This document shows positions 1 through 64,000 of a DNA stretch of 64,000 nucleotides, one piece after another. The notes under the pieces were generated by a model, which saw only the letters and a list, made by a program, of their open reading frames with translations, was not told the DNA's origin and ran no database searches. Source of the stretch: Pelosinus fermentans DSM 17108 (GTDB taxonomy: Bacteria; Bacillota; Negativicutes; DSM-13327); NCBI RefSeq assembly GCF_000271485.2, contig NZ_AKVN02000001.1, positions 3,807,501-3,871,500 of the forward strand, given 5' to 3'. Every line of letters starts with the position of its first letter. Within the stretch, counting starts at the first letter, position 1. Made by a program: the position numbers and the translations under genes.

Positions 1-756
1 ATCGTTGGCATCCTTTGCTTACTCTTATCCCTTGTCGCAAGCCTTTACATGGCGAATCGTGCTATGATTCCCATTTCCAATGCCTGGGAGCAGCAAAAAG
101 ATTTTCTAGCAGACGTCTCCCATGAATTACGTACCCCATTAACCGTCATGCAGACGAATTTAGAAATCGTCCTCGATAATCCAGATGGAACCATCGCCAA
201 CCAAAGTAAATGGCTGCATAACATTAAAGAAGAAACCGACTCTATGGCTAAATTAATAACCTCCTTACTCTTTTTAGCACGTGCGGATTCGCAGCAGCCA
301 TTACTAGAAAAAAAGCTTTTTTCCCTAAATCAAACGATTCTTCGTTCAACAGAGGCACTCGCTCCTTTAGCTGCTGCCAAAGGGATTACTCTTGAGCTTT
401 CCATTGCCCCAGAAATCCAGTTTCATGGTGATGAAGGCTCTATGAAACAGCTTGTCAGTATCTTCTTTGATAATTCAATTCGCCATACCCCTTCTGGTGG
501 GAAGATCTTTATATCCCTATCTCAATCAAAAAAAGAAATCCTCTTCACTTTTACTGATACGGGAGAAGGAATTGAAAATATCCATTTAGAGAAAATATTT
601 GATCGATTTTATCAAGTAGACAAATCCCGCTTTAAAGGAGGTACAGGATTGGGACTTTCCATCGCCAAGCTAATCGTGGAAACTCATGGAGGTTCGATTA
701 AAGTTTCCAGCCAGCTTACATTAGGAACAAAATTCTGCATAAAATTCCCCATATAA
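1..756 (+). CDS. Sensor histidine kinase, 3' part (gene begins before the window)
   Basis: C-terminal part of a membrane-bound two-component sensor kinase that autophosphorylates on histidine and passes the phosphate to a response regulator not seen here. The frame is open from base 1 and begins inside a hydrophobic stretch (IVGILCLLLSLVASLYMA), the end of the last membrane segment, so the first in-frame ATG at 49 is not the true start. The HisKA box FLADVSHELRTPL carries the phospho-acceptor His. An N box (DNSIRHTPSGG), G1 box (DTGEGI), F box (FDRFYQVDKSR) and G2 box (GGTGLGLSIAK) of the HATPase domain follow in the right order. The linker between membrane and HisKA is short. The stimulus cannot be told from this part. 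A terminator follows at about 796. Confidence 0.93.
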   Translation: MVGILCLLLSLVASLYMANRAMIPISNAWEQQKDFLADVSHELRTPLTVMQTNLEIVLDNPDGTIANQSKWLHNIKEETDSMAKLITSLLFLARADSQQPLLEKKLFSLNQTILRSTEALAPLAAAKGITLELSIAPEIQFHGDEGSMKQLVSIFFDNSIRHTPSGGKIFISLSQSKKEILFTFTDTGEGIENIHLEKIFDRFYQVDKSRFKGGTGLGLSIAKLIVETHGGSIKVSSQLTLGTKFCIKFPI

Positions 757-795
757 AGCAATCGTTTACTTTGTTCTTTTAACCATAGATTACAG

Positions 796-834
796 CAAAA
801 AAACAGTACCCAAGCGGCACTGTTTTTTATTTTT
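796..834 (+). terminator. Rho-independent terminator after the sensor kinase
   Basis: A hairpin with arms AACAGT and ACTGTT around a short GC-containing loop is followed by a T-rich tract (TTTTTATTTTTT). It lies about 40 bases after the kinase stop codon. Confidence 0.75.
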
Positions 835-940
835 TATGCAAATAGAATTTCTGGCAGCTAAAACACCATTTTTTACCTCGAATAACAATGTCCGTATCGC
901 AAAAACTACAACCGAAAAGTATAGGTAGCGATATGGAAGG

Positions 941-2116
941 ATGACAATCGTTCTGATGGATCTTAGTATCATAATTCCTACTTTTAATGAAAGAAATAAC
1001 GTTAAGATCATTGCTGAGAAAATAACTACTCTATTACAAGGAAGTAATTCTTCCTTCGAAATCATTTTTGTCGATGATAGCCTTGATGACACACCTGTCC
1101 TTTTAGAAGAACTCTGTCAGCAATATAAGGAAGTAAAATATATTCACCGCCGCAATGAAAAAGGCTTAGCATCTGCAGTTGTTAAGGGGTTCTTACATTC
1201 TCAAGGCAATCAGATCATCGTTATGGACGCTGATCTTCAGCATCCTCCTGAATTACTCCCTTTGATGATCAAACGACTGGCACGCTATGATGTTGTCATT
1301 CCTAGCCGCTTTGTTGCTGGTGGCTCAGATGGCGGCTTAAATATAGTACGCAAATTAATCTCAGGGGTTGCCAGGGGAATTGGCTATATTTTTATCAAAA
1401 AGCTGCGCTGTATCTCTGATTCTACCAGCGGTTATTTTGGTTTTAAGCGAAGTGTCATTGAACAAGTGCAGTTAAATCCCATAGGCTGGAAAATACTTAT
1501 TGAAATTCTGGTAAAGGGAAGATATCAAACTGTACATGAAATACCTTATTCTTTTGTGGCGCGGACAGCAGGAACATCAAAAATGAATTTAAATGAGCAA
1601 TTCAATTATCTAAAACACATCGGACAACTTATGATGTATCACCCTGAACACCGTAAATTTTATTATTTTTGCATGATTGGAACCTTGGGAGTCTTTGTCA
1701 ACTTATCATGTTTACATTTTTTTCTGCATTTCTTGGGAATGGAAGAATTAACAGCTTCAGTTTATGCATCCTCCATTGCCATGCTTCATAACTTTATGTG
1801 GAATCACAAAGTAACCTGGAAAGAATGTAAACAACAAACTTTATGGAAGCAAATGATGCAATTTCCCCAGTTTGTATTAATCTGTAGTCTGGGGATCGCC
1901 ATTACCACCTTATTTACCCAAGCATTTCTCTTTCTAGGGTGGAATATCTATGCCGGTCAGCTAACAGGTATTGCCGTATCTATCCTCTGGAATTTTTCTG
2001 CTAACAGCAAATGGACATGGTCTGCTACGTATTCACAAATCAATGCTGATAAAGAAAAATTAATTGTAACCCAGGAATTGCCTAGTAAAGAAAACTGTAT
2101 GCAAGTAGAATTTTAA
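941..2116 (+). CDS. Glycosyltransferase family 2 fused to a GtrA-like membrane domain
   Basis: Likely transfers a sugar from a nucleotide donor to a polyprenyl-phosphate carrier on the inner face of the cytoplasmic membrane. Residues 1-230 resemble dolichyl-phosphate-mannose synthase type GT2 enzymes: SIIIPTFNERNN at the N-terminus, FVDDSLDDT, the metal-binding DADLQHPPE, and an SRF...GG segment. Residues 235-370 hold four hydrophobic helices with the pattern of GtrA proteins, ending near WNFSANSKWTW. The start is uncertain: ATG at 941 directly abuts GGAAGG, whereas ATG at 956 (MDLSIIIPTF) has that motif about 15 bases upstream. The next gene starts 20 bases downstream, so the two form an operon that probably decorates surface glycans. 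Substrate unknown. Confidence 0.88.
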   Translation: MTIVLMDLSIIIPTFNERNNVKIIAEKITTLLQGSNSSFEIIFVDDSLDDTPVLLEELCQQYKEVKYIHRRNEKGLASAVVKGFLHSQGNQIIVMDADLQHPPELLPLMIKRLARYDVVIPSRFVAGGSDGGLNIVRKLISGVARGIGYIFIKKLRCISDSTSGYFGFKRSVIEQVQLNPIGWKILIEILVKGRYQTVHEIPYSFVARTAGTSKMNLNEQFNYLKHIGQLMMYHPEHRKFYYFCMIGTLGVFVNLSCLHFFLHFLGMEELTASVYASSIAMLHNFMWNHKVTWKECKQQTLWKQMMQFPQFVLICSLGIAITTLFTQAFLFLGWNIYAGQLTGIAVSILWNFSANSKWTWSATYSQINADKEKLIVTQELPSKENCMQVEF

Positions 2117-2136
2117 AACAGAAAGGGTTCCATTAC

Positions 2137-3252
2137 ATGAAGTTTCCGTCAAAAACCGTATGGTTTGCTTTTTTGATCCACACACTCATCATTTTTATCT
2201 CCTACCGATTAGCTGATTACTTACCTTCTCACCCTCCAATAGGATTTGTAGATCAATCCTTATATCCTATGCCTCCCTTTATCGAAAAATTGATCCGCTG
2301 GGATGCCCATTGGTATACCTATGCCGCTGGACATGGATATGATGCAAAATCGATAGTCTTTTTCCCTATGCTCATTATATTGATAAAAGGCTTGTCTTAC
2401 TTAGGTTTACCCATCCCCTTTGCTGGTTTATTACTTTGCAATGTATTTGCATTCATCAGTTTCTGGATTATGGATATAACCTTCCGTTTAGATTTTTCTC
2501 CAGAACAAGTTCACTATTCTCTCTTATCTTATGCTCTAATGCCGACTTCTTTTTTTCTAAATAGTATCTATACAGAATCTCTATTTATCACCTTTTCCCT
2601 TTTTTGCATCTATTTTTCTAGAAAAGGTCTGTGGTGGTATTCGGGAGTAGCGGGTGCACTAGCCACTTTAACCAGAAATTTGGGGATCTTTCTTTTTATT
2701 TTTTTACTTTATGAGTTCTTTAAAAAGAAGTCTCTTCCTACTAACTCATTACCTGCTATGATTCCACTTTTCCTGCCGCCAATTGCTCTATCCTGTTTTA
2801 TGCTGTACAACTTCTATCTATTGGATAATCCGATTGCTTTTATAACTACCCAACAAGACTGGGGAAGACATTTTGAACTGCCCTGGCACAATATTGCAGC
2901 TAATATCCCTATGACTTTTTTCAATGATCCTTATAGTCAGCCTGGACTTGCTTTAGATACATTCCTCACGGTCAGCAGCCTCATTGGTCTATGTTTGCTC
3001 ACATTTCTGCCACAGTTTAAAATTCCTACCTCCTACCTCTTAATCGGCTGGCTATGGTTTCTCATCCCTCTCTGCTCTACTGCTCCCAGTCTCCCTCTAT
3101 ACAGTGTCTCCCGTTTTATACTCCCGATATTTCCTCTCTATCTTTTCTTTGGACAGATTTCCCGCAAATCCTATTATTGCTATCTTGCTATCAGCGCTTC
3201 TGTTTTATTAGTATGTACTTCTTTATTTATGAATTGGTATTGGATTGGATAA
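2137..3252 (+). CDS. Multi-pass membrane glycosyltransferase, PIG-V-like
   Basis: A 371-residue polytopic membrane protein with about ten hydrophobic segments. The first loop has RWDAHWYTYAAGHGYD followed by FFPMLIILIKGLSYLG, a pattern typical of the PIG-V (GPI mannosyltransferase II-like) family found in bacteria, where an Asp in the first extracytoplasmic loop takes part in sugar transfer from a lipid-linked donor. It follows the GT2-GtrA gene by 20 bases, and the pair suits a scheme in which the GT2 makes the polyprenyl-phospho-sugar and this protein uses it outside the membrane. That pathway is inference. AGAAAGGG lies just upstream of the ATG. Confidence 0.78.
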   Translation: MKFPSKTVWFAFLIHTLIIFISYRLADYLPSHPPIGFVDQSLYPMPPFIEKLIRWDAHWYTYAAGHGYDAKSIVFFPMLIILIKGLSYLGLPIPFAGLLLCNVFAFISFWIMDITFRLDFSPEQVHYSLLSYALMPTSFFLNSIYTESLFITFSLFCIYFSRKGLWWYSGVAGALATLTRNLGIFLFIFLLYEFFKKKSLPTNSLPAMIPLFLPPIALSCFMLYNFYLLDNPIAFITTQQDWGRHFELPWHNIAANIPMTFFNDPYSQPGLALDTFLTVSSLIGLCLLTFLPQFKIPTSYLLIGWLWFLIPLCSTAPSLPLYSVSRFILPIFPLYLFFGQISRKSYYCYLAISASVLLVCTSLFMNWYWIG

Positions 3253-3365
3253 TTGGTTTATATTGCTATTTTATGTTAAATTTCAATCACATAATCATGT
3301 TATAAGTGGGGGAAAATATATTTGGACTCAAGAATCAATAATAAAATTTAAAGGGGGCATACAAC

Positions 3366-3881
3366 ATGGCTACAAATGATAAAAACAACAAACAATCTAA
3401 CTCTTCAGCAAACAAATCCAATGCAAACCAAAGCAACTCTCAATCTACACAAAATCAAAATGCACAGAATAAGCAAGCGCAAAGCAAAAGCCAATATGGT
3501 ACGTTAACTGCTACTGCTGATGCCAATAATGATTATTCAAATTCTGCACAAAGTCAGCAATATGGCAGCCAAGCTGGAGCATCTTCTGCCTATACTGGCA
3601 ACAGCTACGCAAGCTCAACTCAAAATCAAGCAGCAAATAAAACACAACAAAGCAAAAACCAATATGGTACGTTAACTGCTACTGCTGATGCTAATAATGA
3701 ATATTCAAGTTCTGCACAAAGTCAGCAATATGGCAGCCAAGCTGGAGCATCTTCTGCCTATACTGGCAACAGCTACGCAAGCTCAACTCAAAATCAAGCA
3801 GCTAATAAAACACAACAAAGCAAAAATCAATATGGCACCCTTACTGCCAAAGCAGATGCTAATAACGACTATACAGAATAA
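3366..3881 (+). CDS. Gln/Asn/Ser-rich repeat protein resembling gamma-type SASP
   Basis: 171 residues, very hydrophilic, dominated by Q, N, S, A, T and K, with no cysteine and no signal peptide. After a low-complexity N-terminus of about 42 residues there are two almost identical 56-residue repeats, each beginning QYGTLTATADANN and containing SAQSQQYGSQAG and NQAANKTQQSKNQ, then a partial third copy that ends the protein. The composition and the repeated QYGT...A-N and QSKNQ blocks recall gamma-type small acid-soluble spore proteins (QFGTEFASETN repeats), which serve as amino acid stores in spores. Similarity is by pattern only. AAAGGGGG precedes the ATG by 8 bases. Alternative: a secreted or intrinsically disordered protein of other use. 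Confidence 0.7.
   Translation: MATNDKNNKQSNSSANKSNANQSNSQSTQNQNAQNKQAQSKSQYGTLTATADANNDYSNSAQSQQYGSQAGASSAYTGNSYASSTQNQAANKTQQSKNQYGTLTATADANNEYSSSAQSQQYGSQAGASSAYTGNSYASSTQNQAANKTQQSKNQYGTLTAKADANNDYTE
3492..3881 (+). repeat. Tandem 168-bp coding repeats (2 full, 1 partial)
   Basis: Two 168-bp units (3492-3659, 3660-3827) and a third partial unit to 3881 inside the SASP-like gene. Units 1 and 2 are nearly identical at the DNA level, which suggests recent duplication. The third unit has more silent changes. Confidence 0.9.
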
Positions 3882-3902
3882 GATTCATACAAACTGTTTT
3901 TG

Positions 3903-3995
3903 AAACGCGAAGATGCGAAGACGCGAGGAAAAAAGGACACGAAGAAATATTATTTCTTCGTGTCCTTCCTAAATTCTTCGCATCCTCGCGTTTAA
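3903..3995. repeat. Long imperfect inverted repeat built of CGCGAAG/GGACACGAAG words
   Basis: About 90 bases fold on themselves. The left arm has CGCGAAGATGCGAAGACGCGAGG then GGACACGAAGAAA, and the right arm has the matching TTTCTTCGTGTCC and CTTCGCATCCTCGCG. It lies just after the SASP-like gene and could act as a terminator, but its internally repeated short words resemble a second element at 6538-6631. Confidence 0.7.
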
Positions 3996-4015
3996 CCGTT
4001 TTTCTGTTTCCATGC

Positions 4016-4894
4016 CTAAGAAGGATCCTTTACCACTAACAAAACCCCACCAATAATGAGTGCTGTTCCTATCCAAAAGCCGATTCCCACTTGCTCCCCA
4101 AGAAAAAAATAACCAAGCAGGGTTCCGACCAGCGGCTGGAAAAAGAAATATACTCCTGCACGGGTAGCATCAACAAGCTGTAAACCTTTATTCCAGAAAA
4201 AGAATGCTCCTGCTGTCGATACGATGCCTAAATATAATATGCCGCCCCACACCAAAGGCTCCAGCAGCACATGCTGGATTTGCACCAGGTTGATATTTGT
4301 AATTACAAGAGGCGTCATTGCCAGGGTTGCTGCCAATATTGCATAGGTTGTAATTACAAGCTGTGAATAACCACTAGGCACTTTTTTTACCAAAACAGAC
4401 ATAAAGGCCCAAGTTAAAGCTGCTCCTCCTAGAATCATGCCGCCAAGTTTTGAGGAAATGCCGACATCACCGACTCCAATAATACATAACACACCGATCG
4501 TCGCTAAGCAAACCGATATTCCCTTTCGCAAAGTTATCGTCTCTTTTAAGAGTATCTTTGCAAAGATAACCATGAAGGCTGGAGTTGCAGAAGTAATAAT
4601 GGCTCCCATTTGAGCAGAAGACAGCTGCGTCCCTGCAAATTGGGCCCAAATGGAAAGAAAGTAGCCAACTAGACCAATCAAAAGGATAAGGGGTATATCT
4701 TTTTTATGAATTTTCCAGGATTGCCCTGTTGCTGCACCAAAGGCAACAAGAGTGAGTAAAGCCACGATATAGCGAAACCATACTAATTCTAGAGGAGCAA
4801 TCATTGTAAGTACCATCTTACTTACTACATACATGCCACCCCAAATACTGGCGGCCAACGTCAAGTATATCGGACCAAGATATTGATTTATCAT
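4016..4894 (-). CDS. EamA/DMT-family transporter
   Basis: A 292-residue inner-membrane protein of the drug/metabolite transporter superfamily, probably exporting a small metabolite or amino acid. It shows the family's two five-helix halves: the first starts LGPIYLTLAASIWGGMYVVSK and contains the proline/glycine-rich ...SSAQMGAIITSATPAFMVIFA, and the second half repeats the pattern with AGVYFFFQPLVGTLLGYFFLGE. A GGAGGG ribosome site lies ahead of the ATG. A 17-codon ORF with its own strong ribosome site precedes it (4968-5021). The substrate cannot be told. Confidence 0.88.
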   Translation of the reverse strand: MINQYLGPIYLTLAASIWGGMYVVSKMVLTMIAPLELVWFRYIVALLTLVAFGAATGQSWKIHKKDIPLILLIGLVGYFLSIWAQFAGTQLSSAQMGAIITSATPAFMVIFAKILLKETITLRKGISVCLATIGVLCIIGVGDVGISSKLGGMILGGAALTWAFMSVLVKKVPSGYSQLVITTYAILAATLAMTPLVITNINLVQIQHVLLEPLVWGGILYLGIVSTAGAFFFWNKGLQLVDATRAGVYFFFQPLVGTLLGYFFLGEQVGIGFWIGTALIIGGVLLVVKDPS

Positions 4895-4967
4895 GTGTGT
4901 TCCCTCCGTCTTTTACGATTAAAAAAGTTACGCTAAACGGAAGGAATACGCTGCGCAATCCATCCGC

Positions 4968-5021
4968 TTAAGAAAGGAGTGCACTGGGAACATCATTTTC
5001 AAATAAAGGTTTAAAATACAT
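4968..5021 (-). CDS. Possible 17-residue leader peptide upstream of the EamA transporter
   Basis: Reading leftward, AGGAGG sits 7 bases before an ATG that opens a 17-codon frame (MYFKPLFENDVPSALLS) closed by TAA, 73 bases before the transporter start. The ribosome site is as good as that of any real gene here. It may be a leader peptide, or the stub of a decayed gene, since open coding-like sequence continues in other frames beyond the stop. No function is proposed. Confidence 0.35.
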   Translation of the reverse strand: MYFKPLFENDVPSALLS

Positions 5022-5130
5022 GAATAGTCCTCCTATCAATTTTTTTTATAATTATAACATTATACTTTTAAAGTTTAAACTCTATATGCAAAAATAAATA
5101 TTCTATAAGGCAATATCAGCAAACTTACCC

Positions 5131-6339
5131 CTATGCTTTCACTATTTTTTCCTCCCGAATTGGCAGATTAACAAGGGCAGCTGCAAAAGACAGCAGGATA
5201 TCAGCATACCACATCCACATATAGCTTCCATCTTGTTCCATAGAAATCCCGCCAAGCCAAGCACCTAAAAATCCTCCCACTTGATGGGTCAGAATGGTTA
5301 ATCCAAATAGAGTAGCAAGATAGCGAGTACCAAAAAGTTTTCCAACCAATCCAACGGTAGGCGGTACTGTAGCAAGCCAGGTGAAACCTAATGCAGCTGC
5401 AAAAATATAAAAAGTTAATTCAGTTTTTGGAGCAATCAGATATAAACCAATCATGACAGCCCGGCTTCCATACATAAAAGCCAGTATGTATTTCATCCGA
5501 TAGTGATTTCCTAACACGCCAGCCAAAAGGCTTCCAGCAATATTAAATAAACCAATCATTCCAATGGCTGCAGCGGATACAGCTGCAGAATGACCACATA
5601 AAGCCACTTCTCCCGGTAAATGAGTAACCAGAAAGGCAACATGAAAACCACAAGTAAAGAAACCTGCATGCAGGCATAGGTAACTCCGATCCTTCATCGC
5701 CTGAGCAACTTGCTGCCCCATACTCTGAGAAGGCTGGGAATCAGCATTTAACCGGGGTGCCTTCTTTTCACGAAGAGTCCAGGCTAAAGGAATCGTTAAT
5801 AAAGACGCTGCTGCGAGAGCAAACATCGCTGTAATCCAGCCATAAGCTGCTAAAATCATCTGTGTTAACGGCGCAAAAACAAATTGCCCAAACGATCCTC
5901 CAGCGTTAATAAATCCTCCGGCAAAAGAACGCTGGCTAGGCAGCAGCCTTTGTGCCGTTGCCCCAATCAAAATTGCGAAACTCCCTGCTCCAGCTCCCGC
6001 TGCACTAATTACCCCCATAGTTAAAGTCAACATCCACTCCGATGTCGCATATGGGGTCATAGCCATTCCTAATGCCATTAAAAACGAACCGAAAACAAGT
6101 ACGGGAAAGCTTCCCCACTTATCAGCAATAGCGCCAAATATGGGTTGAATTACGCCCCAAAAAAGTTGTCCTACGGCAAGGGCAAAACTAATAGAAGCAA
6201 TACTTAAACCCGTTGATGCAACCAGAGGAGAAACAAAAAGTCCGCTGGATTGTCTCGCTCCTGTAGTAATCATCATAATGGCAGCAGCACTTATGATAAG
6301 CAGCCAATGTGATCGACCATAATTTGATTTTGTTTGCAT
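5131..6339 (-). CDS. Major facilitator superfamily transporter
   Basis: About 402 residues with twelve predicted membrane helices, in the style of oxalate/formate-antiporter-like and monocarboxylate MFS proteins (N-terminal ITTGARQSSGLFVSPL). The loop between helices 2 and 3 has GAIADKWGSFPVLVFG, the MFS motif A region. A hydrophilic central loop (REKKAPRLNADSQPSQSMGQQ) separates the two halves. ATG at 6339 (MQTKSNYGRS) is preferred because GGAGAG lies just upstream; the alternative ATG at 6351 has no ribosome site. A good promoter is visible at 6378-6406. Substrate unknown. Confidence 0.87.
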   Translation of the reverse strand: MQTKSNYGRSHWLLIISAAAIMMITTGARQSSGLFVSPLVASTGLSIASISFALAVGQLFWGVIQPIFGAIADKWGSFPVLVFGSFLMALGMAMTPYATSEWMLTLTMGVISAAGAGAGSFAILIGATAQRLLPSQRSFAGGFINAGGSFGQFVFAPLTQMILAAYGWITAMFALAAASLLTIPLAWTLREKKAPRLNADSQPSQSMGQQVAQAMKDRSYLCLHAGFFTCGFHVAFLVTHLPGEVALCGHSAAVSAAAIGMIGLFNIAGSLLAGVLGNHYRMKYILAFMYGSRAVMIGLYLIAPKTELTFYIFAAALGFTWLATVPPTVGLVGKLFGTRYLATLFGLTILTHQVGGFLGAWLGGISMEQDGSYMWMWYADILLSFAAALVNLPIREEKIVKA

Positions 6340-6377
6340 TTGTCTCTCCATATGTGTATGTACACTTTTTGTTTATT

Positions 6378-6406
6378 AGTATAGCGTCCTTATACTGACC
6401 TGTCAA
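6378..6406 (-). promoter_or_regulatory. Sigma-A promoter of the MFS gene
   Basis: On the minus strand TTGACA (6401-6406) is followed after exactly 17 bases by TATACT (6378-6383), about 40 bases before the MFS start codon. Confidence 0.8.
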
Positions 6407-6497
6407 TAACCTCTTTATTTGATAAACTAACCTCACTAAAACTCCATGGCAAATCAAGTCTTCTTGCTGATTTTGAAACGAAAATACCTTATCTTAA

Positions 6498-6527
6498 TAA
6501 AAAAAGCCCTCTGTTATCAGAGAGCCT
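6498..6527 (-). terminator. Terminator after mtlD
   Basis: Minus-strand hairpin GCTCTCTG-ATAA-CAGAGGGC followed by TTTTTTTATT, about 110 bases beyond the mtlD stop codon. Confidence 0.7.
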
Positions 6528-6537
6528 GGACGCTACG

Positions 6538-6631
6538 AACCACAAAGGACGCAAAGGACACAAAGGGTTTATTTATCTTTTTTGTGCACTCCTTTGTGTG
6601 CCGCATCAGCGGCATTGCGCCTTTGTGGTTG
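6538..6631. repeat. Long imperfect inverted repeat built of CACAAAGGA words
   Basis: The left arm reads ACCACAAAGGACGCAAAGG then ACACAAAGG, and the right arm CCTTTGTGTGCC then GCGCCTTTGTGGTT, with an AT-rich centre. It lies between the mtlD stop and its terminator. The style (short purine words repeated within each arm) matches the element at 3903-3995 though the words differ. Confidence 0.7.
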
Positions 6632-6639
6632 GCAAAATT

Positions 6640-7806
6640 TTAAATACTTGCAGAGTTGATTTGAGATTTCACTTTCTTATAGGTTTCTAGAATCAAGGCA
6701 AATAAAGGACTTGCACTCGAAATTCCAGTGTATTTTTGAATTGCCGCTTCAATACCATTTTCTTTTATGTGGCTTTGTATTTCCGCAGCTTCGGGATCAT
6801 CCTTAGAATCAAAAAGTAAGGCAGCAGCAATGACCAATGATAAGGCGGAAGGTGTAATACCATACTCTAATGCTTGCAGCGCAGGCCCTACCAAACGATC
6901 CTTTGCTGATAATTTTCGAATAGGAGAACGCCCCACTCGGGTAACTTCGTCCGATATATAGGGATTTTTAAAGCGTTTGATAATTTTATGAATATACTCT
7001 TCATGCTGCTTACTATCAAAATGATGCTTTGCAATTAACAACGCACCCGTTTCGTGGAGCACCTTTTCTGTCATATCCAGCACATAAGAATTTTGAATTG
7101 CTTGATCAATGCTGCCTAATTTAAGCAAATAGCCAAGATAGGCTACAGCTGCATGACCGGTATTGACGGTAAACAGTTTTCTTTCGATAAATGGTCCTAA
7201 ATCACTTACATAGGTGATTCCTTCTACCTGGGGCACAGCACCTAGCACCTGTGACTGATTAACAACCCACTCATAAAAAGGCTCTACGGTGACCCATAGC
7301 TTATCGTCATGCTTCTGCAGGGGAACAATACGATCTACAGCAGCATCAGGAAAGCCAATAACCAGCGTCGCCTGCTTTTGTTCTTCCTCATTAAGAGATT
7401 CATAAACAAACGATTTTAAAGCTGAACTTCCGCCAATCATGTTTTCACAAGCAATCACATTTAGAGCTTTGCCTTCTGCCTTGATTCGTTTTTGAATCCC
7501 TTTTGCAATGACAGGAGCGATAAACTTTAAAATATTCGGTCCAACAGCTGTTGTTACCAGATCAGCAGAAGCAATGGCTTCTGCGACAGCCTCTTCATCT
7601 TTACTAAGTAAGGCAGTTACATTATGAATTGTAAATGTAGTTTTTTCCTCACTGGCAAGAGACACCGTATATTCCTGGCGCCGATTGATTTCTGCAACCA
7701 ATTCATCACTTACATCAACAAAGCATATTTTATAACCTGCTTGATGCAATAATTGTCCAATGAAGCCTCTGCCAATATTACCCGCACCAAAATGTACTGC
7801 AAGCAT
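6640..7806 (-). CDS. mtlD: Mannitol-1-phosphate 5-dehydrogenase
   Basis: Oxidises mannitol 1-phosphate to fructose 6-phosphate with NAD+ in the cytoplasm. The N-terminus MLAVHFGAGNIGRGFIG is the dinucleotide-binding Rossmann motif of this family. VNTGHAAVAYLGYL and the C-terminal DRLVGPALQALEYG are typical of MtlD in the long-chain mannitol dehydrogenase family. At 388 residues it has the usual length. The ATG at 7806 is chosen because AAAGGGG lies 8 bases upstream; an open extension upstream overlaps mtlF and has no support. It follows mtlF by 4 bases, forming mtlR-mtlF-mtlD. Confidence 0.95.
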   Translation of the reverse strand: MLAVHFGAGNIGRGFIGQLLHQAGYKICFVDVSDELVAEINRRQEYTVSLASEEKTTFTIHNVTALLSKDEEAVAEAIASADLVTTAVGPNILKFIAPVIAKGIQKRIKAEGKALNVIACENMIGGSSALKSFVYESLNEEEQKQATLVIGFPDAAVDRIVPLQKHDDKLWVTVEPFYEWVVNQSQVLGAVPQVEGITYVSDLGPFIERKLFTVNTGHAAVAYLGYLLKLGSIDQAIQNSYVLDMTEKVLHETGALLIAKHHFDSKQHEEYIHKIIKRFKNPYISDEVTRVGRSPIRKLSAKDRLVGPALQALEYGITPSALSLVIAAALLFDSKDDPEAAEIQSHIKENGIEAAIQKYTGISSASPLFALILETYKKVKSQINSASI

Positions 7807-7810
7807 ATGC

Positions 7811-8245
7811 TCAGCCCCTTTCAAATATTTCAATAATAGCTTCTTTGGTCGTAGCATTAACAAGAGTTTTTACATTTTCTTCTTCTGAACAGACAATTGC
7901 AATATTGGAGAGTATTTCCAAATGCTCATCACCAATTCCTGCAATGCCAATAATCAAGTACGCAATATTTCCATTGCCAAAGTCTACACCATTAGGTACT
8001 TGTATAATGGATATCCCGGAAGATTTTATAAATTCTTTTGACTCATTTGTGCCATGAGGAATTGCTACGCCATTACCAATATAAGTCGTCATCAATTCTT
8101 CACGCTCAAACATCTTCCTGATGTAATCGTCGGTCACATGCTCTCCTTGAACAAGGAGCTGCCCAGCTAGAGTGATTGCTTCTTGCTTATTTGAAATCTT
8201 AGCATCCATTACAATTTTATCGGCAGAAAAAATAACGTTTTTCAT
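7811..8245 (-). CDS. mtlF: Mannitol-specific PTS enzyme IIA
   Basis: Soluble 144-residue phosphocarrier that takes phosphate from HPr and passes it to the mannitol EIIB. The active-site motif GNGVAIPHGTNES holds the phospho-accepting His, and the ISIIQVPNGVDFGNGN segment is characteristic of mannitol/fructose EIIA. It is one base from mtlR and 4 bases from mtlD, so the three are co-transcribed. The EIICB partner (mtlA) is not in this window. Confidence 0.92.
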   Translation of the reverse strand: MKNVIFSADKIVMDAKISNKQEAITLAGQLLVQGEHVTDDYIRKMFEREELMTTYIGNGVAIPHGTNESKEFIKSSGISIIQVPNGVDFGNGNIAYLIIGIAGIGDEHLEILSNIAIVCSEEENVKTLVNATTKEAIIEIFERG

Positions 8246-8246
8246 A

Positions 8247-10349
8247 TTACATATCTCTCCCTTTTATTTTTTTAATAATATATGCGTATAAATTTTTTAA
8301 AAAGAATGAACGTATGCCTTCCGCCTCTTTTGCGGCTAATACTGCTATAATCTCTTCTTCGACTAATAGGGAGCTGATTTCACTTAATATTTCCAGGCCC
8401 TCTCTGGAAATATTGGCAGGCGCCAGAAGCAATAATAGCTTATCAACATTGGTGAATTTATTATCCATAGATTTAATAATAATTGGTTTTTCCAGAAAGT
8501 ACAGTATTAAAGCCGGTTTTAAAACGTCTTTATTTCTACTGTGAAATAGTGCTAGCTGTATATTGGAAATCCCCAGACCGCCTAATTTTTCTCTTTCTAA
8601 TAAATTCTTTATCAGTTCCTGTTTATTACTGATGATATGATTTCTCTCAAATTTTTCACAAATCAAACCCAATATGTCTTCAATATTCATATTATGATTA
8701 TTTATGCTATGACAAGCAAAATTCTCGATAATTTCAATACTATGGCTGATATAAGATTGATACATTCTTAAAGTTCCTAAAAAATCATCTTCTTGCAGAG
8801 AGGAATTGGATTTGGCATTTTGCTTACAATCGCCTAAACTTTCTAGATAGAGAGTGATGTGCTTAACATCATCTCTTGTTAACAAGGGGCTAACCAAAAT
8901 ATATTCTTGAGAGGGAATGGATAAATGAACGGTTGAAATGATAATATCATACTCGCTTTTAGGGGTTTTCTCCACATCAAACATAGAGATGTTTTTTGTG
9001 GAGCCAATATCGGGGAATTCTTTTTTGATTCTGCTTGCCAATATTTTTGATGATCCGATACCACTTGCACATACAACCAGCGCATGATACTGCTTACGGC
9101 ATTCACTCCGGCTTCTCTCAAGAGAAGCACCAATGTGCATCACTAAATAGCCAATTTCTTCATCCGGAACAGACAATTCTGTAAAAATAGCATCGACTGC
9201 TGCTTTCACAATCTGAAACAAATGATTGTACCGACTTTTAATTTCATCCAGTAAGGGGTTGCGAATCTTCATATTCTTTTGAATGCGGAAAATTGCTGGC
9301 TCAATATGGGCCAATAAACCTTGAATTAACGTTGGATCTTCATTCAGTACAACATCAAGTTTGTCTTCACAAAAACTGATGAGCTTATTCACTTGTAAAG
9401 CAAGTTCCACGTTTTTAAATTCAAAATAGTCGTCGTGAGCACTTCGCAATTTTGCGCCTCGCAAATGCATCGTAATATAACCAATTTCGGCAACAGGTAT
9501 GTCTAATTGAAAGCGATTTCGAAGGGTCTGCACAATTTTTTCTGAAATTTGAAATTCCGGAGTACGTTCTAATTCCTTTAAATATGCTTCATCAAAACCG
9601 ATCTTTTCACCTTTTTCAATACGTTCGATGGCCAGAGCCAAATGGATTGCCAAACCAATAAATGAACTATCCGCTAAGGGGTAAGGAAGATCGTTTTTTA
9701 AATCCCGCAGGGAATTTTCAATGATAATCAGTTTTTCTTTTTCAATGAGTCCTAGCAAACGCTCGGATACGGTACTAATATGCCTGGAAGGTTTTTCATA
9801 AATGTTGTCTCTTAATATTCCCAACAAATCGAATTCATCCAAGTTTTCCGAAATCAGCGTACTCATCGCTTTTCGAATGGCATTTTCTGTACCATATAAT
9901 TCAACACCATAACCTCTTTTGCGAATCAATGTTAAATCATAGGTTCGAATCCAAGCCTCTAACTCATCTAAATCATTGCTTATCGTTGATATGGTAGCTT
10001 TAAAATCATGAGCCATTGCTATCAATTTGATCGGTTCTTTGGCTTCCAGCAACTGACATAAAATCAACAATTTTCGTTCCTTCGCTGAATATTCTGCCAC
10101 TCTTTGGCTATATAACAACGACCTGACTACTTCTTTTTGTTTACTATCACCTTCAATAAAAATACCAATACCTGCTTTTTTAACTAACTGCAATTGATGG
10201 GCTGCTAAAAGATCTTCCAGATCATTTAGCTCTCGATGAATGGTACGTGTACTTACCTCAATTCGCTCTGCAATTTCATTAACAGTTATTCCTTGGGACT
10301 CAGTTAATAAAATAGTTAATATCATACGCTGTCTTGAGGTAATATTCAT
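8247..10349 (-). CDS. mtlR: PRD-type transcriptional activator of mannitol genes
   Basis: About 700 residues in MtlR-like order: an N-terminal helix-turn-helix (RMILTILLTESQGITVNEIAERI), a second winged helix, two PTS regulation domains (His-containing PRD regions around residues 180-400, including YITMHLRGAKL and YLVMHIGASLER), an EIIB-gat-like domain (YHALVVCASGIGSSKILA, with its Cys) and a C-terminal EIIA-like domain (KLGGLGISNIQLALFHS). Such proteins are switched by PTS phosphorylation. ATG at 10349 has GAGGGG 9 bases upstream; a TTG two codons earlier lies too close to it. First gene of the mtlR-mtlF-mtlD operon. Note that the C-terminal EIIA-like domain has LALFHS where EIIA_2 domains have the active IPH. 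Confidence 0.9.
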   Translation of the reverse strand: MNITSRQRMILTILLTESQGITVNEIAERIEVSTRTIHRELNDLEDLLAAHQLQLVKKAGIGIFIEGDSKQKEVVRSLLYSQRVAEYSAKERKLLILCQLLEAKEPIKLIAMAHDFKATISTISNDLDELEAWIRTYDLTLIRKRGYGVELYGTENAIRKAMSTLISENLDEFDLLGILRDNIYEKPSRHISTVSERLLGLIEKEKLIIIENSLRDLKNDLPYPLADSSFIGLAIHLALAIERIEKGEKIGFDEAYLKELERTPEFQISEKIVQTLRNRFQLDIPVAEIGYITMHLRGAKLRSAHDDYFEFKNVELALQVNKLISFCEDKLDVVLNEDPTLIQGLLAHIEPAIFRIQKNMKIRNPLLDEIKSRYNHLFQIVKAAVDAIFTELSVPDEEIGYLVMHIGASLERSRSECRKQYHALVVCASGIGSSKILASRIKKEFPDIGSTKNISMFDVEKTPKSEYDIIISTVHLSIPSQEYILVSPLLTRDDVKHITLYLESLGDCKQNAKSNSSLQEDDFLGTLRMYQSYISHSIEIIENFACHSINNHNMNIEDILGLICEKFERNHIISNKQELIKNLLEREKLGGLGISNIQLALFHSRNKDVLKPALILYFLEKPIIIKSMDNKFTNVDKLLLLLAPANISREGLEILSEISSLLVEEEIIAVLAAKEAEGIRSFFLKNLYAYIIKKIKGRDM

Positions 10350-10421
10350 AACCAATAACCCCTCTTTAAGAAAGAGTTCACGCCAGCTCTACAACCAGCG
10401 TGACTATTGTTCTATGTTCCT

Positions 10422-10450
10422 ATCATATATCACATATTTGACCTTTTCAA
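10422..10450 (-). promoter_or_regulatory. Promoter of the mtlR-mtlF-mtlD operon
   Basis: Minus-strand TTGAAA (10445-10450), 17 bases, TATGAT (10422-10427). The start codon of mtlR is about 73 bases downstream, and the leader includes a weak CACGC...GCGTG hairpin. Confidence 0.7.
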
Positions 10451-10521
10451 TAAAATGAAAATTGAATTTCGTCATAGGACTTGTTGACATTTCTATATGT
10501 TTTCCATTCGCAAACCGTTGT

Positions 10522-11568
10522 TTATGCTCTTACTTTTTTCAGGATTTCATACACTTTCTGAACCACCATTTCAGGGGATATCCTTTCCATACATATTCCC
10601 CCTCCTTTAGAACATCGCTTTTTATGGCAGTAGGAACAGGAAAGTGTCGAGGAAAGAACCTCATGCTGCTCTCCTTGAGGACCATAGGTGGCAGGATCAG
10701 TCGGTCCAAACATACCAACTGTTGGAACCCCCAGGGCCCCAGCTATGTGCAGAGGCCCTGTGTCTCCAGAGACTACTACAGAAGCCTGCTCTATGATACC
10801 TGCCATTTCCAGCAGACTGGTTTGTCCAATGGTATTGATGACAGGAACCCCTGCCTTTGTCTCGACTTCCTTACCTAATTGAACTTCTGCTTTTCCGCCG
10901 CATAAAATGATCCGAAAATCCTTACCAAGAAGCTTGGCTGTCTCTGTAAAAAAAGCAATAGGCCAATTTTTGGTAATCCAAGTCGTCCCCAAGATGAGCA
11001 CTACAATTTTCTCGTCTGGTAAAACGGCATATTGCTGCAATACCTTTTTGGCAAAGTTTCTAGCCCCTTCAGGTACAACAAGACTCATTTTATGATTTAC
11101 AGCTTCAATTCCTAAACAAGAAAGAACTGCAAGATATTTGTCGGTAATATGTTTACTGCGGGCTTCCCCAGTTTCCGTCATAAAAAGAGAATTGAGTTCT
11201 TTTGTTCCCTTCATACCAATACGCTTTTTGGTATTTACCTGCTTGGCAATCATTCCTGTAAGAAAAAGGCCGTGAATATCAAGGACCGCATCAAACCGCC
11301 GGCCCTTTAGCTGATTTTTTAGATCACGCCACATTCCCAAAGCTTCTCTAAATTTTAAATTTCTAAGATAGTCTTCAAATTTTTCCCTTGACCATATCAT
11401 AATTTCATCTATATAAGGATTGCCTTGTAAGAGGTCTGCTGAGACCCCACCAACCATCCATGTTATTTTGCAATCGGGCCAGGCAGCCTTCAAAGAACTG
11501 GCTACTGGCGTACAATGGATCACATCACCAATTGAACTAAGTCTGATAATCAATATTTCCTTAGACAC
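10522..11568 (-). CDS. Lipopolysaccharide heptosyltransferase family protein (GT9)
   Basis: Glycosyltransferase family 9 enzyme of the WaaC/WaaF/WaaQ group that adds a heptose (or related sugar) to the lipopolysaccharide core on the cytoplasmic side. The N-terminal EILIIRLSSIGDVIHCTPVA is the standard family opening. VSGDTGPLHIAGALGVPTVG in the C-terminal half matches the donor-binding D-[ST]-G-P-x-H motif, and LFGPTDPATYGP follows it. Length 348 is normal. The start is GTG. A cysteine cluster (CSYCHKKRCSKGGGIC) near the C-terminus is also seen in many homologues. This gene supports an outer membrane with LPS. Confidence 0.92.
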   Translation of the reverse strand: MSKEILIIRLSSIGDVIHCTPVASSLKAAWPDCKITWMVGGVSADLLQGNPYIDEIMIWSREKFEDYLRNLKFREALGMWRDLKNQLKGRRFDAVLDIHGLFLTGMIAKQVNTKKRIGMKGTKELNSLFMTETGEARSKHITDKYLAVLSCLGIEAVNHKMSLVVPEGARNFAKKVLQQYAVLPDEKIVVLILGTTWITKNWPIAFFTETAKLLGKDFRIILCGGKAEVQLGKEVETKAGVPVINTIGQTSLLEMAGIIEQASVVVSGDTGPLHIAGALGVPTVGMFGPTDPATYGPQGEQHEVLSSTLSCSYCHKKRCSKGGGICMERISPEMVVQKVYEILKKVRA

Positions 11569-11711
11569 GAAAATACCTGCCTTTATAGATTTGAACTGCT
11601 GCTCATGTTACCTATAACGTTTATAGGTATTGTACCTCATTTAGTAAAAAAAATCCTGTAATGATCATCCTATTGAAATCACAGTGAAGACTCACCTGAA
11701 TCAAGTCCTAT

Positions 11712-12632
11712 TTATGTTATTTGTAATAGTCGAAGATTACCTCGTAATGTGAAATTTTTCAAACATGCCGGAATGAGTACCGTATCTCCAGGTTTTAGGC
11801 TTTCCCCCTTATCCTGATAAACAACCTCACCCGATCCTTCGATTACACAATATATGATAAAGATCTCTTTTGTTTCCCCATGCAAATCCCCAGTAACAGA
11901 CAACTTTTCTACAGAAAAATACTGGCTTGAAATACTATGATCCGTAAATACACAACTGGGCTGTTTAGTGAACGTTATGACATCAAGAGCCTTATCGATA
12001 TGCAGCTCTCGAAGCTTTCCATCTTTTGTCACTCGATCATAATCGTAGATTCGATAGGTTGTATCTGAATTTTGTTGTATTTCATATACCATCACGCCTT
12101 CGAGCAAAGCATGAACGGTACCTGACGGAACATAGATCATGTCTCCTGCTTTCACAGGCACTTTTTTTATGACATCACTAATATGATGCATTTCTACCGC
12201 TTTAATAAAGGCTTCCTTGGTAATATGATCTTTAAGGCCATATATGATATGCGCATCATCCTTTGCATGTATGACATACCAAGCTTCCGTTTTACCGGCT
12301 TCTCCTTCCACCCTATGGGCATATTCATCATCAGGATGTACTTGAATGGATAAATTATCATTGGCATCAAGAATTTTAACGAGTATAGGAAAGGATTCGT
12401 TCTCTGCAAATTTCTTTCCCATTAATTTTTCCCGGTACTCTATTATCAATTGATTTAAGCTTTTACCAGCTAAATAACCGTTTTCCACGATACTCACGCC
12501 ATTGCTATGGCCAGATAGATCCCAGCTCTCTCCGATATGGTCACTGGTAATGTCTCTGCCAAATATTTTTTTCAGATTTGTACCACCCCAAAGACGTTCC
12601 TGATAAACAGGTGCAAATTTTAACGGATACAT
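11712..12632 (-). CDS. manA: Mannose-6-phosphate isomerase, class I
   Basis: Interconverts mannose 6-phosphate and fructose 6-phosphate in the cytoplasm, feeding mannose into glycolysis or supplying mannose for glycans. Zinc-binding motifs are visible: LSIQVHPDDEYAH, the following KTEAWYVI, and YVPSGTVHAL. The N-terminus YPLKFAPVYQERLWGG is typical of the Firmicutes type, about 306-320 residues. AGGAGG precedes the ATG closely. Confidence 0.95.
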   Translation of the reverse strand: MYPLKFAPVYQERLWGGTNLKKIFGRDITSDHIGESWDLSGHSNGVSIVENGYLAGKSLNQLIIEYREKLMGKKFAENESFPILVKILDANDNLSIQVHPDDEYAHRVEGEAGKTEAWYVIHAKDDAHIIYGLKDHITKEAFIKAVEMHHISDVIKKVPVKAGDMIYVPSGTVHALLEGVMVYEIQQNSDTTYRIYDYDRVTKDGKLRELHIDKALDVITFTKQPSCVFTDHSISSQYFSVEKLSVTGDLHGETKEIFIIYCVIEGSGEVVYQDKGESLKPGDTVLIPACLKNFTLRGNLRLLQIT

Positions 12633-12814
12633 TTTTCTACCTCCTTAATACCATATTGGGAAACAAACTTTCTATGTTGGCTAGTAATCAGTACATACCA
12701 GCGCAGTTTCTCATAAATTAATTCAACCAATACAATGATTTATGTTCTCATCACCTATTCTATTATATACTATTTTACAATTGGTGTTCTACCTTTATCC
12801 GATGAGCAGATTCT

Positions 12815-12854
12815 TTTAAAAATAAAAACTGACACCGTAAATAAACAGTGCCAG
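12815..12854 (-). terminator. Terminator after the pyruvate:ferredoxin oxidoreductase gene
   Basis: Minus-strand hairpin CTGGCAC...GGTGTCAG followed by TTTTTATTTTT, starting about 12 bases after the stop codon. Confidence 0.8.
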
Positions 12855-12866
12855 CTTTTAGCTTTT

Positions 12867-15800
12867 CTATTCTTTTATAGCCGCCAATGTCTGATAGTTT
12901 CGAAGTCGTTCTTTTGCATCTAATTCTGTCTTTTCAAATAAGGCCGCTGCCGCCTCTGGGAACTGTTTTATCAAGGATGCATAACGCACTTCACCCATCA
13001 AAAATTCTTGAAAGTTCATGCTTGGTTCTTTGGAATCTAAAATGAATGGTGTTTTTCCACTTTCCTTTAATTGTGGATTATACCGATACATTGCCCAGTA
13101 GCCGCTGTCTACCGCACGCTGAGTCTCCAGTTGACTAAATCCCATACCAAGCTGTATACCATGATTAATGCAAGGTGCATAAGCAATTATCAGTGATGGT
13201 CCCGGATAAGCCTCTGCCTCTCGAATCGCCTTAAGGGTTTGATTCTTATCGGCTCCCATAGCAATTTGCGCTACATACACATACCCATAGCTCATGGCAA
13301 TCATCCCCAAGTCTTTTTTCTTGGTTTTCTTGCCACTTGCTGCAAATTTAGCAATTGCCGCAGTAGGAGTAGCTTTCGAAGACTGTCCGCCAGTATTTGA
13401 GTATACCTCTGTATCAAAAACCAAAATATTGACATCTTCGCCGCTAGCCAATACGTGGTCAAGTCCGCCAAAACCAATATCATAGGCCCAGCCGTCGCCG
13501 CCAAAAATCCATTGGGATCTCTTTACGAGAAAATCTCGATTTGTATAAATGGTATCTAACAACGCATCCTGACCTTTTACCTTTTCCAAAGCGGCAATCA
13601 GTTTATCGGCTCTAGCCCTTGTACCTTCTTTATTCTCCTTATGGATCAGCCAATCTTCACAAGCCTGCCTAAGCTCATCACCAAAAGGCAGTTTAACAGC
13701 TTTTTCAATATGAAGTGCTAATTGATTTCTCAATTGCTTTACTGCCAAATGCATACCTAATCCAAATTCAGCATTGTCCTCAAACAGTGAGTTTGCCCAC
13801 GCAGGGCCATGACCGCGATGATTCTTCGTATAGGGTATGGAAGGTGCACTCCCAGCCCATACGGAAGAACAGCCTGTAGCATTAGCTACCATCATTCTCT
13901 CACCATAAAGCTGAAACCAGTTTGGCATAAGGCGTCTCGCCACAGCCGGCACAAGCCCCGGAAAACTCTAAAAGCGGCTGTTCAAACTGACTGCCTTTAA
14001 CAGTAAAGACATTGATCGGAGTGACTTTCGGGGAAATCATCATGGCATATTCCCACAGGGAGGCCTGCCCAAGCTGAGTTGCCAGAGGCTTCATCTGCAA
14101 AGCCTTTTTCTTCGCGGGGCAAATTTGAGCACAATTGCCGCAGCCCGTGCAATCATAAGGAGAAACCGCTAACCGAAAATGCAGGTCCTTCAAGCCGACA
14201 GCCGCTTTAGTGCAAAATCCTTCCGGTGCTGCAGAAAATTCTTCTTCATTTAGTAATAGAGGACGAATAACTGCATGGGGGCATACATAGGAGCATTGAT
14301 TGCATTGAATACAGTTATCCGCCACCCATTCAGGCACATGGATGGCAATACCGCGTTTTTCATACGCCGAAGTGCCTAAAGGAAACGTCCCATTTTCCAT
14401 GTCAAGAAAGGCGCTTACCGGAAGTTGATCCCCCTCCTGACGGTTCATCGGCACCAGTACCTGCTTAATAAAATCGGGAATTTCTTTTCTTTGGACTGCT
14501 TCATCAAGGGCGTCTTTCCAGTCAGCTGGGACATGAATTTTGACAATGGAATGTATTCCTTTGTCAATGGCAGCATGATTCATAGCCACCACTTTTTCCC
14601 CTTTGTTTCCGTAAGATTTCGCCACTGCCTCTTTTAGAAATCTCATCGCGTCATGCAAAGGTATAATATCCGCAATTTTAAAGAAAGCAGACTGCATAAT
14701 CATGTTAATCCGTCCGCCAAGTCCAATCTCCTCAGCAATGCCAACCGCATCAATCGTATAAAATTCAATATCATTTTCCTTGATATAGCGCTTCATAGCT
14801 GCAGGCAGCTTACTTGCGATTTCCGCCTGACTCCAGCTGCAGTTCAGAAGAAAACTGCCGCCTTTTTTAAGTCCATCCAATACAGGATAGTTATAAATGT
14901 AAGATTGATTATGACAGGCAATAAAATCCGCCTTATTGATAAGATAGGGGGACTTTATCGGCTGCTTGCCAAAGCGCAAGTGAGAAATCGTAACGCCGCC
15001 GGATTTTTTAGAATCATAGGCAAAATAGGCTTGGGCATACATATCCGTGTGATCACCGATAATTTTTATCGCACTTTTATTGGCACCAACCGTTCCATCT
15101 GAACCAAGCCCCCAAAATTTGCATGCTGTGGTACCGGGTACAGTCGTATCAATGTCTTGACCAAGAGGCAGTGAAATATGGTTTACATCATCAATAATCC
15201 CCACAGTGAAATGATCTTTAGGACTGGCAGCTTTTAGATTTTCAAAAACTCCTTGGATATGACTGGGAATAACATCTTTACCGCCAACTCCGCAGCGGCC
15301 TCCTACAATCTGTGGTACCCATTCCTTTCCATAAAAAGCCGCTTTCACATCAAGATAAAGAGGTTCAGCAAATGCACCCATTTCTTTCGTCCGATCTAAT
15401 ACAGCAATTTTTTCTACAGTTCTTGGAATGTATTTCATAAAATGTTCGATGGAAAAAGGACGATATAAGTGGACTGTCAGCAACCCAACCTTTTCCCCTT
15501 TTGCATTCAAATAATCAACTACCTCTTCAATCGCCTCACACATGGAACCCATGGCAATAATCATCCTGTCCGCATCCGGTGCCCCATAATAATTGAACAG
15601 ATGATATTCCCGGCCAGTAAGTTTAGTGATTTGTGCCATATAGCCTTCAACAATTTCCGGTAAATTCTGATAATAACGATTGGATACTTCCCGCTGCTGA
15701 AAGTGAATATCAGAATTTTGCACGGTTCCTCTTAAGGTTGGGTGATCAGGATTAAGAGAAGATCGGCGGAACTCATCTAGAGCCTGCCAGTCCAAAAGTT

Positions 15801-16377
15801 CAGCCAATTCCTCATATTCGAGAACTTCGATTTTTTGAATTTCATGGGAAGTTCTAAACCCGTCAAAAAAGTTTAAAAAGGGAACCTTTCCTTTGATGGC
15901 TGATAAATGTGCCACTGCTGCCAAATCCATGACTTGCTGGACGCTGCTTTCGGCCAGTAAAGCAAAGCCCGTTTGCCGAGTCGCCATAACATCTGAATGA
16001 TCGCCAAAAATACTAATGGCGTTAGCACCAACCACCCTGGCGCTCACATGAAATACTCCCGGCAGCAGTTCCCCGGCAATTTTATACATATTGGGAATCA
16101 TTAATAGCAAACCTTGAGATGCAGTATAGGTAGTCGTTAAAGCCCCCGCCTGCAATGAGCCATGCACAGCTCCCGCTGCGCCTCCTTCTGACTGCATTTC
16201 AACAATCTCTACCCTTTGTCCAAAGATGTTCTTTCGACCTTGCGCTGCCCACTCATCTGCAAGCTCTGCCATGTTGGATGACGGCGTAATAGGAAAGATC
16301 GCAGCTACATCAGTAAAAGCGTAAGAGACATGGGCTGCTGCTGTATTTCCATCCATTGTTTTCATTTTTCTTGCCAT
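12867..16377 (-). pseudogene. nifJ: Pyruvate:ferredoxin (flavodoxin) oxidoreductase, split by one frameshift
   Basis: Would oxidise pyruvate to acetyl-CoA and CO2 with reduction of ferredoxin. The N-terminal piece (16377 to about 13905) has the pyrimidine-binding domain (AAIFPITPSSNMAE), the gamma and CoA regions, and two 4Fe-4S clusters (CIQCNQCSYVCPHA; CTGCGNCAQICPA). It then reaches the third cluster (FSGACAGCGETPYAKLVSALW) and hits TGA. The C-terminal piece (open from 13952) carries NWFQLYGERMMVANATGCSS, the TPP-binding GGDGWAYDIGFGGLDH, and TEVYSNTGGQSSKATP. Joined, the pieces give the usual length of about 1,170 residues; the break lies near 13900-13915, where homologues read continuously through ...KLV(S/T)-x-L(Y/F)G(E/D)RM. 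A loss of two bases (TCACAG to TCAG) would explain it. No slippery heptamer is seen there. ATG at 16377 has AAGGGAG upstream and lies 32 bases after the permease stop. Confidence 0.85.
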
Positions 16378-16409
16378 AAATAACTCCCTTCTTTCTGTAT
16401 TCATTCCTA

Positions 16410-17804
16410 TTAGCTCACTTTATTATGAGTATCATCTAATCCTTTCGCAGATTGATTTTTCCCTAAACCAAAAACATAATAACTTATTACGACAATCGTG
16501 CAGAATATACCTCCTACGATTAATGATATGCGAGTATCATCATTGAACCACATTCCAATCAACACCAATAGCAGAAAAATAACCGTTACATAATTGCTGA
16601 TGGGAAAAAACGGGGACTTGAAAGGATGAGCTTCCATTTCCTCTTTCCATTTCTTTCTGAATGCAATCTGACTAAATGCCAGCACAAACCAAGGGATCAT
16701 ACCTGGAAGAATACTAGCACTGTAAATGTATAGAAATAATTTGGAATCTGGAGCAATGTAGTTTAAAAACACACCTAATAATAAGCAGGAAATTGTAACC
16801 ATAATGCTATTGCCGGGCATCCCGTTATTTGATACCCTGCCAAAGAATCGAGGAGCCTGACCGTTCTTGGATAAGGTGTAAAGCATTCTCCCCGCACTAT
16901 AAATTCCACTGTTGCACCCTGACATCGCGGCCGTCAAAACAACAAAATTGATAATTCCGGCAGCAGCAACAATTCCAATTTTGGCAAAGGTCATAACAAA
17001 GGGGCTGCCGATTGTACCGACTTGATTCCATGGATAAATGGCCAGTATAACAAATATGGCTCCAATATAGAAAATTAAAATACGCCAAATAATATTTTTG
17101 GTAGCGCGCCGTAAGGTGTTTTTAGGATCTTGTGCTTCACCAGCGGTAATGCCAACCATTTCAACGCCTTGATAAGACGCCGTTACCAAGCAAAGAGCAA
17201 ATAAAAAACCTTCTAAACCACCAGCAAAAAATCCGCCATGAATATATAGATTTTCGATACCAACAGGCTGACCTCCATTGCCGAAGCCAAAAAGAATCAT
17301 ACCAAGCCCAATCACAATCATAGCAACGATCGCCGCTACTTTAATGAGTGCAAACCAAAATTCAAATTCGCCATAGTACTTAACAGCAACTAAATTTGCC
17401 GATGCCACAATCGCTACCCCTGCCAACGCTGGCAGCCATTGGGGAATGAGGGGAAACCAGTACTTAACATAAATTCCAATGGCCGTTACTTCCGCCATTC
17501 CAACTGTAACCCATAAAAACCAATAGCACCAGGCAGTCAGATAACCCGCCAAAGGGCTGACATATTTGTGGGCATAGGTTGCAAAAGAACCTGTCATTGG
17601 CTCTAAGTAAAGCATTTCCCCCATAATGCGCATAACAAAAAACATAATAATACCTGCTAATGCATAAGCAAGCAATACGGAAGGACCTGCCCACTTGATC
17701 GTACTCGCTGACCCCATAAAAAGACCAACACCAATGGTTCCCCCCAAAGCAATCAATTCAATATGCCGCGACTTCAGCCCTCTGGTTAGTTCTTTTTCTT
17801 CCAT
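16410..17804 (-). CDS. Amino acid permease, APC superfamily (AAT type)
   Basis: 464-residue proton-coupled amino acid importer with twelve membrane helices. The N-terminus [22 protein letters not shown] is the conserved AAT-family opening (proline/lysine/aromatic permease group), and [21 protein letters not shown] is the next family motif. [20 protein letters not shown] lies in the middle. The substrate cannot be told. It sits 32 bases ahead of the pyruvate:ferredoxin oxidoreductase gene and just after a ridA stub, and this context suits uptake of an amino acid degraded to pyruvate, such as serine, alanine or cysteine (inference). Confidence 0.92.
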
Positions 17805-17829
17805 AATAATGCTCTTTCTCCTTTCAATC

Positions 17830-17928
17830 TTATCGAATATTTACACAGTACTGTTTTTCTTCCATTGCAGCTTGTGAATACGCACCAATTGCTTCTGGAG
17901 CTTTCGACGTTTTGATTATTTCTTTCAT
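17830..17928 (-). pseudogene. ridA: Truncated RidA (2-iminobutanoate/2-iminopropanoate deaminase) N-terminus
   Basis: A GGAGG ribosome site is followed by a 32-codon frame starting MKEIIKTSKAPEAIGAYSQA, the hallmark N-terminus of RidA/YjgF proteins (normally about 125 residues). After this the frame runs [10 protein letters not shown] and stops. The remaining domain, including the conserved Arg region, is absent and the permease gene follows 26 bases on. RidA clears reactive enamines formed by serine/threonine dehydratases and is often placed beside YheO-type regulators and amino acid genes, as here. Almost certainly a deletion remnant. A functional role of the short peptide is not supported. 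Confidence 0.75.
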
Positions 17929-18025
17929 ATGTATTCCTCCTATCTTTTTCTTTGTACCTTATCATCGACAGGTCTCTCATAAAGAAATCCTGACAGGTAT
18001 CAAAATACTCATCCTGCAGCAATAT

Positions 18026-18682
18026 CTATTTCATTGCCATATATCGATAAATTGTACTTTCAGATGTTTTTAAAATGGCAGCAGCTTTTGTTATGGCACC
18101 TTTGATCTTAAAAATTCCATTTTCACGCAGTTCCTGTACTATAGCACTCTTTTCCTCAGGCGACATTCTGTCCACTGCAATATTGTATTTTGCAATCAGC
18201 TTATGAATCCCATTGTCTACCACATGATCTAAGGAAGTACTTAATGATTCTGTTATTTCTTCATTGTCATTCAGTTGAACTGCATTGCCAAACAATGTCT
18301 TTAAAGGATATTCACCTAGAATTCTATGCCCCTGGTTATCAGAGGCACTTAAGATATTAACACAAAGCATACCTATCAAACTTCCTGCTTCATCTTTAAT
18401 ATAATAGGTGGATGAAATTAAATTGTCTCCCCTGTCATTGCGGCTTCGATAATTGACAAAAGCATGATGCTGTAAATACGTTTTATTCTCCAGCAGCTTG
18501 AAACCTAAATCCGTTAAAGGACATCCTAAGGAACGGCCGCTTATATATCCATTTCGAATTGCAATCACAGAGTTTTCAACATCAACGATATCATGTAAAA
18601 GTACTTCACAATTCGGTCCAATAATATCGGCAATAAAATCAACTAAGGGTATATATAATTCCAGCAGCTTTTTGTATTTCAT
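18026..18682 (-). CDS. YheO-like PAS domain helix-turn-helix regulator (DauR type)
   Basis: 218-residue transcriptional regulator. Residues 1-120 match the YheO-like PAS_6 fold (LYIPLVDFIADIIGPNCEVLLHD, IRNGYISGRSLG). The C-terminal 60 residues form the family's HTH domain (IVQELRENGIFKIKGAITKAA then LKTSESTIYRYM). Members such as DauR repress amino acid catabolic genes and respond to a small ligand. It lies about 100 bases upstream of the ridA stub and the permease, in the same direction, so it is the likely local regulator. AAGGAG lies a few bases before the ATG. Confidence 0.87.
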   Translation of the reverse strand: MKYKKLLELYIPLVDFIADIIGPNCEVLLHDIVDVENSVIAIRNGYISGRSLGCPLTDLGFKLLENKTYLQHHAFVNYRSRNDRGDNLISSTYYIKDEAGSLIGMLCVNILSASDNQGHRILGEYPLKTLFGNAVQLNDNEEITESLSTSLDHVVDNGIHKLIAKYNIAVDRMSPEEKSAIVQELRENGIFKIKGAITKAAAILKTSESTIYRYMAMK

Positions 18683-18815
18683 ATACTCTCCTTCTTTTCT
18701 GAATGATCTATATTTTTAAAGTTCGTCATTTGGTAATAATTTCCTTCTATGGTAATAATTTTTTATCACCTATTTTTTTACAAAAATCGAGTATCACTAT
18801 CTTCAGGCAGAGAAA

Positions 18816-18850
18816 AACGACCAGCTAAAAATAACTAGTCGCTTCTCGTA
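18816..18850 (-). terminator. Terminator after the subtilisin/small-ORF unit
   Basis: Minus-strand stem GAGAAGCGACTAG...CTGGTCGTTTTTCTC, with a T run within the descending arm. It begins immediately after the small ORF at 18854. Confidence 0.55.
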
Positions 18851-18853
18851 TCT

Positions 18854-18958
18854 CTATGGTGTATTTGTCGTGGGGACTATGCCAATCTCATTCCATTTTG
18901 ACCATTTGTAATATTGATCAATCCATACACTTAACTTCTTTAACCTTAGCTCTTTCAT
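18854..18958 (-). CDS. Small ORF (34 residues) overlapping the subtilisin stop
   Basis: An ATGA overlap with the protease stop codon opens a 34-codon frame (MKELRLKKLSVWIDQYYKWS... ending PTTNTP), closed by TAG just before a terminator. The overlap suggests translational coupling, and the Lys/Trp/Tyr-rich composition looks protein-like. No family is recognised and no separate ribosome site is obvious. It could be a small partner or regulator of the protease, or a remnant. Confidence 0.4.
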   Translation of the reverse strand: MKELRLKKLSVWIDQYYKWSKWNEIGIVPTTNTP

Positions 18959-19941
18959 CGTTTTTGACCCATAGCAACTTCGCCTTGCTTAACTGCTGTC
19001 TCCACCTCCATGGGATGCAAGACATTCTGGTAACCAACAGTCAGATCCAGGAAACCGTTGCCTTCTTTGATTTTTTTGTATCCTAACGTACTGGTCCGTT
19101 TGCAAAGCTGGGCATAAATCTCCGCTTCCGTGAGGGTGCGTTCAAAATCTTTTTCGCACTGATTGATGATCAGAGCCGCGGCCCCAGCAACATGGGGTGT
19201 GGCCATAGAGGTTCCGGAAAGAACGGCATAACGGCTGCCAGGATAGGTTGAAACAATCTCCACCCCCGGAGCAACCACATCAATCTCTTTATTCATCGTA
19301 CTAAAAGGAGCCAGCTTTTTGCTCAAATCCACAGCTCCCACACCGACTACCTCGTTATACCCGCCGGGGAACTGTCGTTCAACCTGTCCCGTATTGCCAG
19401 CAGCGCAAACCACCAGCACCCCGCTGCCTGTCGCCCGGACAATGGCGTCATGTAAGGCCGAATCATCCGTTTCTCCCCCCAATGACATAGAGAGAATACG
19501 CACTTTCTCCCCTTCTGCACCCTGCCACTGGAGAGCATAGTCGATAGCACGGATCAGATTTTGGTAACCCCCGTTTCCGCTGCTGTCAAGCACCTTAAGA
19601 ATCAGCAAATCTACCTGAGGAGCGATACCGACAACCCCCTGGCTGTTCTCGGCTGCAGCAATGGTTCCCGCCACATGGGTACCATGCCCATTATTGTCGC
19701 CAAACTGATCCGGGTCTCCATTATCATCAGTTGTAAAGTTGCGCCCGCCAATAATACGGTCTTTCAAATCAGGATGATCCACCTGGCAGCCCGTATCCAG
19801 GATGGCAACGACCACCCCTTTGCCCCGCTTACTTGGCTCCCAAACCTCCTGTGCTTTCATTAATTGAATACCATCGGGTATTTTTTCCGCATTGTCCAAG
19901 ATTTCTTTCACCTCAAAAGGTAGAAGCTTCATTTCATGCAT
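18955..19941 (-). CDS. Intracellular subtilisin-like serine protease (S8)
   Basis: 328 residues with the S8 catalytic triad: Asp in VVAILDTGCQVDHPDL, His in NGHGTHVAGTIA and Ser in LSGTSMATPHVAGAAAL. There is no signal peptide, and the N-terminus (KLLPFEV) resembles the short inhibitory propeptide motif (LIPY/F) of Bacillus intracellular subtilisins, which block the active site until cleaved. It is therefore a cytoplasmic, calcium-dependent protease, often active in stationary phase or sporulation. AAGGAGG lies 6-7 bases before the ATG. A 34-residue ORF overlaps its stop codon. Confidence 0.92.
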   Translation of the reverse strand: MHEMKLLPFEVKEILDNAEKIPDGIQLMKAQEVWEPSKRGKGVVVAILDTGCQVDHPDLKDRIIGGRNFTTDDNGDPDQFGDNNGHGTHVAGTIAAAENSQGVVGIAPQVDLLILKVLDSSGNGGYQNLIRAIDYALQWQGAEGEKVRILSMSLGGETDDSALHDAIVRATGSGVLVVCAAGNTGQVERQFPGGYNEVVGVGAVDLSKKLAPFSTMNKEIDVVAPGVEIVSTYPGSRYAVLSGTSMATPHVAGAAALIINQCEKDFERTLTEAEIYAQLCKRTSTLGYKKIKEGNGFLDLTVGYQNVLHPMEVETAVKQGEVAMGQKR

Positions 19942-20122
19942 GTTGATTCCTCCTTAAGTTCGCCTTAATTTAGATTCATGATCAATAAGGATCCTCTTGG
20001 CATAATAAAGCATCCTGATAAGCTGGAAAAGAATCCTATTTAGTTTCATTATACGCGATCACTTCTGGTAATAATAGGGAATTTCTTCACACTCTACTGC
20101 TGTTGATTCCAAAGCTAGCTTT

Positions 20123-20644
20123 TTAATTGCTTCGCTTATAGTCTTGAGCGATATTGTACATAGAATCGGCAAAAGTCTTTGGTTGGACAGATGTAAATCT
20201 GACAAGCTGCTTACGATCTTCCAAAACCAATCCTCGTGCGCTGAATACCCGAGTCTCAGTCACCGCATACATTTTCCTTTTGAGTTGAAAGACCATCTGC
20301 ATTTCACTGCAGGCAACCTCATCCCCCTCGTTCAGTTTTTCTTTGTAGACCTCATTCAGCTTGTCAATGACTTTTGGATCGGTAAAGATGGTTTTCGTTA
20401 GAACATTCACCTGTGTTTTATCTGTTTCATCAATGCTCAATGACTGATGGTCAAACACATAAATACCAATGTCATTGGTAAATACATACGACCAGCGCTC
20501 CTGCTCAATTTCTGCCATGCTCAGTTTGGGTCGAACACTAATCTCCCAGTCCAGCGGCGATATTCTATCTGACTCTTCCGCCTGTACGATAATACCGGGA
20601 AGCAGCAGCCAGCACAGCACCAATAGCAGCATTATCTTTTTCAT
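20123..20644 (-). CDS. Small secreted protein of unknown function
   Basis: About 173 residues starting MKKIMLLLVLCWLLLPGIIVQAEE, a clear signal peptide with cleavage likely after VQA. The mature part has W-x-I...YVFTNDIGIYVFDHQSLSID and a central Cys region (EVACSEMQMVFQL). The pattern (a Trp-rich start, a Tyr-Val-Asp strand, a Cys in the middle) recalls Adhesin_E-like or DUF proteins common in Negativicutes, but this is weak. ATG at 20644 has AAGGGAG upstream; the earlier TTG lies too close to that site. It is downstream of the receptor/propeller genes in the same direction, separated by a hairpin. Confidence 0.7.
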   Translation of the reverse strand: MKKIMLLLVLCWLLLPGIIVQAEESDRISPLDWEISVRPKLSMAEIEQERWSYVFTNDIGIYVFDHQSLSIDETDKTQVNVLTKTIFTDPKVIDKLNEVYKEKLNEGDEVACSEMQMVFQLKRKMYAVTETRVFSARGLVLEDRKQLVRFTSVQPKTFADSMYNIAQDYKRSN

Positions 20645-20701
20645 TGTTAACAAAGCTCCCTTTCAACTTTTACGATGGATGGAATGTAACTAAACCCCTA
20701 A

Positions 20702-20732
20702 GCGCAGCCTTCCAGCAAGTGAAAGACTGCGC
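20702..20732 (-). terminator. Hairpin after the propeller gene
   Basis: Twelve-base-pair stem (GCGCAGTCTTTC with GGAAGGCTGCGC, two wobble pairs) around a 7-base loop. It is followed by TTAGGGGTTTAG rather than a real T tract, so it may be a weak terminator or an mRNA processing barrier. Confidence 0.45.
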
Positions 20733-20777
20733 CAAAGAGTTTGCTTAGAATATAAATTACAGAGTAGGCTGCATATC

Positions 20778-22019
20778 TTATGGATTTTTCTTTTTGAGTT
20801 CGTCGGCAAGCGCTTTTGCCTGACGAGCCAGTCTGGCTTGGCCGACAAAGCCTTTAGCAGAAGCAGCAGCTGTGCCTGCTGCCATTTTGGCTGCTGGCGC
20901 ATCAGGAGCAATAAAGCAAGCTGAGTTGATTTCGGTGTAACCGGCATCATTCAGTGCAGCTGCATTAAAGGAAGTGGGTGTGCCGCCAGTTGTCGTAGGC
21001 AGGGAAGAATAGGCATCGATTTGGTTGCCTCTGACAAACCAGAAACGGCTAGGAGTGCTTTCTGCCTGTATGCCCCAGAAATAACCACTGGAATTAACAT
21101 TGTTCACGACCGTCCAGTTGGTTGTGCTGGGGTTTGCCAGATTAGCAACGGTCGAGCGGTAAATTTTTCCTTCCATGGCGGAAAAACTGGAATTATAATG
21201 CCCAACAAACACATAGGCATTGTTGGCATTGGCAATGCTGATATCGCGGAAGTCCCCCGCCCAGCCGGACGGCAAAGCAACATTGTTAACACTCATTTCA
21301 TTATCTTCATCGATTGTAACAATGCTCAGGCGGGTCAAAACATTTCCGGAACCGGCATTTTGCATGCCGCCCAGTGCACATATGTATAATTGATTCCCCC
21401 AAGGCTCTAGGGTAAAGCCGTTTCTACCCACTCTTACACTAGTTATAAAGTTTAGCGTACCATTAGTATTAATTTCATATTGCAGCACATAACTGTCGGC
21501 GTAGACCTCATAACCGCTCTCGGGATTGCTGCTGAACAGAGCATAGAGATAATTGCCGATAACAGCCAGACCTTCGCCATGCACATCGCCGGTCACCGTC
21601 AACGGAAAATCATAACTCGTCGCTGCCTGGGTATAGGCATTACTGGTCATATTCACTACCGCAATTTTTCCTAGGTCATAGCCAGTAGCGTACAACCAGT
21701 TGCCCTTAGTGGCAACGGCGTGCAGGTTGCGGACGGCAGCCCAAGTTTGGCTGGCAAGGGGCACTGCCCAGTTTCCCTGAGGTTGGATGATCCGATTGTT
21801 AATCAAATCCTCGGGATTGGCAACATTATACTGACGCAGCACCAGACGACTGCTGCTATGATCAAAAAAATTAAAAAAGGCGGCATCACCGTTCAAACCG
21901 GTTATTTTGGCCTTAGCGGCGGCGGTGTCAACACTTGACGTACGGCGGGAACCAGTAATGGCCCCGGCTTGACTATTCACATAATTGCTAATGGCATACG
22001 CAAACAAATTTTCAGACAT
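20778..22019 (-). CDS. Predicted beta-propeller-like protein paired with the TonB receptor
   Basis: About 413 residues in repeating strand-rich blocks (for example GNWLYATGYDLGKIAVVNM, GNYLYALFSSNP, GNQLYICALGG, NNAYVFVGHYN) spaced about 50-60 residues, as in seven-bladed propellers. The C-terminal tail is Ala/Lys-rich. The N-terminus (MSENLFAYAISNYVNSQAG) is not a recognisable signal peptide, which is odd for a partner of an outer-membrane receptor. AGGAG lies 10 bases before ATG 22019. It follows the receptor gene by about 110 bases in the same direction and so falls under the same cobalamin riboswitch. By analogy with Bacteroides BtuG, a corrinoid-binding propeller beside BtuB, a corrinoid-capture role is possible but unproven. 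Confidence 0.65.
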   Translation of the reverse strand: MSENLFAYAISNYVNSQAGAITGSRRTSSVDTAAAKAKITGLNGDAAFFNFFDHSSSRLVLRQYNVANPEDLINNRIIQPQGNWAVPLASQTWAAVRNLHAVATKGNWLYATGYDLGKIAVVNMTSNAYTQAATSYDFPLTVTGDVHGEGLAVIGNYLYALFSSNPESGYEVYADSYVLQYEINTNGTLNFITSVRVGRNGFTLEPWGNQLYICALGGMQNAGSGNVLTRLSIVTIDEDNEMSVNNVALPSGWAGDFRDISIANANNAYVFVGHYNSSFSAMEGKIYRSTVANLANPSTTNWTVVNNVNSSGYFWGIQAESTPSRFWFVRGNQIDAYSSLPTTTGGTPTSFNAAALNDAGYTEINSACFIAPDAPAAKMAAGTAAASAKGFVGQARLARQAKALADELKKKNP

Positions 22020-22129
22020 TGAACACACACTCCTTTTATTTTCGTTTTTTCTTTTTTCTAAAAGCTGTTTATACTGTTATTGATGGCTTTACATTGAAAT
22101 CACCTCCTTAACTCAACACCATAAATAGG

Positions 22130-25000
22130 TCAGAACGTATAGCTCATGGTTGCATAATAGGTGCGCCCCTGGATGGGAAATGCAACATTGTACCCTTCAC
22201 TCTGAAGGTTATTATAGGCTTTTAGCTTGGGTCCCTTATTAAAGACATCATTGACGCCCACTATCACTTCCAAGCCTTGGTAGAATTTATATTTGGCACC
22301 TAAGCCAATGGTGGTCAGCGCATCCTGGCCGTACCACTGGTTAGAACTATTGACCTTGGTGCTCTCGGTGAACATTTCTCCCAAATATTTAACCTCACTA
22401 AACAGCAGCGTCCGATTGTCAGGGCGGTAGCCCAGCCGCAGCGATCCTTCCCATTCGGGAGCATACGCCTGCTTGGCGTTCCTGTAGGTATTGGTACCAG
22501 TAGGGGAGTCATTTTTGATTCTGGCCTTGGTGTCAGTATAGGTGGCGGCAAGATCCAAATCCCATTTGTCCCATTTGAGGTTGGCCTGCATTTCCACACC
22601 CCGCGCCCGGCCTTCTGCGCTATTGCTGTAGGACCAATAGTCATAACCGTAACGCCACAACTGCAGGAGGTTTTTCGCATTACGGCCAAAATAGGTCAGC
22701 TGCAGCTTGCTGTCGGCGCCCAGCGTGCGGCCATCCCAAAGGGCGCTGACATCCCACTGTTTGCCTTCTTCCGGCAGCGGAAACAGGGAAATCAGGTTGC
22801 CATTGAGGTCACTGCGCGGCGCCGGCAGTATACCGGCACCGTCGCCGGCAATCTCATACAGATTGAGCAGCCGGAAATAGGTCCCGCCCGTGGCCCGCAG
22901 GGCGAAGTTGTCGTTCACTTGTTTTTTCAGGGCCAGCTGCCAGGTTGTCTTGCTCTGGGTTTCTTCGGCTTGCTGATTCCATTTGTGCTGGTAGTCACCT
23001 TCCAGCGGACTGGAGCCGAAGGTGGTAGACGAATTATAGCGAATACTGGGAGTCAGCCATAAATCCCCCCCTTTCCCTAACGCAATGGTATCCTGCACCT
23101 GGGCATTAAACATTTTCTGCTTATAAAAAGTGCGGTAACGGACAGTATCGGGATTGGTGCCGTCAGTGACCATGGAACCGGCGATATGCATTTTTTCATC
23201 CGAGTAGTTGACCATGAACTCAATCAGATGATTGTCCCCCGCCTTATAAGTGCCGTCAAGCATGCCGCCCCAGCGGTCGGAGTCGTACCGGCTCCATTCG
23301 CGGAATGGAATCTTCCAGTAGTAGGAGAGATCCTTGAACCATCTGCTGTTATTGCGGTAGCTTTTATTCGAGTCCAAATAATTGGCCGACCAGCCCCATT
23401 CCAAATTGCCAACATTATCACGCCGGCCGACTTGCAGCTCTTTAGTCGTAATTTTTTGTTTTTTATCCATATTCACAGATCGGCCTGTTTCACCATGTGC
23501 ATCGGCATCCCTGCCAGAACTAATACCAGCAAATTCCATTCCGGGAGTATCCCACAACTGCTGCGGCAAATGCCGGTCGATCTCCTTCCAGGCGCCTTTG
23601 ACTGTCCAATGGTCATCCTGCCATTTGACAATGGCATCGGTATTTTTATAGTCGTTATACCGGCGCCAGCGGGTGCCATCCCCCAGCTCAGCTTTGAGTT
23701 TTTCATATTTCTCGATGTCGGCCATAAGCGACTGCATCATCGTTCCGTCGGGCTGCCAGAATTCAGTATTTATTTTGGCAACATAATTCGCATAAACATC
23801 AAGATATTTGGCGGGATCGGCAGCTATCTCAGCATAACTGATGTTAATACTCATATCATTGTATAATTCCCTATAATAGGTTTGGGCATAGCCCTTTACG
23901 TCGCTTATGATCCCATTTGGGTTAGCGCTTGAGTCACCGGTGTAGATTTTGGACGTTATCAGTCTTTGATAGCCGTAATCATACAAAGCTTGATACTCTG
24001 CTTCATAAAGGGCGGTCTGGCCGCCGGGCAGCGCTTCAGTTGCAAACTTCACCCACTCTTCCGGGTTGTTTCGATAGTATTCGGCCTGAGCATCGGATAA
24101 GGTCTGTTTCGTGGCTACAGTCTCATAACCCGACCGGGTATCCACGTTGTTAAAAGTTGCTATCCCTTGATCGGCAACTGTTGTCAGAGAATTTTTCCGT
24201 TGTTCAATCTGACTAGCATAGGCCGCTACCTGCTCATCACTAGCATAATTCTTGTACTTGAAATCTCCTTCGCTCTGCTCCCGATTGATACCTACCATCA
24301 GGCTGCCGCTGCCCAGAGGTGCATCCACCTGTAAGCTGCCAATATAGCCGCCGTATGAGCGCTGCCCGATGCTGGCAGTGATATTTTCCTTGGTTGGACG
24401 CTTGGTCACAATATTGATTACACCGCCCATAAAGGTGCCGCCAAAGCGCGCCGGGATATATCCCCGGTATACCTCAATACGCTCAACGTTTTTAATCGGA
24501 ATAGTGGAGATATCCGCCGCCGCGTCGCCGCCAAGATTGAACAGCACTCCATCCACAAACAGCCCTACCTGTGCCGCCGTCGATCCGCGCACACTGACAG
24601 TGGTATATTGGCCTTTACCATTCACTTCGCGCACATGGACGCCAGGCACGTCTTTTAACAAATCAGGCAGGCTTTTTTGCTCGCCCTTATAGTCCTCCGG
24701 CCGAATAATGGTCACGGTGCCGGGCGAGAGCTTGGACTCCCACTCCGGGCGCTTGGCTTCTACCGTGAGTGCCGGTAAATCATAGTCTGTCTGCTGCTCC
24801 TCGCCTTCAGATTCAGCGGCATAGGCCAGGCTGCCCAATGGCATGACACCGACCACCAGCACACACCCCAGCCCCAGAGTCATTCGTTGCAGACTGCGGC
24901 ATTTGCGTCTTTTTGTTTTGCCCGTACTTTTCGTCAATTCAGATACGACCTGCCAACAGGAACGGGCGCGATTCCAGATGATTCTATATACATGGTTCAA
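22130..25000 (-). CDS. TonB-dependent outer-membrane receptor under cobalamin riboswitch control
   Basis: 956 residues. The N-terminal NHVYRIIWNRARSCWQVVSE is an extended signal peptide region (ESPR) followed by a normal signal (MTLGLGCVLVVGVMPLGSLA, then YAAE). The plug domain starts near YDLPALTVEAKRPEW with SLPDLLKDVPGVHVREVNG, VSVRGSTAAQVGLFVDGV and RIEVYRGYIPARFGG, then GGVINIVTKRP. The rest is a 22-strand barrel ending in a terminal aromatic (YYATMSYTF). The start is TTG, chosen because it opens the ESPR and has AAAGGA upstream. Cobalamin riboswitch 1 and its terminator lie between 25100 and 25380, so the likely cargo is a corrinoid (BtuB-like role). No tonB, exbB or exbD is present in the window. 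Confidence 0.93.
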   Translation of the reverse strand: MNHVYRIIWNRARSCWQVVSELTKSTGKTKRRKCRSLQRMTLGLGCVLVVGVMPLGSLAYAAESEGEEQQTDYDLPALTVEAKRPEWESKLSPGTVTIIRPEDYKGEQKSLPDLLKDVPGVHVREVNGKGQYTTVSVRGSTAAQVGLFVDGVLFNLGGDAAADISTIPIKNVERIEVYRGYIPARFGGTFMGGVINIVTKRPTKENITASIGQRSYGGYIGSLQVDAPLGSGSLMVGINREQSEGDFKYKNYASDEQVAAYASQIEQRKNSLTTVADQGIATFNNVDTRSGYETVATKQTLSDAQAEYYRNNPEEWVKFATEALPGGQTALYEAEYQALYDYGYQRLITSKIYTGDSSANPNGIISDVKGYAQTYYRELYNDMSINISYAEIAADPAKYLDVYANYVAKINTEFWQPDGTMMQSLMADIEKYEKLKAELGDGTRWRRYNDYKNTDAIVKWQDDHWTVKGAWKEIDRHLPQQLWDTPGMEFAGISSGRDADAHGETGRSVNMDKKQKITTKELQVGRRDNVGNLEWGWSANYLDSNKSYRNNSRWFKDLSYYWKIPFREWSRYDSDRWGGMLDGTYKAGDNHLIEFMVNYSDEKMHIAGSMVTDGTNPDTVRYRTFYKQKMFNAQVQDTIALGKGGDLWLTPSIRYNSSTTFGSSPLEGDYQHKWNQQAEETQSKTTWQLALKKQVNDNFALRATGGTYFRLLNLYEIAGDGAGILPAPRSDLNGNLISLFPLPEEGKQWDVSALWDGRTLGADSKLQLTYFGRNAKNLLQLWRYGYDYWSYSNSAEGRARGVEMQANLKWDKWDLDLAATYTDTKARIKNDSPTGTNTYRNAKQAYAPEWEGSLRLGYRPDNRTLLFSEVKYLGEMFTESTKVNSSNQWYGQDALTTIGLGAKYKFYQGLEVIVGVNDVFNKGPKLKAYNNLQSEGYNVAFPIQGRTYYATMSYTF

Positions 25001-25099
25001 AAAATATCATTCCTTTGTTACTTTCTTTACTTCTTGCCATAGTTGCTGGATGTTCTTACCGCATCTAAATAATCCAGCTGCTTATATAAAATAATAGCA

Positions 25100-25126
25100 A
25101 TAAAAAAAACTCCCATTTTGGGAGTG
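25100..25126 (-). terminator. Riboswitch-controlled terminator upstream of the TonB receptor
   Basis: Minus-strand ACTCCC-AAAA-TGGGAGT followed by TTTTTTTT, about 100 bases before the receptor start and just downstream of riboswitch 1. This is the expression platform expected for B12-induced termination. Confidence 0.85.
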
Positions 25127-25159
25127 CTTACGTTGGACCGCCAGAAAAATTTACGGCAG

Positions 25160-25380
25160 CTTTACGTAATCTCCTCCCTGTCACTCGCAGGTTAAGTGGT
25201 GATTGTTAGATAGGCAGTTCTCCTGACTTCGGATCATTGCTTTCCCACGCCTTCCCAAAGCCTAAGCTCCAGTGGCATTTATGCGAGATTGCTCCCCGTT
25301 ACAGTGGCGGGACCGTGCCGGCATTACACCGGTCTTCCCTATTAAGCCCCGAAGGGCACCTATCCCAATATTCTCTTGTA
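25160..25380 (-). ncRNA. Cobalamin riboswitch 1 (receptor proximal)
   Basis: Read on the minus strand: GGTGCCC...GGGCTTAATAGGGAA, then GGCACGGTCCCGCCACTGTAA, AATGCCACTGG, GGGAAGGCGTGGG and the B12 box GTCAGGAGAACTGCC, then a closing CCTGCGAG segment. All conserved blocks of the AdoCbl riboswitch are present in order. It controls the terminator at 25100-25126 and so the receptor operon. Confidence 0.95.
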
Positions 25381-25394
25381 TTTCATCTTATGCA

Positions 25395-25517
25395 TCATTT
25401 CATAACAATATTACATTGTCGCAATAGTATGACTTTTTCCCTATCCTCCCATCGCTCAATCTTGGATTTGACTTCTTTCAACTTGTCCATCAAAACACCA
25501 GTATTTTTCCTGATCAT
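25395..25517 (-). CDS. Small ORF (40 residues) between cobalamin riboswitches 2 and 1
   Basis: Begins MIRKNTGVLMDKLKEVKSKI and ends QCNIVMK, charged and helix-forming, closed by TGA about 15 bases before the 5' end of riboswitch 1. AAAGGAG lies upstream but only one or two bases from the ATG, so the exact start is unsure (an inner ATG gives MDKLKEVKSK...). It is the only frame between riboswitch 2 and riboswitch 1 and would be the product controlled by riboswitch 2. No family is recognised. Confidence 0.4.
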   Translation of the reverse strand: MIRKNTGVLMDKLKEVKSKIERWEDREKVILLRQCNIVMK

Positions 25518-25617
25518 TCTCCTTTCATTTGCTAACCATTATCTCTGTGATGATAAAATTCGCAGAGATTATGCTTCTTTTATGTACTCAAACTTATAGC
25601 ATAAAAGCTGCAGCCTA

Positions 25618-25822
25618 ATCTTCTTCCTGTCTTTCGCAGGTCAAACGAAGATTGTCCGTACAGGTAGTTCTCCTGGCTCCAGTTCATCGTCAACCCATCC
25701 TTCCCGGAATGTCTACCTCATCCCAGTGGCTTATTAGAGTCGACTCCGTGTTACAGTGGCGACCGCACCGGCTTTTAACCGGACTTCCCTATTAAGCTCT
25801 TTGCAAGGCACCTGTACCCGTA
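25618..25822 (-). ncRNA. Cobalamin riboswitch 2
   Basis: Minus strand: CAGGTGCC...GAGCTTAATAGGGAA, GTGCGGTCGCCACTGTAA, AAGCCACTGGGA, CGGGAAGG and AGCCAGGAGAACTACCTG. One core base differs from copies 1, 3 and 4 (ACTACC for ACTGCC), and the GGTCGCC block is shorter by two bases. No T-tract terminator follows, only an ATCTCTG...CAGAGAT hairpin near the small ORF, so control may be translational. Confidence 0.92.
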
Positions 25823-25843
25823 TTGCTATATAACATTGCGTTA

Positions 25844-25888
25844 ACGAAAATAAAAGAAGCCACCTGTGACACCGTCTCAAGAGGCTTC
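25844..25888 (-). terminator. Terminator between cobalamin riboswitches 3 and 2
   Basis: Minus-strand hairpin GAAGCCTCTTGAGAC...CACAGGTGGCTTC followed by TTTTATTTT. It ends any transcript starting at riboswitch 3 before riboswitch 2. A perfect 9-bp hairpin (TGCAGACAA/TTGTCTGCA, 25897-25917) precedes it and might serve in antitermination. Confidence 0.8.
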
Positions 25889-25944
25889 TTATTCCATGCA
25901 GACAAATATTGTCTGCACAAAAAAATGCAAAAATTTGCATCCAA

Positions 25945-26148
25945 ATCCCCTCCCCATCTCTCGCAGGTAAAACGGTGATCGTTGTACAGGCAGTTCTCCT
26001 GGCTTAGGATCATTGCGCCTCCAAACCTTCCCAGAACGATTCGTTCCAGTGGCATATCTTGGATTTGCTCCCCATTACAGTGGCGGGACCGCGCCGGTCT
26101 TCAACCGGCTTTTCTATGAAGCCCTTACGGGCACCTGTACCTATATTT
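25945..26148 (-). ncRNA. Cobalamin riboswitch 3 (most upstream of the tandem set)
   Basis: Minus strand: ACAGGTGCCC...GGGCTTCATAGAAAA, GCGCGGTCCCGCCACTGTAA, ATGCCACTGGAA, TGGGAAGG and AGCCAGGAGAACTGCCTG. All core blocks are intact. It is followed by a terminator and then directly by riboswitch 2, with no ORF between. Confidence 0.94.
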
Positions 26149-26299
26149 AGTTTTTTCAAAGGATTTTCAAATAATTCTATTTATTTCATTATAATCCTAC
26201 GGGTAAAAATATACAACTATCTTTATGGGATAAAGAATTCACTCAGACATTTTTTGTAAAGAAATGTTTCATCTATTTTTCTACACTTTCATAATAAAG

Positions 26300-26341
26300 T
26301 CCGAGGGAAATTCTCAATTTTGCTTAAGAATCTCCCTCGGA
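26300..26341 (-). terminator. Strong hairpin downstream of the toxin-antitoxin remnant
   Basis: TCCGAGGGA...TCCCTCGGA stem extended by ATTCT/AGAAT around an AT-rich loop; on the minus strand CTTTATT follows. It lies about 30 bases beyond the toxin fragment's stop and may terminate that unit. Confidence 0.5.
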
Positions 26342-26373
26342 TCGGAAATCATGAATCCGTTTTCAAAGTATAA

Positions 26374-26439
26374 TCATATGTCATCTTCGAGCTTGCCAAA
26401 AAGGATTTTGACGTAAACAGGGTTAATCCGCAGTTTCAC
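26374..26439 (-). pseudogene. Truncated RelE/ParE-like toxin (21 codons)
   Basis: A GTG overlapping the antitoxin stop opens a 21-codon frame (MKLRINPVYVKILFGKLEDD plus one residue) that then stops. The MKLRINP opening is typical of RelE/ParE-family toxins of about 100 residues; the catalytic part is missing. Taken as a truncated toxin left by deletion. Confidence 0.5.
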
Positions 26440-26609
26440 CGGCTACACTCCCAATTTTTTTCTGCTTCCTCGATAGACAGCCATTCATCACCATTTTTGA
26501 CCGCCGCTTCCGCTTCAGCCAGCTTAGACAGCAATTTGATGGTTGCCTGTGTCTTCTCATATTCTACCATATCAACAAGCGCATTATCACTTGTATTTTC
26601 AAGAATCAT
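26436..26609 (-). CDS. Small antitoxin-like protein
   Basis: 57 residues. The C-terminal part (AEAEAAVKNGDEWLSIEEAE) matches the usual tail of small RelB/DUF-type antitoxins (AEAEASVKNGEGWLSLDEL-like). GAGGG lies 7 bases before the ATG. It overlaps the truncated toxin frame by four bases, as in type II toxin-antitoxin pairs. With its toxin truncated it is probably an orphan antitoxin. Confidence 0.6.
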   Translation of the reverse strand: MILENTSDNALVDMVEYEKTQATIKLLSKLAEAEAAVKNGDEWLSIEEAEKNWECSR

Positions 26610-26673
26610 GAACTGTCCCTCGACTCATATAAATAGAAGCTAATCTTTTGTCGCTATGCTTACATAATGGTGT

Positions 26674-26702
26674 CACAATGTTATCACCATTTACATATAA
26701 TA
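26674..26702 (+). promoter_or_regulatory. Sigma-K-like promoter of the bclB-like gene
   Basis: CACA (26674-26677), 16 bases, CATATAATA (26694-26702) fits the sporulation sigma-K pattern (AC, N16-17, CATAnnnTA), 41 bases before the start codon of a predicted exosporium protein. Confidence 0.55.
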
Positions 26703-26742
26703 ATAATAATCCAATATTTTATTAAAGGAGGTCAATCTTATT

Positions 26743-28167
26743 ATGTCCTTTGACGATACCTCAATGACTAGATTCTCACCTACAACTCCTAAGTTCCCAC
26801 TGTGCACATCTCCAGCAAATTGCTGTTGTATCGATACTACTAAGCCTACTGGAGCTACTGGCATAACTGGAGCTACTGGCGCTACGGGCGCAACGGGAGC
26901 TACGGGTGCAACCGGAGCTACAGGTGCTGCGGGTGCCGCTAGTGCTACGGGTGCTACTGGTGCTACCGGAGCTACTGGTGCAACGGGTGCTACAGGTGCT
27001 GCGGGTGCCGCTAGTGCTACGGGCGCAACAGGTGCTACCGGAGCTACGGGAGCAACGGGTGCTACAGGTGCTGCGGGTGCCGCTAGTGCTACGGGCGCAA
27101 CAGGTGCTACCGGAGCTACGGGAGCTACTGGCGATGCTGGTGCTACCGGTGCTACGGGAGCTACGGGAGCTACTGGCGATGCTGGCGCTACCGGTGCTAC
27201 GGGTGTTACTGGTGCTACCGGCACTACGGGAGATACGGGTGCAACCGGAGCTACGGGTGTTGCTGGAGCAACCGGCACTACGGGAGATACGGGTGCAACC
27301 GGAGCTACGGGTGTTGCTGGCGCTACCGGCGCTACGGGTGTTGCTGGCGCTACCGGCACTACAGGAGATACGGGTGCTACCGGCGCTACGGGTGTTGCTG
27401 GCGCTACTGGCACTACAGGAGATACGGGTGCTACCGGCGCTACGGGTGTTGCTGGCGCTACTGGCACTACAGGAGATACGGGTGCTACCGGCGCTACGGG
27501 TGTTGCTGGCGCTACTGGCGTTACGGGAGATACGGGTGCTACCGGAGCTACTGGAGCCACTGGTACCACTGGTGCTACCGGTGCTGTCGGAGCTACTGGA
27601 GCTACCGGCGATGCTGGCGCTACCGGCGCTACGGGCGCCACTGGTGCTGGAGCTATCATCCCCTTTGCCTCAGGCGGTCCTGTTACACTGACAACGATAG
27701 CTGGTGGCTTAGTTGGCACGACAAGTCTTGTTGGCTTTGGCTCTTCCGCGACTGGCATCAGCCTTCTTGGTGGAGTAATTGATCTCACAGGTACTGCTTT
27801 AGGACCAATTATTGACTTCTCATTCTCGGTTCCCCGCGATGGAGTCATTACGTCAATAGCAGCCTATTTTAGTAATACATTGGCATTGGCTCTTGTAGGC
27901 TCAACAATCACAATTACAGCAGAATTATATGAATCCACCACACCCGACAATACCTTCACTGCAATTCCAGGAGCCATCGTAACATTAGCACCAGCACTAA
28001 CAGGTGTCGTTGCCCTTGGAGCGATTAGCAATGGCATTATTACTGGCTTAAATATACCAGTAACTCCGGAAACTCGTCTGCTATTGGTATTCTCTGCAAC
28101 AGCAGCAGGGCTTACTTTAATCAATACTGTTACGGGTTATGCAAGTGCAGGCCTTAATATCGTTTAA
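26743..28167 (+). CDS. Collagen-like exosporium protein, BclB family
   Basis: 474 residues in three parts. The N-terminus (about 36 residues) has a Cys cluster ([13 protein letters not shown]). Residues 37-305 are uninterrupted Gly-X-Y triplets, mostly Gly-Ala-Thr with inserted GDA, GVA, GAA and GTT, which form a collagen-like triple helix. The C-terminal domain ([16 protein letters not shown]... [16 protein letters not shown] ... [10 protein letters not shown]) matches the trimerising C-terminal domain of BclB from Bacillus exosporium. Such proteins form a hair-like nap on spores, and the Thr residues are glycosylation sites in the Bacillus proteins. AGGAGG lies 11 bases before the ATG, and a sigma-K-like promoter and a strong terminator frame the gene. 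The repetitive DNA also leaves open a meaningless reverse frame. Confidence 0.9.
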
Positions 28168-28232
28168 AATAGTTTAGTAGTATAATCAATACAACTATCT
28201 AGATAATATGCAACTGATTATCACGAGAAATC

Positions 28233-28265
28233 AGGTTCCTGACTCCGGTCGGGGGCCTATTTTTC
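28233..28265 (+). terminator. Terminator of the bclB-like gene
   Basis: Eleven-pair stem AGGTTCCTGAC/GTCGGGGGCCT (with G-T pairs) around a TCCG loop, followed by ATTTTTTC. Confidence 0.85.
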
Positions 28266-28325
28266 AGTGCGCCCGGCATGGGGGATAACTCGACGGTGAA
28301 AGTCCGTTACACGCTTCGTCGCAAT
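28266..28325 (+). mobile_element. Remnant of a group II intron 5' end
   Basis: GTGCGCCCGGCATGGGG, then ACTCGACGGTGAAAGTCCGT, is the standard start of bacterial group II intron domain I. The rest of the intron and its reverse transcriptase are missing. About 170 bases on, GTGCGC-TTCTTG-GCGCAC followed by GGGACGGTTC (28496-28523) could be a degraded domain V, but that motif also resembles the REP elements near 48 kb. Confidence 0.55.
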
Positions 28326-28532
28326 ATCGGAAATGCTTTCATTGATTTTAAAGCATTGGTCTTTCTTTGACCAATATCTTATTTCTCGCATTTTATCAGT
28401 TATTTTCTGTATGCTTCTTCTTAATCTGCTCTTTTCTGTCTTTCTACCTACCATGAAATTTCCTTCCCAGACGGTATTCTCACCCGCTATACTCTGTGCG
28501 CTTCTTGGCGCACGGGACGGTTCGTTTAGGGT

Positions 28533-28670
28533 TCAAATTGCGGTGAATTTGTCTATGGATTTCAATCTGCCGCGCTCTGCCTTTTTAAGAAAAAAATGGC
28601 GCAATCGGCTAACCTTTTTGTGGATTTTAGACATTTTCATCAGGATAGCTGCTAATGTTTGCTTTACCAT
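28533..28670 (-). CDS. Small basic ORF (45 residues) downstream of cobalamin riboswitch 4
   Basis: MVKQTLAAILMKMSKIHKKV... ending KSIDKFTAI: very basic and likely helical. GGGAGGGGG lies about 10 bases before the ATG and directly follows the riboswitch. It is the first frame a riboswitch 4 transcript would meet. No family is recognised. It may be a small protein or a degraded gene start. Confidence 0.35.
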   Translation of the reverse strand: MVKQTLAAILMKMSKIHKKVSRLRHFFLKKAERGRLKSIDKFTAI

Positions 28671-28681
28671 AGTATACTTTC

Positions 28682-28885
28682 CCCCTCCCCATCTCCCGCG
28701 GGTCAAGTGGTGACTGTCAAACAGGCAGTTCTCCTGGCTCTAGTTCATCACTTACCCAAACCTTCCCAAGATTGTTCATCCCAGTGGCTATTTTTTGGGT
28801 TCACTCCCTATTACAGTGGCGGGACCGCGCCGGCATTACACCGTTCTTCCCTATTAAGCCCTTGCGGGCACCATTTCAAAACTAT
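28682..28885 (-). ncRNA. Cobalamin riboswitch 4 (separate from the tandem set)
   Basis: Minus strand: GGTGCCCGCAAGGGCTTAA, GCGCGGTCCCGCCACTGTAA, ATAGCCACTGGGA, TTGGGAAGG and AGCCAGGAGAACTGCCTG, all intact. It points away from the exporter gene and toward the convergent bclB-like gene. The only frame after it is a 45-codon ORF. No clear terminator follows it. Confidence 0.94.
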
Positions 28886-28979
28886 TTAATTATATGATTA
28901 GACAATTTATTCTATAATTCGCGTAAATCATAACATTTTAGTTATAGCTATGTCAATTAGCTAGTAAGTGTATTTCGTT

Positions 28980-30056
28980 TCACCTATTTTCCACACTTTC
29001 AGATAGCAATATCTTAGCTTGCCGCGTGGCCCATTTGATTTCATTGGCCGTTACTGCGACTTCAAGCAGCCCATGCAGATAGTAACTGCCTGTAAGCCTT
29101 GGCTGCCACTGTTCAATTGCCTTCGTAAGGCTTTCCCAGTACTCTTCACTGATTTCTTCTGGAGTGGTTATGCCTCCATCTACAATGACAGAGCGAACCT
29201 TTCCATTTACTCGAACGACGATTGTACAGCCGCTTTCTAATATATCTAAAATAGCTTTGAATTCATCGCTGACAGGCGGAGCCTCTGACTTCATCCTTCG
29301 TTCTAATCGGATAGGCAATAGATCAAAAATGCGATTCCCCTTTTTTATGATCGACTCATTGTAATCAATTAGTTTCTCTGCCAAAGAAATCCACTCCCTT
29401 GGCTCTGATGATTCCGTGACCACTTTTCGCTCACTTCTCAGCAAGTCCAGCAGCTGTCTCGCTTCCTTATTCAGTTTATAAACTCGCTTTTTTTGTTCCA
29501 GATGGACATGAAGTTCTTTGCTGTCATCGAGACCTACATAATCCTGCACGGCACGGCAGAAATAGAGAACTGCAGCTTCATTGCTCTGACTAAGCTTTTC
29601 TTTTAGTAGTTTGGTGTATCTCGGCGGCCATAGCAACACATTTACAAGCATGGCCGAGCCTAAACCAACAAATATAACTCCTGATCTGGCAAGAGCATGT
29701 ATCATAAATTCTTCCGTACTGGAGCTTAAGACAAAGAGTGCAGCAACAATCCCCATGGTTATGCCGCTATGCAATTTTAATTTTATGTATATTGGTATCA
29801 GTAAAATAACGATGAAGCCTGCTGAAAACGGATTGACACCAAGAAAATAGCCAAAAAGAAAGCCAGCTACAACGCCAATAATATGGACAAATATTTGATC
29901 CCGTGCTGCCCTTAATGTTAAAAAAATGGATGGCTGTATATTTATCACCGCAGAAACAGCACCAAAGAAGGCGGGTTCCAAACCAAGCAGCTTACAGATA
30001 TACATTGTTATGGCAACGGCTATACCCGTTTTAATTACTCGTGCTCCAATTCTCAT
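28980..30056 (-). CDS. Aromatic acid exporter family (FUSC-like) membrane protein
   Basis: 358 residues. The first 150 hold six membrane segments (RIGARVIKTGIAVAITMYIC, then AFFGAVSAVINIQPSIFLTL), the pattern of the ArAE_1/DUF939 branch of aromatic acid exporters. Residues 160-350 form a soluble, charged helical domain of the ArAE_1_C type (ESLTKAIEQWQPRLTGSYYL). It probably exports aromatic or other organic acids across the cytoplasmic membrane; the substrate is unknown. Its neighbours do not suggest a partner. Confidence 0.82.
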   Translation of the reverse strand: MRIGARVIKTGIAVAITMYICKLLGLEPAFFGAVSAVINIQPSIFLTLRAARDQIFVHIIGVVAGFLFGYFLGVNPFSAGFIVILLIPIYIKLKLHSGITMGIVAALFVLSSSTEEFMIHALARSGVIFVGLGSAMLVNVLLWPPRYTKLLKEKLSQSNEAAVLYFCRAVQDYVGLDDSKELHVHLEQKKRVYKLNKEARQLLDLLRSERKVVTESSEPREWISLAEKLIDYNESIIKKGNRIFDLLPIRLERRMKSEAPPVSDEFKAILDILESGCTIVVRVNGKVRSVIVDGGITTPEEISEEYWESLTKAIEQWQPRLTGSYYLHGLLEVAVTANEIKWATRQAKILLSESVENR

Positions 30057-30217
30057 CTTTTCATCTCCCTGTCTTTCATTCTATGTTGCATCGTAAAGTA
30101 GAAATTGGACTCCTATCGTCTTTTCCAAATATAACATTCTCATGGGAAATATTGTATCAATTCGGCATCCAAAGTGCAACCATTCTTATTGCTGCAGCAA
30201 AAGCTGCATTAGCATAC

Positions 30218-30258
30218 GAAAAGGACAGTCAGGATTTTTTATCCCGACTGCCCTTTTT
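30218..30258 (-). terminator. Terminator of the PTS-DUF1537-aldolase operon
   Basis: Stem AAAGGGCAGTCGGGA/TCCTGACTGTCCTTTT on the minus strand, ending in a T tract, about 25 bases after the aldolase stop codon. It is near symmetrical and could stop transcripts from both sides. Confidence 0.8.
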
Positions 30259-30282
30259 ACTAAGGCAAACACTTTCTATATT

Positions 30283-31131
30283 CTATTTGCATAACTCTTT
30301 CCAATTGTAAGCAAAGAACTTCAAATTTTCCCTCACCATACCAGTCACAGCATTCTTAGATGCTTGCGACATTTCTGCTAGATCCCAAGCGTCAATGTTT
30401 TTCTCATGGGTTTTCTGTGCGGCCTCCACAAAAGTTCGTCTAACCTCTGTACCAATGTTAATCTTTTTAATACCCAGCTTCACGCCCAAAGCAAACTGTT
30501 CTTGCGTCAAACCAGTGCCTCCATGAAGGACAAGGGGTACTGTCGCAATCTCATTGATTCTTTGCAAAAGATCAAAATCCAGCTTTGGTTCTCCTTTATA
30601 TAGGCCATGAGCATTGCCGATGGATACGGCCAACGCTTCTACTTTAGCCCCCGACAAAAACTGTGCTACATCTTCGGTACTGGCCATTTTAGCGATTTTA
30701 ACTTCTTCACCATCTTCCAACCCTGCCAAAGCGCCAACTTCTGCTTCTACTGATACACCAAGACTATGTGCTACTTCTGCGACTTTATTAGTGATCTCAA
30801 TGTTCTTTTCTATACTAAGGTGAGAACCATCAATCATGACGGCACTAAATCCTAGTTTCATAGCCTTTAAGCAAGTCCCGTAATCTTTGGCATGGTCCAA
30901 AAACACACATACGTTAGCGCTCGAGCGTTTAGCCAAGGATACCATGATCTCGCCAATATATTCATTCCCCGGTTTGTTAAGTATCGGAGCACCGATCATA
31001 GCAATTACGGGCAAATTAGTCTCCTCAGCTGCACTGATAATTCCTTGTGCGGTAAAAAGATCGTAGGTACTAAAGGCGCCAACGGCACCATCATGAACTT
31101 TCATAATTTCTTCCAGTGTTACTAAAGACAT
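30283..31131 (-). CDS. Class II ketose-bisphosphate aldolase
   Basis: 282-residue zinc aldolase of the FbaA/GatY/KbaY family, cleaving a ketose 1,6-bisphosphate to dihydroxyacetone phosphate and an aldehyde phosphate. Zinc and catalytic motifs are visible: VFLDHAKDYG (Asp, His), VEAEVGALAG (Glu), GNAHGLYKG (His) and PLVLHGGTGL (His), then NIGTEVRR for phosphate binding. It is the last gene of the operon starting with the PRD regulator at 37660, so it probably acts on the sugar of that pathway rather than in general glycolysis (inference). The start has AAGGAGG upstream. Confidence 0.92.
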   Translation of the reverse strand: MSLVTLEEIMKVHDGAVGAFSTYDLFTAQGIISAAEETNLPVIAMIGAPILNKPGNEYIGEIMVSLAKRSSANVCVFLDHAKDYGTCLKAMKLGFSAVMIDGSHLSIEKNIEITNKVAEVAHSLGVSVEAEVGALAGLEDGEEVKIAKMASTEDVAQFLSGAKVEALAVSIGNAHGLYKGEPKLDFDLLQRINEIATVPLVLHGGTGLTQEQFALGVKLGIKKINIGTEVRRTFVEAAQKTHEKNIDAWDLAEMSQASKNAVTGMVRENLKFFAYNWKELCK

Positions 31132-31201
31132 TTTTTCCTCCTTGTTGGCTGCTTATCAGCAGCCATTCTGATAACGAAAAATTTCATCTGTTCAGCTTAT
31201 A

Positions 31202-31861
31202 CTATATTCCCAGAATCTGCTTTACTCTAAGTATCCCTGACTTCGGACTGGTAAGAAGAGGTTTTTGAATATGCTTCAATTGGGGCAGTAAGACAATCAT
31301 GCTGCCTTGGGCAAGGACAATCACGTCACTTTCTGCTTCCACCTTTTCAATTTCAGCTAGTACCAGACGATTATGCTTTTCCTTATCATTTTCCTTAATT
31401 AACACATCTAAAGCCCCATCCACTAAACATCTTTTAATGGTGATCTGCTTATTCAGCTTTTCAGCAGCCCTTTCGATCAATCTCACACTGGGACCCATTG
31501 TGGACGCAACGGTAGCAATAACTGAAATCTTTCCCCCAATTTGGACTGCTTCTACTGCCATCGCTTCATCGACTTTAATATAGGGTATATTGATCATATT
31601 TCTGGCAACATCAACAGCTTCCCCAACGGAAGAACACTGATTTAAGATTGCATCTGCACCAAGAGCCTCTGCCTGTATGGCATATGTGCAAACTCTCCTT
31701 ACAATTCCCGGGGTAATGGCTCCATTAGCCATCACTTCAGAAAGTAAGCTGTCGTCTACAATATTTACGATTTGGACTTGCGGCATAATTTCCTTACATA
31801 AGTCTTTCAATGCCTCAACAGATACAAAACTGGTATGAATCACTGCTACTTTCTTTGACAT
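31202..31861 (-). CDS. Aspartate/glutamate/hydantoin racemase-like protein
   Basis: 219 residues. NQCSSVGEAVD carries the first catalytic Cys position of the Asp/Glu racemase superfamily. SVIATVASTMGPSVRLIE matches the phosphate/carboxylate-binding T-x-x-S-T region, while the second Cys may lie in IKRCLVDGAL. ATG at 31861 has GGAG 8 bases upstream; the earlier ATG at 31867 is too close to it. It lies 12 bases after the DUF1537 kinase. In this operon it more likely isomerises or epimerises a sugar acid intermediate than an amino acid (inference). Confidence 0.82.
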   Translation of the reverse strand: MSKKVAVIHTSFVSVEALKDLCKEIMPQVQIVNIVDDSLLSEVMANGAITPGIVRRVCTYAIQAEALGADAILNQCSSVGEAVDVARNMINIPYIKVDEAMAVEAVQIGGKISVIATVASTMGPSVRLIERAAEKLNKQITIKRCLVDGALDVLIKENDKEKHNRLVLAEIEKVEAESDVIVLAQGSMIVLLPQLKHIQKPLLTSPKSGILRVKQILGI

Positions 31862-31873
31862 AACCATCTCTCC

Positions 31874-33316
31874 TTATGCATCCTTCTTATCTAACATTTC
31901 TACAACTTCTCTTAAGGTCGTACTCTTCCCCACATTTCCAGGAAAAATAATATAAGGCATTCCCGGAAATCTGCTTTCTTTCCCCGTAATCCAGACAGGG
32001 ACACCAGGCTTAATTTGTCCTGCAACTAATGCCTTCTTGACCTTAAGCCCCTTTACTCCGACATCGCTTGAGGTAATTCCCCCCTTAGCGATAATATAAT
32101 TTGGTCTTACAGTCAGTTGCCGGGCTATACTAGTAATCCCATCTGAAATCTTTACTGCAATCTTTAATTCTTCCTCTTTGTTGTCATTGCCCACATCCAG
32201 CCGTTCTCTTCTGGTATAAACGACTACCGTTTGTCCTGCACGAATGCACTTTTCACAGAGGAGCACCACTCTTTTAACTTCTATAGCCAGCTCAGAGGGA
32301 TGTAATACAAGATGCTGATTGAATTCCACGAATTCGATGCCGTGACTGTTTTTTAATTCTGCCAGCTGTTCTGTGGTCTTCTTGACATGAGAGCCAACAA
32401 TCACAAGACCTCCATGCTGGCTCTCCTTTTGCATTACATCCTTTCGCAGAAGAAGTTCTTTATCTGCTATATTACCAATGACTTTAGGGAAAGCAGCAGC
32501 TGTGCGGAATATAAAATACCTGCCAGATTGCAGAGCTTTCAGCAATGCAATCGTAAAAATTTTAACGTCAACATTGTCTATTGCATCTACAATAACCTTG
32601 TGAAAGCCGTTTACTTTTAGCAGCTGCTGAACAATACTATCCATCTTGATTTCCCCGATAGCCTGGATAGGTATGTATTCCATGTCTGCTGCCTTGTATT
32701 CCCCATTGCATTTCTCCTCAACCCATTTTCCAAGATGAGATTGGGCATATCCAAAGGTCTTGTCTTTAGCAAATTCAGTTTCACCAACAGGTATCAGATA
32801 ATCATCTTCTTGTATATAATGCATACCGTCAAGGGTAAATCGTCCTCCTTCCTGAAAAAAAGGAAGTATGATTTCTCCGTGAAAACGGATATCGGAGTTG
32901 GACTCGATTGTTTCTTTTATGATTTGGGTTTCTAAAGGATAATGTCCACGCAAGGTAGAGTCACTGCGACTGATGATAATAAACTCTTTTTTACATTTTT
33001 TTGCTGCCATCATAATCTGCAGTGCAATTTCGCGATGAATCTGTGCTGTCTCTTTCCGTGTTAGTCCTCTGGAATTAGTGAGTATGAAAAACATAGAGCT
33101 TTCTTCCTGAAAACCCTCTTCGATACTCGCTGCTGACCAATCTGTATAAACAGAGACACCATGAACGGTCTGTACACCTGTCGGATCATCGTCCAGCACA
33201 ACTATTTTTCCATGAAAGTGCTGTAAAGCACTCTGAAGTTTCGTATCTATATCACTTCTATTTACCTGATTAGCGGCACCCAGGACTTCCTTTATGTGTA
33301 TCTTGCCTTCACGCAT
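31874..33316 (-). CDS. Four-carbon acid sugar kinase family protein (DUF1537)
   Basis: 480-residue ATP-dependent kinase of the DUF1537 (OtnK/DtnK/LtnK) family, known to phosphorylate threonate, erythronate and 2-oxotetronate. The N-terminal substrate domain has KIVVLDDDPTGVQTVHGV and ISRSDSTLRGHYPLE. The C-terminal nucleotide-binding domain has YIIAKGGITSSDVGVKGL, GVPVWI and FPGNVGKSTTL. It is coupled here to a PTS and a bisphosphate aldolase instead of the usual decarboxylase/PdxA2 partners, so its substrate may already be phosphorylated. AAGGAG lies before the ATG. Confidence 0.9.
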   Translation of the reverse strand: MREGKIHIKEVLGAANQVNRSDIDTKLQSALQHFHGKIVVLDDDPTGVQTVHGVSVYTDWSAASIEEGFQEESSMFFILTNSRGLTRKETAQIHREIALQIMMAAKKCKKEFIIISRSDSTLRGHYPLETQIIKETIESNSDIRFHGEIILPFFQEGGRFTLDGMHYIQEDDYLIPVGETEFAKDKTFGYAQSHLGKWVEEKCNGEYKAADMEYIPIQAIGEIKMDSIVQQLLKVNGFHKVIVDAIDNVDVKIFTIALLKALQSGRYFIFRTAAAFPKVIGNIADKELLLRKDVMQKESQHGGLVIVGSHVKKTTEQLAELKNSHGIEFVEFNQHLVLHPSELAIEVKRVVLLCEKCIRAGQTVVVYTRRERLDVGNDNKEEELKIAVKISDGITSIARQLTVRPNYIIAKGGITSSDVGVKGLKVKKALVAGQIKPGVPVWITGKESRFPGMPYIIFPGNVGKSTTLREVVEMLDKKDA

Positions 33317-33414
33317 CTTACTAAATCTCCTTGTCCAATAATCGATTTAGAATTAGGAGACTACATAAGAGAATCCATGATCTAACCGTAAATCCGCCTT
33401 TATGAATCTCTCTA

Positions 33415-34485
33415 TTAGCCAATCTTAATTTCCAAATCGTCTAAATTCACATTTTCTTCCGTATTACTTTCTTCGTCCCCTTCAACCCTGGTAGGCTTTA
33501 ACAGTGTCAGTATCGTAGCTGTCACAACTGTACCAATCCCCAATGCCAGCAGGAACATGAGTGGGTTGTCCATTAATGGAACTACGAAGATTCCTCCATG
33601 AGGCACTGGTGAAGCTGTTCCCCACATCAATGCCAAACCGCCTGCAACAGCAGAACCAATGGAACATGCAGGTATCACTCTAAGCGGGTCGCTTGCCGCA
33701 AAGGGAAGAACGCCTTCTGTAATATAGCATAACCCTAGTGGAAAAGTAGCTTTGGCAGCTTCCACTTCTGCCTTGCTGTATTTTTTCTTTGATAATAAAA
33801 CCGACAATGAGACCCCTAGAGGAGGTACCATCCCTCCAATAATCATGGCTGATGCAGGACCAAAGATCTTATCAACCATTAAACCCTTTGCGAACAAACC
33901 AGCCGTTTTATTAACAGGCCCTCCCATATCAAAACCCATCATGGCTCCAATAATCGCACCTAACAAAAACTTTGATCCCCCTTGCATAGACTTCATCCAT
34001 ACCAGAATTCCATTCTGAAAAGCTGCGATTGGCTCTCCCAATAAACCAATCATGATTAATCCCATAATGACTGAAGATAACAGCGGTAAAACCATGATTG
34101 GCATAAGGCCTTTTAAGCTATTAGGCACTTTTAAATAATTCTTTAAGAAAAGAACTAAATACCCAACCAGTAAAGCCCCCACAACACCGCCGATAAATCC
34201 GGCCTTAATGTTATTCGCGATGAACCCCATAATTAATCCGGGAACAATTCCTGGGCGATCAGCGATTGAATATGCAATCCCAGCAGCAAGCACAGGTACA
34301 ACAAAGACCATTGCAGCCTTTCCGATTTCATTAATCATCCATGGGATTGTATTGGTTTGGTCTCCGACTAAAGCACCTCCAAAGACTTTTGCTATCGCCA
34401 TACACAGCCCACCAACTACTACAATAGGAATCATATAAGACACGCCTGTCATCAAATGCTGTTTAATAGAGAATCCTTTAAACAT
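33415..34485 (-). CDS. PTS fructose-type enzyme IIC
   Basis: 356-residue membrane permease of the fructose PTS family with about nine helices. Family motifs are GVSYMIPIVVVGGLCMAIA near the start, AGFIGGVVGALLVGYLV, GFDMGGPVNKTAG and PLGLCYITEGVLPFAASDP in the substrate/gating region, and ASPVPHGGIFV. It pairs with the separate EIIB and EIIA encoded directly upstream. The sugar is unknown, and the downstream kinase and aldolase suggest it is not plain fructose. Confidence 0.93.
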   Translation of the reverse strand: MFKGFSIKQHLMTGVSYMIPIVVVGGLCMAIAKVFGGALVGDQTNTIPWMINEIGKAAMVFVVPVLAAGIAYSIADRPGIVPGLIMGFIANNIKAGFIGGVVGALLVGYLVLFLKNYLKVPNSLKGLMPIMVLPLLSSVIMGLIMIGLLGEPIAAFQNGILVWMKSMQGGSKFLLGAIIGAMMGFDMGGPVNKTAGLFAKGLMVDKIFGPASAMIIGGMVPPLGVSLSVLLSKKKYSKAEVEAAKATFPLGLCYITEGVLPFAASDPLRVIPACSIGSAVAGGLALMWGTASPVPHGGIFVVPLMDNPLMFLLALGIGTVVTATILTLLKPTRVEGDEESNTEENVNLDDLEIKIG

Positions 34486-34524
34486 CTAGATCCCTCCATA
34501 ATTTAATTTTTTAAAAAAGAATGA

Positions 34525-34839
34525 TTAGCTCTTCAATTTTTCTTCGATTTTTTGGATGAGAGTTTTTGGTGATTTAATAGCTGTCTGCATCGGTACATCA
34601 ATTACCTTTTTCCCTTTAAATCTCTCTTTCCCCCCTATATTAATATCGGCTGCAATAATGACAATATCGGCTTTTTCAATATCCTCTTTCGTCAGTTCAT
34701 CTTCAGTACCAATCGTTCCCTGGGTCTCGATTTTCACATTGTGCCCCAGTTCTTTTGCTGCATTGACCAATTTTTCTTTCGCAATATACGTATGAGCAAT
34801 TCCCGCAGTACATGCCGTAATTCCAATAATATTCATCAT
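34525..34839 (-). CDS. PTS fructose-type enzyme IIB
   Basis: 104-residue soluble phosphocarrier with its active cysteine in GITACTAGIAHTYIA, the signature of fructose-family EIIB, and ETQGTIGTEDELT downstream. It transfers phosphate from EIIA to the incoming sugar. It stands as a free-standing domain between the EIIA and EIIC genes. Confidence 0.93.
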   Translation of the reverse strand: MMNIIGITACTAGIAHTYIAKEKLVNAAKELGHNVKIETQGTIGTEDELTKEDIEKADIVIIAADINIGGKERFKGKKVIDVPMQTAIKSPKTLIQKIEEKLKS

Positions 34840-34863
34840 TACACACTCCTTATTGTGATTGTA

Positions 34864-35316
34864 TTAATTTTGTTTAAAAATAGAGAGTACATCCTTTGCC
34901 TCTTCTGCCTCTAGCAATGCTTCACATATCTTTTTATTGGCTAATGCTCCTGCTACTTTTGCCATTAATTTTACATGCTGATTGTTCTTGCTTTTATTGT
35001 CCACTGCAAATAAAATAATCAGCTTTACGGGCTTGTCATCTATGGTTTCCCAGGCAATACCTTTATCAACCCTTCCAACTGCTATGCAGGTTTTTACAAC
35101 ACTATCGGATTTACCATGAGGAATTGCAATAAAATCACCAATTCCAGTCATCCCTTGGGCTTCCCGCAGATAAACATCGTTAATAAATTCCTCCTTAGAG
35201 CGTATTGATCCATCTTTAAATAAAAGTTCTGACAGCACTTCAATAGCACCCTTTTTGTCATCCACTTGCAAATATAAATCTATCGCATTTAGATTTATGA
35301 CATCAGTAACATCCAT
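34864..35316 (-). CDS. PTS fructose-type enzyme IIA
   Basis: About 150 residues with the EIIA_2 active site GIGDFIAIPHGKSDSV (phospho-His), then IAVGRVDKGIAWETIDDKPV. Start at ATG 35316 with a GGTGG site upstream; a TTG two codons earlier is the alternative. It takes phosphate from HPr, probably the one encoded 44 bases upstream. Confidence 0.92.
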   Translation of the reverse strand: MDVTDVINLNAIDLYLQVDDKKGAIEVLSELLFKDGSIRSKEEFINDVYLREAQGMTGIGDFIAIPHGKSDSVVKTCIAVGRVDKGIAWETIDDKPVKLIILFAVDNKSKNNQHVKLMAKVAGALANKKICEALLEAEEAKDVLSIFKQN

Positions 35317-35359
35317 AATCAAAATCCACCTTATCTATCTATTTTGTTTCCCTGTTTCA

Positions 35360-35620
35360 TCACACACATTCTTCCATTAGAAGCAGCTGCAAAGAGTTCA
35401 TTGCTTCAGACTCATCTTCACCATCAATGATAATTGTTATCTTCTCACCTTGCACAGCGCCCATACTTAAGACGGAAATCATGCTTTTTGCACTATACGT
35501 CTTGTTGTCTTTTATTACATCAATTTTTGCTTTGAATTTTGACGCTTGATTAACAAATTTCATTGCCGGCCTGGCGTGCAAACCTTCCGCACTTTGAATG
35601 ATCATATCGACTTGTTTCAT
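35360..35620 (-). CDS. HPr-family phosphocarrier protein
   Basis: 86 residues. SAEGLHARPAMKFVNQA contains the phospho-His15 site, and YSAKSMISVLSMGAVQG contains the Ser46-like regulatory site, so it could act both in transport and in catabolite control. A dedicated HPr inside a sugar operon is additional to the general ptsH expected elsewhere. It lies 9 bases after the PRD regulator. AGGAGG precedes the ATG. Confidence 0.92.
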   Translation of the reverse strand: MKQVDMIIQSAEGLHARPAMKFVNQASKFKAKIDVIKDNKTYSAKSMISVLSMGAVQGEKITIIIDGEDESEAMNSLQLLLMEECV

Positions 35621-35629
35621 ATATTCCTC

Positions 35630-37660
35630 CTAAACGCAATTCCTTAAGATGTCATAAATTTGCCCCGCAGTCTGGCTTCCCCTGATTTTATCTTTTACGA
35701 TAACGTCGTCTAACAATAAAGCAAATTTCGCATAAAAGTTCTTGATCATTTTTTTATTGATTTCATCCTTCTTTAAATCAAAAGCTAGTAAGAATACGAT
35801 ATCTACCTGTTCATTGTGCTTCCATTTAATTGGCTTTTTCAATTTGGCTACTGCTATCGTTGAATCTAAAATATACTGCTGACTACCATGAGGGATTGCA
35901 ATCCCCTGGCCTACTACCGTTGAAGTAGCATCTTCTCTTTCCAGTACAGATTGTATAAATTCCTTACTAACCTTTTCTTTTGCCACTAACCTTTCAGCTA
36001 AATATTCAATGACCTCTTTTTTGCCTCCAACATCGAGATTCACAAAAATTAGATCTTCATCGTATAAAAAATGACTTACTTCACCCTTTTGCAGTGCCGT
36101 ATCACGTATTTTTATTTTCTTATATTGCAATATTTGCTCTTTTATTTTATGAATGTCCTCAGGCTTAAGTATGGAATTAATATATATTACAGGTTTTTCT
36201 TCTTCGGACAGCGGAATGGTGGATAGAGCAAAATCATAATTTGACTTGTTCATCGATTTGTAATCATATAGTGATAATGCATCATCAACCTCTAACCCTG
36301 GAATTGCCCTTCTAATCTGCTGTGATAGCAGCTGGGATATTCCAACTCCATGATTACAAACGACTACTGTCCGCATTTTATGATTGATTCGTTCTAAAGC
36401 AGTCTCCACATAGATGGCTAAAAAAGCAATCTCATCCTCCCCTACCCTCACATTGAAATATTTTTCAAACAAAATGCTCGATGCCCAGGCTGCTCCAAAA
36501 ACGCGGGGATAATTTTCTTTGATCTGTTGTAGGAAGGGATTTTCTGTATGGATGTTAAATTTCAGCCTGTATAGTGCAGGGCGCAGATACAGTATCAGAC
36601 TATTAACAAATCCTTCATCAGAACGCAAGTCCACATTCAATATTGTACCGATCAATTGAATTAACTCATTTATAAATGGACGAATGATGTCTATATCTTT
36701 AGCCATTTCTTCTTGTTTTTTTTCATTAGCAATATAACTAATCTCTGTTATCAATAGATAGGCTGCAAAATATAAAATATCATTTTCTGCGAAACTCACT
36801 TGAAATTCTTGTCCAATAGCCTTTGCCAAGGTTTCAGCCAACTTATATTCCCGTAATCCTAAAATCTCATTTGCCTGCTCCGTTGGTATCACAACAGACT
36901 TATTTTTTCGTTTCCTCATGGTACCTAACGATACATGCAGCAGTAACCTTAGATAGGAATCATATGCAAAAACAATCTGCTCTGCTGTTTCCAAACTGCT
37001 CAATATCTTCTCTATTTTTTCAACATCAAAACTTTCTAAGATTTGCTTCATTATAAAGAGATCTGACGAATCGACTCTGTTTTTTAATTGACTTTTTTTA
37101 TCTGCAGCTTCATTGATATCCCCTATATCGGCACACAGCATTCGATAAAAACCATCAACAGCTCTTCTCCAATCCATCTCTGAATAGCAAATCTCAATAC
37201 CAGAATGCTGTCTTCTAGCAATTGTGATGCCAAACTGCTTGAACCATTCCTCTATCTCCTTTAATAAATTAATAACCGAAGAACGACTGGTGTATAATCC
37301 ATCTGCAATCTCCTGCATGGTAATATATTTCTGATTGGCAAAGAGTAATTTTTTAATGATAAATACCTTTCTGTTTTTTATGCTGACGTCCTCACTGATC
37401 AAAGATTGTTTGTTGTTTATGAGCAGTTCGTCTAATTTTTTAATGTTATTGGAATCAAATTTCAAATAGACTCCAAAGCGGGGCTTCTTAATAATTTCAC
37501 CCAAATCCATTTTCTGCAGAACATTGTTAATGTTAATAATATGGTTTCGAATGGTTTTATCAGAAACATTCAATTTTTTAGCAATCGTATCCACTGTTAT
37601 AAATTTGCTGGTAGCAAGTAACTCTTTTACAATTTCTTTATCCCTGGAATTCAAATGCAT
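35630..37660 (-). CDS. PRD-containing PTS-controlled transcriptional regulator
   Basis: 676 residues: winged helix at the N-terminus (RDKEIVKELLATSKFITVD, KKLNVSDKTIRNHI), a second HTH/Mga-like region (YITMQEIADGLYTSRSSVIN), two PRDs (around residues 210-410), an EIIB-gat-like domain (RTVVVCNHGVGISQLLSQQI, with Cys) and a full EIIA_2 domain (STVVGQGIAIPHGSQQYI, with phospho-His). It is the first gene of the operon and likely activates it when its PTS domains are dephosphorylated. Distinct from the MtlR at 8-10 kb, where the EIIA motif is degraded. Confidence 0.9.
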   Translation of the reverse strand: MHLNSRDKEIVKELLATSKFITVDTIAKKLNVSDKTIRNHIININNVLQKMDLGEIIKKPRFGVYLKFDSNNIKKLDELLINNKQSLISEDVSIKNRKVFIIKKLLFANQKYITMQEIADGLYTSRSSVINLLKEIEEWFKQFGITIARRQHSGIEICYSEMDWRRAVDGFYRMLCADIGDINEAADKKSQLKNRVDSSDLFIMKQILESFDVEKIEKILSSLETAEQIVFAYDSYLRLLLHVSLGTMRKRKNKSVVIPTEQANEILGLREYKLAETLAKAIGQEFQVSFAENDILYFAAYLLITEISYIANEKKQEEMAKDIDIIRPFINELIQLIGTILNVDLRSDEGFVNSLILYLRPALYRLKFNIHTENPFLQQIKENYPRVFGAAWASSILFEKYFNVRVGEDEIAFLAIYVETALERINHKMRTVVVCNHGVGISQLLSQQIRRAIPGLEVDDALSLYDYKSMNKSNYDFALSTIPLSEEEKPVIYINSILKPEDIHKIKEQILQYKKIKIRDTALQKGEVSHFLYDEDLIFVNLDVGGKKEVIEYLAERLVAKEKVSKEFIQSVLEREDATSTVVGQGIAIPHGSQQYILDSTIAVAKLKKPIKWKHNEQVDIVFLLAFDLKKDEINKKMIKNFYAKFALLLDDVIVKDKIRGSQTAGQIYDILRNCV

Positions 37661-37811
37661 AATTTCACCTGCTAACTATTTAATATCAAACCTTGATCAT
37701 AGTATGATAATAGCATATTATCATCACATAAAAGTACAAATATCGACAGATTAATCTGGAAATTATCTCATTATTCACTTTAATACAAATTTTCTATATT
37801 CTTAAATAGGA

Positions 37812-37852
37812 CTACCCCCAATCGTAGAATCAAGAAACTACGACTGGGGGTA
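37812..37852. terminator. Hairpin between the PRD operon and the second PTS gene
   Basis: TACCCCCA-TCGTAG stem with CTACGA-TGGGGGTA around AATCAAGAAA. No strong T tract. It lies just beyond the stop at 37880 of the leftward EIICB gene and so may end the ptsG transcript. Confidence 0.5.
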
Positions 37853-37879
37853 ATTGGGTTCGTAATGCAATTTTATTTA

Positions 37880-39706
37880 TTAATCCATACACTGCATAAT
37901 AATATCTTCTCCTGCTGTTACTTCCTCAGCGGGAGTTATGTGTATCTCTTTTCCTCCAGTAATGTTAATCCTTACAATACTCTCTGCATGCTCCCTAGGA
38001 TTACTTAGGGATAGAATCTTCTGTCCAACAGTAATCTCTTGTCCCTCACTGACCAAAAACTGCAATGCAGCGCTTAAAGCGGGAGATTCTAATTCCACCT
38101 GAATCATCAATTGATAATGTGGCTCAACCCTCATCAGTAATGATGCTGGATTTGAACATACTTGTGTCACTCTGCCGGCAGCAGGGGCAAGACAACTATC
38201 ATCCCTTGTGGCAATTGCTACCGTATAATCCGGGATTCGACCTCCTTCTTGAATCAGTCTGCCACTTACCGGCGCATTAATTCGTACATCCTGTATAGGA
38301 GTCGGAACATATGCCTCTGTCAGTTGCTCCTCAACAAAATCCTTCCCAATCATCTTGGAAATTTCTTCTTTTAAACCGTCGGACTGCGTCCCAAAGATAA
38401 ATTGAAAATTAGTCCCCATTTCCATGATTCCGACTGCACCTAAAGCTGGAAAATCCTGTTTTCTTACTGACTCTCGTTGTTTTACAGAAACTCGCAGCCG
38501 TGAAATACATGCATCCAAAGCCTTAATATTCTCTGCTCCACCCAATGCTTTCACTATGTTATATGCCCTACGGAAAGTATCTGGCTCATGATCAGGGAGA
38601 GATTCATCTTCCCGGCCTGGTGTTTTTAATTGAAAATGATTGATAGCTAGATGAAAAACAATAAAATAGAGTGCACCGATACTGATTCCAACCGGCCATA
38701 TCCACAGCTGATTGTGCCCATATTTATACGACAATAAATAATCAATGAAGGATGCCGAAAAGGTAAATCCCAAATGGATATCTAACCAGCTGGTCATAAG
38801 CCCGGAGACACCAGCCATTAGTACATGAAATATGAATAAAGACGGCGCAACAAAAATAAAAGCAAATTCGATGGGTTCGGTAATCCCTGTCAGAAAGGAA
38901 GTTAAAGCACCGCTAATCATCAATCCAGCAACAACTTTTCGCCGTTCTGGTCTGGCGTTGTAGTATATTGCAAAGGCTGCTGCCGGCAGACCAAACATCA
39001 TAATCGGAAATTCACTAGCCATAAATATGCCTGCCGTTGGATCACCGGCAAAATAGCGGTTAAAATCTCCGCGTATTAAGGTGCCGTCAGGAGTAATAAA
39101 ATGCCCAAATTCATACAAGAAGGCAGGATAGTACACATGATGCAAACCGATGGGTATCAGTAAACGTTTTCCGGCAGCAAACAGTGCCGGACCGACACTA
39201 GAATTCACTGCTAAGTGACCAATGCCATCAATGCCTAATTGGATTACAGGCCAGACAATCTGCAGCAGCAGCGCCATCACCACACCTGCAACAGCTGTGG
39301 CAATCGGTACAAAGCGCTTTCCGGCAAAAAATCCTAACACATGAGGCAGCTTCATTTGATGAAACTGCCGATATAGAACAGCTGCAATAAGGCCCATTAC
39401 AATACCAGAAAAAACGCCCATATCAATACTCGGATTTACAGACTTTAAGACTGCCAAAAAAATTAGATGACCAATTACAGCCGCTAAAGCGGCAACTGCT
39501 TGCCCTTGAGAAAAACCAATCGCCACCCCTACTGCAAACAACAACGGCAAATTAGCAAATACTGCCATGCCAGCATCCCGTACTGCAGGCATATTCAATA
39601 AATCCTTTTCTCCAAACCGGAATAAAAGTCCGGCTGCCGGTAAAACAGATACAGGCAGCATCAAAGATTGTCCGATTTGCTGCAGGTAGCGGAATATATC
39701 TTTCAC
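37880..39706 (-). CDS. PTS glucose/GlcNAc-type EIICB with a degenerate EIIA domain
   Basis: About 608 residues. EIIC covers residues 1-360 (IGQSLMLPVSVLPAAGLLFRFG, FLTGITEPIEFAFIFVAPS), followed by an EIIB domain (NIKALDACISRLRVSVKQ, with its phospho-Cys). A C-terminal EIIA-like domain (NAPVSGRLIQEGGRIPDYTV onward) lacks the HFGIDTV-x-L-x-GEGF active-site block, reading YQLMIQVELESPALSAAL instead, so the phospho-His is missing. It must receive phosphate from another EIIA, perhaps that of the neighbouring PtsG. The start is taken as GTG 39706 with AAGGAG upstream. It lies downstream of ptsG, with a 15-bp hairpin between. Confidence 0.85.
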   Translation of the reverse strand: MKDIFRYLQQIGQSLMLPVSVLPAAGLLFRFGEKDLLNMPAVRDAGMAVFANLPLLFAVGVAIGFSQGQAVAALAAVIGHLIFLAVLKSVNPSIDMGVFSGIVMGLIAAVLYRQFHQMKLPHVLGFFAGKRFVPIATAVAGVVMALLLQIVWPVIQLGIDGIGHLAVNSSVGPALFAAGKRLLIPIGLHHVYYPAFLYEFGHFITPDGTLIRGDFNRYFAGDPTAGIFMASEFPIMMFGLPAAAFAIYYNARPERRKVVAGLMISGALTSFLTGITEPIEFAFIFVAPSLFIFHVLMAGVSGLMTSWLDIHLGFTFSASFIDYLLSYKYGHNQLWIWPVGISIGALYFIVFHLAINHFQLKTPGREDESLPDHEPDTFRRAYNIVKALGGAENIKALDACISRLRVSVKQRESVRKQDFPALGAVGIMEMGTNFQFIFGTQSDGLKEEISKMIGKDFVEEQLTEAYVPTPIQDVRINAPVSGRLIQEGGRIPDYTVAIATRDDSCLAPAAGRVTQVCSNPASLLMRVEPHYQLMIQVELESPALSAALQFLVSEGQEITVGQKILSLSNPREHAESIVRINITGGKEIHITPAEEVTAGEDIIMQCMD

Positions 39707-39766
39707 CTGACTCCTTCCTCCTTTTATGTAGTCAGTCTCTCGAAAAAACAATCCTATCCCCTCTAA

Positions 39767-39799
39767 TGTAAAGGCACCAGAACATCTGGTGCCTTTACA
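39767..39799 (-). terminator. Perfect 15-bp hairpin between ptsG and the second EIICB gene
   Basis: TGTAAAGGCACCAGA-ACA-TCTGGTGCCTTTACA. There is no following T run, so it may stabilise the ptsG mRNA end or lower expression of the next gene rather than fully terminate. Confidence 0.55.
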
Positions 39800-39821
39800 C
39801 ATAAACGATACATTACGGTAC

Positions 39822-41861
39822 TTATTGTACTTTAATATTCATACGTTCTCCACGTTTTACCATTTTTCCTTCCTCTACGATAATCAACCTGCCTGCCAAA
39901 TTAGTAAACACTATCGGAGTAATAACAGATGGTACTTTCCCTTTTATTGATTCCAAATCTGCTTTAAAGATCCTTTGGCCTGCTTTCACTCGATCCCCTT
40001 GATTGACAAACAAAGTAAATCCTTCACCTTTTAGATGCACCGTATCAATCCCAAAATGTACAATCAATTCTAAACCGCTGTCAGCAGTAATTCCCACAGC
40101 ATGCTTGCTTTCCAGCACACTGGTTATCGTGCCGTCAACAGGGGATATAACTTCGCCATTACTAGGTTCAATAGCAAAACCGTCACCCACTATTTTTTGT
40201 GAAAACACTTGATCAGGAACCTGGGTAATAGCAAGTACCTTTCCATCTAATGGAGAAATAAACGCATGGATGGAATCGATTATTGTACTAGCCGCAGTTT
40301 CTGCTGCTTGTTGTATTTCAGCAGGAGTTACAACTCCTTGGGGTATCTCTTTTCCTGCCATAATATCTTGCATTTGCGTTTTTAGTATATCCGATTTTGG
40401 TCCAAAGATAATTTGCAGGTTATCACCGATTACCATAACGCCGGATGCACCCAGTTTTTTGAGTCGATCTTGATTGACCTCACTCTTATTTTTTACACTG
40501 ACACGTAAGCGAGTAATACAAGCATCCAGATGTGTCAGATTATTTTTACCGCCTAACGCCTGTAAAACATCTGCTGCTAAACTAGAAGCTGGAGCATTGT
40601 ATACTTCTTCTGTTCCTGTATCCTCTTCCCGCCCTGGAGTTTTTAAATTCCAAGTTCGAATCGCAAAACGGAATCCGAAATAATAGATGACTGAAAAAAC
40701 CAAACCTACGGGAATTACTAACCACCAATCCGTACGATTGGGAATAACGCCAAACAATAAATAATCAATTACACCCCCAGAAAAGGTCATACCGATTTTA
40801 ACATTCAAAATCTGCATCAGCATAAAGGATAAACCAGCAAAAATAGTATGAATACCAAATAGTACTGGCGCAACGAACAAGAAGGAAAATTCAATGGGTT
40901 CAGTAATGCCTGTTAAAAAAGATGTGAGTGCCGCCGAAAGCATAATACCGCCAATTGCCGCTTTCTTCTCGGGTTTTGCCTCATGATAGATGGCAAGAGC
41001 TGCAGCTGGCAGGCCAAACATCATGAATGGGAACTTTCCCGTCATGAATGTACCAGCGGTAAAGGCTACGCCATCTTTGAGCTGAGCAAAGAAGATGCTT
41101 TGATCACCGTTAACAATTTGTCCGCTTTTACTTACATACTCACCAAACTGATACCAAAAAGGATTATAGAAAATATGATGAAGACCAAAAGGAATCAGTG
41201 CGCGTTCAATAATACCAAAGATAAAAGCAGCCAATATCTTATTCGAATCAATCATATTTCGTGAAAACAAGGTTAATCCCAATTGAATCGGCGGCCAGAC
41301 AAAGGTCATGGCAACACCTAAAACAAGGGCCGCAGCTGCTGTTACGATCGGCACAAAACGTTTCCCTGCAAAAAAGCCAAGATACGAAGGCAGCTCAATA
41401 TTGTAAAACCGTTTATATACTTGTGCTGCTAATATACCCACAATGATACCACCAAATACACCCGTTTGCAGTGTAGGAATCCCCAGTACACTGCTGTAGG
41501 CGGGATTGCCAGCAATCATGTCCGGAGTAATCCCTGTGACGATCCCCATAGTGACATTCATAATCAGAAAACCAACAATTGCTGCAAGCCCGGCAACACC
41601 TTCGCCGCCAGATAAACCTACTGCTACACCTACTGCAAACAGCAAGGACAGATTGCCAAAAATAATGCCGCCGGCCTGTTCCATAATTTGAGCCAGAGCA
41701 TGGATCACGTGATTATCAAGCAGAGGCATAATACTAATTGCCGCTGGATTTTGTAATGCATTACCAAAAGCTAATAAAAGACCTGCTGCTGGCAATAAAG
41801 CGACTGGCAGCATTAGCGCTCTGCCTACCTGTTGTAAAATACCAAAGGATTTCTTTATCAT
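39822..41861 (-). CDS. ptsG: PTS glucose-specific enzyme IICBA
   Basis: About 679 residues, very close in layout to Bacillus PtsG: EIIC (GRALMLPVALLPAAGLLLAFG, GVAGLAAIVGFLIMNVTMG, ALIPFGLHHIFYNPFWY, FLTGITEPIEFSFLFVAPV), linker NLKTPGREED, EIIB (LTHLDACITRLRVSVKNK, with Cys) and EIIA (GLELIVHFGIDTVHLKGEGF, with the phospho-His). It imports and phosphorylates glucose. ATG 41861 follows GGAGAGGGG. The upstream leader carries a RAT sequence overlapping a terminator, and glcT lies next to it, so expression is by glucose-dependent antitermination. Confidence 0.95.
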   Translation of the reverse strand: MIKKSFGILQQVGRALMLPVALLPAAGLLLAFGNALQNPAAISIMPLLDNHVIHALAQIMEQAGGIIFGNLSLLFAVGVAVGLSGGEGVAGLAAIVGFLIMNVTMGIVTGITPDMIAGNPAYSSVLGIPTLQTGVFGGIIVGILAAQVYKRFYNIELPSYLGFFAGKRFVPIVTAAAALVLGVAMTFVWPPIQLGLTLFSRNMIDSNKILAAFIFGIIERALIPFGLHHIFYNPFWYQFGEYVSKSGQIVNGDQSIFFAQLKDGVAFTAGTFMTGKFPFMMFGLPAAALAIYHEAKPEKKAAIGGIMLSAALTSFLTGITEPIEFSFLFVAPVLFGIHTIFAGLSFMLMQILNVKIGMTFSGGVIDYLLFGVIPNRTDWWLVIPVGLVFSVIYYFGFRFAIRTWNLKTPGREEDTGTEEVYNAPASSLAADVLQALGGKNNLTHLDACITRLRVSVKNKSEVNQDRLKKLGASGVMVIGDNLQIIFGPKSDILKTQMQDIMAGKEIPQGVVTPAEIQQAAETAASTIIDSIHAFISPLDGKVLAITQVPDQVFSQKIVGDGFAIEPSNGEVISPVDGTITSVLESKHAVGITADSGLELIVHFGIDTVHLKGEGFTLFVNQGDRVKAGQRIFKADLESIKGKVPSVITPIVFTNLAGRLIIVEEGKMVKRGERMNIKVQ

Positions 41862-41944
41862 GATAATTCCCCTCTCCTTTATCAATCTATTATAAAATCT
41901 AAGCCTCCCCAGTTTTCCTTTCGGATCACCTCCTTATATACATA

Positions 41945-41999
41945 ATAAAAAAGCATGAGCCATTATGAGGATTGGTAATCCTCACTAACAACTCATGCC
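41945..41999 (-). terminator. Antitermination-controlled terminator in the ptsG leader
   Basis: Minus strand GCATGAG...CTCATGC with an inner GAGGATT/AATCCTC stem, followed by TTTTTTATT. It overlaps the RAT. Confidence 0.88.
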
Positions 42000-42018
42000 T
42001 GCTTTACCAGTAACACGT
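41991..42018 (-). promoter_or_regulatory. RAT (ribonucleic antiterminator) site for GlcT
   Basis: Minus strand ACGTGTTACTG-GTAAAG-CAGGCATGAGT matches the GlcT-binding antiterminator of the Bacillus ptsG leader and overlaps the 5' arm of the terminator. Confidence 0.88.
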
Positions 42019-42037
42019 ATTTTAAAATTGATCGATA

Positions 42038-42889
42038 TCATTGATGATGCTTACTGCGGATACGCTCCAAATGGATTGTTAAATATCCGATTTCTGCATC
42101 CGGTACCACGACTTCCAATTCTTTTTCTATAATATCACCCACTTGGCGAGCAAGCTTGTAGGATGTGGAAAAATCTTTTTTTAAGTGCTCCATAAATGGG
42201 TTCTCAATCGCAGTATTCGTTATCACCCGGTGAATACTGCTCTGTAAATGTGTAAGTAACCTTGTGTAATTAAGACCGCTATTCTCCTGCAAAGGTCCTA
42301 TTTGCATTTCAATATGCTGAATAACCTTATTAATGATTTGAGAATGCTTTAAACTCTCACCTACTGACCGATTGTGTCTGGCCGCATGCAGATGCAGGGC
42401 AATAAAACCAATTTCCTCTCGCGGGATAGTTACACCCAGCTTTTCAGCAATCATCTTAGATCCCTGTGTCGCCACATAAAACTCGTCTGGATACATGACT
42501 TCAATTTCAGAGATAAAGGGATTTTTGATCTCCATGCCTTGGGAAAGACGAATTAATGTAAAATTAATATGATCTGTCAGTGCCACATAGACGCGAGGAT
42601 GCAGTGCCTGCCCAAGCTGCATCTTGGCTAATTCAATAATATCTTCTGCAACTTGTATCACTGCCGGTTCGACCTGCTCGATCAAACTTAAGGCCTGCTG
42701 CTCTGCCACACCTTCGGGAACGACATAAATTTTTTCATATTTCGGACTTTTTAACAGATCGCCTGCTTTCCGTCCAAATCCCATTCCCTTACCGAGTAAA
42801 ATAACATCCTGCCCAATCACGGTATTTGCTATCACTGCATTATTGCTTAAAATTCGTTGAACAGTAAATGGGCCCTCTATCGTTGCCAA
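42038..42889 (-). CDS. glcT: GlcT transcriptional antiterminator
   Basis: BglG/SacY-family RNA-binding antiterminator of the glucose PTS. The CAT RNA-binding domain is FTVQRILSNNAVIANTVIGQ with GKGMGFGRKAGD. PRD1 (ALTDHINFTLIRLSQG, EEIGFIALHLHAARHN) and PRD2 (LLTHLQSSIHRVI, AEIGYLTIHLERI) carry the regulatory His pairs. The start is taken as TTG 42889, with GGGGGAG six bases upstream and the CAT domain right after it; the frame is open upstream to a GTG at 42958, but those residues do not resemble the family. It lies directly upstream of the ptsG leader. Confidence 0.9.
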   Translation of the reverse strand: MATIEGPFTVQRILSNNAVIANTVIGQDVILLGKGMGFGRKAGDLLKSPKYEKIYVVPEGVAEQQALSLIEQVEPAVIQVAEDIIELAKMQLGQALHPRVYVALTDHINFTLIRLSQGMEIKNPFISEIEVMYPDEFYVATQGSKMIAEKLGVTIPREEIGFIALHLHAARHNRSVGESLKHSQIINKVIQHIEMQIGPLQENSGLNYTRLLTHLQSSIHRVITNTAIENPFMEHLKKDFSTSYKLARQVGDIIEKELEVVVPDAEIGYLTIHLERIRSKHHQ

Positions 42890-43065
42890 TTGCAACTCCC
42901 CCTGTCTTTTTAAAAGGGAATAGCCAGCAAGAAAATGATATTGGTATTCCAATTTCACTTTCTTACTGGCTAATGCCGTTACCGTAACACGCCACTCTTT
43001 GTAGAAATTATATCACACCATATCTGATCATGACAAGTAGAAATCAAAGGGAATGCTTAATTGAG

Positions 43066-43143
43066 TTAAGCTTTAGCAATTACGCTTTGATTTATTCCGT
43101 CAGCTATACTCTTTGCTGCGTTGCTATACTAGCTAATGCGAAT
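43066..43143 (-). pseudogene. Possible decayed small ORF behind a strong ribosome site
   Basis: On the minus strand AAAGGAGGTGATTC is followed 8 bases later by ATT (not ATG). The frame ATT-CGC-ATT-AGC-TAG continues YSNAAKSIADGINQSVIAKA to TAA. Two single-base changes would make a 25-residue peptide starting MRISQYSNAAK. This looks like a recently lost small gene. No family is recognised. The rest of the 42959-43310 gap holds only the lipase promoter region. Confidence 0.3.
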
Positions 43144-43310
43144 CTGAATCACCTCCTTTATATTTTATCACATTTATTTATTTGGCTCAAAAGAACCATT
43201 TCTTAGCTTCTTCAGAATGATAGAAAAATTTAACATTGGCAGTTGAATTCTAAACCTGCGTAAGAATGTAATAAGTATATCATCATCATTAATTAAAGGA
43301 GGAATTTAAA

Positions 43311-44519
43311 ATGGATTCTGTAATGCAAACGAAGGAAATGGTAATGAAATCAAATGTCAACTCTTACCCGATAGTGCTAGTACATGGATTTATGGGCTGG
43401 GGTAGAAACGAGGTACTGGGACTAAAATATTGGGGAGGGATAACTGACTATGAGCAAGAACTTTCCTCATATGGTTACACGGCTTATACTGCAACGGTAG
43501 GCCCTGTATCCAGCAATTGGGACAGAGCTTGTGAGTTGTATGCCTATATCAAGGGAGGAACGGTAGACTACGGTCACGCACATTCTACACAGAAAGGGCA
43601 TAGCAGGTATGGAAGGACATACCCCGGTCTTTATCCTGAATGGGGCAATCTAACGACGGAAGGTAAAGTAAATAAAATTCATCTTGTGGCTCACAGCATG
43701 GGGGGGCAGACAGTACGCACCCTTGTACAATTACTGAAGGAAGGCAGTGAAGAGGAACGAAATACAACGCCATCCCAACTAAGTTCTCTCTTTGCAGGGG
43801 GTAAATCGTGGGTTCACAGTATTACTACGATTGCTTCTCCTCATGATGGTACCACACTTGCCGACGGAATCAATATTTTTGGAGATTTTGCTAAGAATCT
43901 AGTAGCCTCTCTAGCGTCTTTTACCGGTGCAGGTGAAAAGCTTATCTATGATTTCAAACTTGATCAGTGGGGTTTGAATCGAAAGTCAGGGGAAAGCCTT
44001 ACAGACTATACAAACAGGGTGTTTAACAGCGCTATCTGGAATAGTACGAATGACCTTGCCAACTGGGATTTAAGTACTGACGGAGCCCGCGTTCTTAATC
44101 AATGGGTTAAGGCGCAATCTGATATATACTATTTTTCTTATTCTACCTGCGCAACTGTCCCTAGTATTCTGACGAGTAACGAACTTCCCCATGTAATTTA
44201 TATGACCCCGCTGTTATATCCCTTTGGAAGATTCATAGGGAGTTATACACGTAATGAACAAGGGCGGGTTATTATTGATAATAGCTGGAAGCCCAATGAT
44301 GGCGTGGTCAATACCATTTCGCAAAATGGTCCAAAAATCTGGTCTTCTGATAAAATAGTCAACTATAATGGAGTGCCGCAAATAGGCAAGTGGAATTCCA
44401 TGCCCTTGTTAGATACGATTGATCATATGGATGCATGTGGTATTGGAACAAATGCATTAACTTTATCATGGTATAAGGGTCTTGCTGAAAAACTAAGTCA
44501 GCTAACAATAAGTAATTAA
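43311..44519 (+). CDS. Triacylglycerol lipase, family I.5-like
   Basis: 402 residues of alpha/beta-hydrolase. YPIVLVHGFMGWGRNEVLG then KYWGG matches the oxyanion-hole region of Geobacillus/Staphylococcus lipases, VAHSMGGQTVR carries the nucleophile Ser, and DTIDHMDACGIG the catalytic His. IASPHDGTTLAD and the overall length of about 390 residues fit family I.5, enzymes that are normally secreted and bind zinc and calcium. Here the N-terminus (MDSVMQTKEMVMKSNVNS) has no signal peptide. AAAGGAGG lies 8 bases before the ATG. A perfect hairpin (44539-44572) follows. It is one of the few plus-strand genes in this half. Confidence 0.88.
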   Translation: MDSVMQTKEMVMKSNVNSYPIVLVHGFMGWGRNEVLGLKYWGGITDYEQELSSYGYTAYTATVGPVSSNWDRACELYAYIKGGTVDYGHAHSTQKGHSRYGRTYPGLYPEWGNLTTEGKVNKIHLVAHSMGGQTVRTLVQLLKEGSEEERNTTPSQLSSLFAGGKSWVHSITTIASPHDGTTLADGINIFGDFAKNLVASLASFTGAGEKLIYDFKLDQWGLNRKSGESLTDYTNRVFNSAIWNSTNDLANWDLSTDGARVLNQWVKAQSDIYYFSYSTCATVPSILTSNELPHVIYMTPLLYPFGRFIGSYTRNEQGRVIIDNSWKPNDGVVNTISQNGPKIWSSDKIVNYNGVPQIGKWNSMPLLDTIDHMDACGIGTNALTLSWYKGLAEKLSQLTISN

Positions 44520-44538
44520 TATAAACTTGAGGTAAGTA

Positions 44539-44572
44539 CAGGCTGTTGAGAAATAACTTTCTCAACAGCCTG
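44539..44572. terminator. Perfect 15-bp hairpin between convergent lipase and GAPDH genes
   Basis: CAGGCTGTTGAGAAA-TAAC-TTTCTCAACAGCCTG. No long T tract in either direction, but its place between converging genes fits a bidirectional terminator. Confidence 0.6.
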
Positions 44573-44621
44573 AAGGTCGCCTTCAATAAGGTCATCCTTT
44601 ACTCTATCTGTAAATACTCTT

Positions 44622-45671
44622 TTAGTATCCTACAGCCTTTGTTTTGACATTTCTGGCTTCTTCTTTATGCAGCATTTTACCAAGATATTGTGCCAGATCA
44701 ACAACACGGCAGGAGTATCCCCATTCATTGTCATACCATGCAAGAATTTTTGCTTTTCGCTTTTCAATAACCAATGTCGATAACGAATCTACAATGGCCG
44801 AGTGCCTGTTGCCCAAAAAGTCAACGGAAACGAGAGGTTGATCACAGTATTCCATAATACCTGTCATAGAATTTTCAGCGGCAGTACGCAAAGCATCATT
44901 GATCTTCTCAATGGTAACGTCCTGCTCCAGCTCAACAACTAAATCCACCAAGGATACATTTGGTACTGGAACACGTAGGGAAACTCCGTTTAACTTTCCC
45001 TTCAGCTCAGGAATTACAAGGCCAATTGCTTTTGCAGCTCCTGTTGATGTTGGAACTATCGATTGCATACAACCTCTTGATCGGCGCGGATCTTTATGAC
45101 TATTGTCCAAGCTTCGCTGGTCGGTGGTAAATGCATGAACGGTTGACATTAATCCATTGGTAATTCCAAAATTATCATGAATGACTTTGATAATAGGAGC
45201 CAAACAGTTTGTCGTACAAGATGCGTTAGAAACTATATGATGGACCTTAGGCAGATAAATATTTTCGTTAACTCCCAGAACAATGGTCGGTGTGGAGTCA
45301 CTAGCCGGTGCTGATATGATAACTTTTTTAGCACCATTTCTCAAATGAACTTCACAATCCTTACTAGAATTAAATTTCCCTGTAGATTCAATAACAATAT
45401 CGACTCCAAGTTTTCCCCAAGGAAGATTAGCAGGGTTGCGATCGGAAATAATTTTTATAGGATGTCCATCAATTATGATTTCATTTTCCGTTGCTTTAAT
45501 CTCTTTATTCAGTCTGCCATGTACTGAATCATATTCTAAAAGGCGTGCTGATGCAATGCTATCAGACGTACTATTAATAGCGACAACTTCTATATCCTCA
45601 TTTTGTAACGCCGCTCTTAGACACATTCTCCCAATGCGTCCAAAACCGTTAATTCCTATTTTTATTGTCAA
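44622..45671 (-). CDS. gap: Glyceraldehyde-3-phosphate dehydrogenase, type I
   Basis: 349 residues. The NAD-binding start is KIGINGFGRIGRMCLRA, and the catalytic Cys lies in HHIVSNASCTTNCLAPI. RGCMQSIVPTSTGAAKAIG and WYDNEWGYSCRVVDLA complete the family pattern. Start codon TTG at 45671, with GGGAGG 7 bases upstream. It may be a second, gluconeogenic GAPDH, since its neighbour is PEP carboxykinase and the glycolytic pgk/tpi genes are not next to it (inference). Confidence 0.95.
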   Translation of the reverse strand: MTIKIGINGFGRIGRMCLRAALQNEDIEVVAINSTSDSIASARLLEYDSVHGRLNKEIKATENEIIIDGHPIKIISDRNPANLPWGKLGVDIVIESTGKFNSSKDCEVHLRNGAKKVIISAPASDSTPTIVLGVNENIYLPKVHHIVSNASCTTNCLAPIIKVIHDNFGITNGLMSTVHAFTTDQRSLDNSHKDPRRSRGCMQSIVPTSTGAAKAIGLVIPELKGKLNGVSLRVPVPNVSLVDLVVELEQDVTIEKINDALRTAAENSMTGIMEYCDQPLVSVDFLGNRHSAIVDSLSTLVIEKRKAKILAWYDNEWGYSCRVVDLAQYLGKMLHKEEARNVKTKAVGY

Positions 45672-45721
45672 TGTTCTTCCTCCCTAAAATAATATACCCT
45701 TAAGCCGCAAGTCTCTTCCAT

Positions 45722-47302
45722 TTATTGCCCCTTAGGACCTGACTGAGCAATTCCCTCAGGAATATCTTCTAGAAACCTAGTAAAATTTTCAATAAATAAA
45801 GCTGCCAATTCTCTAGCTTGACGATCATAGGATGTAACATCGCTCCAAGTATTGCGAGGCTTAAGTATGGTATCTGGTACTCCAGGGCATGTATCAGGTA
45901 CATAAACATTAAAAATCGGATCTAGATCATAGGAAACATGATCCATGTGCCCTGCAATAGCTGCTGTCACCATCGCTCTAGTATAAGTTAAATTCATTCT
46001 TTTCCCTATGCCATAAGGTCCCCCTGACCACCCAGTATTAATCAAGAAAACCTTGGTATTCTGTTGTTCTAACTTTTCTCCCAGCATTTTTGCATAAACC
46101 AAAGGAGATAACGGGAGAAAAGGAGCACCAAAACAAGCAGAAAAAGTGGCTTCTGGTTTGGTAATACCTCTCTCTGTTCCCGCAAGCTTACTTGTATATC
46201 CTGACAGGAAATGGTACATAGCCTGTTCGTTATTTAACTTAGCAATCGGCGGTAATACTCCAAAAGCATCTGCCGTTAGAAATATTATGGTGCTAGGGTG
46301 CCCTCCCACGCCTGGAACTACAACATTATCAATATAATGAACAGGGTAAGCAGCACGAGTATTTTCGGTAAAATCTGCACTATCGTAATTTGCCGCACGA
46401 CTTTCTTCATCCACAACTACATTCTCTAACACTGTGCCAAAACGAATAGCGTCCCAAATCTGTGGCTCATTTTCCTGGCTCAGTTTAATGCACTTAGCAT
46501 AACACCCGCCCTCAATATTAAAAATCCCCTGGTTACTCCAGCCATGCTCATCATCCCCGATCAGACGACGATTATGATCAGCCGACAACGTAGTCTTACC
46601 AGTTCCGCTCAGACCAAAAAACAGTGCAGTATCTCCTGTTTCCCCCATATTAGCGGAGCAATGCATCGAAAGAATACCTTGCTTAGGCAGCAAATAATTC
46701 ATGACCGTAAAAATAGCTTTTTTCATTTCACCAGCATAATGGGTTCCCCCAATTAATAGTATCCTCTGCTCAAGGTTCAAAACAATAAAAGCTTCGGAAT
46801 TTGTACCATCGATTTCCGGTACCGCTGTAAAGTTAGGTAGGCAAATCACCATGAAATCAGGATTTCCCGCTTCCTGCAATGGCTCAGGACGAATAAAGAG
46901 TTGATGAACAAAAAGATTTTGCCAAGCAAATTCATTAATAAATTGTACCTTTACCTGATGTTCTTCATCAGCTCCTGCATATCCACTAAATGTAAAGATT
47001 TCTCGATGTTGTAAGTATCCCATCATTCGGTTATATAGCTGGAAAAACTGTTGACCGCTAAAAGCTTTATTGTTGTACCAGGCAATATCATTATGCACGG
47101 TAGGCGAATCCACAATAAATTTATCATTAGGCGAACGTCCAGTATATTTGCCAGTAGTAACTCGCAACGCTCCTGCAGAAGTAAGCTGCCCCTCATTCCG
47201 GCTAATTGCTTTTTCTATCAGCTGCGCCGGCGACAGATTGTGATATACTTTACTGGCTACCTCTGTAATATCGAGGTATTTATTTTCTCTTATTTTCTCC
47301 AT
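45722..47302 (-). CDS. pckA: Phosphoenolpyruvate carboxykinase (ATP)
   Basis: About 526 residues. Converts oxaloacetate and ATP to PEP, CO2 and [23 protein letters not shown] is the N-terminal substrate region, [18 protein letters not shown] the nucleotide-binding loop, LIGDDEHGW the metal site, [17 protein letters not shown] the oxaloacetate-binding region. ATG 47302 has GGGAGG upstream; an earlier frame start at 47335 lacks support. It sits 50 bases upstream of GAPDH, in the same direction, which suits a gluconeogenic pair. Confidence 0.96.
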
Positions 47303-47411
47303 AAGTACCTCCCTATGCATTTGTTTTGTATACATTGCACATTATACCATATGATGGGACAAAAAACATCCCACTATTATATTTATTTGCTCTAAAATTG
47401 TTTAAATAATG

Positions 47412-47458
47412 TAAAGCGGCAGTCATTATCACAGATGTATATAATGACTGCCGCTTTA
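47412..47458. terminator. Perfect 18-bp hairpin upstream of pckA
   Basis: TAAAGCGGCAGTCATTAT and its complement ATAATGACTGCCGCTTTA flank an 11-base centre. It lies between the transposase region and pckA. Plausibly terminates read-through from the transposase side. Confidence 0.5.
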
Positions 47459-47625
47459 TTGCTTCTATCGTTTATGCTTTACAGTATGAAGCAACATTCC
47501 TATCCCATGTTTTTATTCATAGTGCATTCTTGGTTATCTTGCCATCCTTCTCACCTGTTAATCTGAACTCGCAGGGAACTCGCAGTCGAGTAGAGGCAGA
47601 CCTCACGATCTAGCCCCCCTCACGC

Positions 47626-47652
47626 AACTCGCAGGGACGGTTCTATCGAGTT
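47626..47652. repeat. REP-like element at the 3' end of the transposase gene
   Basis: AACTCGCAGGGACGGTTCTATCGAGTT: AACTC/GAGTT ends around a GGGACGGTTC core. It overlaps the transposase stop codon. A near copy in inverted orientation lies at 48453-48479. A partial direct copy (AACTCGCAGGGAACTCGCAG) precedes it at about 47566. Confidence 0.7.
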
Positions 47653-48412
47653 ACGCTTTGGAAATTACAGTTTGACTCATACCTGTCACTCTTGCTATTT
47701 GCCGCGTTGACACACCGTCTACTTCCTTCATTCTTCTTATTATCGCATCGCGTTTTATTCTTTCCATGTTTTGCAATTCGGTAGGCATCTTAACATTTGC
47801 ATACTTTTGTATCATTTTCTTGGTGTCTTCATCTGTTATTCTTTTTACTTCCTTCATTTCAATACAATTATCATCAGCTTGTTCATTCATATACTTTTTA
47901 AAACTGCTGATAGATTTTTCACGCTCTTCAGCGAAAATATCTAATATGAAACCAGTCTCAATGATTTTATTCTGACCTATGTATTCAGCATAACTGCTCC
48001 ACTTATAATCAACTACACTTTTCTCTTTTCCAGCTTTTATTGGATTTTGATGAATATATCGCAATACTGTCAGTAAATATTCATCCGTTTCCACAACTTC
48101 ACTTTTAAATCGATCTTGAAATAAGTGACCAACTCGATCATATTTACGATTGTACCACCCTACATAGCTTACACCGATTCTCTTCATAGTGTGTCCGATT
48201 GGCTCTTTACCTTCCTTGATCAGCAAGTGGATATGATTATCCATTAAACAATATCCATATACAATATAGCTGGCAACTTTTTTATAATATTGTAAATATC
48301 CTATAAACTTTTCTCGATCTTCATCATCCTCAAATATGACTTGTTTATTGATTCCCCTTATAATAATGTGATAGATTCCACTTTCGCTCCTTTGTCGCGC
48401 TTGTCTGGACAT
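47651..48412 (-). CDS. REP-associated tyrosine transposase (IS200-like Y1 family)
   Basis: About 253 residues of the RAYT type. SGIYHIIIRGINKQVIFEDD opens the Y1_Tnp domain, GYCLMDNHIHLLI carries the HUH metal site, and RYIHQNPIKAGKEKSV with the following YKWSSYAEY completes the family pattern. A C-terminal HTH (TRQIARVTGMSQTVISKA) probably binds DNA. The REP-like repeats at both ends (47626-47652, 48453-48479) are its expected targets. ATG 48412 has GAGGTG upstream. Confidence 0.9.
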   Translation of the reverse strand: MSRQARQRSESGIYHIIIRGINKQVIFEDDEDREKFIGYLQYYKKVASYIVYGYCLMDNHIHLLIKEGKEPIGHTMKRIGVSYVGWYNRKYDRVGHLFQDRFKSEVVETDEYLLTVLRYIHQNPIKAGKEKSVVDYKWSSYAEYIGQNKIIETGFILDIFAEEREKSISSFKKYMNEQADDNCIEMKEVKRITDEDTKKMIQKYANVKMPTELQNMERIKRDAIIRRMKEVDGVSTRQIARVTGMSQTVISKA

Positions 48413-48452
48413 TTTTATCACCTCATTGATATTCTATCACTTCTTTCTTTTA

Positions 48453-48479
48453 AACTCAATAGAACCGTCCCTTTGAGTT
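48453..48479. repeat. REP-like element upstream of the transposase gene
   Basis: AACTCAATAGAACCGTCCCTTTGAGTT, an inverted near-copy of the element at 47626-47652. Together they bracket the transposase gene. Confidence 0.7.
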
Positions 48480-48836
48480 TATGGTGCAGCTAAAGCATTG
48501 CAGTTTATCCCTATGGCACTGCAAAGAAATATTACTTTACAAACATTTTGTAATTTCATCATAAACACCCTCGCATCTCTTATCAAAAATAACTATAGTA
48601 ATGTAGTACAGGGCCTGCATCACCCAATGTTTTGTTTCCAATCGCAACTGTTAAGCTTTTTTTGCATTTATCATCTTTGTTGAATACCATATCAAAATCA
48701 ATTATTAATTGAATGTAAATTATCATTTTTAAAAACCATTATGACTTGTTTCTTTAAATTTTTGACACTAATGAATTACATTCTATTTTTTATAAATTCC
48801 AATATTATTATAATATAACATTTTAAGGAAATTTGC

Positions 48837-48975
48837 CTATACCAAAAGATATAGATTTCAAAGAAATTTCAAAGTTTTTTTATGTATGAACCTTGTATTA
48901 TAAGGCTTCTTGTAGAATTTTGTTATAAAAGTAAGATCCCATGACTATTTGCCTAGTCATGGGATCTTACTTTTG
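48837..48975 (+). repeat. Direct repeat A flanking the CDI-type locus, with terminator hairpin
   Basis: About 135 bases closely matching 61441-61575: both run CTATA(C/T)CAAAAG(A/G)TATAG, ATTTCAAAGAAATTTCAAAG, T7, then a hairpin with arms containing ATCCCATGACT and AGTCATGGGAT. In this copy the stem is 20 bp (AAAGTAAGATCCCATGACTA) and is followed by TTTTGTTTTATC. The rest of 48480-49348 is AT-rich with a REP-like element at 49165 and no convincing gene. Confidence 0.85.
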
Positions 48976-49164
48976 TTTTATCTTTATGATAATTCTTAAA
49001 GATAAAAGTTTGGAATAAAGCCGAAGGATTCTATCGACAGTGAAGTAGTTTTATGAACGCTTCCATAATTTTTAATTTATACCGCTAGTCTCCTTATTTC
49101 TTTATATAAAAATTTATCGTTTAACTGCTACCGGGACATTCTCACCTGTTCCTTTGTATTTCAG

Positions 49165-49191
49165 AGAGTCACCGAACCGTCCCCTGACTCT
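49165..49191. repeat. REP-like element with GAACCGTCCC core
   Basis: AGAGTCA and TGACTCT bracket CC-GAACCGTCCC-C: the same core as the elements flanking the transposase but with a different outer palindrome. Confidence 0.5.
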
Positions 49192-49348
49192 TTCACACCT
49201 GTCCCCCTGTCCCTTTGGGGGTAGTTGTCCGTTTTGTGGAGGGAATGAGTCGAGGCCATTCTGATTCACGAGATTTGATTTTCATGGATTATCAATAGGT
49301 AATATTATCCAGATTAATTTTGATCACGAGATGACACTTGAGATGAAA

Positions 49349-49390
49349 AGAGCGGTCAGCGGATTTTTTACGTCCACTAACCTCTCTTTT
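49349..49390. terminator. Terminator after the immunity gene
   Basis: AGAGCGGTCAGCGGA...TCCACTAACCTCTCT stem with a T run on the plus side and TTTTC on the minus side, directly after the immunity stop codon. Confidence 0.7.
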
Positions 49391-49391
49391 T

Positions 49392-49742
49392 TTAATCTTC
49401 AAACTTTAGATTTCCCTTTTCCCACTCGGACAAAGTCATTTCTGCATTAAATGCAATTGTTCCTCTGCCAGCCGCCAGTTCCTGCAAAACCTCTTTCGCT
49501 TGTTCTGGCAATATTGGAATTAAAGTAAATGCTGTAGTCAATCTTACATTTGCACTTGGATGTTCTAGAAAAGGGCTTAATTTTTCAAGCCCATAATTAG
49601 GATTCTCCTTCAAATCACGTCTAATCCCCTGAATTATTCGATATTGTTTATTTCCTGTTTTAGAGTCTCCTCGTTTTATAGAGTCTTCTTGCTTCAAGCA
49701 TGCCCCTATAAACTCTTCCAGAATCTTCTCTAATACTCTCAT
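49392..49742 (-). CDS. cdiI: DUF2019-like immunity protein
   Basis: 116 residues. The middle and C-terminal part (GLEKLSPFLEHPSANVRLTT, AFTLIPILPEQAKEVLQELA, FNAEMTLSEWEKGNL) is HEAT-repeat-like and matches DUF2019, a domain frequently encoded just after polymorphic toxins. ATG 49742 has AGGAGG 7 bases upstream, 16 bases after the TpsA stop, so the frame's earlier start inside the toxin gene is not used. It most likely binds and blocks the C-terminal nuclease of the giant TpsA in the cytoplasm of the producer (inference from position and family). Confidence 0.82.
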   Translation of the reverse strand: MRVLEKILEEFIGACLKQEDSIKRGDSKTGNKQYRIIQGIRRDLKENPNYGLEKLSPFLEHPSANVRLTTAFTLIPILPEQAKEVLQELAAGRGTIAFNAEMTLSEWEKGNLKFED

Positions 49743-49758
49743 AATTCGTCCTCCTAAA

Positions 49759-52700
49759 TTATTCAAACGATTTAAAAATCCACCTACCATTTTCATTAAC
49801 TACATTTCCAAATTTTCTTAAATAATTCATCCCAAACTCAAATTGCTCTTGAAAACTCTTATTTGCAAGCCAATCTCTTACTGTCAATCCTTTTGTGAAA
49901 TCAGGCTTACTTGAATAAAATGCGCTAATTTCACTATGATAACTTCCTTTACCAGATTGCAATGCAATGATGTTTTCCACAGAATTTATTTCTTCCGCCG
50001 CAAAACCTGCTCTTTTTGCATTCTGCTGAGCTTGTTCTACTATGTGGTGCCATTGATTTCCTGCCCCAGGAGATCCAAGAAAAGCTTTCAACTCCTTAAA
50101 TGTTTTAAAACTTCCTCCACCAATGGAACTTGCAATACTCTCTTGAATTTCTTTGTTCAATCCCAATTGTTTTTCTACTTCAGCTGCTAATAACTGTGCA
50201 TTGCTAGGATCATTGGGGTCAATTCCTTGTGCTTGTAAAGAACGTTCTGCCCAAAATAATGAATTCTCAGTTTCTGTTTTTACTAGCCATGCTGTATATG
50301 GATTATTGATGTTCACTACTTCCGTTGATAAATCAGGAAATAAGGAAGTCTTACTACCATCCATGTTATATCCAAGATCTTCTCCCATTTTGACCCATTT
50401 ATCAATTTGTTCGTCAGATATCTTATTCCATTTTTCTTTTATGGCAGCAGTCTCTTCATCATTTTTGCTATTGCTTAACTCGATAAGCATTTGCTGATAC
50501 TGCTGTTTTTCTAGCGCTATCTGCACAGAACCAAAGTCTATTATTACTGCTTCTATGTGATTATCTGCTAGCCACTGTTTATTTTGTTCTTTATCTTTGT
50601 CTGCCCAATAATTCGTTACTTCATTTACAGTCGCGTTATATTCTTCCTGAGTGATGCTCCCATCTTCTAGTTTTTCTTTTAGTTCTTTCAATTGTGCCTG
50701 ATATTCCGCATATTGCTCATGACTCAAGAAGTTATTCTTCGTCTCACTAATTGCTACACTGATTCCCGTTCCTACATTACCACCTACTACTTTAGCAGCG
50801 GCTGCACCTACAACCGCACTAGCCCATTGTAGTAATGCTGGATTTTTTATATTGGCTAATTCCTTCATCACAAGTTGTGTTATACCACCACTGGCAGCGC
50901 CTGACAAGAAGTCTCCGCCACCTAGTTTAGCCATTAACCCACCCACGAAGAAGTCGATTGCAGCTTTTTCAGAGCTACCTTCTTTTAATTTAAGATCGCC
51001 AACGGCTTTAAATACTTCTTGACCAAATACGTTAGCTAGTTCTTGCTGTTCTTGAACAGTCTTTTTGTCAAAGATCTTACCTAACACATTCAAAGAATTA
51101 TTCGTATCACGACTGAGGTTAGATAAATCCTGATTAGGATTACTACGGATTTCAATCGTACCTGGAGAAATAGCTGATTTTGTTGTGCTATCGGCATCAC
51201 CTGATGCTGTTCCACCAATATTTGGCGTTAAGCCAGCATCCTTTTTCTCAGCGTCTTTTCTAGTATTAAGATTGACTCCAACGCTGCTTGCGCTGTACTC
51301 TGCCTTATTTTGGATATCCGAATAAGTAAGAGTATAGGTAGAGAGCTTATTCTTATCTGATGGCGCCTCAATGACCGCACCTTTCAGGTCGGTGTTCTTA
51401 CCAACGTGGATATCGAAACCGCCTTCACCAGCATGGATACCTGCTTGTTCGGTAACGCTGGCATAGGTGGAATCTGTTTTGCCCTTGCTTACTGAGCCTG
51501 TTATACCGCCTTTAGGGCCAGTGGTAAAGCCGAATCCACTGCTGTGATTCTTCGAGGTATAGTCGTCTGTATCCTGCTTGCTGACGAGGTTTAGATTCCC
51601 ATCAATATCAGCTACTACTTTATCACCACTTACTTGTGAACCAATGATATTGGTATCTTTACCTGATTTAATCGTTAAGGTTTCATTGGCATCAATGATG
51701 CTTGCCGTATTGGTGGTAGCATTTTCATTTTCTTTGCCACTTCCTTTGCTCACATTGCCAAAGAAGCCGCTTCCTATAGCACCGCCTACAGACCAAGAAG
51801 ATGAACTCGTATTCGTGGTTGTCTGCTGTTTGTTTTCTGCCGCACCAATGTTAACATTTTCTGCTGCATCTAATGTGATATTCTCTCCATTGATATTCGT
51901 TCCTTTAAGGTTCACATCACCTTCTGTAGCTTTTATGGTGACATCTCCACCGGCATTCACATTAGAAGTATTAACGGTTTCTGTATGTACCGTTTCCTCT
52001 GAAGTCATTTTGCTGCTGCCAATACTGACACTGACAGACACACCTTTTTTTAGGTTTTCCTTTGACATACCATTATCAAGTTGATCATTAATTTTATCTA
52101 GATCTTTGAAAGCCTTATAGTCATAAAGAGCTTTTAGTCGTTCATCTTCTACTTGTCCTGAGCGCTTGATATTGTTATAAGCACTTGTAGCAGTATTAAC
52201 AATACCTCCGCCCAATGACACACTAAGACCAGTTTGTTTAAATTCATACTTGGTTTTACTATCATAGGTATCAATTGTGTTGTCAATGGTAACCTCTTTC
52301 CCAGTGATACTTAAGTCTTTACCGCTGACAAAGGTCGTCCCTTCGCTATTTACTTTTTCTCCTGCTTTAACGGAAATATTACCATCAATGGATCCGATGG
52401 TACTGCCAACTTGACCTAAGATTTGTTCATTGGTAGTAGTCTTCGTACTTTGACTGCCAATAGTGAGGCCAAGGCCGCCGCCACTAAAGAGGCCGGATTT
52501 TTTTGTATAGGAATAGTGTTCTGAAGTGCCTGTTTCTGCTGCACTTAGAATATTTACATCTTCTTTTGCCGATAAGGATACATCCTCTGTACCTACTACG
52601 CTGCTTGCTTGTACTGTTAAATCACTATTCTTGGAGTTAATTGACACGCTATTGCCAGAAATAGTACTGCCACTAACTTCATTCACAATGGTATGATCCC

Positions 52701-55700
52701 GCTTTTCGGTGACCTTTTTCGAAAAGGTACTTTTCTTTACTTTACGTGATTCTGTTAACGTTTCATGACGTTCTGTATCTTCTTGTATTACAATCTCATT
52801 ATCAGCAGTAATATCTACTTTACCATTCTTACTAATTACACTGCTGCCTTCAATAAGAATATTACCTTTACTGCTGTCATTGTTCACCATTGCATTTGAA
52901 TCTGCAGTGCTAGGTCCAGCCTTGATGATTATATCATTGTTCGCATTCAATTGACTCCCAACAATGGTTTCATCGTCTGTTCGAGTCCGATTATAATTAC
53001 GGTTATTCCCCTTGGAATAATAGGACTCTATTTCGTCCTTAACTGCCGTTACACTGATGTTACCACCAGCAGTTAGATTTGCATCATTTCCCGCATCTAC
53101 TTGTATACCTTTTACTACAACATCATTCTGGGCTGATAGATCTACATTTTTTCCTGCTTTTATGTCAGTCGTATGATTCTTAGTCGCCTGTTTGGAATAG
53201 TCTATCGTCGGTGAGTAATAATTTACATTGTTATCCTGAAAAGCCATTTCAGTATTTGAAAGTCCTGCGGTTTCTAATGCTAATGTTCTATTGAAAATAG
53301 AAGAACCATGTGCTTGAATGTTAGAAGTATCCTGTGTGGAAGTCACAGTAAGATCGTGTTTGGCATCAATATCAATATTTTGAGCAGCGCTAATCTGTGC
53401 TCCACGTATATTAATATCGTTGCCTTTAAGTGTCATATCACTTCCAGAATCAATATGGCTTGCTATGTTTGTTATTTTATCATAAGCAATATTTTCACTT
53501 TGGTAATACCTAGATCCTGCCATTACAGCAGATCCACTTTCTTTATTTTCTACACTGCTGATCTCTAAGGTATCACCTGCGGATATATCTACAGCTTTTC
53601 CTGCCTTGATCTGAGCACCTTGCAGGGTAACATCCTGTTGTGCAGTAATCGTCAGATTGTCGCCTGCTTTTATGGAGCTTGTGATATTGGTTATCTTCTC
53701 AGAAGAAACGTTAAGACCATCTAACATTGTCTGTAGCCCCTGTTGATGCTCTACGCTTGTGACCTTTACATCCCTTCCAGCCTCTAACTCAATCCCTTTG
53801 CCTGAAGATACTTGTGCTCCAGTAATCAAAAGATCTCGATCCGCTTTTACAACAAGACCATCTGTAGCGGCAATTGTTCCGGTCTGGTTTACCATGGTAG
53901 TGTTTATCGGTCCAGCATTTACAGCAGAAACAAGGGTTTCATTGATAATGTCCCGTTTCGCAGTAAGATTCAGTTGACCGCCGGTAATTGTACCGCTTTG
54001 ATTGATAATATCTTGAGCAGCGGTGAGTTTCGTAGTATTGCCACCATCAATTACTCCACCACGGTTTATGATATTTTCAGCAGTGATATCGCTTTTCGTA
54101 GTACCATGAACAACACCACTATTGGTAAAATCGTCCGTAGCAGTAATATTGACTGTCTCTCCTATAATCAATGCACCTGAAGGCTGCAAGTTCGTTTGGT
54201 TAACTTGAGAGAGATAAACGACGGGAACTAATACCTTTTGTCCCTCTACTTCTTTTTCTACTAGCCATACCATATCAGAAGTTAATTGTCTCACCTGTTC
54301 GGAAGTCAGAGCAACACCAACCTGAAGATTAAACTGTTGTGCAAAAGCTACCCCATTTGTCATGAGGGTCTTATATTCTTCTTCTGCCGAAGTATTGGCA
54401 TTTAAACTGCTAAGTCCCGTAAGGTTAGCAATTTGTTCTCGAACCAATTTTTGTTCATAAAAGCCATCCCCCAGCCGTTTTTGAGTTTCCTCTGGCTTGA
54501 GCCCAAGACTATTTAGCATATAATCACTGGAAATAAAGCTAGTATAACTGGTAAAGCGAGAATTGGTTTCGATTAATGGTTTGTTTCCAGGTTCTTTATG
54601 TATGGTATAAAGAGCATTGGACGGCAGACTAAGAGAAGGATTGCCGATGCCGCTATTCAAAGCAAGTTGCTCATTGCTTTGTCCTGGAGTTAAAGGTGTT
54701 GCAGTGGTATTTCCAACTGCGATATTTGCCTGTGGTGCTAGACCTGGGTTAACACTAGGGGCTAAATCAGTATTCTTATTTGCTTCGAGGGTCGTAGTCG
54801 CCATATCACCGATAGGAGCACCGTCTGGTTGGATAGTCTGGTTGTTAATGGTTTTTGCTTGGATCGTTACTCCTTGGCTACCACCATATAAAGAAATGAA
54901 ACCTGGTAATTGTTCGGTCGTTTCAGTGTGCGTTGGAATTGTCTCATTGGTGTAACGGTCCACACCAACTGTACCTGGATATTCATTCTCCATTCCACTT
55001 GACCCCGAAGACTCCTTCCTATAGAAGTGCTTTCGATATACTATTTTTCCATCATAGTAAGTTACTCGAGTACTTCCTACCGCAGTATTATTAACAGTAC
55101 CAGCTACAGTATCTAACACCCCCTTGGCTAAGATCCAGCTCATCTCATTATTCACGGTACTTGCTCGCAACGTCATATTGCGCCCCGATAGAATTTTTCC
55201 AACTGGAGAATCTTTCGTTACCAACGTTTCCATTACGGTTTCTGTACCTACCTGGTCTTTACTAACATATGTCACCCTTATAGGGGCCTCATCACTATAA
55301 TCATAATACGCAGGAAGAAGACTATCCTCCATGTGATTTTTACTATAACCGCCATTATTCGGAATGGACGCTGTTTCATGAGTTGTATTCGTATAAACTA
55401 CGACTTGCTCGGTAACAAATTCTCGTTTCTTATTTGTAATTTCATCCGCATTAATACTGATGTCCTTTTCCGCTTCAATATTGGCCGATTGGTTCAGAAC
55501 TGTGCCCGTGCGATTATCATACTCACCAATTCCATTTTCATCTTTACTACCTGCAATTACAATGTCACCCATACTGTAAATACTGGCATCATCTTTATTC
55601 TCTAATGCAGTGCCTGCATAAAGATTCATATTTCCCGTAGTTGCCAGCAAAGCAGACGCACCTTCGTTAGAGATATGATCTGCTGTTATAGTCAGATTAT

Positions 55701-58700
55701 GACCAATGATAGCTTCCGTATTTCGAACTGTCTGCCCATCAATAGCCACTGTATCGCCTTCTATTGTTCCGTGGTTTACAAGGCTGCCTGTAGCAGTAAG
55801 GTTCTCACCGCTGCTCAATGTGCTTTCTGAATCATTCTGAATACTGCTTCCAGATACAGTTAGATTCTTCACTGCCCCAATTGTTCCTTGGTTAGTAATC
55901 ATCCCAACTGCGTTTACTGTTAGGTTCCGATTAGCTTTCAGCTCACTTCCATTAAACAGATCACCACTAGCGTTCATCGTTAAATCATTACCAGCAATCA
56001 CTTCACCATTACCGTTTATTTCTTGTAGGTTCAAGTTCATATCCTGCTCTGAGGCAATTTTACCACTGCTATTGTTGATAGCTGCGATTTGCAGCATCAT
56101 ATCGGTGCCTGCGCCGATATTTCCACGGGTATTATTTAACTCAGCAGAGTTTTGAGTGAGAGTCAGATTTTTTTTAGCAACAATTTTACCATCTGTATTA
56201 TCTAGTTCATTGGTCAATGCAATCGATAAATTGTCATTCGCCAATACTTGCCCACCTATATTGTTAAGCTTCTCTGCTTCTATTGTTACTTGCCCATTAC
56301 CTCCTAGAATCCCATTTTGATTGTTAATTTCATTAGTAACAGCAACGTTTATATTACTCGTATCCATATTAATCACTTTTCCGCTTTCATTTTGCAGGGA
56401 TCGGGCTGTAAGAAATAGTCCCTTATTTGCCTCAATGCTTCCTTGCTGGTTGGTAACTGAACCCTGAGAAGTGATTGTAACAGCATCATCTAGGCTAGTA
56501 ATGAGTCCTTGGTGATTATTCAGTGCGGAGGTTGCTGTGATGTCTATATCTTTTTGCGCTGCAATTGTACCCTTAAGATTCTCAATACTCTTTGCTTTTA
56601 GTAGTATTTGATTTTGGCTTGTCAATTTTCCACTATCATTCTTTAAAGAATCCTTCGTTTCAATTGATAGGATTCCTGTGCCTGCATGTCCTATTTTCCC
56701 CAGATTATTATCAAGTGAATTGCTATCGATGTATAGTGATGAACCATTGGTCGTTATTTCACCATTAGTATTATCAATATCAGCACTTGCATTAATCATC
56801 GTATCAGCAGATCCAAACTGGGTTAACTTCCCCCCTTTATTACTGATGGAATTAGCCACTAGTGTAAGCCGCTGTGCTCCTATGTTCGCTACTACACCAT
56901 TATCGCCTTTGTCATTGCGAATCGTGCCTTTTGCTGTTGCAATTAATGCTCCATCCGTTTCTAAGGAAGAGGCTGTATTATCAATATCTCCATCTACAGC
57001 AGTTAACGTAACGCTACTCCCTGCATAGGTTATACTTCCAGATAGATTAATACCAGCACCGTTAATGACTAAATTGCCAGCTATTATATTGTTGCCGCTA
57101 GCAGTAACGGTTTCATCGGCATTCATAGTTAAATCACCAGAGGTTCCAAGGCTTCCATCACTTTGTACGCCTGTACTTATAGTACCTTTAGAATCTATAT
57201 CTTGAGCTGACAAAATGGTATTCTTACCTGTTACTAAGGTCCCGGTGTTTTTAAGGGTACCTTGAGTAGTAAGATTGGTATCTTTTTGAGAATACAGTGT
57301 GCCTTGATTTTCTATGGCTCCTTTTGCATCCAAAGAAATATTTCCTTTTACCGATGTATTGCCCAATAAAACGACCTTGCCTTCACTGGTAACATTCAAG
57401 TCACCGCCACTGATAATACTGCTGTCATGTTGTACGTCTTCCCTTGCTTCATAATCAATCCCTTGTACAGCATGAATTGCGAGATTCCCTTGAGAAATAA
57501 TATTTCCACTTTCATTTATAAGACGATTCCCTTTGATTTGTAAATTGCCATTGCTGCCAATAATTCCTGAAGTATTGTCAATTTTGTCAGCAACAGCAAT
57601 CTGTATACCGCTTGTATCCAGGCCTGTCACTTTTCCGCTTTGATTATTCAGTGCCAGAGCTGTAAGGTTGATCCCCTTATTCGCTTCAATAACTCCTTGC
57701 TGATTGTCGACTTCTCCTCCTGCCTGAATTTCGATCGCATCACCTGAAATCATGATGCCTTCTTCATTAATAAGTGCAGACTGAGAAATCAGATTGATAT
57801 TCTTTTGCGCTGCAATGGTACCTTTTGAAGTATTTATTTCATTGCCAGCAAGGTATAGCTGCCCATTTGTAGCAATCTTTCCCTTATCATTCTTGATATT
57901 GTTTGCAGCTTGTACAGACAAACCACCAGTACCAGCATGCTGAATTTGTCCCTGACTGTTAATTAAAGAATCAGCTTGGATGGTAAGAGAATCACCATTT
58001 GTATTCATTGTACCAGACGTGTTATCTATACTGTTTACAGCTGAAATGGAGGTCGCCTCTTGTCCTAGCTGTGACAAGATACCGCTGCGATTGCTAATGG
58101 CCTCCCCACTGAGGGTCAGCTGTTCTGCGTTGATGGTTCCATTGTCGTTGCGGATCACGCCTTGAGCGTTCAGGTTTAAATCTCCGGCAATTTGCATGGT
58201 TCCATTGCTATGGTCGATATCTCCCATGGTTGTCGTTATGCTGGCATTACCGCCAACATAGTTCTTACTATTTACCAGATCAATGGCAGCTCCGTTAATC
58301 GTTAGATTACCAGCTGCCATGTTTTGTCCTTGAGCCTGCATGACTCCGCTTGCATTGAGTGTGAGATCACCAGCGTTACCTAGCGTACCGTCAGTTTTAA
58401 CTCCTGCCCCTAAGGTGCCTGTCGAGGTTATGCTTTGTGCATGTAAAGTAGTATGTTGTCCAGCGGCCAAGGTTCCGCTGTTTTCCAAAGCACCTTGGGT
58501 GGTAATGCTGGTATTTCCCTGAGCATAGAGGGTGTTCTGATTGCTCACATCCTCTTGAGCTGTTACTTGAATGTTGCCTGCAGCTGAGGTATTACCTGCC
58601 AGCAGGACTTTTCCAGCACTGTTTATGGTTATATCCCCTGCTTGGGCCGCTATGGTTCCTTTGCTGTTTACCCCTACTCCTTTTTCTGTGCCTACGAGGT

Positions 58701-59508
58701 AAATCTTTTGTGCATACATTCCACCTAGCTGGCCTACATCAACGGCAACTTGGGGTATATTCACATCCCCTGCGATGGTTTCTGTATGTAGAGTATTGTG
58801 ATCAACTTGGTTGCTGCCGGCAATGACATTGAGATTTTTTGCCCAGACTCCCGCATTGACATCCACTGAACGGCTGATAATATCCACCTGATCTACATCA
58901 GATGCATTCATGCCTGCACCTTGTATGGAAATCTGTCCGCCTGTAACGCGAAAGGCATCCAGACTGCCGCTGCCGCCAAACACAGGAGTTCCTGTCGTGA
59001 GTACAGCACGGCTGGTATTGATAAAACCAAATCCGTCACCGTAGATGCCATTAGGATTGGCAATGATGACTTCCGCTTTTTGTCCTGCCACTTCCGTATA
59101 TCCACGCAGGTAACTGGGATTGCTGCTGGTGACTTCGTTCAAGATAATACGGGCTGATCCATTGGCGAGATTCGGATTGCCTGTAATGTAGCCCGCTAAC
59201 TGGGTTTGGGTAACAACACGAGAATTATTTAAAATAAGTCCGCTTGGATCGACATTAAATTTTTGATAAAGATTATGGGATACCCCTCCTGCAGTCGGTG
59301 CCGCAATTTGCACAATAGGTAAGCCATTGGCAGCCGGCTGCACGATGGGTGTAGTATTAGGCGGTGCTTTCGGATCAGCAATGACTTCTGCAGAAGCTAC
59401 GATCGGCTGAGTCAAATAGAAAAACAGCATACTCCAGGCTACTACCTTTCTGCGCCAAGTAACTGTCGTGTAAAATGCAAAAGATTTTGCTTTCGATGAC
59501 GATGCCAT
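49759..59508 (-). CDS. Giant two-partner-secretion exoprotein (FhaB/CdiA-like) with C-terminal nuclease
   Basis: About 3,249 residues. A long signal peptide (MASSSKAKSFAFYTTVTWRR then VVAWSMLFFYLTQPIVASAE) leads to the TPS domain with its N-x-x-N/NPNGI motifs (ITGNPNLANGSARIILNEVT, IIANPNGIYGDGFGFINT). Then come about 2,500 residues of filamentous-hemagglutinin-type beta-helix repeats (repeated DLTMNASG, KGNISLDAKG, AGNDLTM), a pretoxin region around 2,900, and a C-terminal domain with GNQWHHIVEQAQQNAKRAG, VENIIALQSGKGSYHSEI and LTVRDWLANKSF. That domain has the HH...N...H layout of an HNH/endonuclease VII-type toxin. The next gene is its likely immunity protein, and its secretion pore is encoded 54 bases upstream. 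ATG 59508 has AGGAGG upstream; the earlier in-frame start is rejected. Confidence 0.9.
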   Translation of the reverse strand: MASSSKAKSFAFYTTVTWRRKVVAWSMLFFYLTQPIVASAEVIADPKAPPNTTPIVQPAANGLPIVQIAAPTAGGVSHNLYQKFNVDPSGLILNNSRVVTQTQLAGYITGNPNLANGSARIILNEVTSSNPSYLRGYTEVAGQKAEVIIANPNGIYGDGFGFINTSRAVLTTGTPVFGGSGSLDAFRVTGGQISIQGAGMNASDVDQVDIISRSVDVNAGVWAKNLNVIAGSNQVDHNTLHTETIAGDVNIPQVAVDVGQLGGMYAQKIYLVGTEKGVGVNSKGTIAAQAGDITINSAGKVLLAGNTSAAGNIQVTAQEDVSNQNTLYAQGNTSITTQGALENSGTLAAGQHTTLHAQSITSTGTLGAGVKTDGTLGNAGDLTLNASGVMQAQGQNMAAGNLTINGAAIDLVNSKNYVGGNASITTTMGDIDHSNGTMQIAGDLNLNAQGVIRNDNGTINAEQLTLSGEAISNRSGILSQLGQEATSISAVNSIDNTSGTMNTNGDSLTIQADSLINSQGQIQHAGTGGLSVQAANNIKNDKGKIATNGQLYLAGNEINTSKGTIAAQKNINLISQSALINEEGIMISGDAIEIQAGGEVDNQQGVIEANKGINLTALALNNQSGKVTGLDTSGIQIAVADKIDNTSGIIGSNGNLQIKGNRLINESGNIISQGNLAIHAVQGIDYEAREDVQHDSSIISGGDLNVTSEGKVVLLGNTSVKGNISLDAKGAIENQGTLYSQKDTNLTTQGTLKNTGTLVTGKNTILSAQDIDSKGTISTGVQSDGSLGTSGDLTMNADETVTASGNNIIAGNLVINGAGINLSGSITYAGSSVTLTAVDGDIDNTASSLETDGALIATAKGTIRNDKGDNGVVANIGAQRLTLVANSISNKGGKLTQFGSADTMINASADIDNTNGEITTNGSSLYIDSNSLDNNLGKIGHAGTGILSIETKDSLKNDSGKLTSQNQILLKAKSIENLKGTIAAQKDIDITATSALNNHQGLITSLDDAVTITSQGSVTNQQGSIEANKGLFLTARSLQNESGKVINMDTSNINVAVTNEINNQNGILGGNGQVTIEAEKLNNIGGQVLANDNLSIALTNELDNTDGKIVAKKNLTLTQNSAELNNTRGNIGAGTDMMLQIAAINNSSGKIASEQDMNLNLQEINGNGEVIAGNDLTMNASGDLFNGSELKANRNLTVNAVGMITNQGTIGAVKNLTVSGSSIQNDSESTLSSGENLTATGSLVNHGTIEGDTVAIDGQTVRNTEAIIGHNLTITADHISNEGASALLATTGNMNLYAGTALENKDDASIYSMGDIVIAGSKDENGIGEYDNRTGTVLNQSANIEAEKDISINADEITNKKREFVTEQVVVYTNTTHETASIPNNGGYSKNHMEDSLLPAYYDYSDEAPIRVTYVSKDQVGTETVMETLVTKDSPVGKILSGRNMTLRASTVNNEMSWILAKGVLDTVAGTVNNTAVGSTRVTYYDGKIVYRKHFYRKESSGSSGMENEYPGTVGVDRYTNETIPTHTETTEQLPGFISLYGGSQGVTIQAKTINNQTIQPDGAPIGDMATTTLEANKNTDLAPSVNPGLAPQANIAVGNTTATPLTPGQSNEQLALNSGIGNPSLSLPSNALYTIHKEPGNKPLIETNSRFTSYTSFISSDYMLNSLGLKPEETQKRLGDGFYEQKLVREQIANLTGLSSLNANTSAEEEYKTLMTNGVAFAQQFNLQVGVALTSEQVRQLTSDMVWLVEKEVEGQKVLVPVVYLSQVNQTNLQPSGALIIGETVNITATDDFTNSGVVHGTTKSDITAENIINRGGVIDGGNTTKLTAAQDIINQSGTITGGQLNLTAKRDIINETLVSAVNAGPINTTMVNQTGTIAATDGLVVKADRDLLITGAQVSSGKGIELEAGRDVKVTSVEHQQGLQTMLDGLNVSSEKITNITSSIKAGDNLTITAQQDVTLQGAQIKAGKAVDISAGDTLEISSVENKESGSAVMAGSRYYQSENIAYDKITNIASHIDSGSDMTLKGNDINIRGAQISAAQNIDIDAKHDLTVTSTQDTSNIQAHGSSIFNRTLALETAGLSNTEMAFQDNNVNYYSPTIDYSKQATKNHTTDIKAGKNVDLSAQNDVVVKGIQVDAGNDANLTAGGNISVTAVKDEIESYYSKGNNRNYNRTRTDDETIVGSQLNANNDIIIKAGPSTADSNAMVNNDSSKGNILIEGSSVISKNGKVDITADNEIVIQEDTERHETLTESRKVKKSTFSKKVTEKRDHTIVNEVSGSTISGNSVSINSKNSDLTVQASSVVGTEDVSLSAKEDVNILSAAETGTSEHYSYTKKSGLFSGGGLGLTIGSQSTKTTTNEQILGQVGSTIGSIDGNISVKAGEKVNSEGTTFVSGKDLSITGKEVTIDNTIDTYDSKTKYEFKQTGLSVSLGGGIVNTATSAYNNIKRSGQVEDERLKALYDYKAFKDLDKINDQLDNGMSKENLKKGVSVSVSIGSSKMTSEETVHTETVNTSNVNAGGDVTIKATEGDVNLKGTNINGENITLDAAENVNIGAAENKQQTTTNTSSSSWSVGGAIGSGFFGNVSKGSGKENENATTNTASIIDANETLTIKSGKDTNIIGSQVSGDKVVADIDGNLNLVSKQDTDDYTSKNHSSGFGFTTGPKGGITGSVSKGKTDSTYASVTEQAGIHAGEGGFDIHVGKNTDLKGAVIEAPSDKNKLSTYTLTYSDIQNKAEYSASSVGVNLNTRKDAEKKDAGLTPNIGGTASGDADSTTKSAISPGTIEIRSNPNQDLSNLSRDTNNSLNVLGKIFDKKTVQEQQELANVFGQEVFKAVGDLKLKEGSSEKAAIDFFVGGLMAKLGGGDFLSGAASGGITQLVMKELANIKNPALLQWASAVVGAAAAKVVGGNVGTGISVAISETKNNFLSHEQYAEYQAQLKELKEKLEDGSITQEEYNATVNEVTNYWADKDKEQNKQWLADNHIEAVIIDFGSVQIALEKQQYQQMLIELSNSKNDEETAAIKEKWNKISDEQIDKWVKMGEDLGYNMDGSKTSLFPDLSTEVVNINNPYTAWLVKTETENSLFWAERSLQAQGIDPNDPSNAQLLAAEVEKQLGLNKEIQESIASSIGGGSFKTFKELKAFLGSPGAGNQWHHIVEQAQQNAKRAGFAAEEINSVENIIALQSGKGSYHSEISAFYSSKPDFTKGLTVRDWLANKSFQEQFEFGMNYLRKFGNVVNENGRWIFKSFE

Positions 59509-59561
59509 ACTATATCCTCCTTGAGATTTAAAATTAAATTCAATATCTTTCACTTTATTAT

Positions 59562-61301
59562 TTATAGCTGATAACTAAGCTGAAATCCTAGAGAGTATGG
59601 ACTGGTTTGGTACCCTTCTGGTTTATAAAGAGGCCAACTGGTGAAAATATCATAATATATACCTCCTTCATTGCCACGGATACCAAGAGCTGCACCAGCC
59701 AGTTTCTTGCCTAAAAGCCACTGGGTTCCAGGACCGCTTACTTGTCCATAGTCAAGTCCTACATAGGCTTCCTTTCCTTGGGCCACGGGCATGCTCCATT
59801 CATTGCGTATGTAAAATCCTTTTTCGGCGAGTAAGGTTTGTTCTCCATCAAAGCCCCGGACGGTATAACGGTTACCAATACTGAAGTAATCGGTTGCATA
59901 TAATAAATCTTTGGTATACTGTCCGCTAAACGTAAAGGAGTATTTACCTTCTACATTCCCCATCTTCACAGGTTTGCTAAGGGTTGTACTAAAAGTCCAA
60001 AGCTTGTAGCGAGTCGTCGGCGTATCTGGATCCATATTGTCTGTATCCTCTTGGGCGTTAAACCAAGGCACGCCCCAGCGATGATTAAGCTGTACATCCA
60101 GTACGGTTTTGCCATAGTATTGCCGATGACTAATACCAATTTCATCAGCAGTGACGTTCTTACGCTGTATTTCCGTGTCGATAATAAAGCTCTTACTATG
60201 TTTTTTGATGATGCCAAACTGCAGATGGGTCTTACTTTGTTGGTCACGATGGATAAGCCGCTGCACACGAAATTCTGTATTGTCACTTTTTCCGGAAGTA
60301 AGAAAGGTCTGGTTGACCCCTTCTATGGTTTGATGGTAGTTGTAGGAGCTGCCGGATAGGGTAAAGGTCCAGTACCCATAGGGAACTGAAAATTGATAGC
60401 TGTTTCCCCGTGTACCATATTGATCCCCTTCTTGCTGAGCATCTTTATTGAAGGAGACATAGAACAGATCATTAAGTCCAAATAAGTTATCAAAAGATAA
60501 GGATGTGGATGCCTGGATTTTTCCCGTGGCTTTGGTACCAGAATCATCTAATGAAAAAGTCATCCGAAAAGGATTACTGGATTTCATGGTAATATTAACA
60601 TCACTTTCTCCGGGGTTTTCTCCTGGAGAGATTTGCATATCCGCATCTTGGGAGGGTACTCGTTTGATTTGTTCTAATCCTTGTTCTAGATCACGGAGAT
60701 TGAGAATGTTTCCTGGACGGGTGGGAAAGGCTGTGTACCAATTGGCACGGGTATCAGGATTGGTAAAGTGAATATTTCTGATAATGCCAGGAACCAACAT
60801 CAGTTTTAAGGTACCGCTTGAGAGGTCTTGCTCGGGTATGCCAATGCGTGTTGTCGTATAGCCACGGGCAATTAAAGCATTGGTTAGGCGCTTGACGATG
60901 AGGTTGATTCCTTCTTTACCAATTTTCTGTCCTTGATAGGGAAGCAGCATCTCTTCTAGCCATGAAAACTTTTCAACTCTATCCCCTTCTAATTTTAGGG
61001 TATGAATCAAAAAACTAAGCTCTTCCACTGGCAGCGTTGTTTCATGTGTCGGCTTTACTTCGGATTGCAGAAAGGTATCTTTGGACTGTTCCCGATTCCG
61101 TCGCTCTTGTGCTTCTTGCTGCGTACGGCGACGAAGTTCTTCTTGCTGCGCGCGGTTGCTTGCCTCTTGCTCTGCAGGGGTGATGGCCTGTACATTATTT
61201 AGTCCATAAAATGTTAGAATAAAAGTTACAATAATAGCATTTAGCAGATTCCACCTGCCACCAGTTGATAATCTCTTCGTAAAGAACTGTAAATCTTGCA
61301 T
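59562..61301 (-). CDS. TpsB outer-membrane transporter (ShlB/FhaC/CdiB family)
   Basis: 579 residues: signal peptide (NAIIVTFILTFYGLNNVQA), a charged linker rich in Q, E and R (ASNRAQQEELRRRTQQEAQE), POTRA domains (SFLIHTLKLEGDRVEKFSWL; LIARGYTTTRIGIPEQDLSSG), then a 16-strand barrel with the family VRGFDGEQTLLAEKGFY motif and a C-terminal aromatic strand (SLGFQLSYQL). It exports the adjacent TpsA across the outer membrane. AGGAGG lies 7 bases before the ATG. A repeat with a hairpin (61441-61575) is upstream, and the rest of the 357-base gap looks like promoter DNA only. Confidence 0.94.
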   Translation of the reverse strand: MQDLQFFTKRLSTGGRWNLLNAIIVTFILTFYGLNNVQAITPAEQEASNRAQQEELRRRTQQEAQERRNREQSKDTFLQSEVKPTHETTLPVEELSFLIHTLKLEGDRVEKFSWLEEMLLPYQGQKIGKEGINLIVKRLTNALIARGYTTTRIGIPEQDLSSGTLKLMLVPGIIRNIHFTNPDTRANWYTAFPTRPGNILNLRDLEQGLEQIKRVPSQDADMQISPGENPGESDVNITMKSSNPFRMTFSLDDSGTKATGKIQASTSLSFDNLFGLNDLFYVSFNKDAQQEGDQYGTRGNSYQFSVPYGYWTFTLSGSSYNYHQTIEGVNQTFLTSGKSDNTEFRVQRLIHRDQQSKTHLQFGIIKKHSKSFIIDTEIQRKNVTADEIGISHRQYYGKTVLDVQLNHRWGVPWFNAQEDTDNMDPDTPTTRYKLWTFSTTLSKPVKMGNVEGKYSFTFSGQYTKDLLYATDYFSIGNRYTVRGFDGEQTLLAEKGFYIRNEWSMPVAQGKEAYVGLDYGQVSGPGTQWLLGKKLAGAALGIRGNEGGIYYDIFTSWPLYKPEGYQTSPYSLGFQLSYQL

Positions 61302-61440
61302 GAGTATTCCTCCTGTTGTGACTGAAAGGATTTGCGTAGATTTAGAATGATTGCAAATTCCATTACAATAAATAACGATTAAATATGGATAATTGTCCTA
61401 GAAATTAGGTCTTATTATAGATCATTTCAACTTTTACCGC

Positions 61441-61575
61441 CTATATCAAAAGGTATAGATTTCAAAGAAATTTCAAAGTTTTTTTAGGCATGAATGTTGA
61501 ATTTAAAAGGTTTTTGTAGAAGTTTGTCGTAAAATAAAAATCCCATGACTTTTTACCTAGTCATGGGATTTTTAT
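61441..61575 (+). repeat. Direct repeat B flanking the CDI-type locus, with terminator hairpin
   Basis: Second copy of the repeat at 48837-48975. The hairpin here is AAAAATCCCATGACT/AGTCATGGGATTTTT followed by ATTGATTTTA. Same orientation as copy A, so the two form direct repeats about 12.6 kb apart enclosing tpsB, tpsA and the immunity gene. Confidence 0.85.
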
Positions 61576-61658
61576 TGATTTTAGATTTATAACAAATCTT
61601 GAGCAAAAACATTAGCCAGAATCAAAAAAATACTTCAAGCTCAGGCATTTCATTCTCG

Positions 61659-63036
61659 TTATATCTGAAAATCATATACAGGCTTATTGCATCTTACCGC
61701 TTTACCTGCTTTTGTATCCACCAGTTCTCCTTTGGCAAGAGCTAATTTGCCATTGAGAAAGACGTAATCAATTCCTTCAGGATGGGCATTCGGCTGTCCA
61801 AAGACCGCTTTATCGTTAATGTTCTTGATATCAAATACTACGATGTCTGCGTCCATGCCTTTTCTTAAACGGCCTTTTGAAGTAAAGCCGAGGGTTTCAG
61901 CTGGCAGCAAGGTGGCTTTACGAACGGCTTCCATAATATTTAATTCATACCGCTCTGTAACCATCTTTTTAAAATAGCGTGGAAAGCTGCCCGCTATTTG
62001 GGGATGCCCCTCTCCAGGCAGATAGGTACCCGTATCGGTTGAGGGCATGCCATAAGGATGGTTTAGTGCCATATAGATTTCTTCTTCAATTCCGGTAAAA
62101 ACAACGACTGCCGTATGGGGATGATGTGTCCGAAGCTCATGATAGATATCCATCGTTAAGCGCTGACCATTATATTTTCCCGTTATGACTAAGATATCAT
62201 CGAGCTTCCATCCATTGGTTTCCATATATTCTTCATTAAAGAGCACCGCGCCAATATGGGTCGCCCACTGGGTATACATGCCGCTGTCAAACCGTATGTC
62301 TAATCCTTCGAATCTTGCTCTGTTAATTACAGAAAGGGCCTCTTCCATAACTCCCGTTCCATATTGGTATACAAAATGAGATACTTGGATACGAGCGCCC
62401 GTTTGGCGGGCTATGGCGATGACTTCCACTAAGGAATACATATCAATGCCGGTAATCATCCGCGTATCTACGGCTACAATCCTGCCGTATCTGGCAGCAA
62501 TCTTGCTCAGATTCATAATCTCATCATTAGAGCTGCCGGGTGCATAAGCCAGCCCCAAGGATAGGCCGCATGCCCCTTCTTCAAAAGCCTTCTCTACCAA
62601 ATATTCCATTTGCCTTAATTGTTCAGGCGTAGCAGGTTTCAATGGATCTGTAGCTCCAACTTCTTCCCGCAGACTAATGGAATGACCAATTAATTCTGCT
62701 TGATTGACGATAAAGCCTTGCTTTTCTTGAGCGGCAAAAAAAGAGTTTATGTCTAGCGGACTCAAGCCGCAATTTCCGCCGACAGTGGTGGTGATTCCCT
62801 GTCTTAAGGAAAGCTCTCCGCAATAATCATCCCAATCTACATGTCCATGTATGTCAATGAAGCCAGGGCATACCATTTTGCCCTCCACATCAAACTCCTG
62901 AAGTCCTTGGATATTCTCTTTTGTAATGATCTCTATTTTTCCATTTACGATTCCGATATTCCCTTGGAACCGAGTAAGGGTTTCTGGATCAATTAAAATC
63001 CCATTTGTAATTACTATGTCAAAAATAGTTCTTCAA
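61659..63036 (-). CDS. N-acyl-D-amino-acid deacylase-type amidohydrolase with a frameshifted 5' end
   Basis: Metal-dependent amidohydrolase of the D-aminoacylase/dihydroorotase-like superfamily. PGFIDIHGHVDWDD is the HxH metal site, TTTVGGNCGLSPL the family Cys region, then IQVSHFVYQYG and the C-terminal KGRLRKGMDADIVVFDIKNI. The ORF from GTG 62888 (409 residues) lacks the usual N-terminal beta-domain, but that domain is encoded just upstream in the same frame (FDIVITNGILIDPETLTRFQ, GNIGIVNGKIEIITKEN). Its natural start appears to be TTG 63036 (AGAGGCGG upstream; LKNYFDIVITN), with one extra T in the TTTTT run at 63021-63025 breaking the frame. Either a sequence error or a recent mutation. 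Confidence 0.75.
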
Positions 63037-63112
63037 CCGCCTCTCATGTGGATCTGTTCAACGTATAGCAAGTTATGCTCTAATCTTAGAATATCTCGAT
63101 TATATAGAAATA

Positions 63113-63150
63113 GCAATAAGGTTACAAATTAAAATTTGCAACCTTATTGC
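63113..63150. terminator. Hairpin between the P-type ATPase and the amidohydrolase
   Basis: GCAATAAGGTT...AACCTTATTGC with an inner CAAATT/AATTTG stem, about 40 bases after the ATPase stop codon. Confidence 0.6.
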
Positions 63151-63192
63151 ACCGTGAGGAAAAAGGAATTCAATATTCACTATTGTTTTTCC

Positions 63193-64000
63193 TTAATTAT
63201 ATGGCTTAAACCGTTTTAGCCTGAGTGCATTCATGACTACGGATACAGAGCTAAATGCCATAGCTGCCCCAGCTACTACAGGTGATAAATAGCCTGCAAC
63301 TGCCACTGGGATACCTAATGAGTTATAGATGAGCGCCCAGAAGAGATTTTGTTTAATATTGGTCATTGTCGCCTTACTCAGCTTAATAGCAGCAACAATT
63401 CCACTCAAATCTCCCCGCATCAGTGTAATGTCCGCTGCCTCGATTGCTACGTCAGTACCTGTTCCAATGGCAAACCCAACATCAGCAATCGCTAAAGCCG
63501 GAGCATCATTAATGCCGTCACCTACCATGGCTACTACCTTGCCTTCTTTTCTTAAGGATTCTACTTTTTGCGCTTTATGTTCCGGCAGAACTTCAAACAT
63601 CACATGTTCAATGCCGACTTGCGCAGCAATGGTGCGAGCCGTACGTTCATTATCACCAGTGATCATCCACACTTCCAGCCCTAATGCCTTAAGCTCAGAC
63701 ACTGCTTTTGCAGAATGTTCCTTTACGGTATCCGCTACAGCTAGCAGTCCTAGCATTTCTTTGTCTGAAGACATCAGCATAACTGTTTTTCCCTGCTCTT
63801 CCAGTCCCTCAATCTGGGGGATGAGAGCATCGATAGCAATATCATTTTCCCGCATTAATTTTCGCGTACCCACCAAGATTCTTTTTCCTTCAATCGCGGC
63901 TTCTACCCCATATCCAGGAATGGCAGTGAAGGAATCCGGATCAGTAACAGCGCTTCCCCGAATCTGACCAAATTTAACAATGGCCTGGGCCAAGGGATGT
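63193..64000 (-). CDS. copA: Copper-type heavy-metal P-type ATPase, C-terminal part
   Basis: 3' part of a P1B ATPase; the gene begins beyond base 64000. The visible part opens at HPLAQAIVK, the conserved HP motif of the nucleotide-binding domain, and continues with MITGDNERTARTIAAQ, VAMVGDGINDAPALAIADVG (hinge) and the last two membrane helices. YNSLGIPVAVAG and MAFSSVSVVMNALRLKRF in the final helices match the Cu+-ATPase CopA signature (N in helix 7 region, M-x-x-SS in helix 8). It probably exports copper(I) to the periplasm. Confidence 0.9.
   Translation of the reverse strand, partial: HPLAQAIVKFGQIRGSAVTDPDSFTAIPGYGVEAAIEGKRILVGTRKLMRENDIAIDALIPQIEGLEEQGKTVMLMSSDKEMLGLLAVADTVKEHSAKAVSELKALGLEVWMITGDNERTARTIAAQVGIEHVMFEVLPEHKAQKVESLRKEGKVVAMVGDGINDAPALAIADVGFAIGTGTDVAIEAADITLMRGDLSGIVAAIKLSKATMTNIKQNLFWALIYNSLGIPVAVAGYLSPVVAGAAMAFSSVSVVMNALRLKRFKPYN

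Follow-up and report, generated by a model that had tools for sequence, protein, structure and literature searches.

Related systems

To our knowledge, the characterised members of the DUF1537 kinase family act on free sugar acids, most of which have four carbons. The L-threonate pathway of E. coli, encoded by ygbJKLMN (LtnD, OtnK, OtnC, OtnI and YgbN), combines a DUF1537 kinase with a class II enzyme cleaving a C–C bond and an isomerase-type protein, and in this it resembles the operon described here from Pelosinus fermentans DSM 17108, a diderm member of the Firmicutes in the class Negativicutes. However, it has no PTS, and its aldolase, isomerase and dehydrogenase belong to other families; none of the eight Pelosinus genes is a homologue of LtnD, OtnC or OtnI, and the Pelosinus kinase falls well short of the OtnK cut-off. 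Nearer in sequence are the GarR-DUF1537-GntP clusters of Bacillota, which use the same kinase subfamily (50–60% identity), often with a class II FBP-type aldolase, and two of which (L061 and L102) also encode a racemase-like protein 53–56% identical to that of Pelosinus. These clusters differ in that the PTS is replaced by a GarR-type reductase and by a GntP permease, which does not phosphorylate, and their aldolase comes from another lineage, without Arg231. A biochemical study of such clusters was not found in the literature searched.

The galactitol, tagatose and fructose routes likewise take up their substrate through a PTS and then use a kinase and a class II DHAP aldolase; their kinases are not DUF1537 proteins and there is no racemase-like protein. 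In the fructose-type PTS loci L161–L166, one or two class II aldolases are found, as in the PTS–aldolase pairing of Pelosinus, but the kinase and the racemase-like protein are absent and the aldolases fall in other clades. The closest relative of the Pelosinus EIIC (72–73% identity) lies in L161, where the order regulator-HPr-IIA-IIB-IIC is the same and is followed by aldolase and EI; a PTS of this kind may thus need no partner enzyme other than an aldolase. Sulfo-EMP2 (SqiK/SqiA) is also similar, in that a PF01116 aldolase frees DHAP from a 1-phosphate that has an anion at its distal end, and the PDB entries nearest to the Pelosinus aldolase, 8q57 and 8q58, are presumably SqiA; it differs in its sulfosugar genes, which the operon lacks. 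The Sulfo-EMP2 kinase belongs to a different family, PF00365 (PMC9594981).

Organization of the operon

The window, that is, the whole stretch of 64,000 nucleotides that was analysed, contains eight ORFs arranged head to tail on the minus strand at positions 30283-37660. The gene content, positions and operon structure given in the initial annotation agree with the ORFs, gaps and flanking hairpins, and its eight family assignments with Pfam/NCBIfam profiles. The features, from the regulator end, are as follows:

37813-37852, minus strand: hairpin upstream of the regulator gene (15-bp stem), probably the terminator of the preceding gene
35630..37660, minus strand: PRD-type transcriptional activator (HTH_11, Mga-like HTH, two PRDs, EIIB-like region, C-terminal EIIA_2)
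35360..35620, minus strand: dedicated HPr (profile match; His15 and Ser46 present)
34864..35322, minus strand: fructose-type EIIA, TTG start (PF00359 and TIGR00848 above cut-off; motif AIPHG)
34525..34839, minus strand: fructose-type EIIB (PF02302 and TIGR00829 above cut-off; ACTAG cysteine)
33415..34485, minus strand: fructose-type EIIC (TIGR01427, 325 bits against a cut-off of 158)
31874..33316, minus strand: DUF1537 (SBD_N + NBD_C) kinase of the 480-aa subfamily (profiles and predicted fold)
31202..31867, minus strand: single-Cys member of the Asp/Glu racemase fold family (PF01177, alignment and fold)
30283..31131, minus strand: class II DHAP-type aldolase (PF01116, 255 against a cut-off of 25.5)
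30223-30253, minus strand: intrinsic terminator-like hairpin 3′ of the aldolase gene (13-bp stem, then T-rich sequence, -21.2 kcal/mol)

The intergenic gaps are 6–98 bp, with Shine-Dalgarno-like sequences, and the gap of 98 bp separates the EIIC and kinase genes. Since hairpins bound both ends, the eight genes form a self-contained unit, within which no terminator-like site was found between the PTS genes and the enzyme genes. The GC content is 0.35–0.39 in the PTS genes, apart from EIIC at 0.43, and 0.41–0.43 in the enzyme genes. A relative of the same genus (G004) has the same gene set at 95–99% identity, divided over two contig ends (L041 and L069) with the break between the kinase and racemase genes.

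All PTS phosphorylation sites are present as motifs across the PTS proteins of the operon. The PRD protein, with CNHGVG in its EIIB-like region and AIPHG in EIIA_2, is probably the PTS-controlled regulator of the eight genes, which the host might not express. Other parts of the host genome encode at least four PEP-utiliser ORFs of EI size (581–606 aa), as well as GarR paralogues and glycerate kinases.

The three enzymes

Both kinase domain profiles score above cut-off (PF07005 156 bits, PF17042 125 bits), and the predicted fold (pLDDT 87) matches the DUF1537 structures 3dqq (Z 30.4) and 5dmh (Z 29.2); a sequence search against the PDB at E 0.001 gave no match, nor did a profile search. The kinase stays below the named equivalogs, with 58.7 bits against 450 for D-threonate kinase and 36.6 against 350 for 3-oxo-tetronate kinase. 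It is nested in a 62-row clade of GarR/GntP-linked kinases (SH-aLRT 98) and agrees with 110 relatives at 132 of the 140 columns conserved among them, the other eight positions being mild deviations or lying outside the signature motifs. By family it is a putative ATP-dependent sugar-acid kinase, and its relatives, judging by their transporter type, probably use free acids.

The racemase-like protein matches PF01177 (54.9 against a cut-off of 31) and, in a fold search, 3s81 (Z 22.6), while a sequence search against the PDB at E 0.001 gave no match. Within its family Cys78 is invariant (38/38). This residue corresponds to MurI Cys92, the position of MurI Cys204 is occupied by Gln187, and AQxS is invariant in a 28-row alignment. 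With glutamine in place of the second cysteine, chemistry other than two-base racemisation is likely; that is to say, the name racemase first given to this protein holds for its fold and family and not for a two-Cys mechanism. Some other PF01177 members, YgeA among them, also lack one of the two cysteines. The protein groups with those of L061 and L102 (support 90/79 and 94/89), whose clusters consist of GntP, GarR, kinase, racemase-like protein and aldolase. Since such proteins are found beside other DUF1537 kinases too, with an AraD/OtnC-type aldolase in L065, L071, L118 and L172 and with an isopropylmalate-type dehydrogenase in Ilyobacter, they belong to DUF1537 pathways generally.

The aldolase has a complete set of metal and catalytic residues (D79, H80, E129, H175 and H203, aligned with D82, H83, E132, H180 and H208 of KbaY), and it remains below the NCBIfam equivalog cut-off for class II FBP/TBP aldolases (best 243 bits against 423). 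Its nearest solved structures are named ketose-bisphosphate and tagatose-1,6-bisphosphate aldolase. Arg231, in TEVR, aligns with TDLR of the T. aquaticus and H. pylori FBP aldolases and with TELR of 8q58; GatY/KbaY have Lys there, and a positive charge is absent in all 45 other kinase-linked aldolases. In FBP and TBP aldolases the distal (C6) phosphate is presumably served by an Arg or Lys following the NxxT[ED] motif and by the arginine of DPR/DLR, the second of which the Pelosinus protein lacks. We take 8q57 and 8q58 to be sulfofructose-1-phosphate aldolases; since the distal group there is a sulfonate, Arg231 may be a sign of any anion at that end. In the free tree the aldolase is an isolated branch, and its substrate therefore cannot be read from relatives. 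AU tests rejected neither the PTS-linked placements (p 0.17 and 0.08), nor the kinase-linked one (p 0.06), nor a clade with GatY/KbaY (p-AU 0.50). An arrival of the aldolase together with the PTS was considered: the free tree places the protein outside the PTS-linked clades, but given the AU tests it may have come from either side.

Gene neighbourhoods

Relatives of the kinase subfamily, 50–60% identical, are common in Bacillota, and more than 100 close ones were among the loci fetched. Of 105 distinct kinase loci, 76 have a GarR-type reductase nearby, 63 a GntP permease and 39 a class II aldolase. The pairing of a DUF1537 kinase with a class II aldolase is thus not new but common in the subfamily, together with reductase and permease. 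The neighbouring dehydrogenase was also considered as a marker of the L-threonate pathway, but it reaches 180 against 350 for L-threonate dehydrogenase and 424.8 bits against a cut-off of 397 for GarR. Thirteen of the kinase loci adjoin a DtnK-like kinase, and most of those PdxA as well.

The trio of racemase-like protein, kinase and aldolase is not new either: members of Bacillota, Deinococcota and Actinomycetota have it, accompanied by GntP, BASS or sugar-ABC transporters, the last in Deinococcus and Rhodococcus. A Deinococcus SDR tried as D-erythronate dehydrogenase was rejected (22 bits against a cut-off of 325). One point of the initial annotation that holds is that a PTS seldom lies beside DUF1537: apart from the same-genus copy, none of about 100 subfamily kinase loci has a PTS nearby, and in 279 Bacillota genomes the same is true of 65 other DUF1537 loci. 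No paper describing the eight-gene set was found in the literature searched. Salmonella STM3780-85, considered as a possible precedent for PTS, DUF1537 and aldolase, was dropped, the literature confirming only an aldolase and 'unknown sugars'.

Possible pathways

Since the trio is known with other transporters, a PTS is unusual beside it, and the nearest PTS relative is kinase-free, we tentatively read the operon as a hybrid in which a module of known type is combined with PTS uptake: a self-regulated fructose-family PTS would be joined to a kinase/racemase-like/aldolase sugar-acid module of the kind fed in relatives by GntP, BASS, TRAP or ABC transporters, with the aldolase acting before the kinase. 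The compound imported by the PTS would be a ketose-like sugar derivative carrying an acid group at one end, and it would be phosphorylated beside the keto group; the aldolase, with Arg231 holding the distal anion, would release DHAP and leave a short sugar-acid aldehyde. The racemase-like enzyme might then shift a proton or carbonyl on the acid fragment, whose terminal hydroxyl the kinase would phosphorylate, a reaction of the type carried out by characterised members. The product would join glycolysis either as a glycerate phosphate or, once decarboxylated, as DHAP, and the pathway probably ends in DHAP. We favour this order since the kinase has largely kept the conserved positions of subfamily members with non-phosphorylating transporters. 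The usual reading of GntP-fed kinase/aldolase modules, which runs counter to it, places the kinase before the aldolase.

The order first proposed for the locus, in which the racemase-like enzyme isomerises the PTS product, the DUF1537 kinase phosphorylates it again and the aldolase splits the bisphosphate, is possible though rather unlikely. The gene order fits it, as do Arg231, which suits a distal anion and matches the FBP aldolases and 8q58 where other kinase-linked aldolases lack a positive charge, the unrejected GatY/KbaY clade and the bisphosphate names of the nearest structures; on the other hand, the kinase gives no sign of a new pocket compared with relatives on non-phosphorylating transporters, the aldolase lacks the DPR arginine, and the presumed SqiA identity of 8q57/8q58 leaves Arg231 as a mark of any distal anion. 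Two triose- or acid-phosphates would result, as in the tagatose and fructose-1-phosphate routes, with DUF1537 replacing the PfkB kinase. The fuller version, running from a PTS-made sugar or sugar-acid phosphate with the one-Cys protein specifically as isomerase, is unlikely.

It is equally improbable that the operon follows a four-carbon acid route, with an OtnK-type 3-oxo-tetronate kinase, the FBP-type aldolase standing for the decarboxylase OtnC, the racemase-like protein for the isomerase OtnI, and the PTS supplying a precursor of the C4 keto acid. The functional layout of ygbJKLMN (dehydrogenase, kinase, OtnC, OtnI, transporter), the thirteen loci beside DtnK-like kinases, the best fold matches of the kinase and the occurrence of the racemase-like protein with OtnC-type aldolases, where Pelosinus has the FBP type, all point this way; yet the dehydrogenase of the relatives scores as GarR, the kinase is far under the OtnK and DtnK cut-offs, and PTS entry would already phosphorylate a free C4 acid. 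A recent joining of PTS and enzyme module without a single linear pathway, the aldolase cleaving the PTS product and the other two enzymes serving another substrate, is very doubtful: the gene set occurs in two related genomes only, the PTS genes are lower in GC and 98 bp separate EIIC from the kinase, but the two parts share their orientation, no terminator-like site separates them, and the second genome preserves the arrangement.

Significance

The joining of a PTS to the kinase/racemase-like/aldolase module is a rare exact combination, the relatives using ordinary transporters. DUF1537 is a large kinase family, and in three phyla its 480-aa subfamily recurs together with a class II aldolase and the one-Cys protein of the racemase fold. 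If the bisphosphate order were true, no earlier DUF1537 kinase would, as far as we know, have been shown to use a phosphorylated sugar as substrate. The range of compounds that a fructose-type PTS takes up and phosphorylates is limited, so the PTS version narrows down the possible substrates, and it makes the substrate of the whole 480-aa subfamily testable.

Organization of the Operon

The eight-gene head-to-tail operon proposed in the initial annotation was borne out, since eight minus-strand ORFs run from 37660 down to 30283 with matching family assignments (the window being G000:C1:3807501-3871500 of the host genome).

37660-30283, minus strand: in 5′→3′ order, PRD/EIIA regulator, HPr, EIIA, EIIB, EIIC, DUF1537 protein (kinase), Asp/Glu-racemase-family protein, class II aldolase
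37813-37852 and 30223-30253: bounding hairpins

The intergenic gaps are 6-98 bp, a Shine-Dalgarno-like sequence precedes every start, and no terminator-like site was found between the genes. All PTS phosphorylation sites were found by inspection of the sequence, and at least four enzyme I-sized PEP-utiliser ORFs exist in the host genome. The set recurs at 95-99% identity in another genome of this genus, where it is split across two contig ends (L041 and L069) exactly between the kinase and racemase-like genes. Other features of the window are as follows:

25196-25378, 25646-25830 and 25972-26153, minus strand: three tandem cobalamin riboswitches immediately preceding a TonB-dependent-receptor-like gene (22130-25000, minus strand); no ORF reaching 150 aa lies between them
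28707-28890, minus strand: fourth cobalamin riboswitch, not followed directly by any evident gene on its own strand; its downstream region holds a collagen-like repeat ORF on the opposite strand (26743-28167)
37880-39802: glucose/NAG-type PTS EIICBA, EIIA domain under the Pfam cut-off (23.2 vs 27.2), lacking the HFGIDT histidine motif that is present in the neighbour 39822-41885

Rarity of PTS Genes beside DUF1537 Kinases

Relatives of the kinase were sought in 300 class genomes and a scan of named genomes, which gave more than 100 close relatives. Within six same-strand genes of 105 distinct kinase loci, a 3-HIBDH-family reductase (76), a GntP permease (63), a class II aldolase (39) and a racemase-like protein (11) were counted, all lower bounds owing to a greedy ORF picker (the GarR gene missed in the GntP-type cluster L102 was recovered by tblastn). 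Two representative reductases both scored above cut-off with the NCBIfam model PRK11559, 2-hydroxy-3-oxopropionate (tartronate semialdehyde) reductase, and far below it with the model for L-threonate dehydrogenase. The independent annotation of Priestia and Ligilactobacillus plasmids reads GarR-DUF1537-gluconate symporter, and in Lachnospiraceae-type loci the kinase adjoins a second DUF1537 kinase (D-threonate type) and PdxA.

By the same lower-bound count, a PTS stood near the kinase at 1/105 loci, namely the same-genus copy. In a wider scan for PF07005 in 279 Bacillota genomes, 68 neighbourhoods were read, and none of the PTS component types queried lay within six genes of the kinases labelled in 65 of these neighbourhoods. 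The unusual part of the operon is the PTS. The Salmonella STM3780-85 cluster, an aldolase-containing group of genes entered under 'unknown sugars', may be a precedent for the PTS-DUF1537 set; no paper describing the gene set was found in literature covering few subscription journals.

Origin of the Parts

In the tree, the kinase is a lone branch within the GarR/GntP-linked clade, agreeing with its 110 relatives at 132/140 conserved columns. By fold, its model (pLDDT 87) resembles known DUF1537 structures, 3dqq at Z 30.4 and 5dmh at Z 29.2, while sequence searches of the PDB gave no match. The racemase-like protein clusters with those of L061 and L102, both GntP-GarR clusters; modelled with pLDDT 94, it adopts the Asp/Glu racemase fold (3s81 at Z 22.6) and keeps one of two catalytic cysteines, Cys78 being invariant and Gln187 occupying the position of MurI Cys204. 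EIIC is 72-73% identical to that of L161, where an aldolase and enzyme I come after regulator-HPr-IIA-IIB-IIC and neither kinase nor racemase is present. In PTS relatives further removed, there are one or two aldolases. A second Fru-type PTS of the host (L164, G000:C1:4704000-4723900; regulator, IIA, IIB, IIC) precedes two class II aldolases, with no kinase, and L165 and L166 are similar. The aldolase is an isolated branch, and AU tests reject none of the PTS-linked, kinase-linked and GatY/KbaY placements. From these affinities, the operon has the appearance of a PTS combined with the kinase-racemase pair of a GntP-fed module, together with an isolated-branch aldolase.

Aldolase Residues and Order of Reactions

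In the alignment, the aldolase retains every metal and catalytic residue and has Arg231 after NxxT[ED]. Arg is also found at this position in 8q58 and in the FBP aldolases of T. aquaticus and H. pylori, whereas GatY/KbaY have Lys, YdjI has Cys, and 0/45 other kinase-linked aldolases have a positive charge. Neither the window aldolase nor 8q58 has the DPR arginine seen in FBP/TBP aldolases. The structures 8q57/8q58 are sulfofructose-1-phosphate aldolases (SqiA). SqiA is a PF01116 enzyme whose products are DHAP and sulfolactaldehyde (PMC9594981). Arg231 is accordingly read as a contact for a distal anion, which may be phosphate, carboxylate or sulfonate. That DHAP is one product of the operon's aldolase has a firm basis in the aldolase family.

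As for the order, the aldolase would act first and the kinase would then phosphorylate the released acid fragment. This order is preferred by a small margin, since the kinase shows no apparent departure from relatives that take up their substrates unphosphorylated. The route of the initial annotation, in which the kinase adds a second phosphate to the PTS product and the aldolase splits the bisphosphate, is slightly less favoured: the aldolase evidence points mildly toward it, but the seemingly unaltered kinase speaks against it. If, with the aldolase first, the acid fragment were tartronate semialdehyde, it could be processed by the GarR paralogues and glycerate kinases present elsewhere in the host genome.

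The Enzyme Module in Other Settings

The trio of kinase, class II aldolase and racemase-like protein occurs in several Negativicutes with BASS transporter, HbpS-like, GntR and BKACE genes (L057-L060, L066-L068), with GntP and GarR (L061, L102), and with sugar-ABC transporters on Deinococcus and Rhodococcus plasmids. In Negativicutes these seven genes make up a conserved cluster (L056-L060, L066-L068). A LarA homologue lies near the cluster in L060. Members of the racemase-like family also adjoin DUF1537 kinases of other kinds: in L065, L071, L118 and L172 an AraD/OtnC-type class II aldolase accompanies them, and in Ilyobacter they neighbour an isopropylmalate-type dehydrogenase. In L065, L071 and L118, an OtnC-type aldolase, a one-Cys racemase-fold protein and a DUF1537 kinase are conserved, with an isopropylmalate-type dehydrogenase adjoining. 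Since the trio and the racemase-like/DUF1537 pairs recur with other transporters and neighbours, the enzyme module is not peculiar to this operon. In summary, the families and the module are of known kinds; the PTS-fed form is new as a variant, and among the genomes scanned it turned up in two, both of a single genus.
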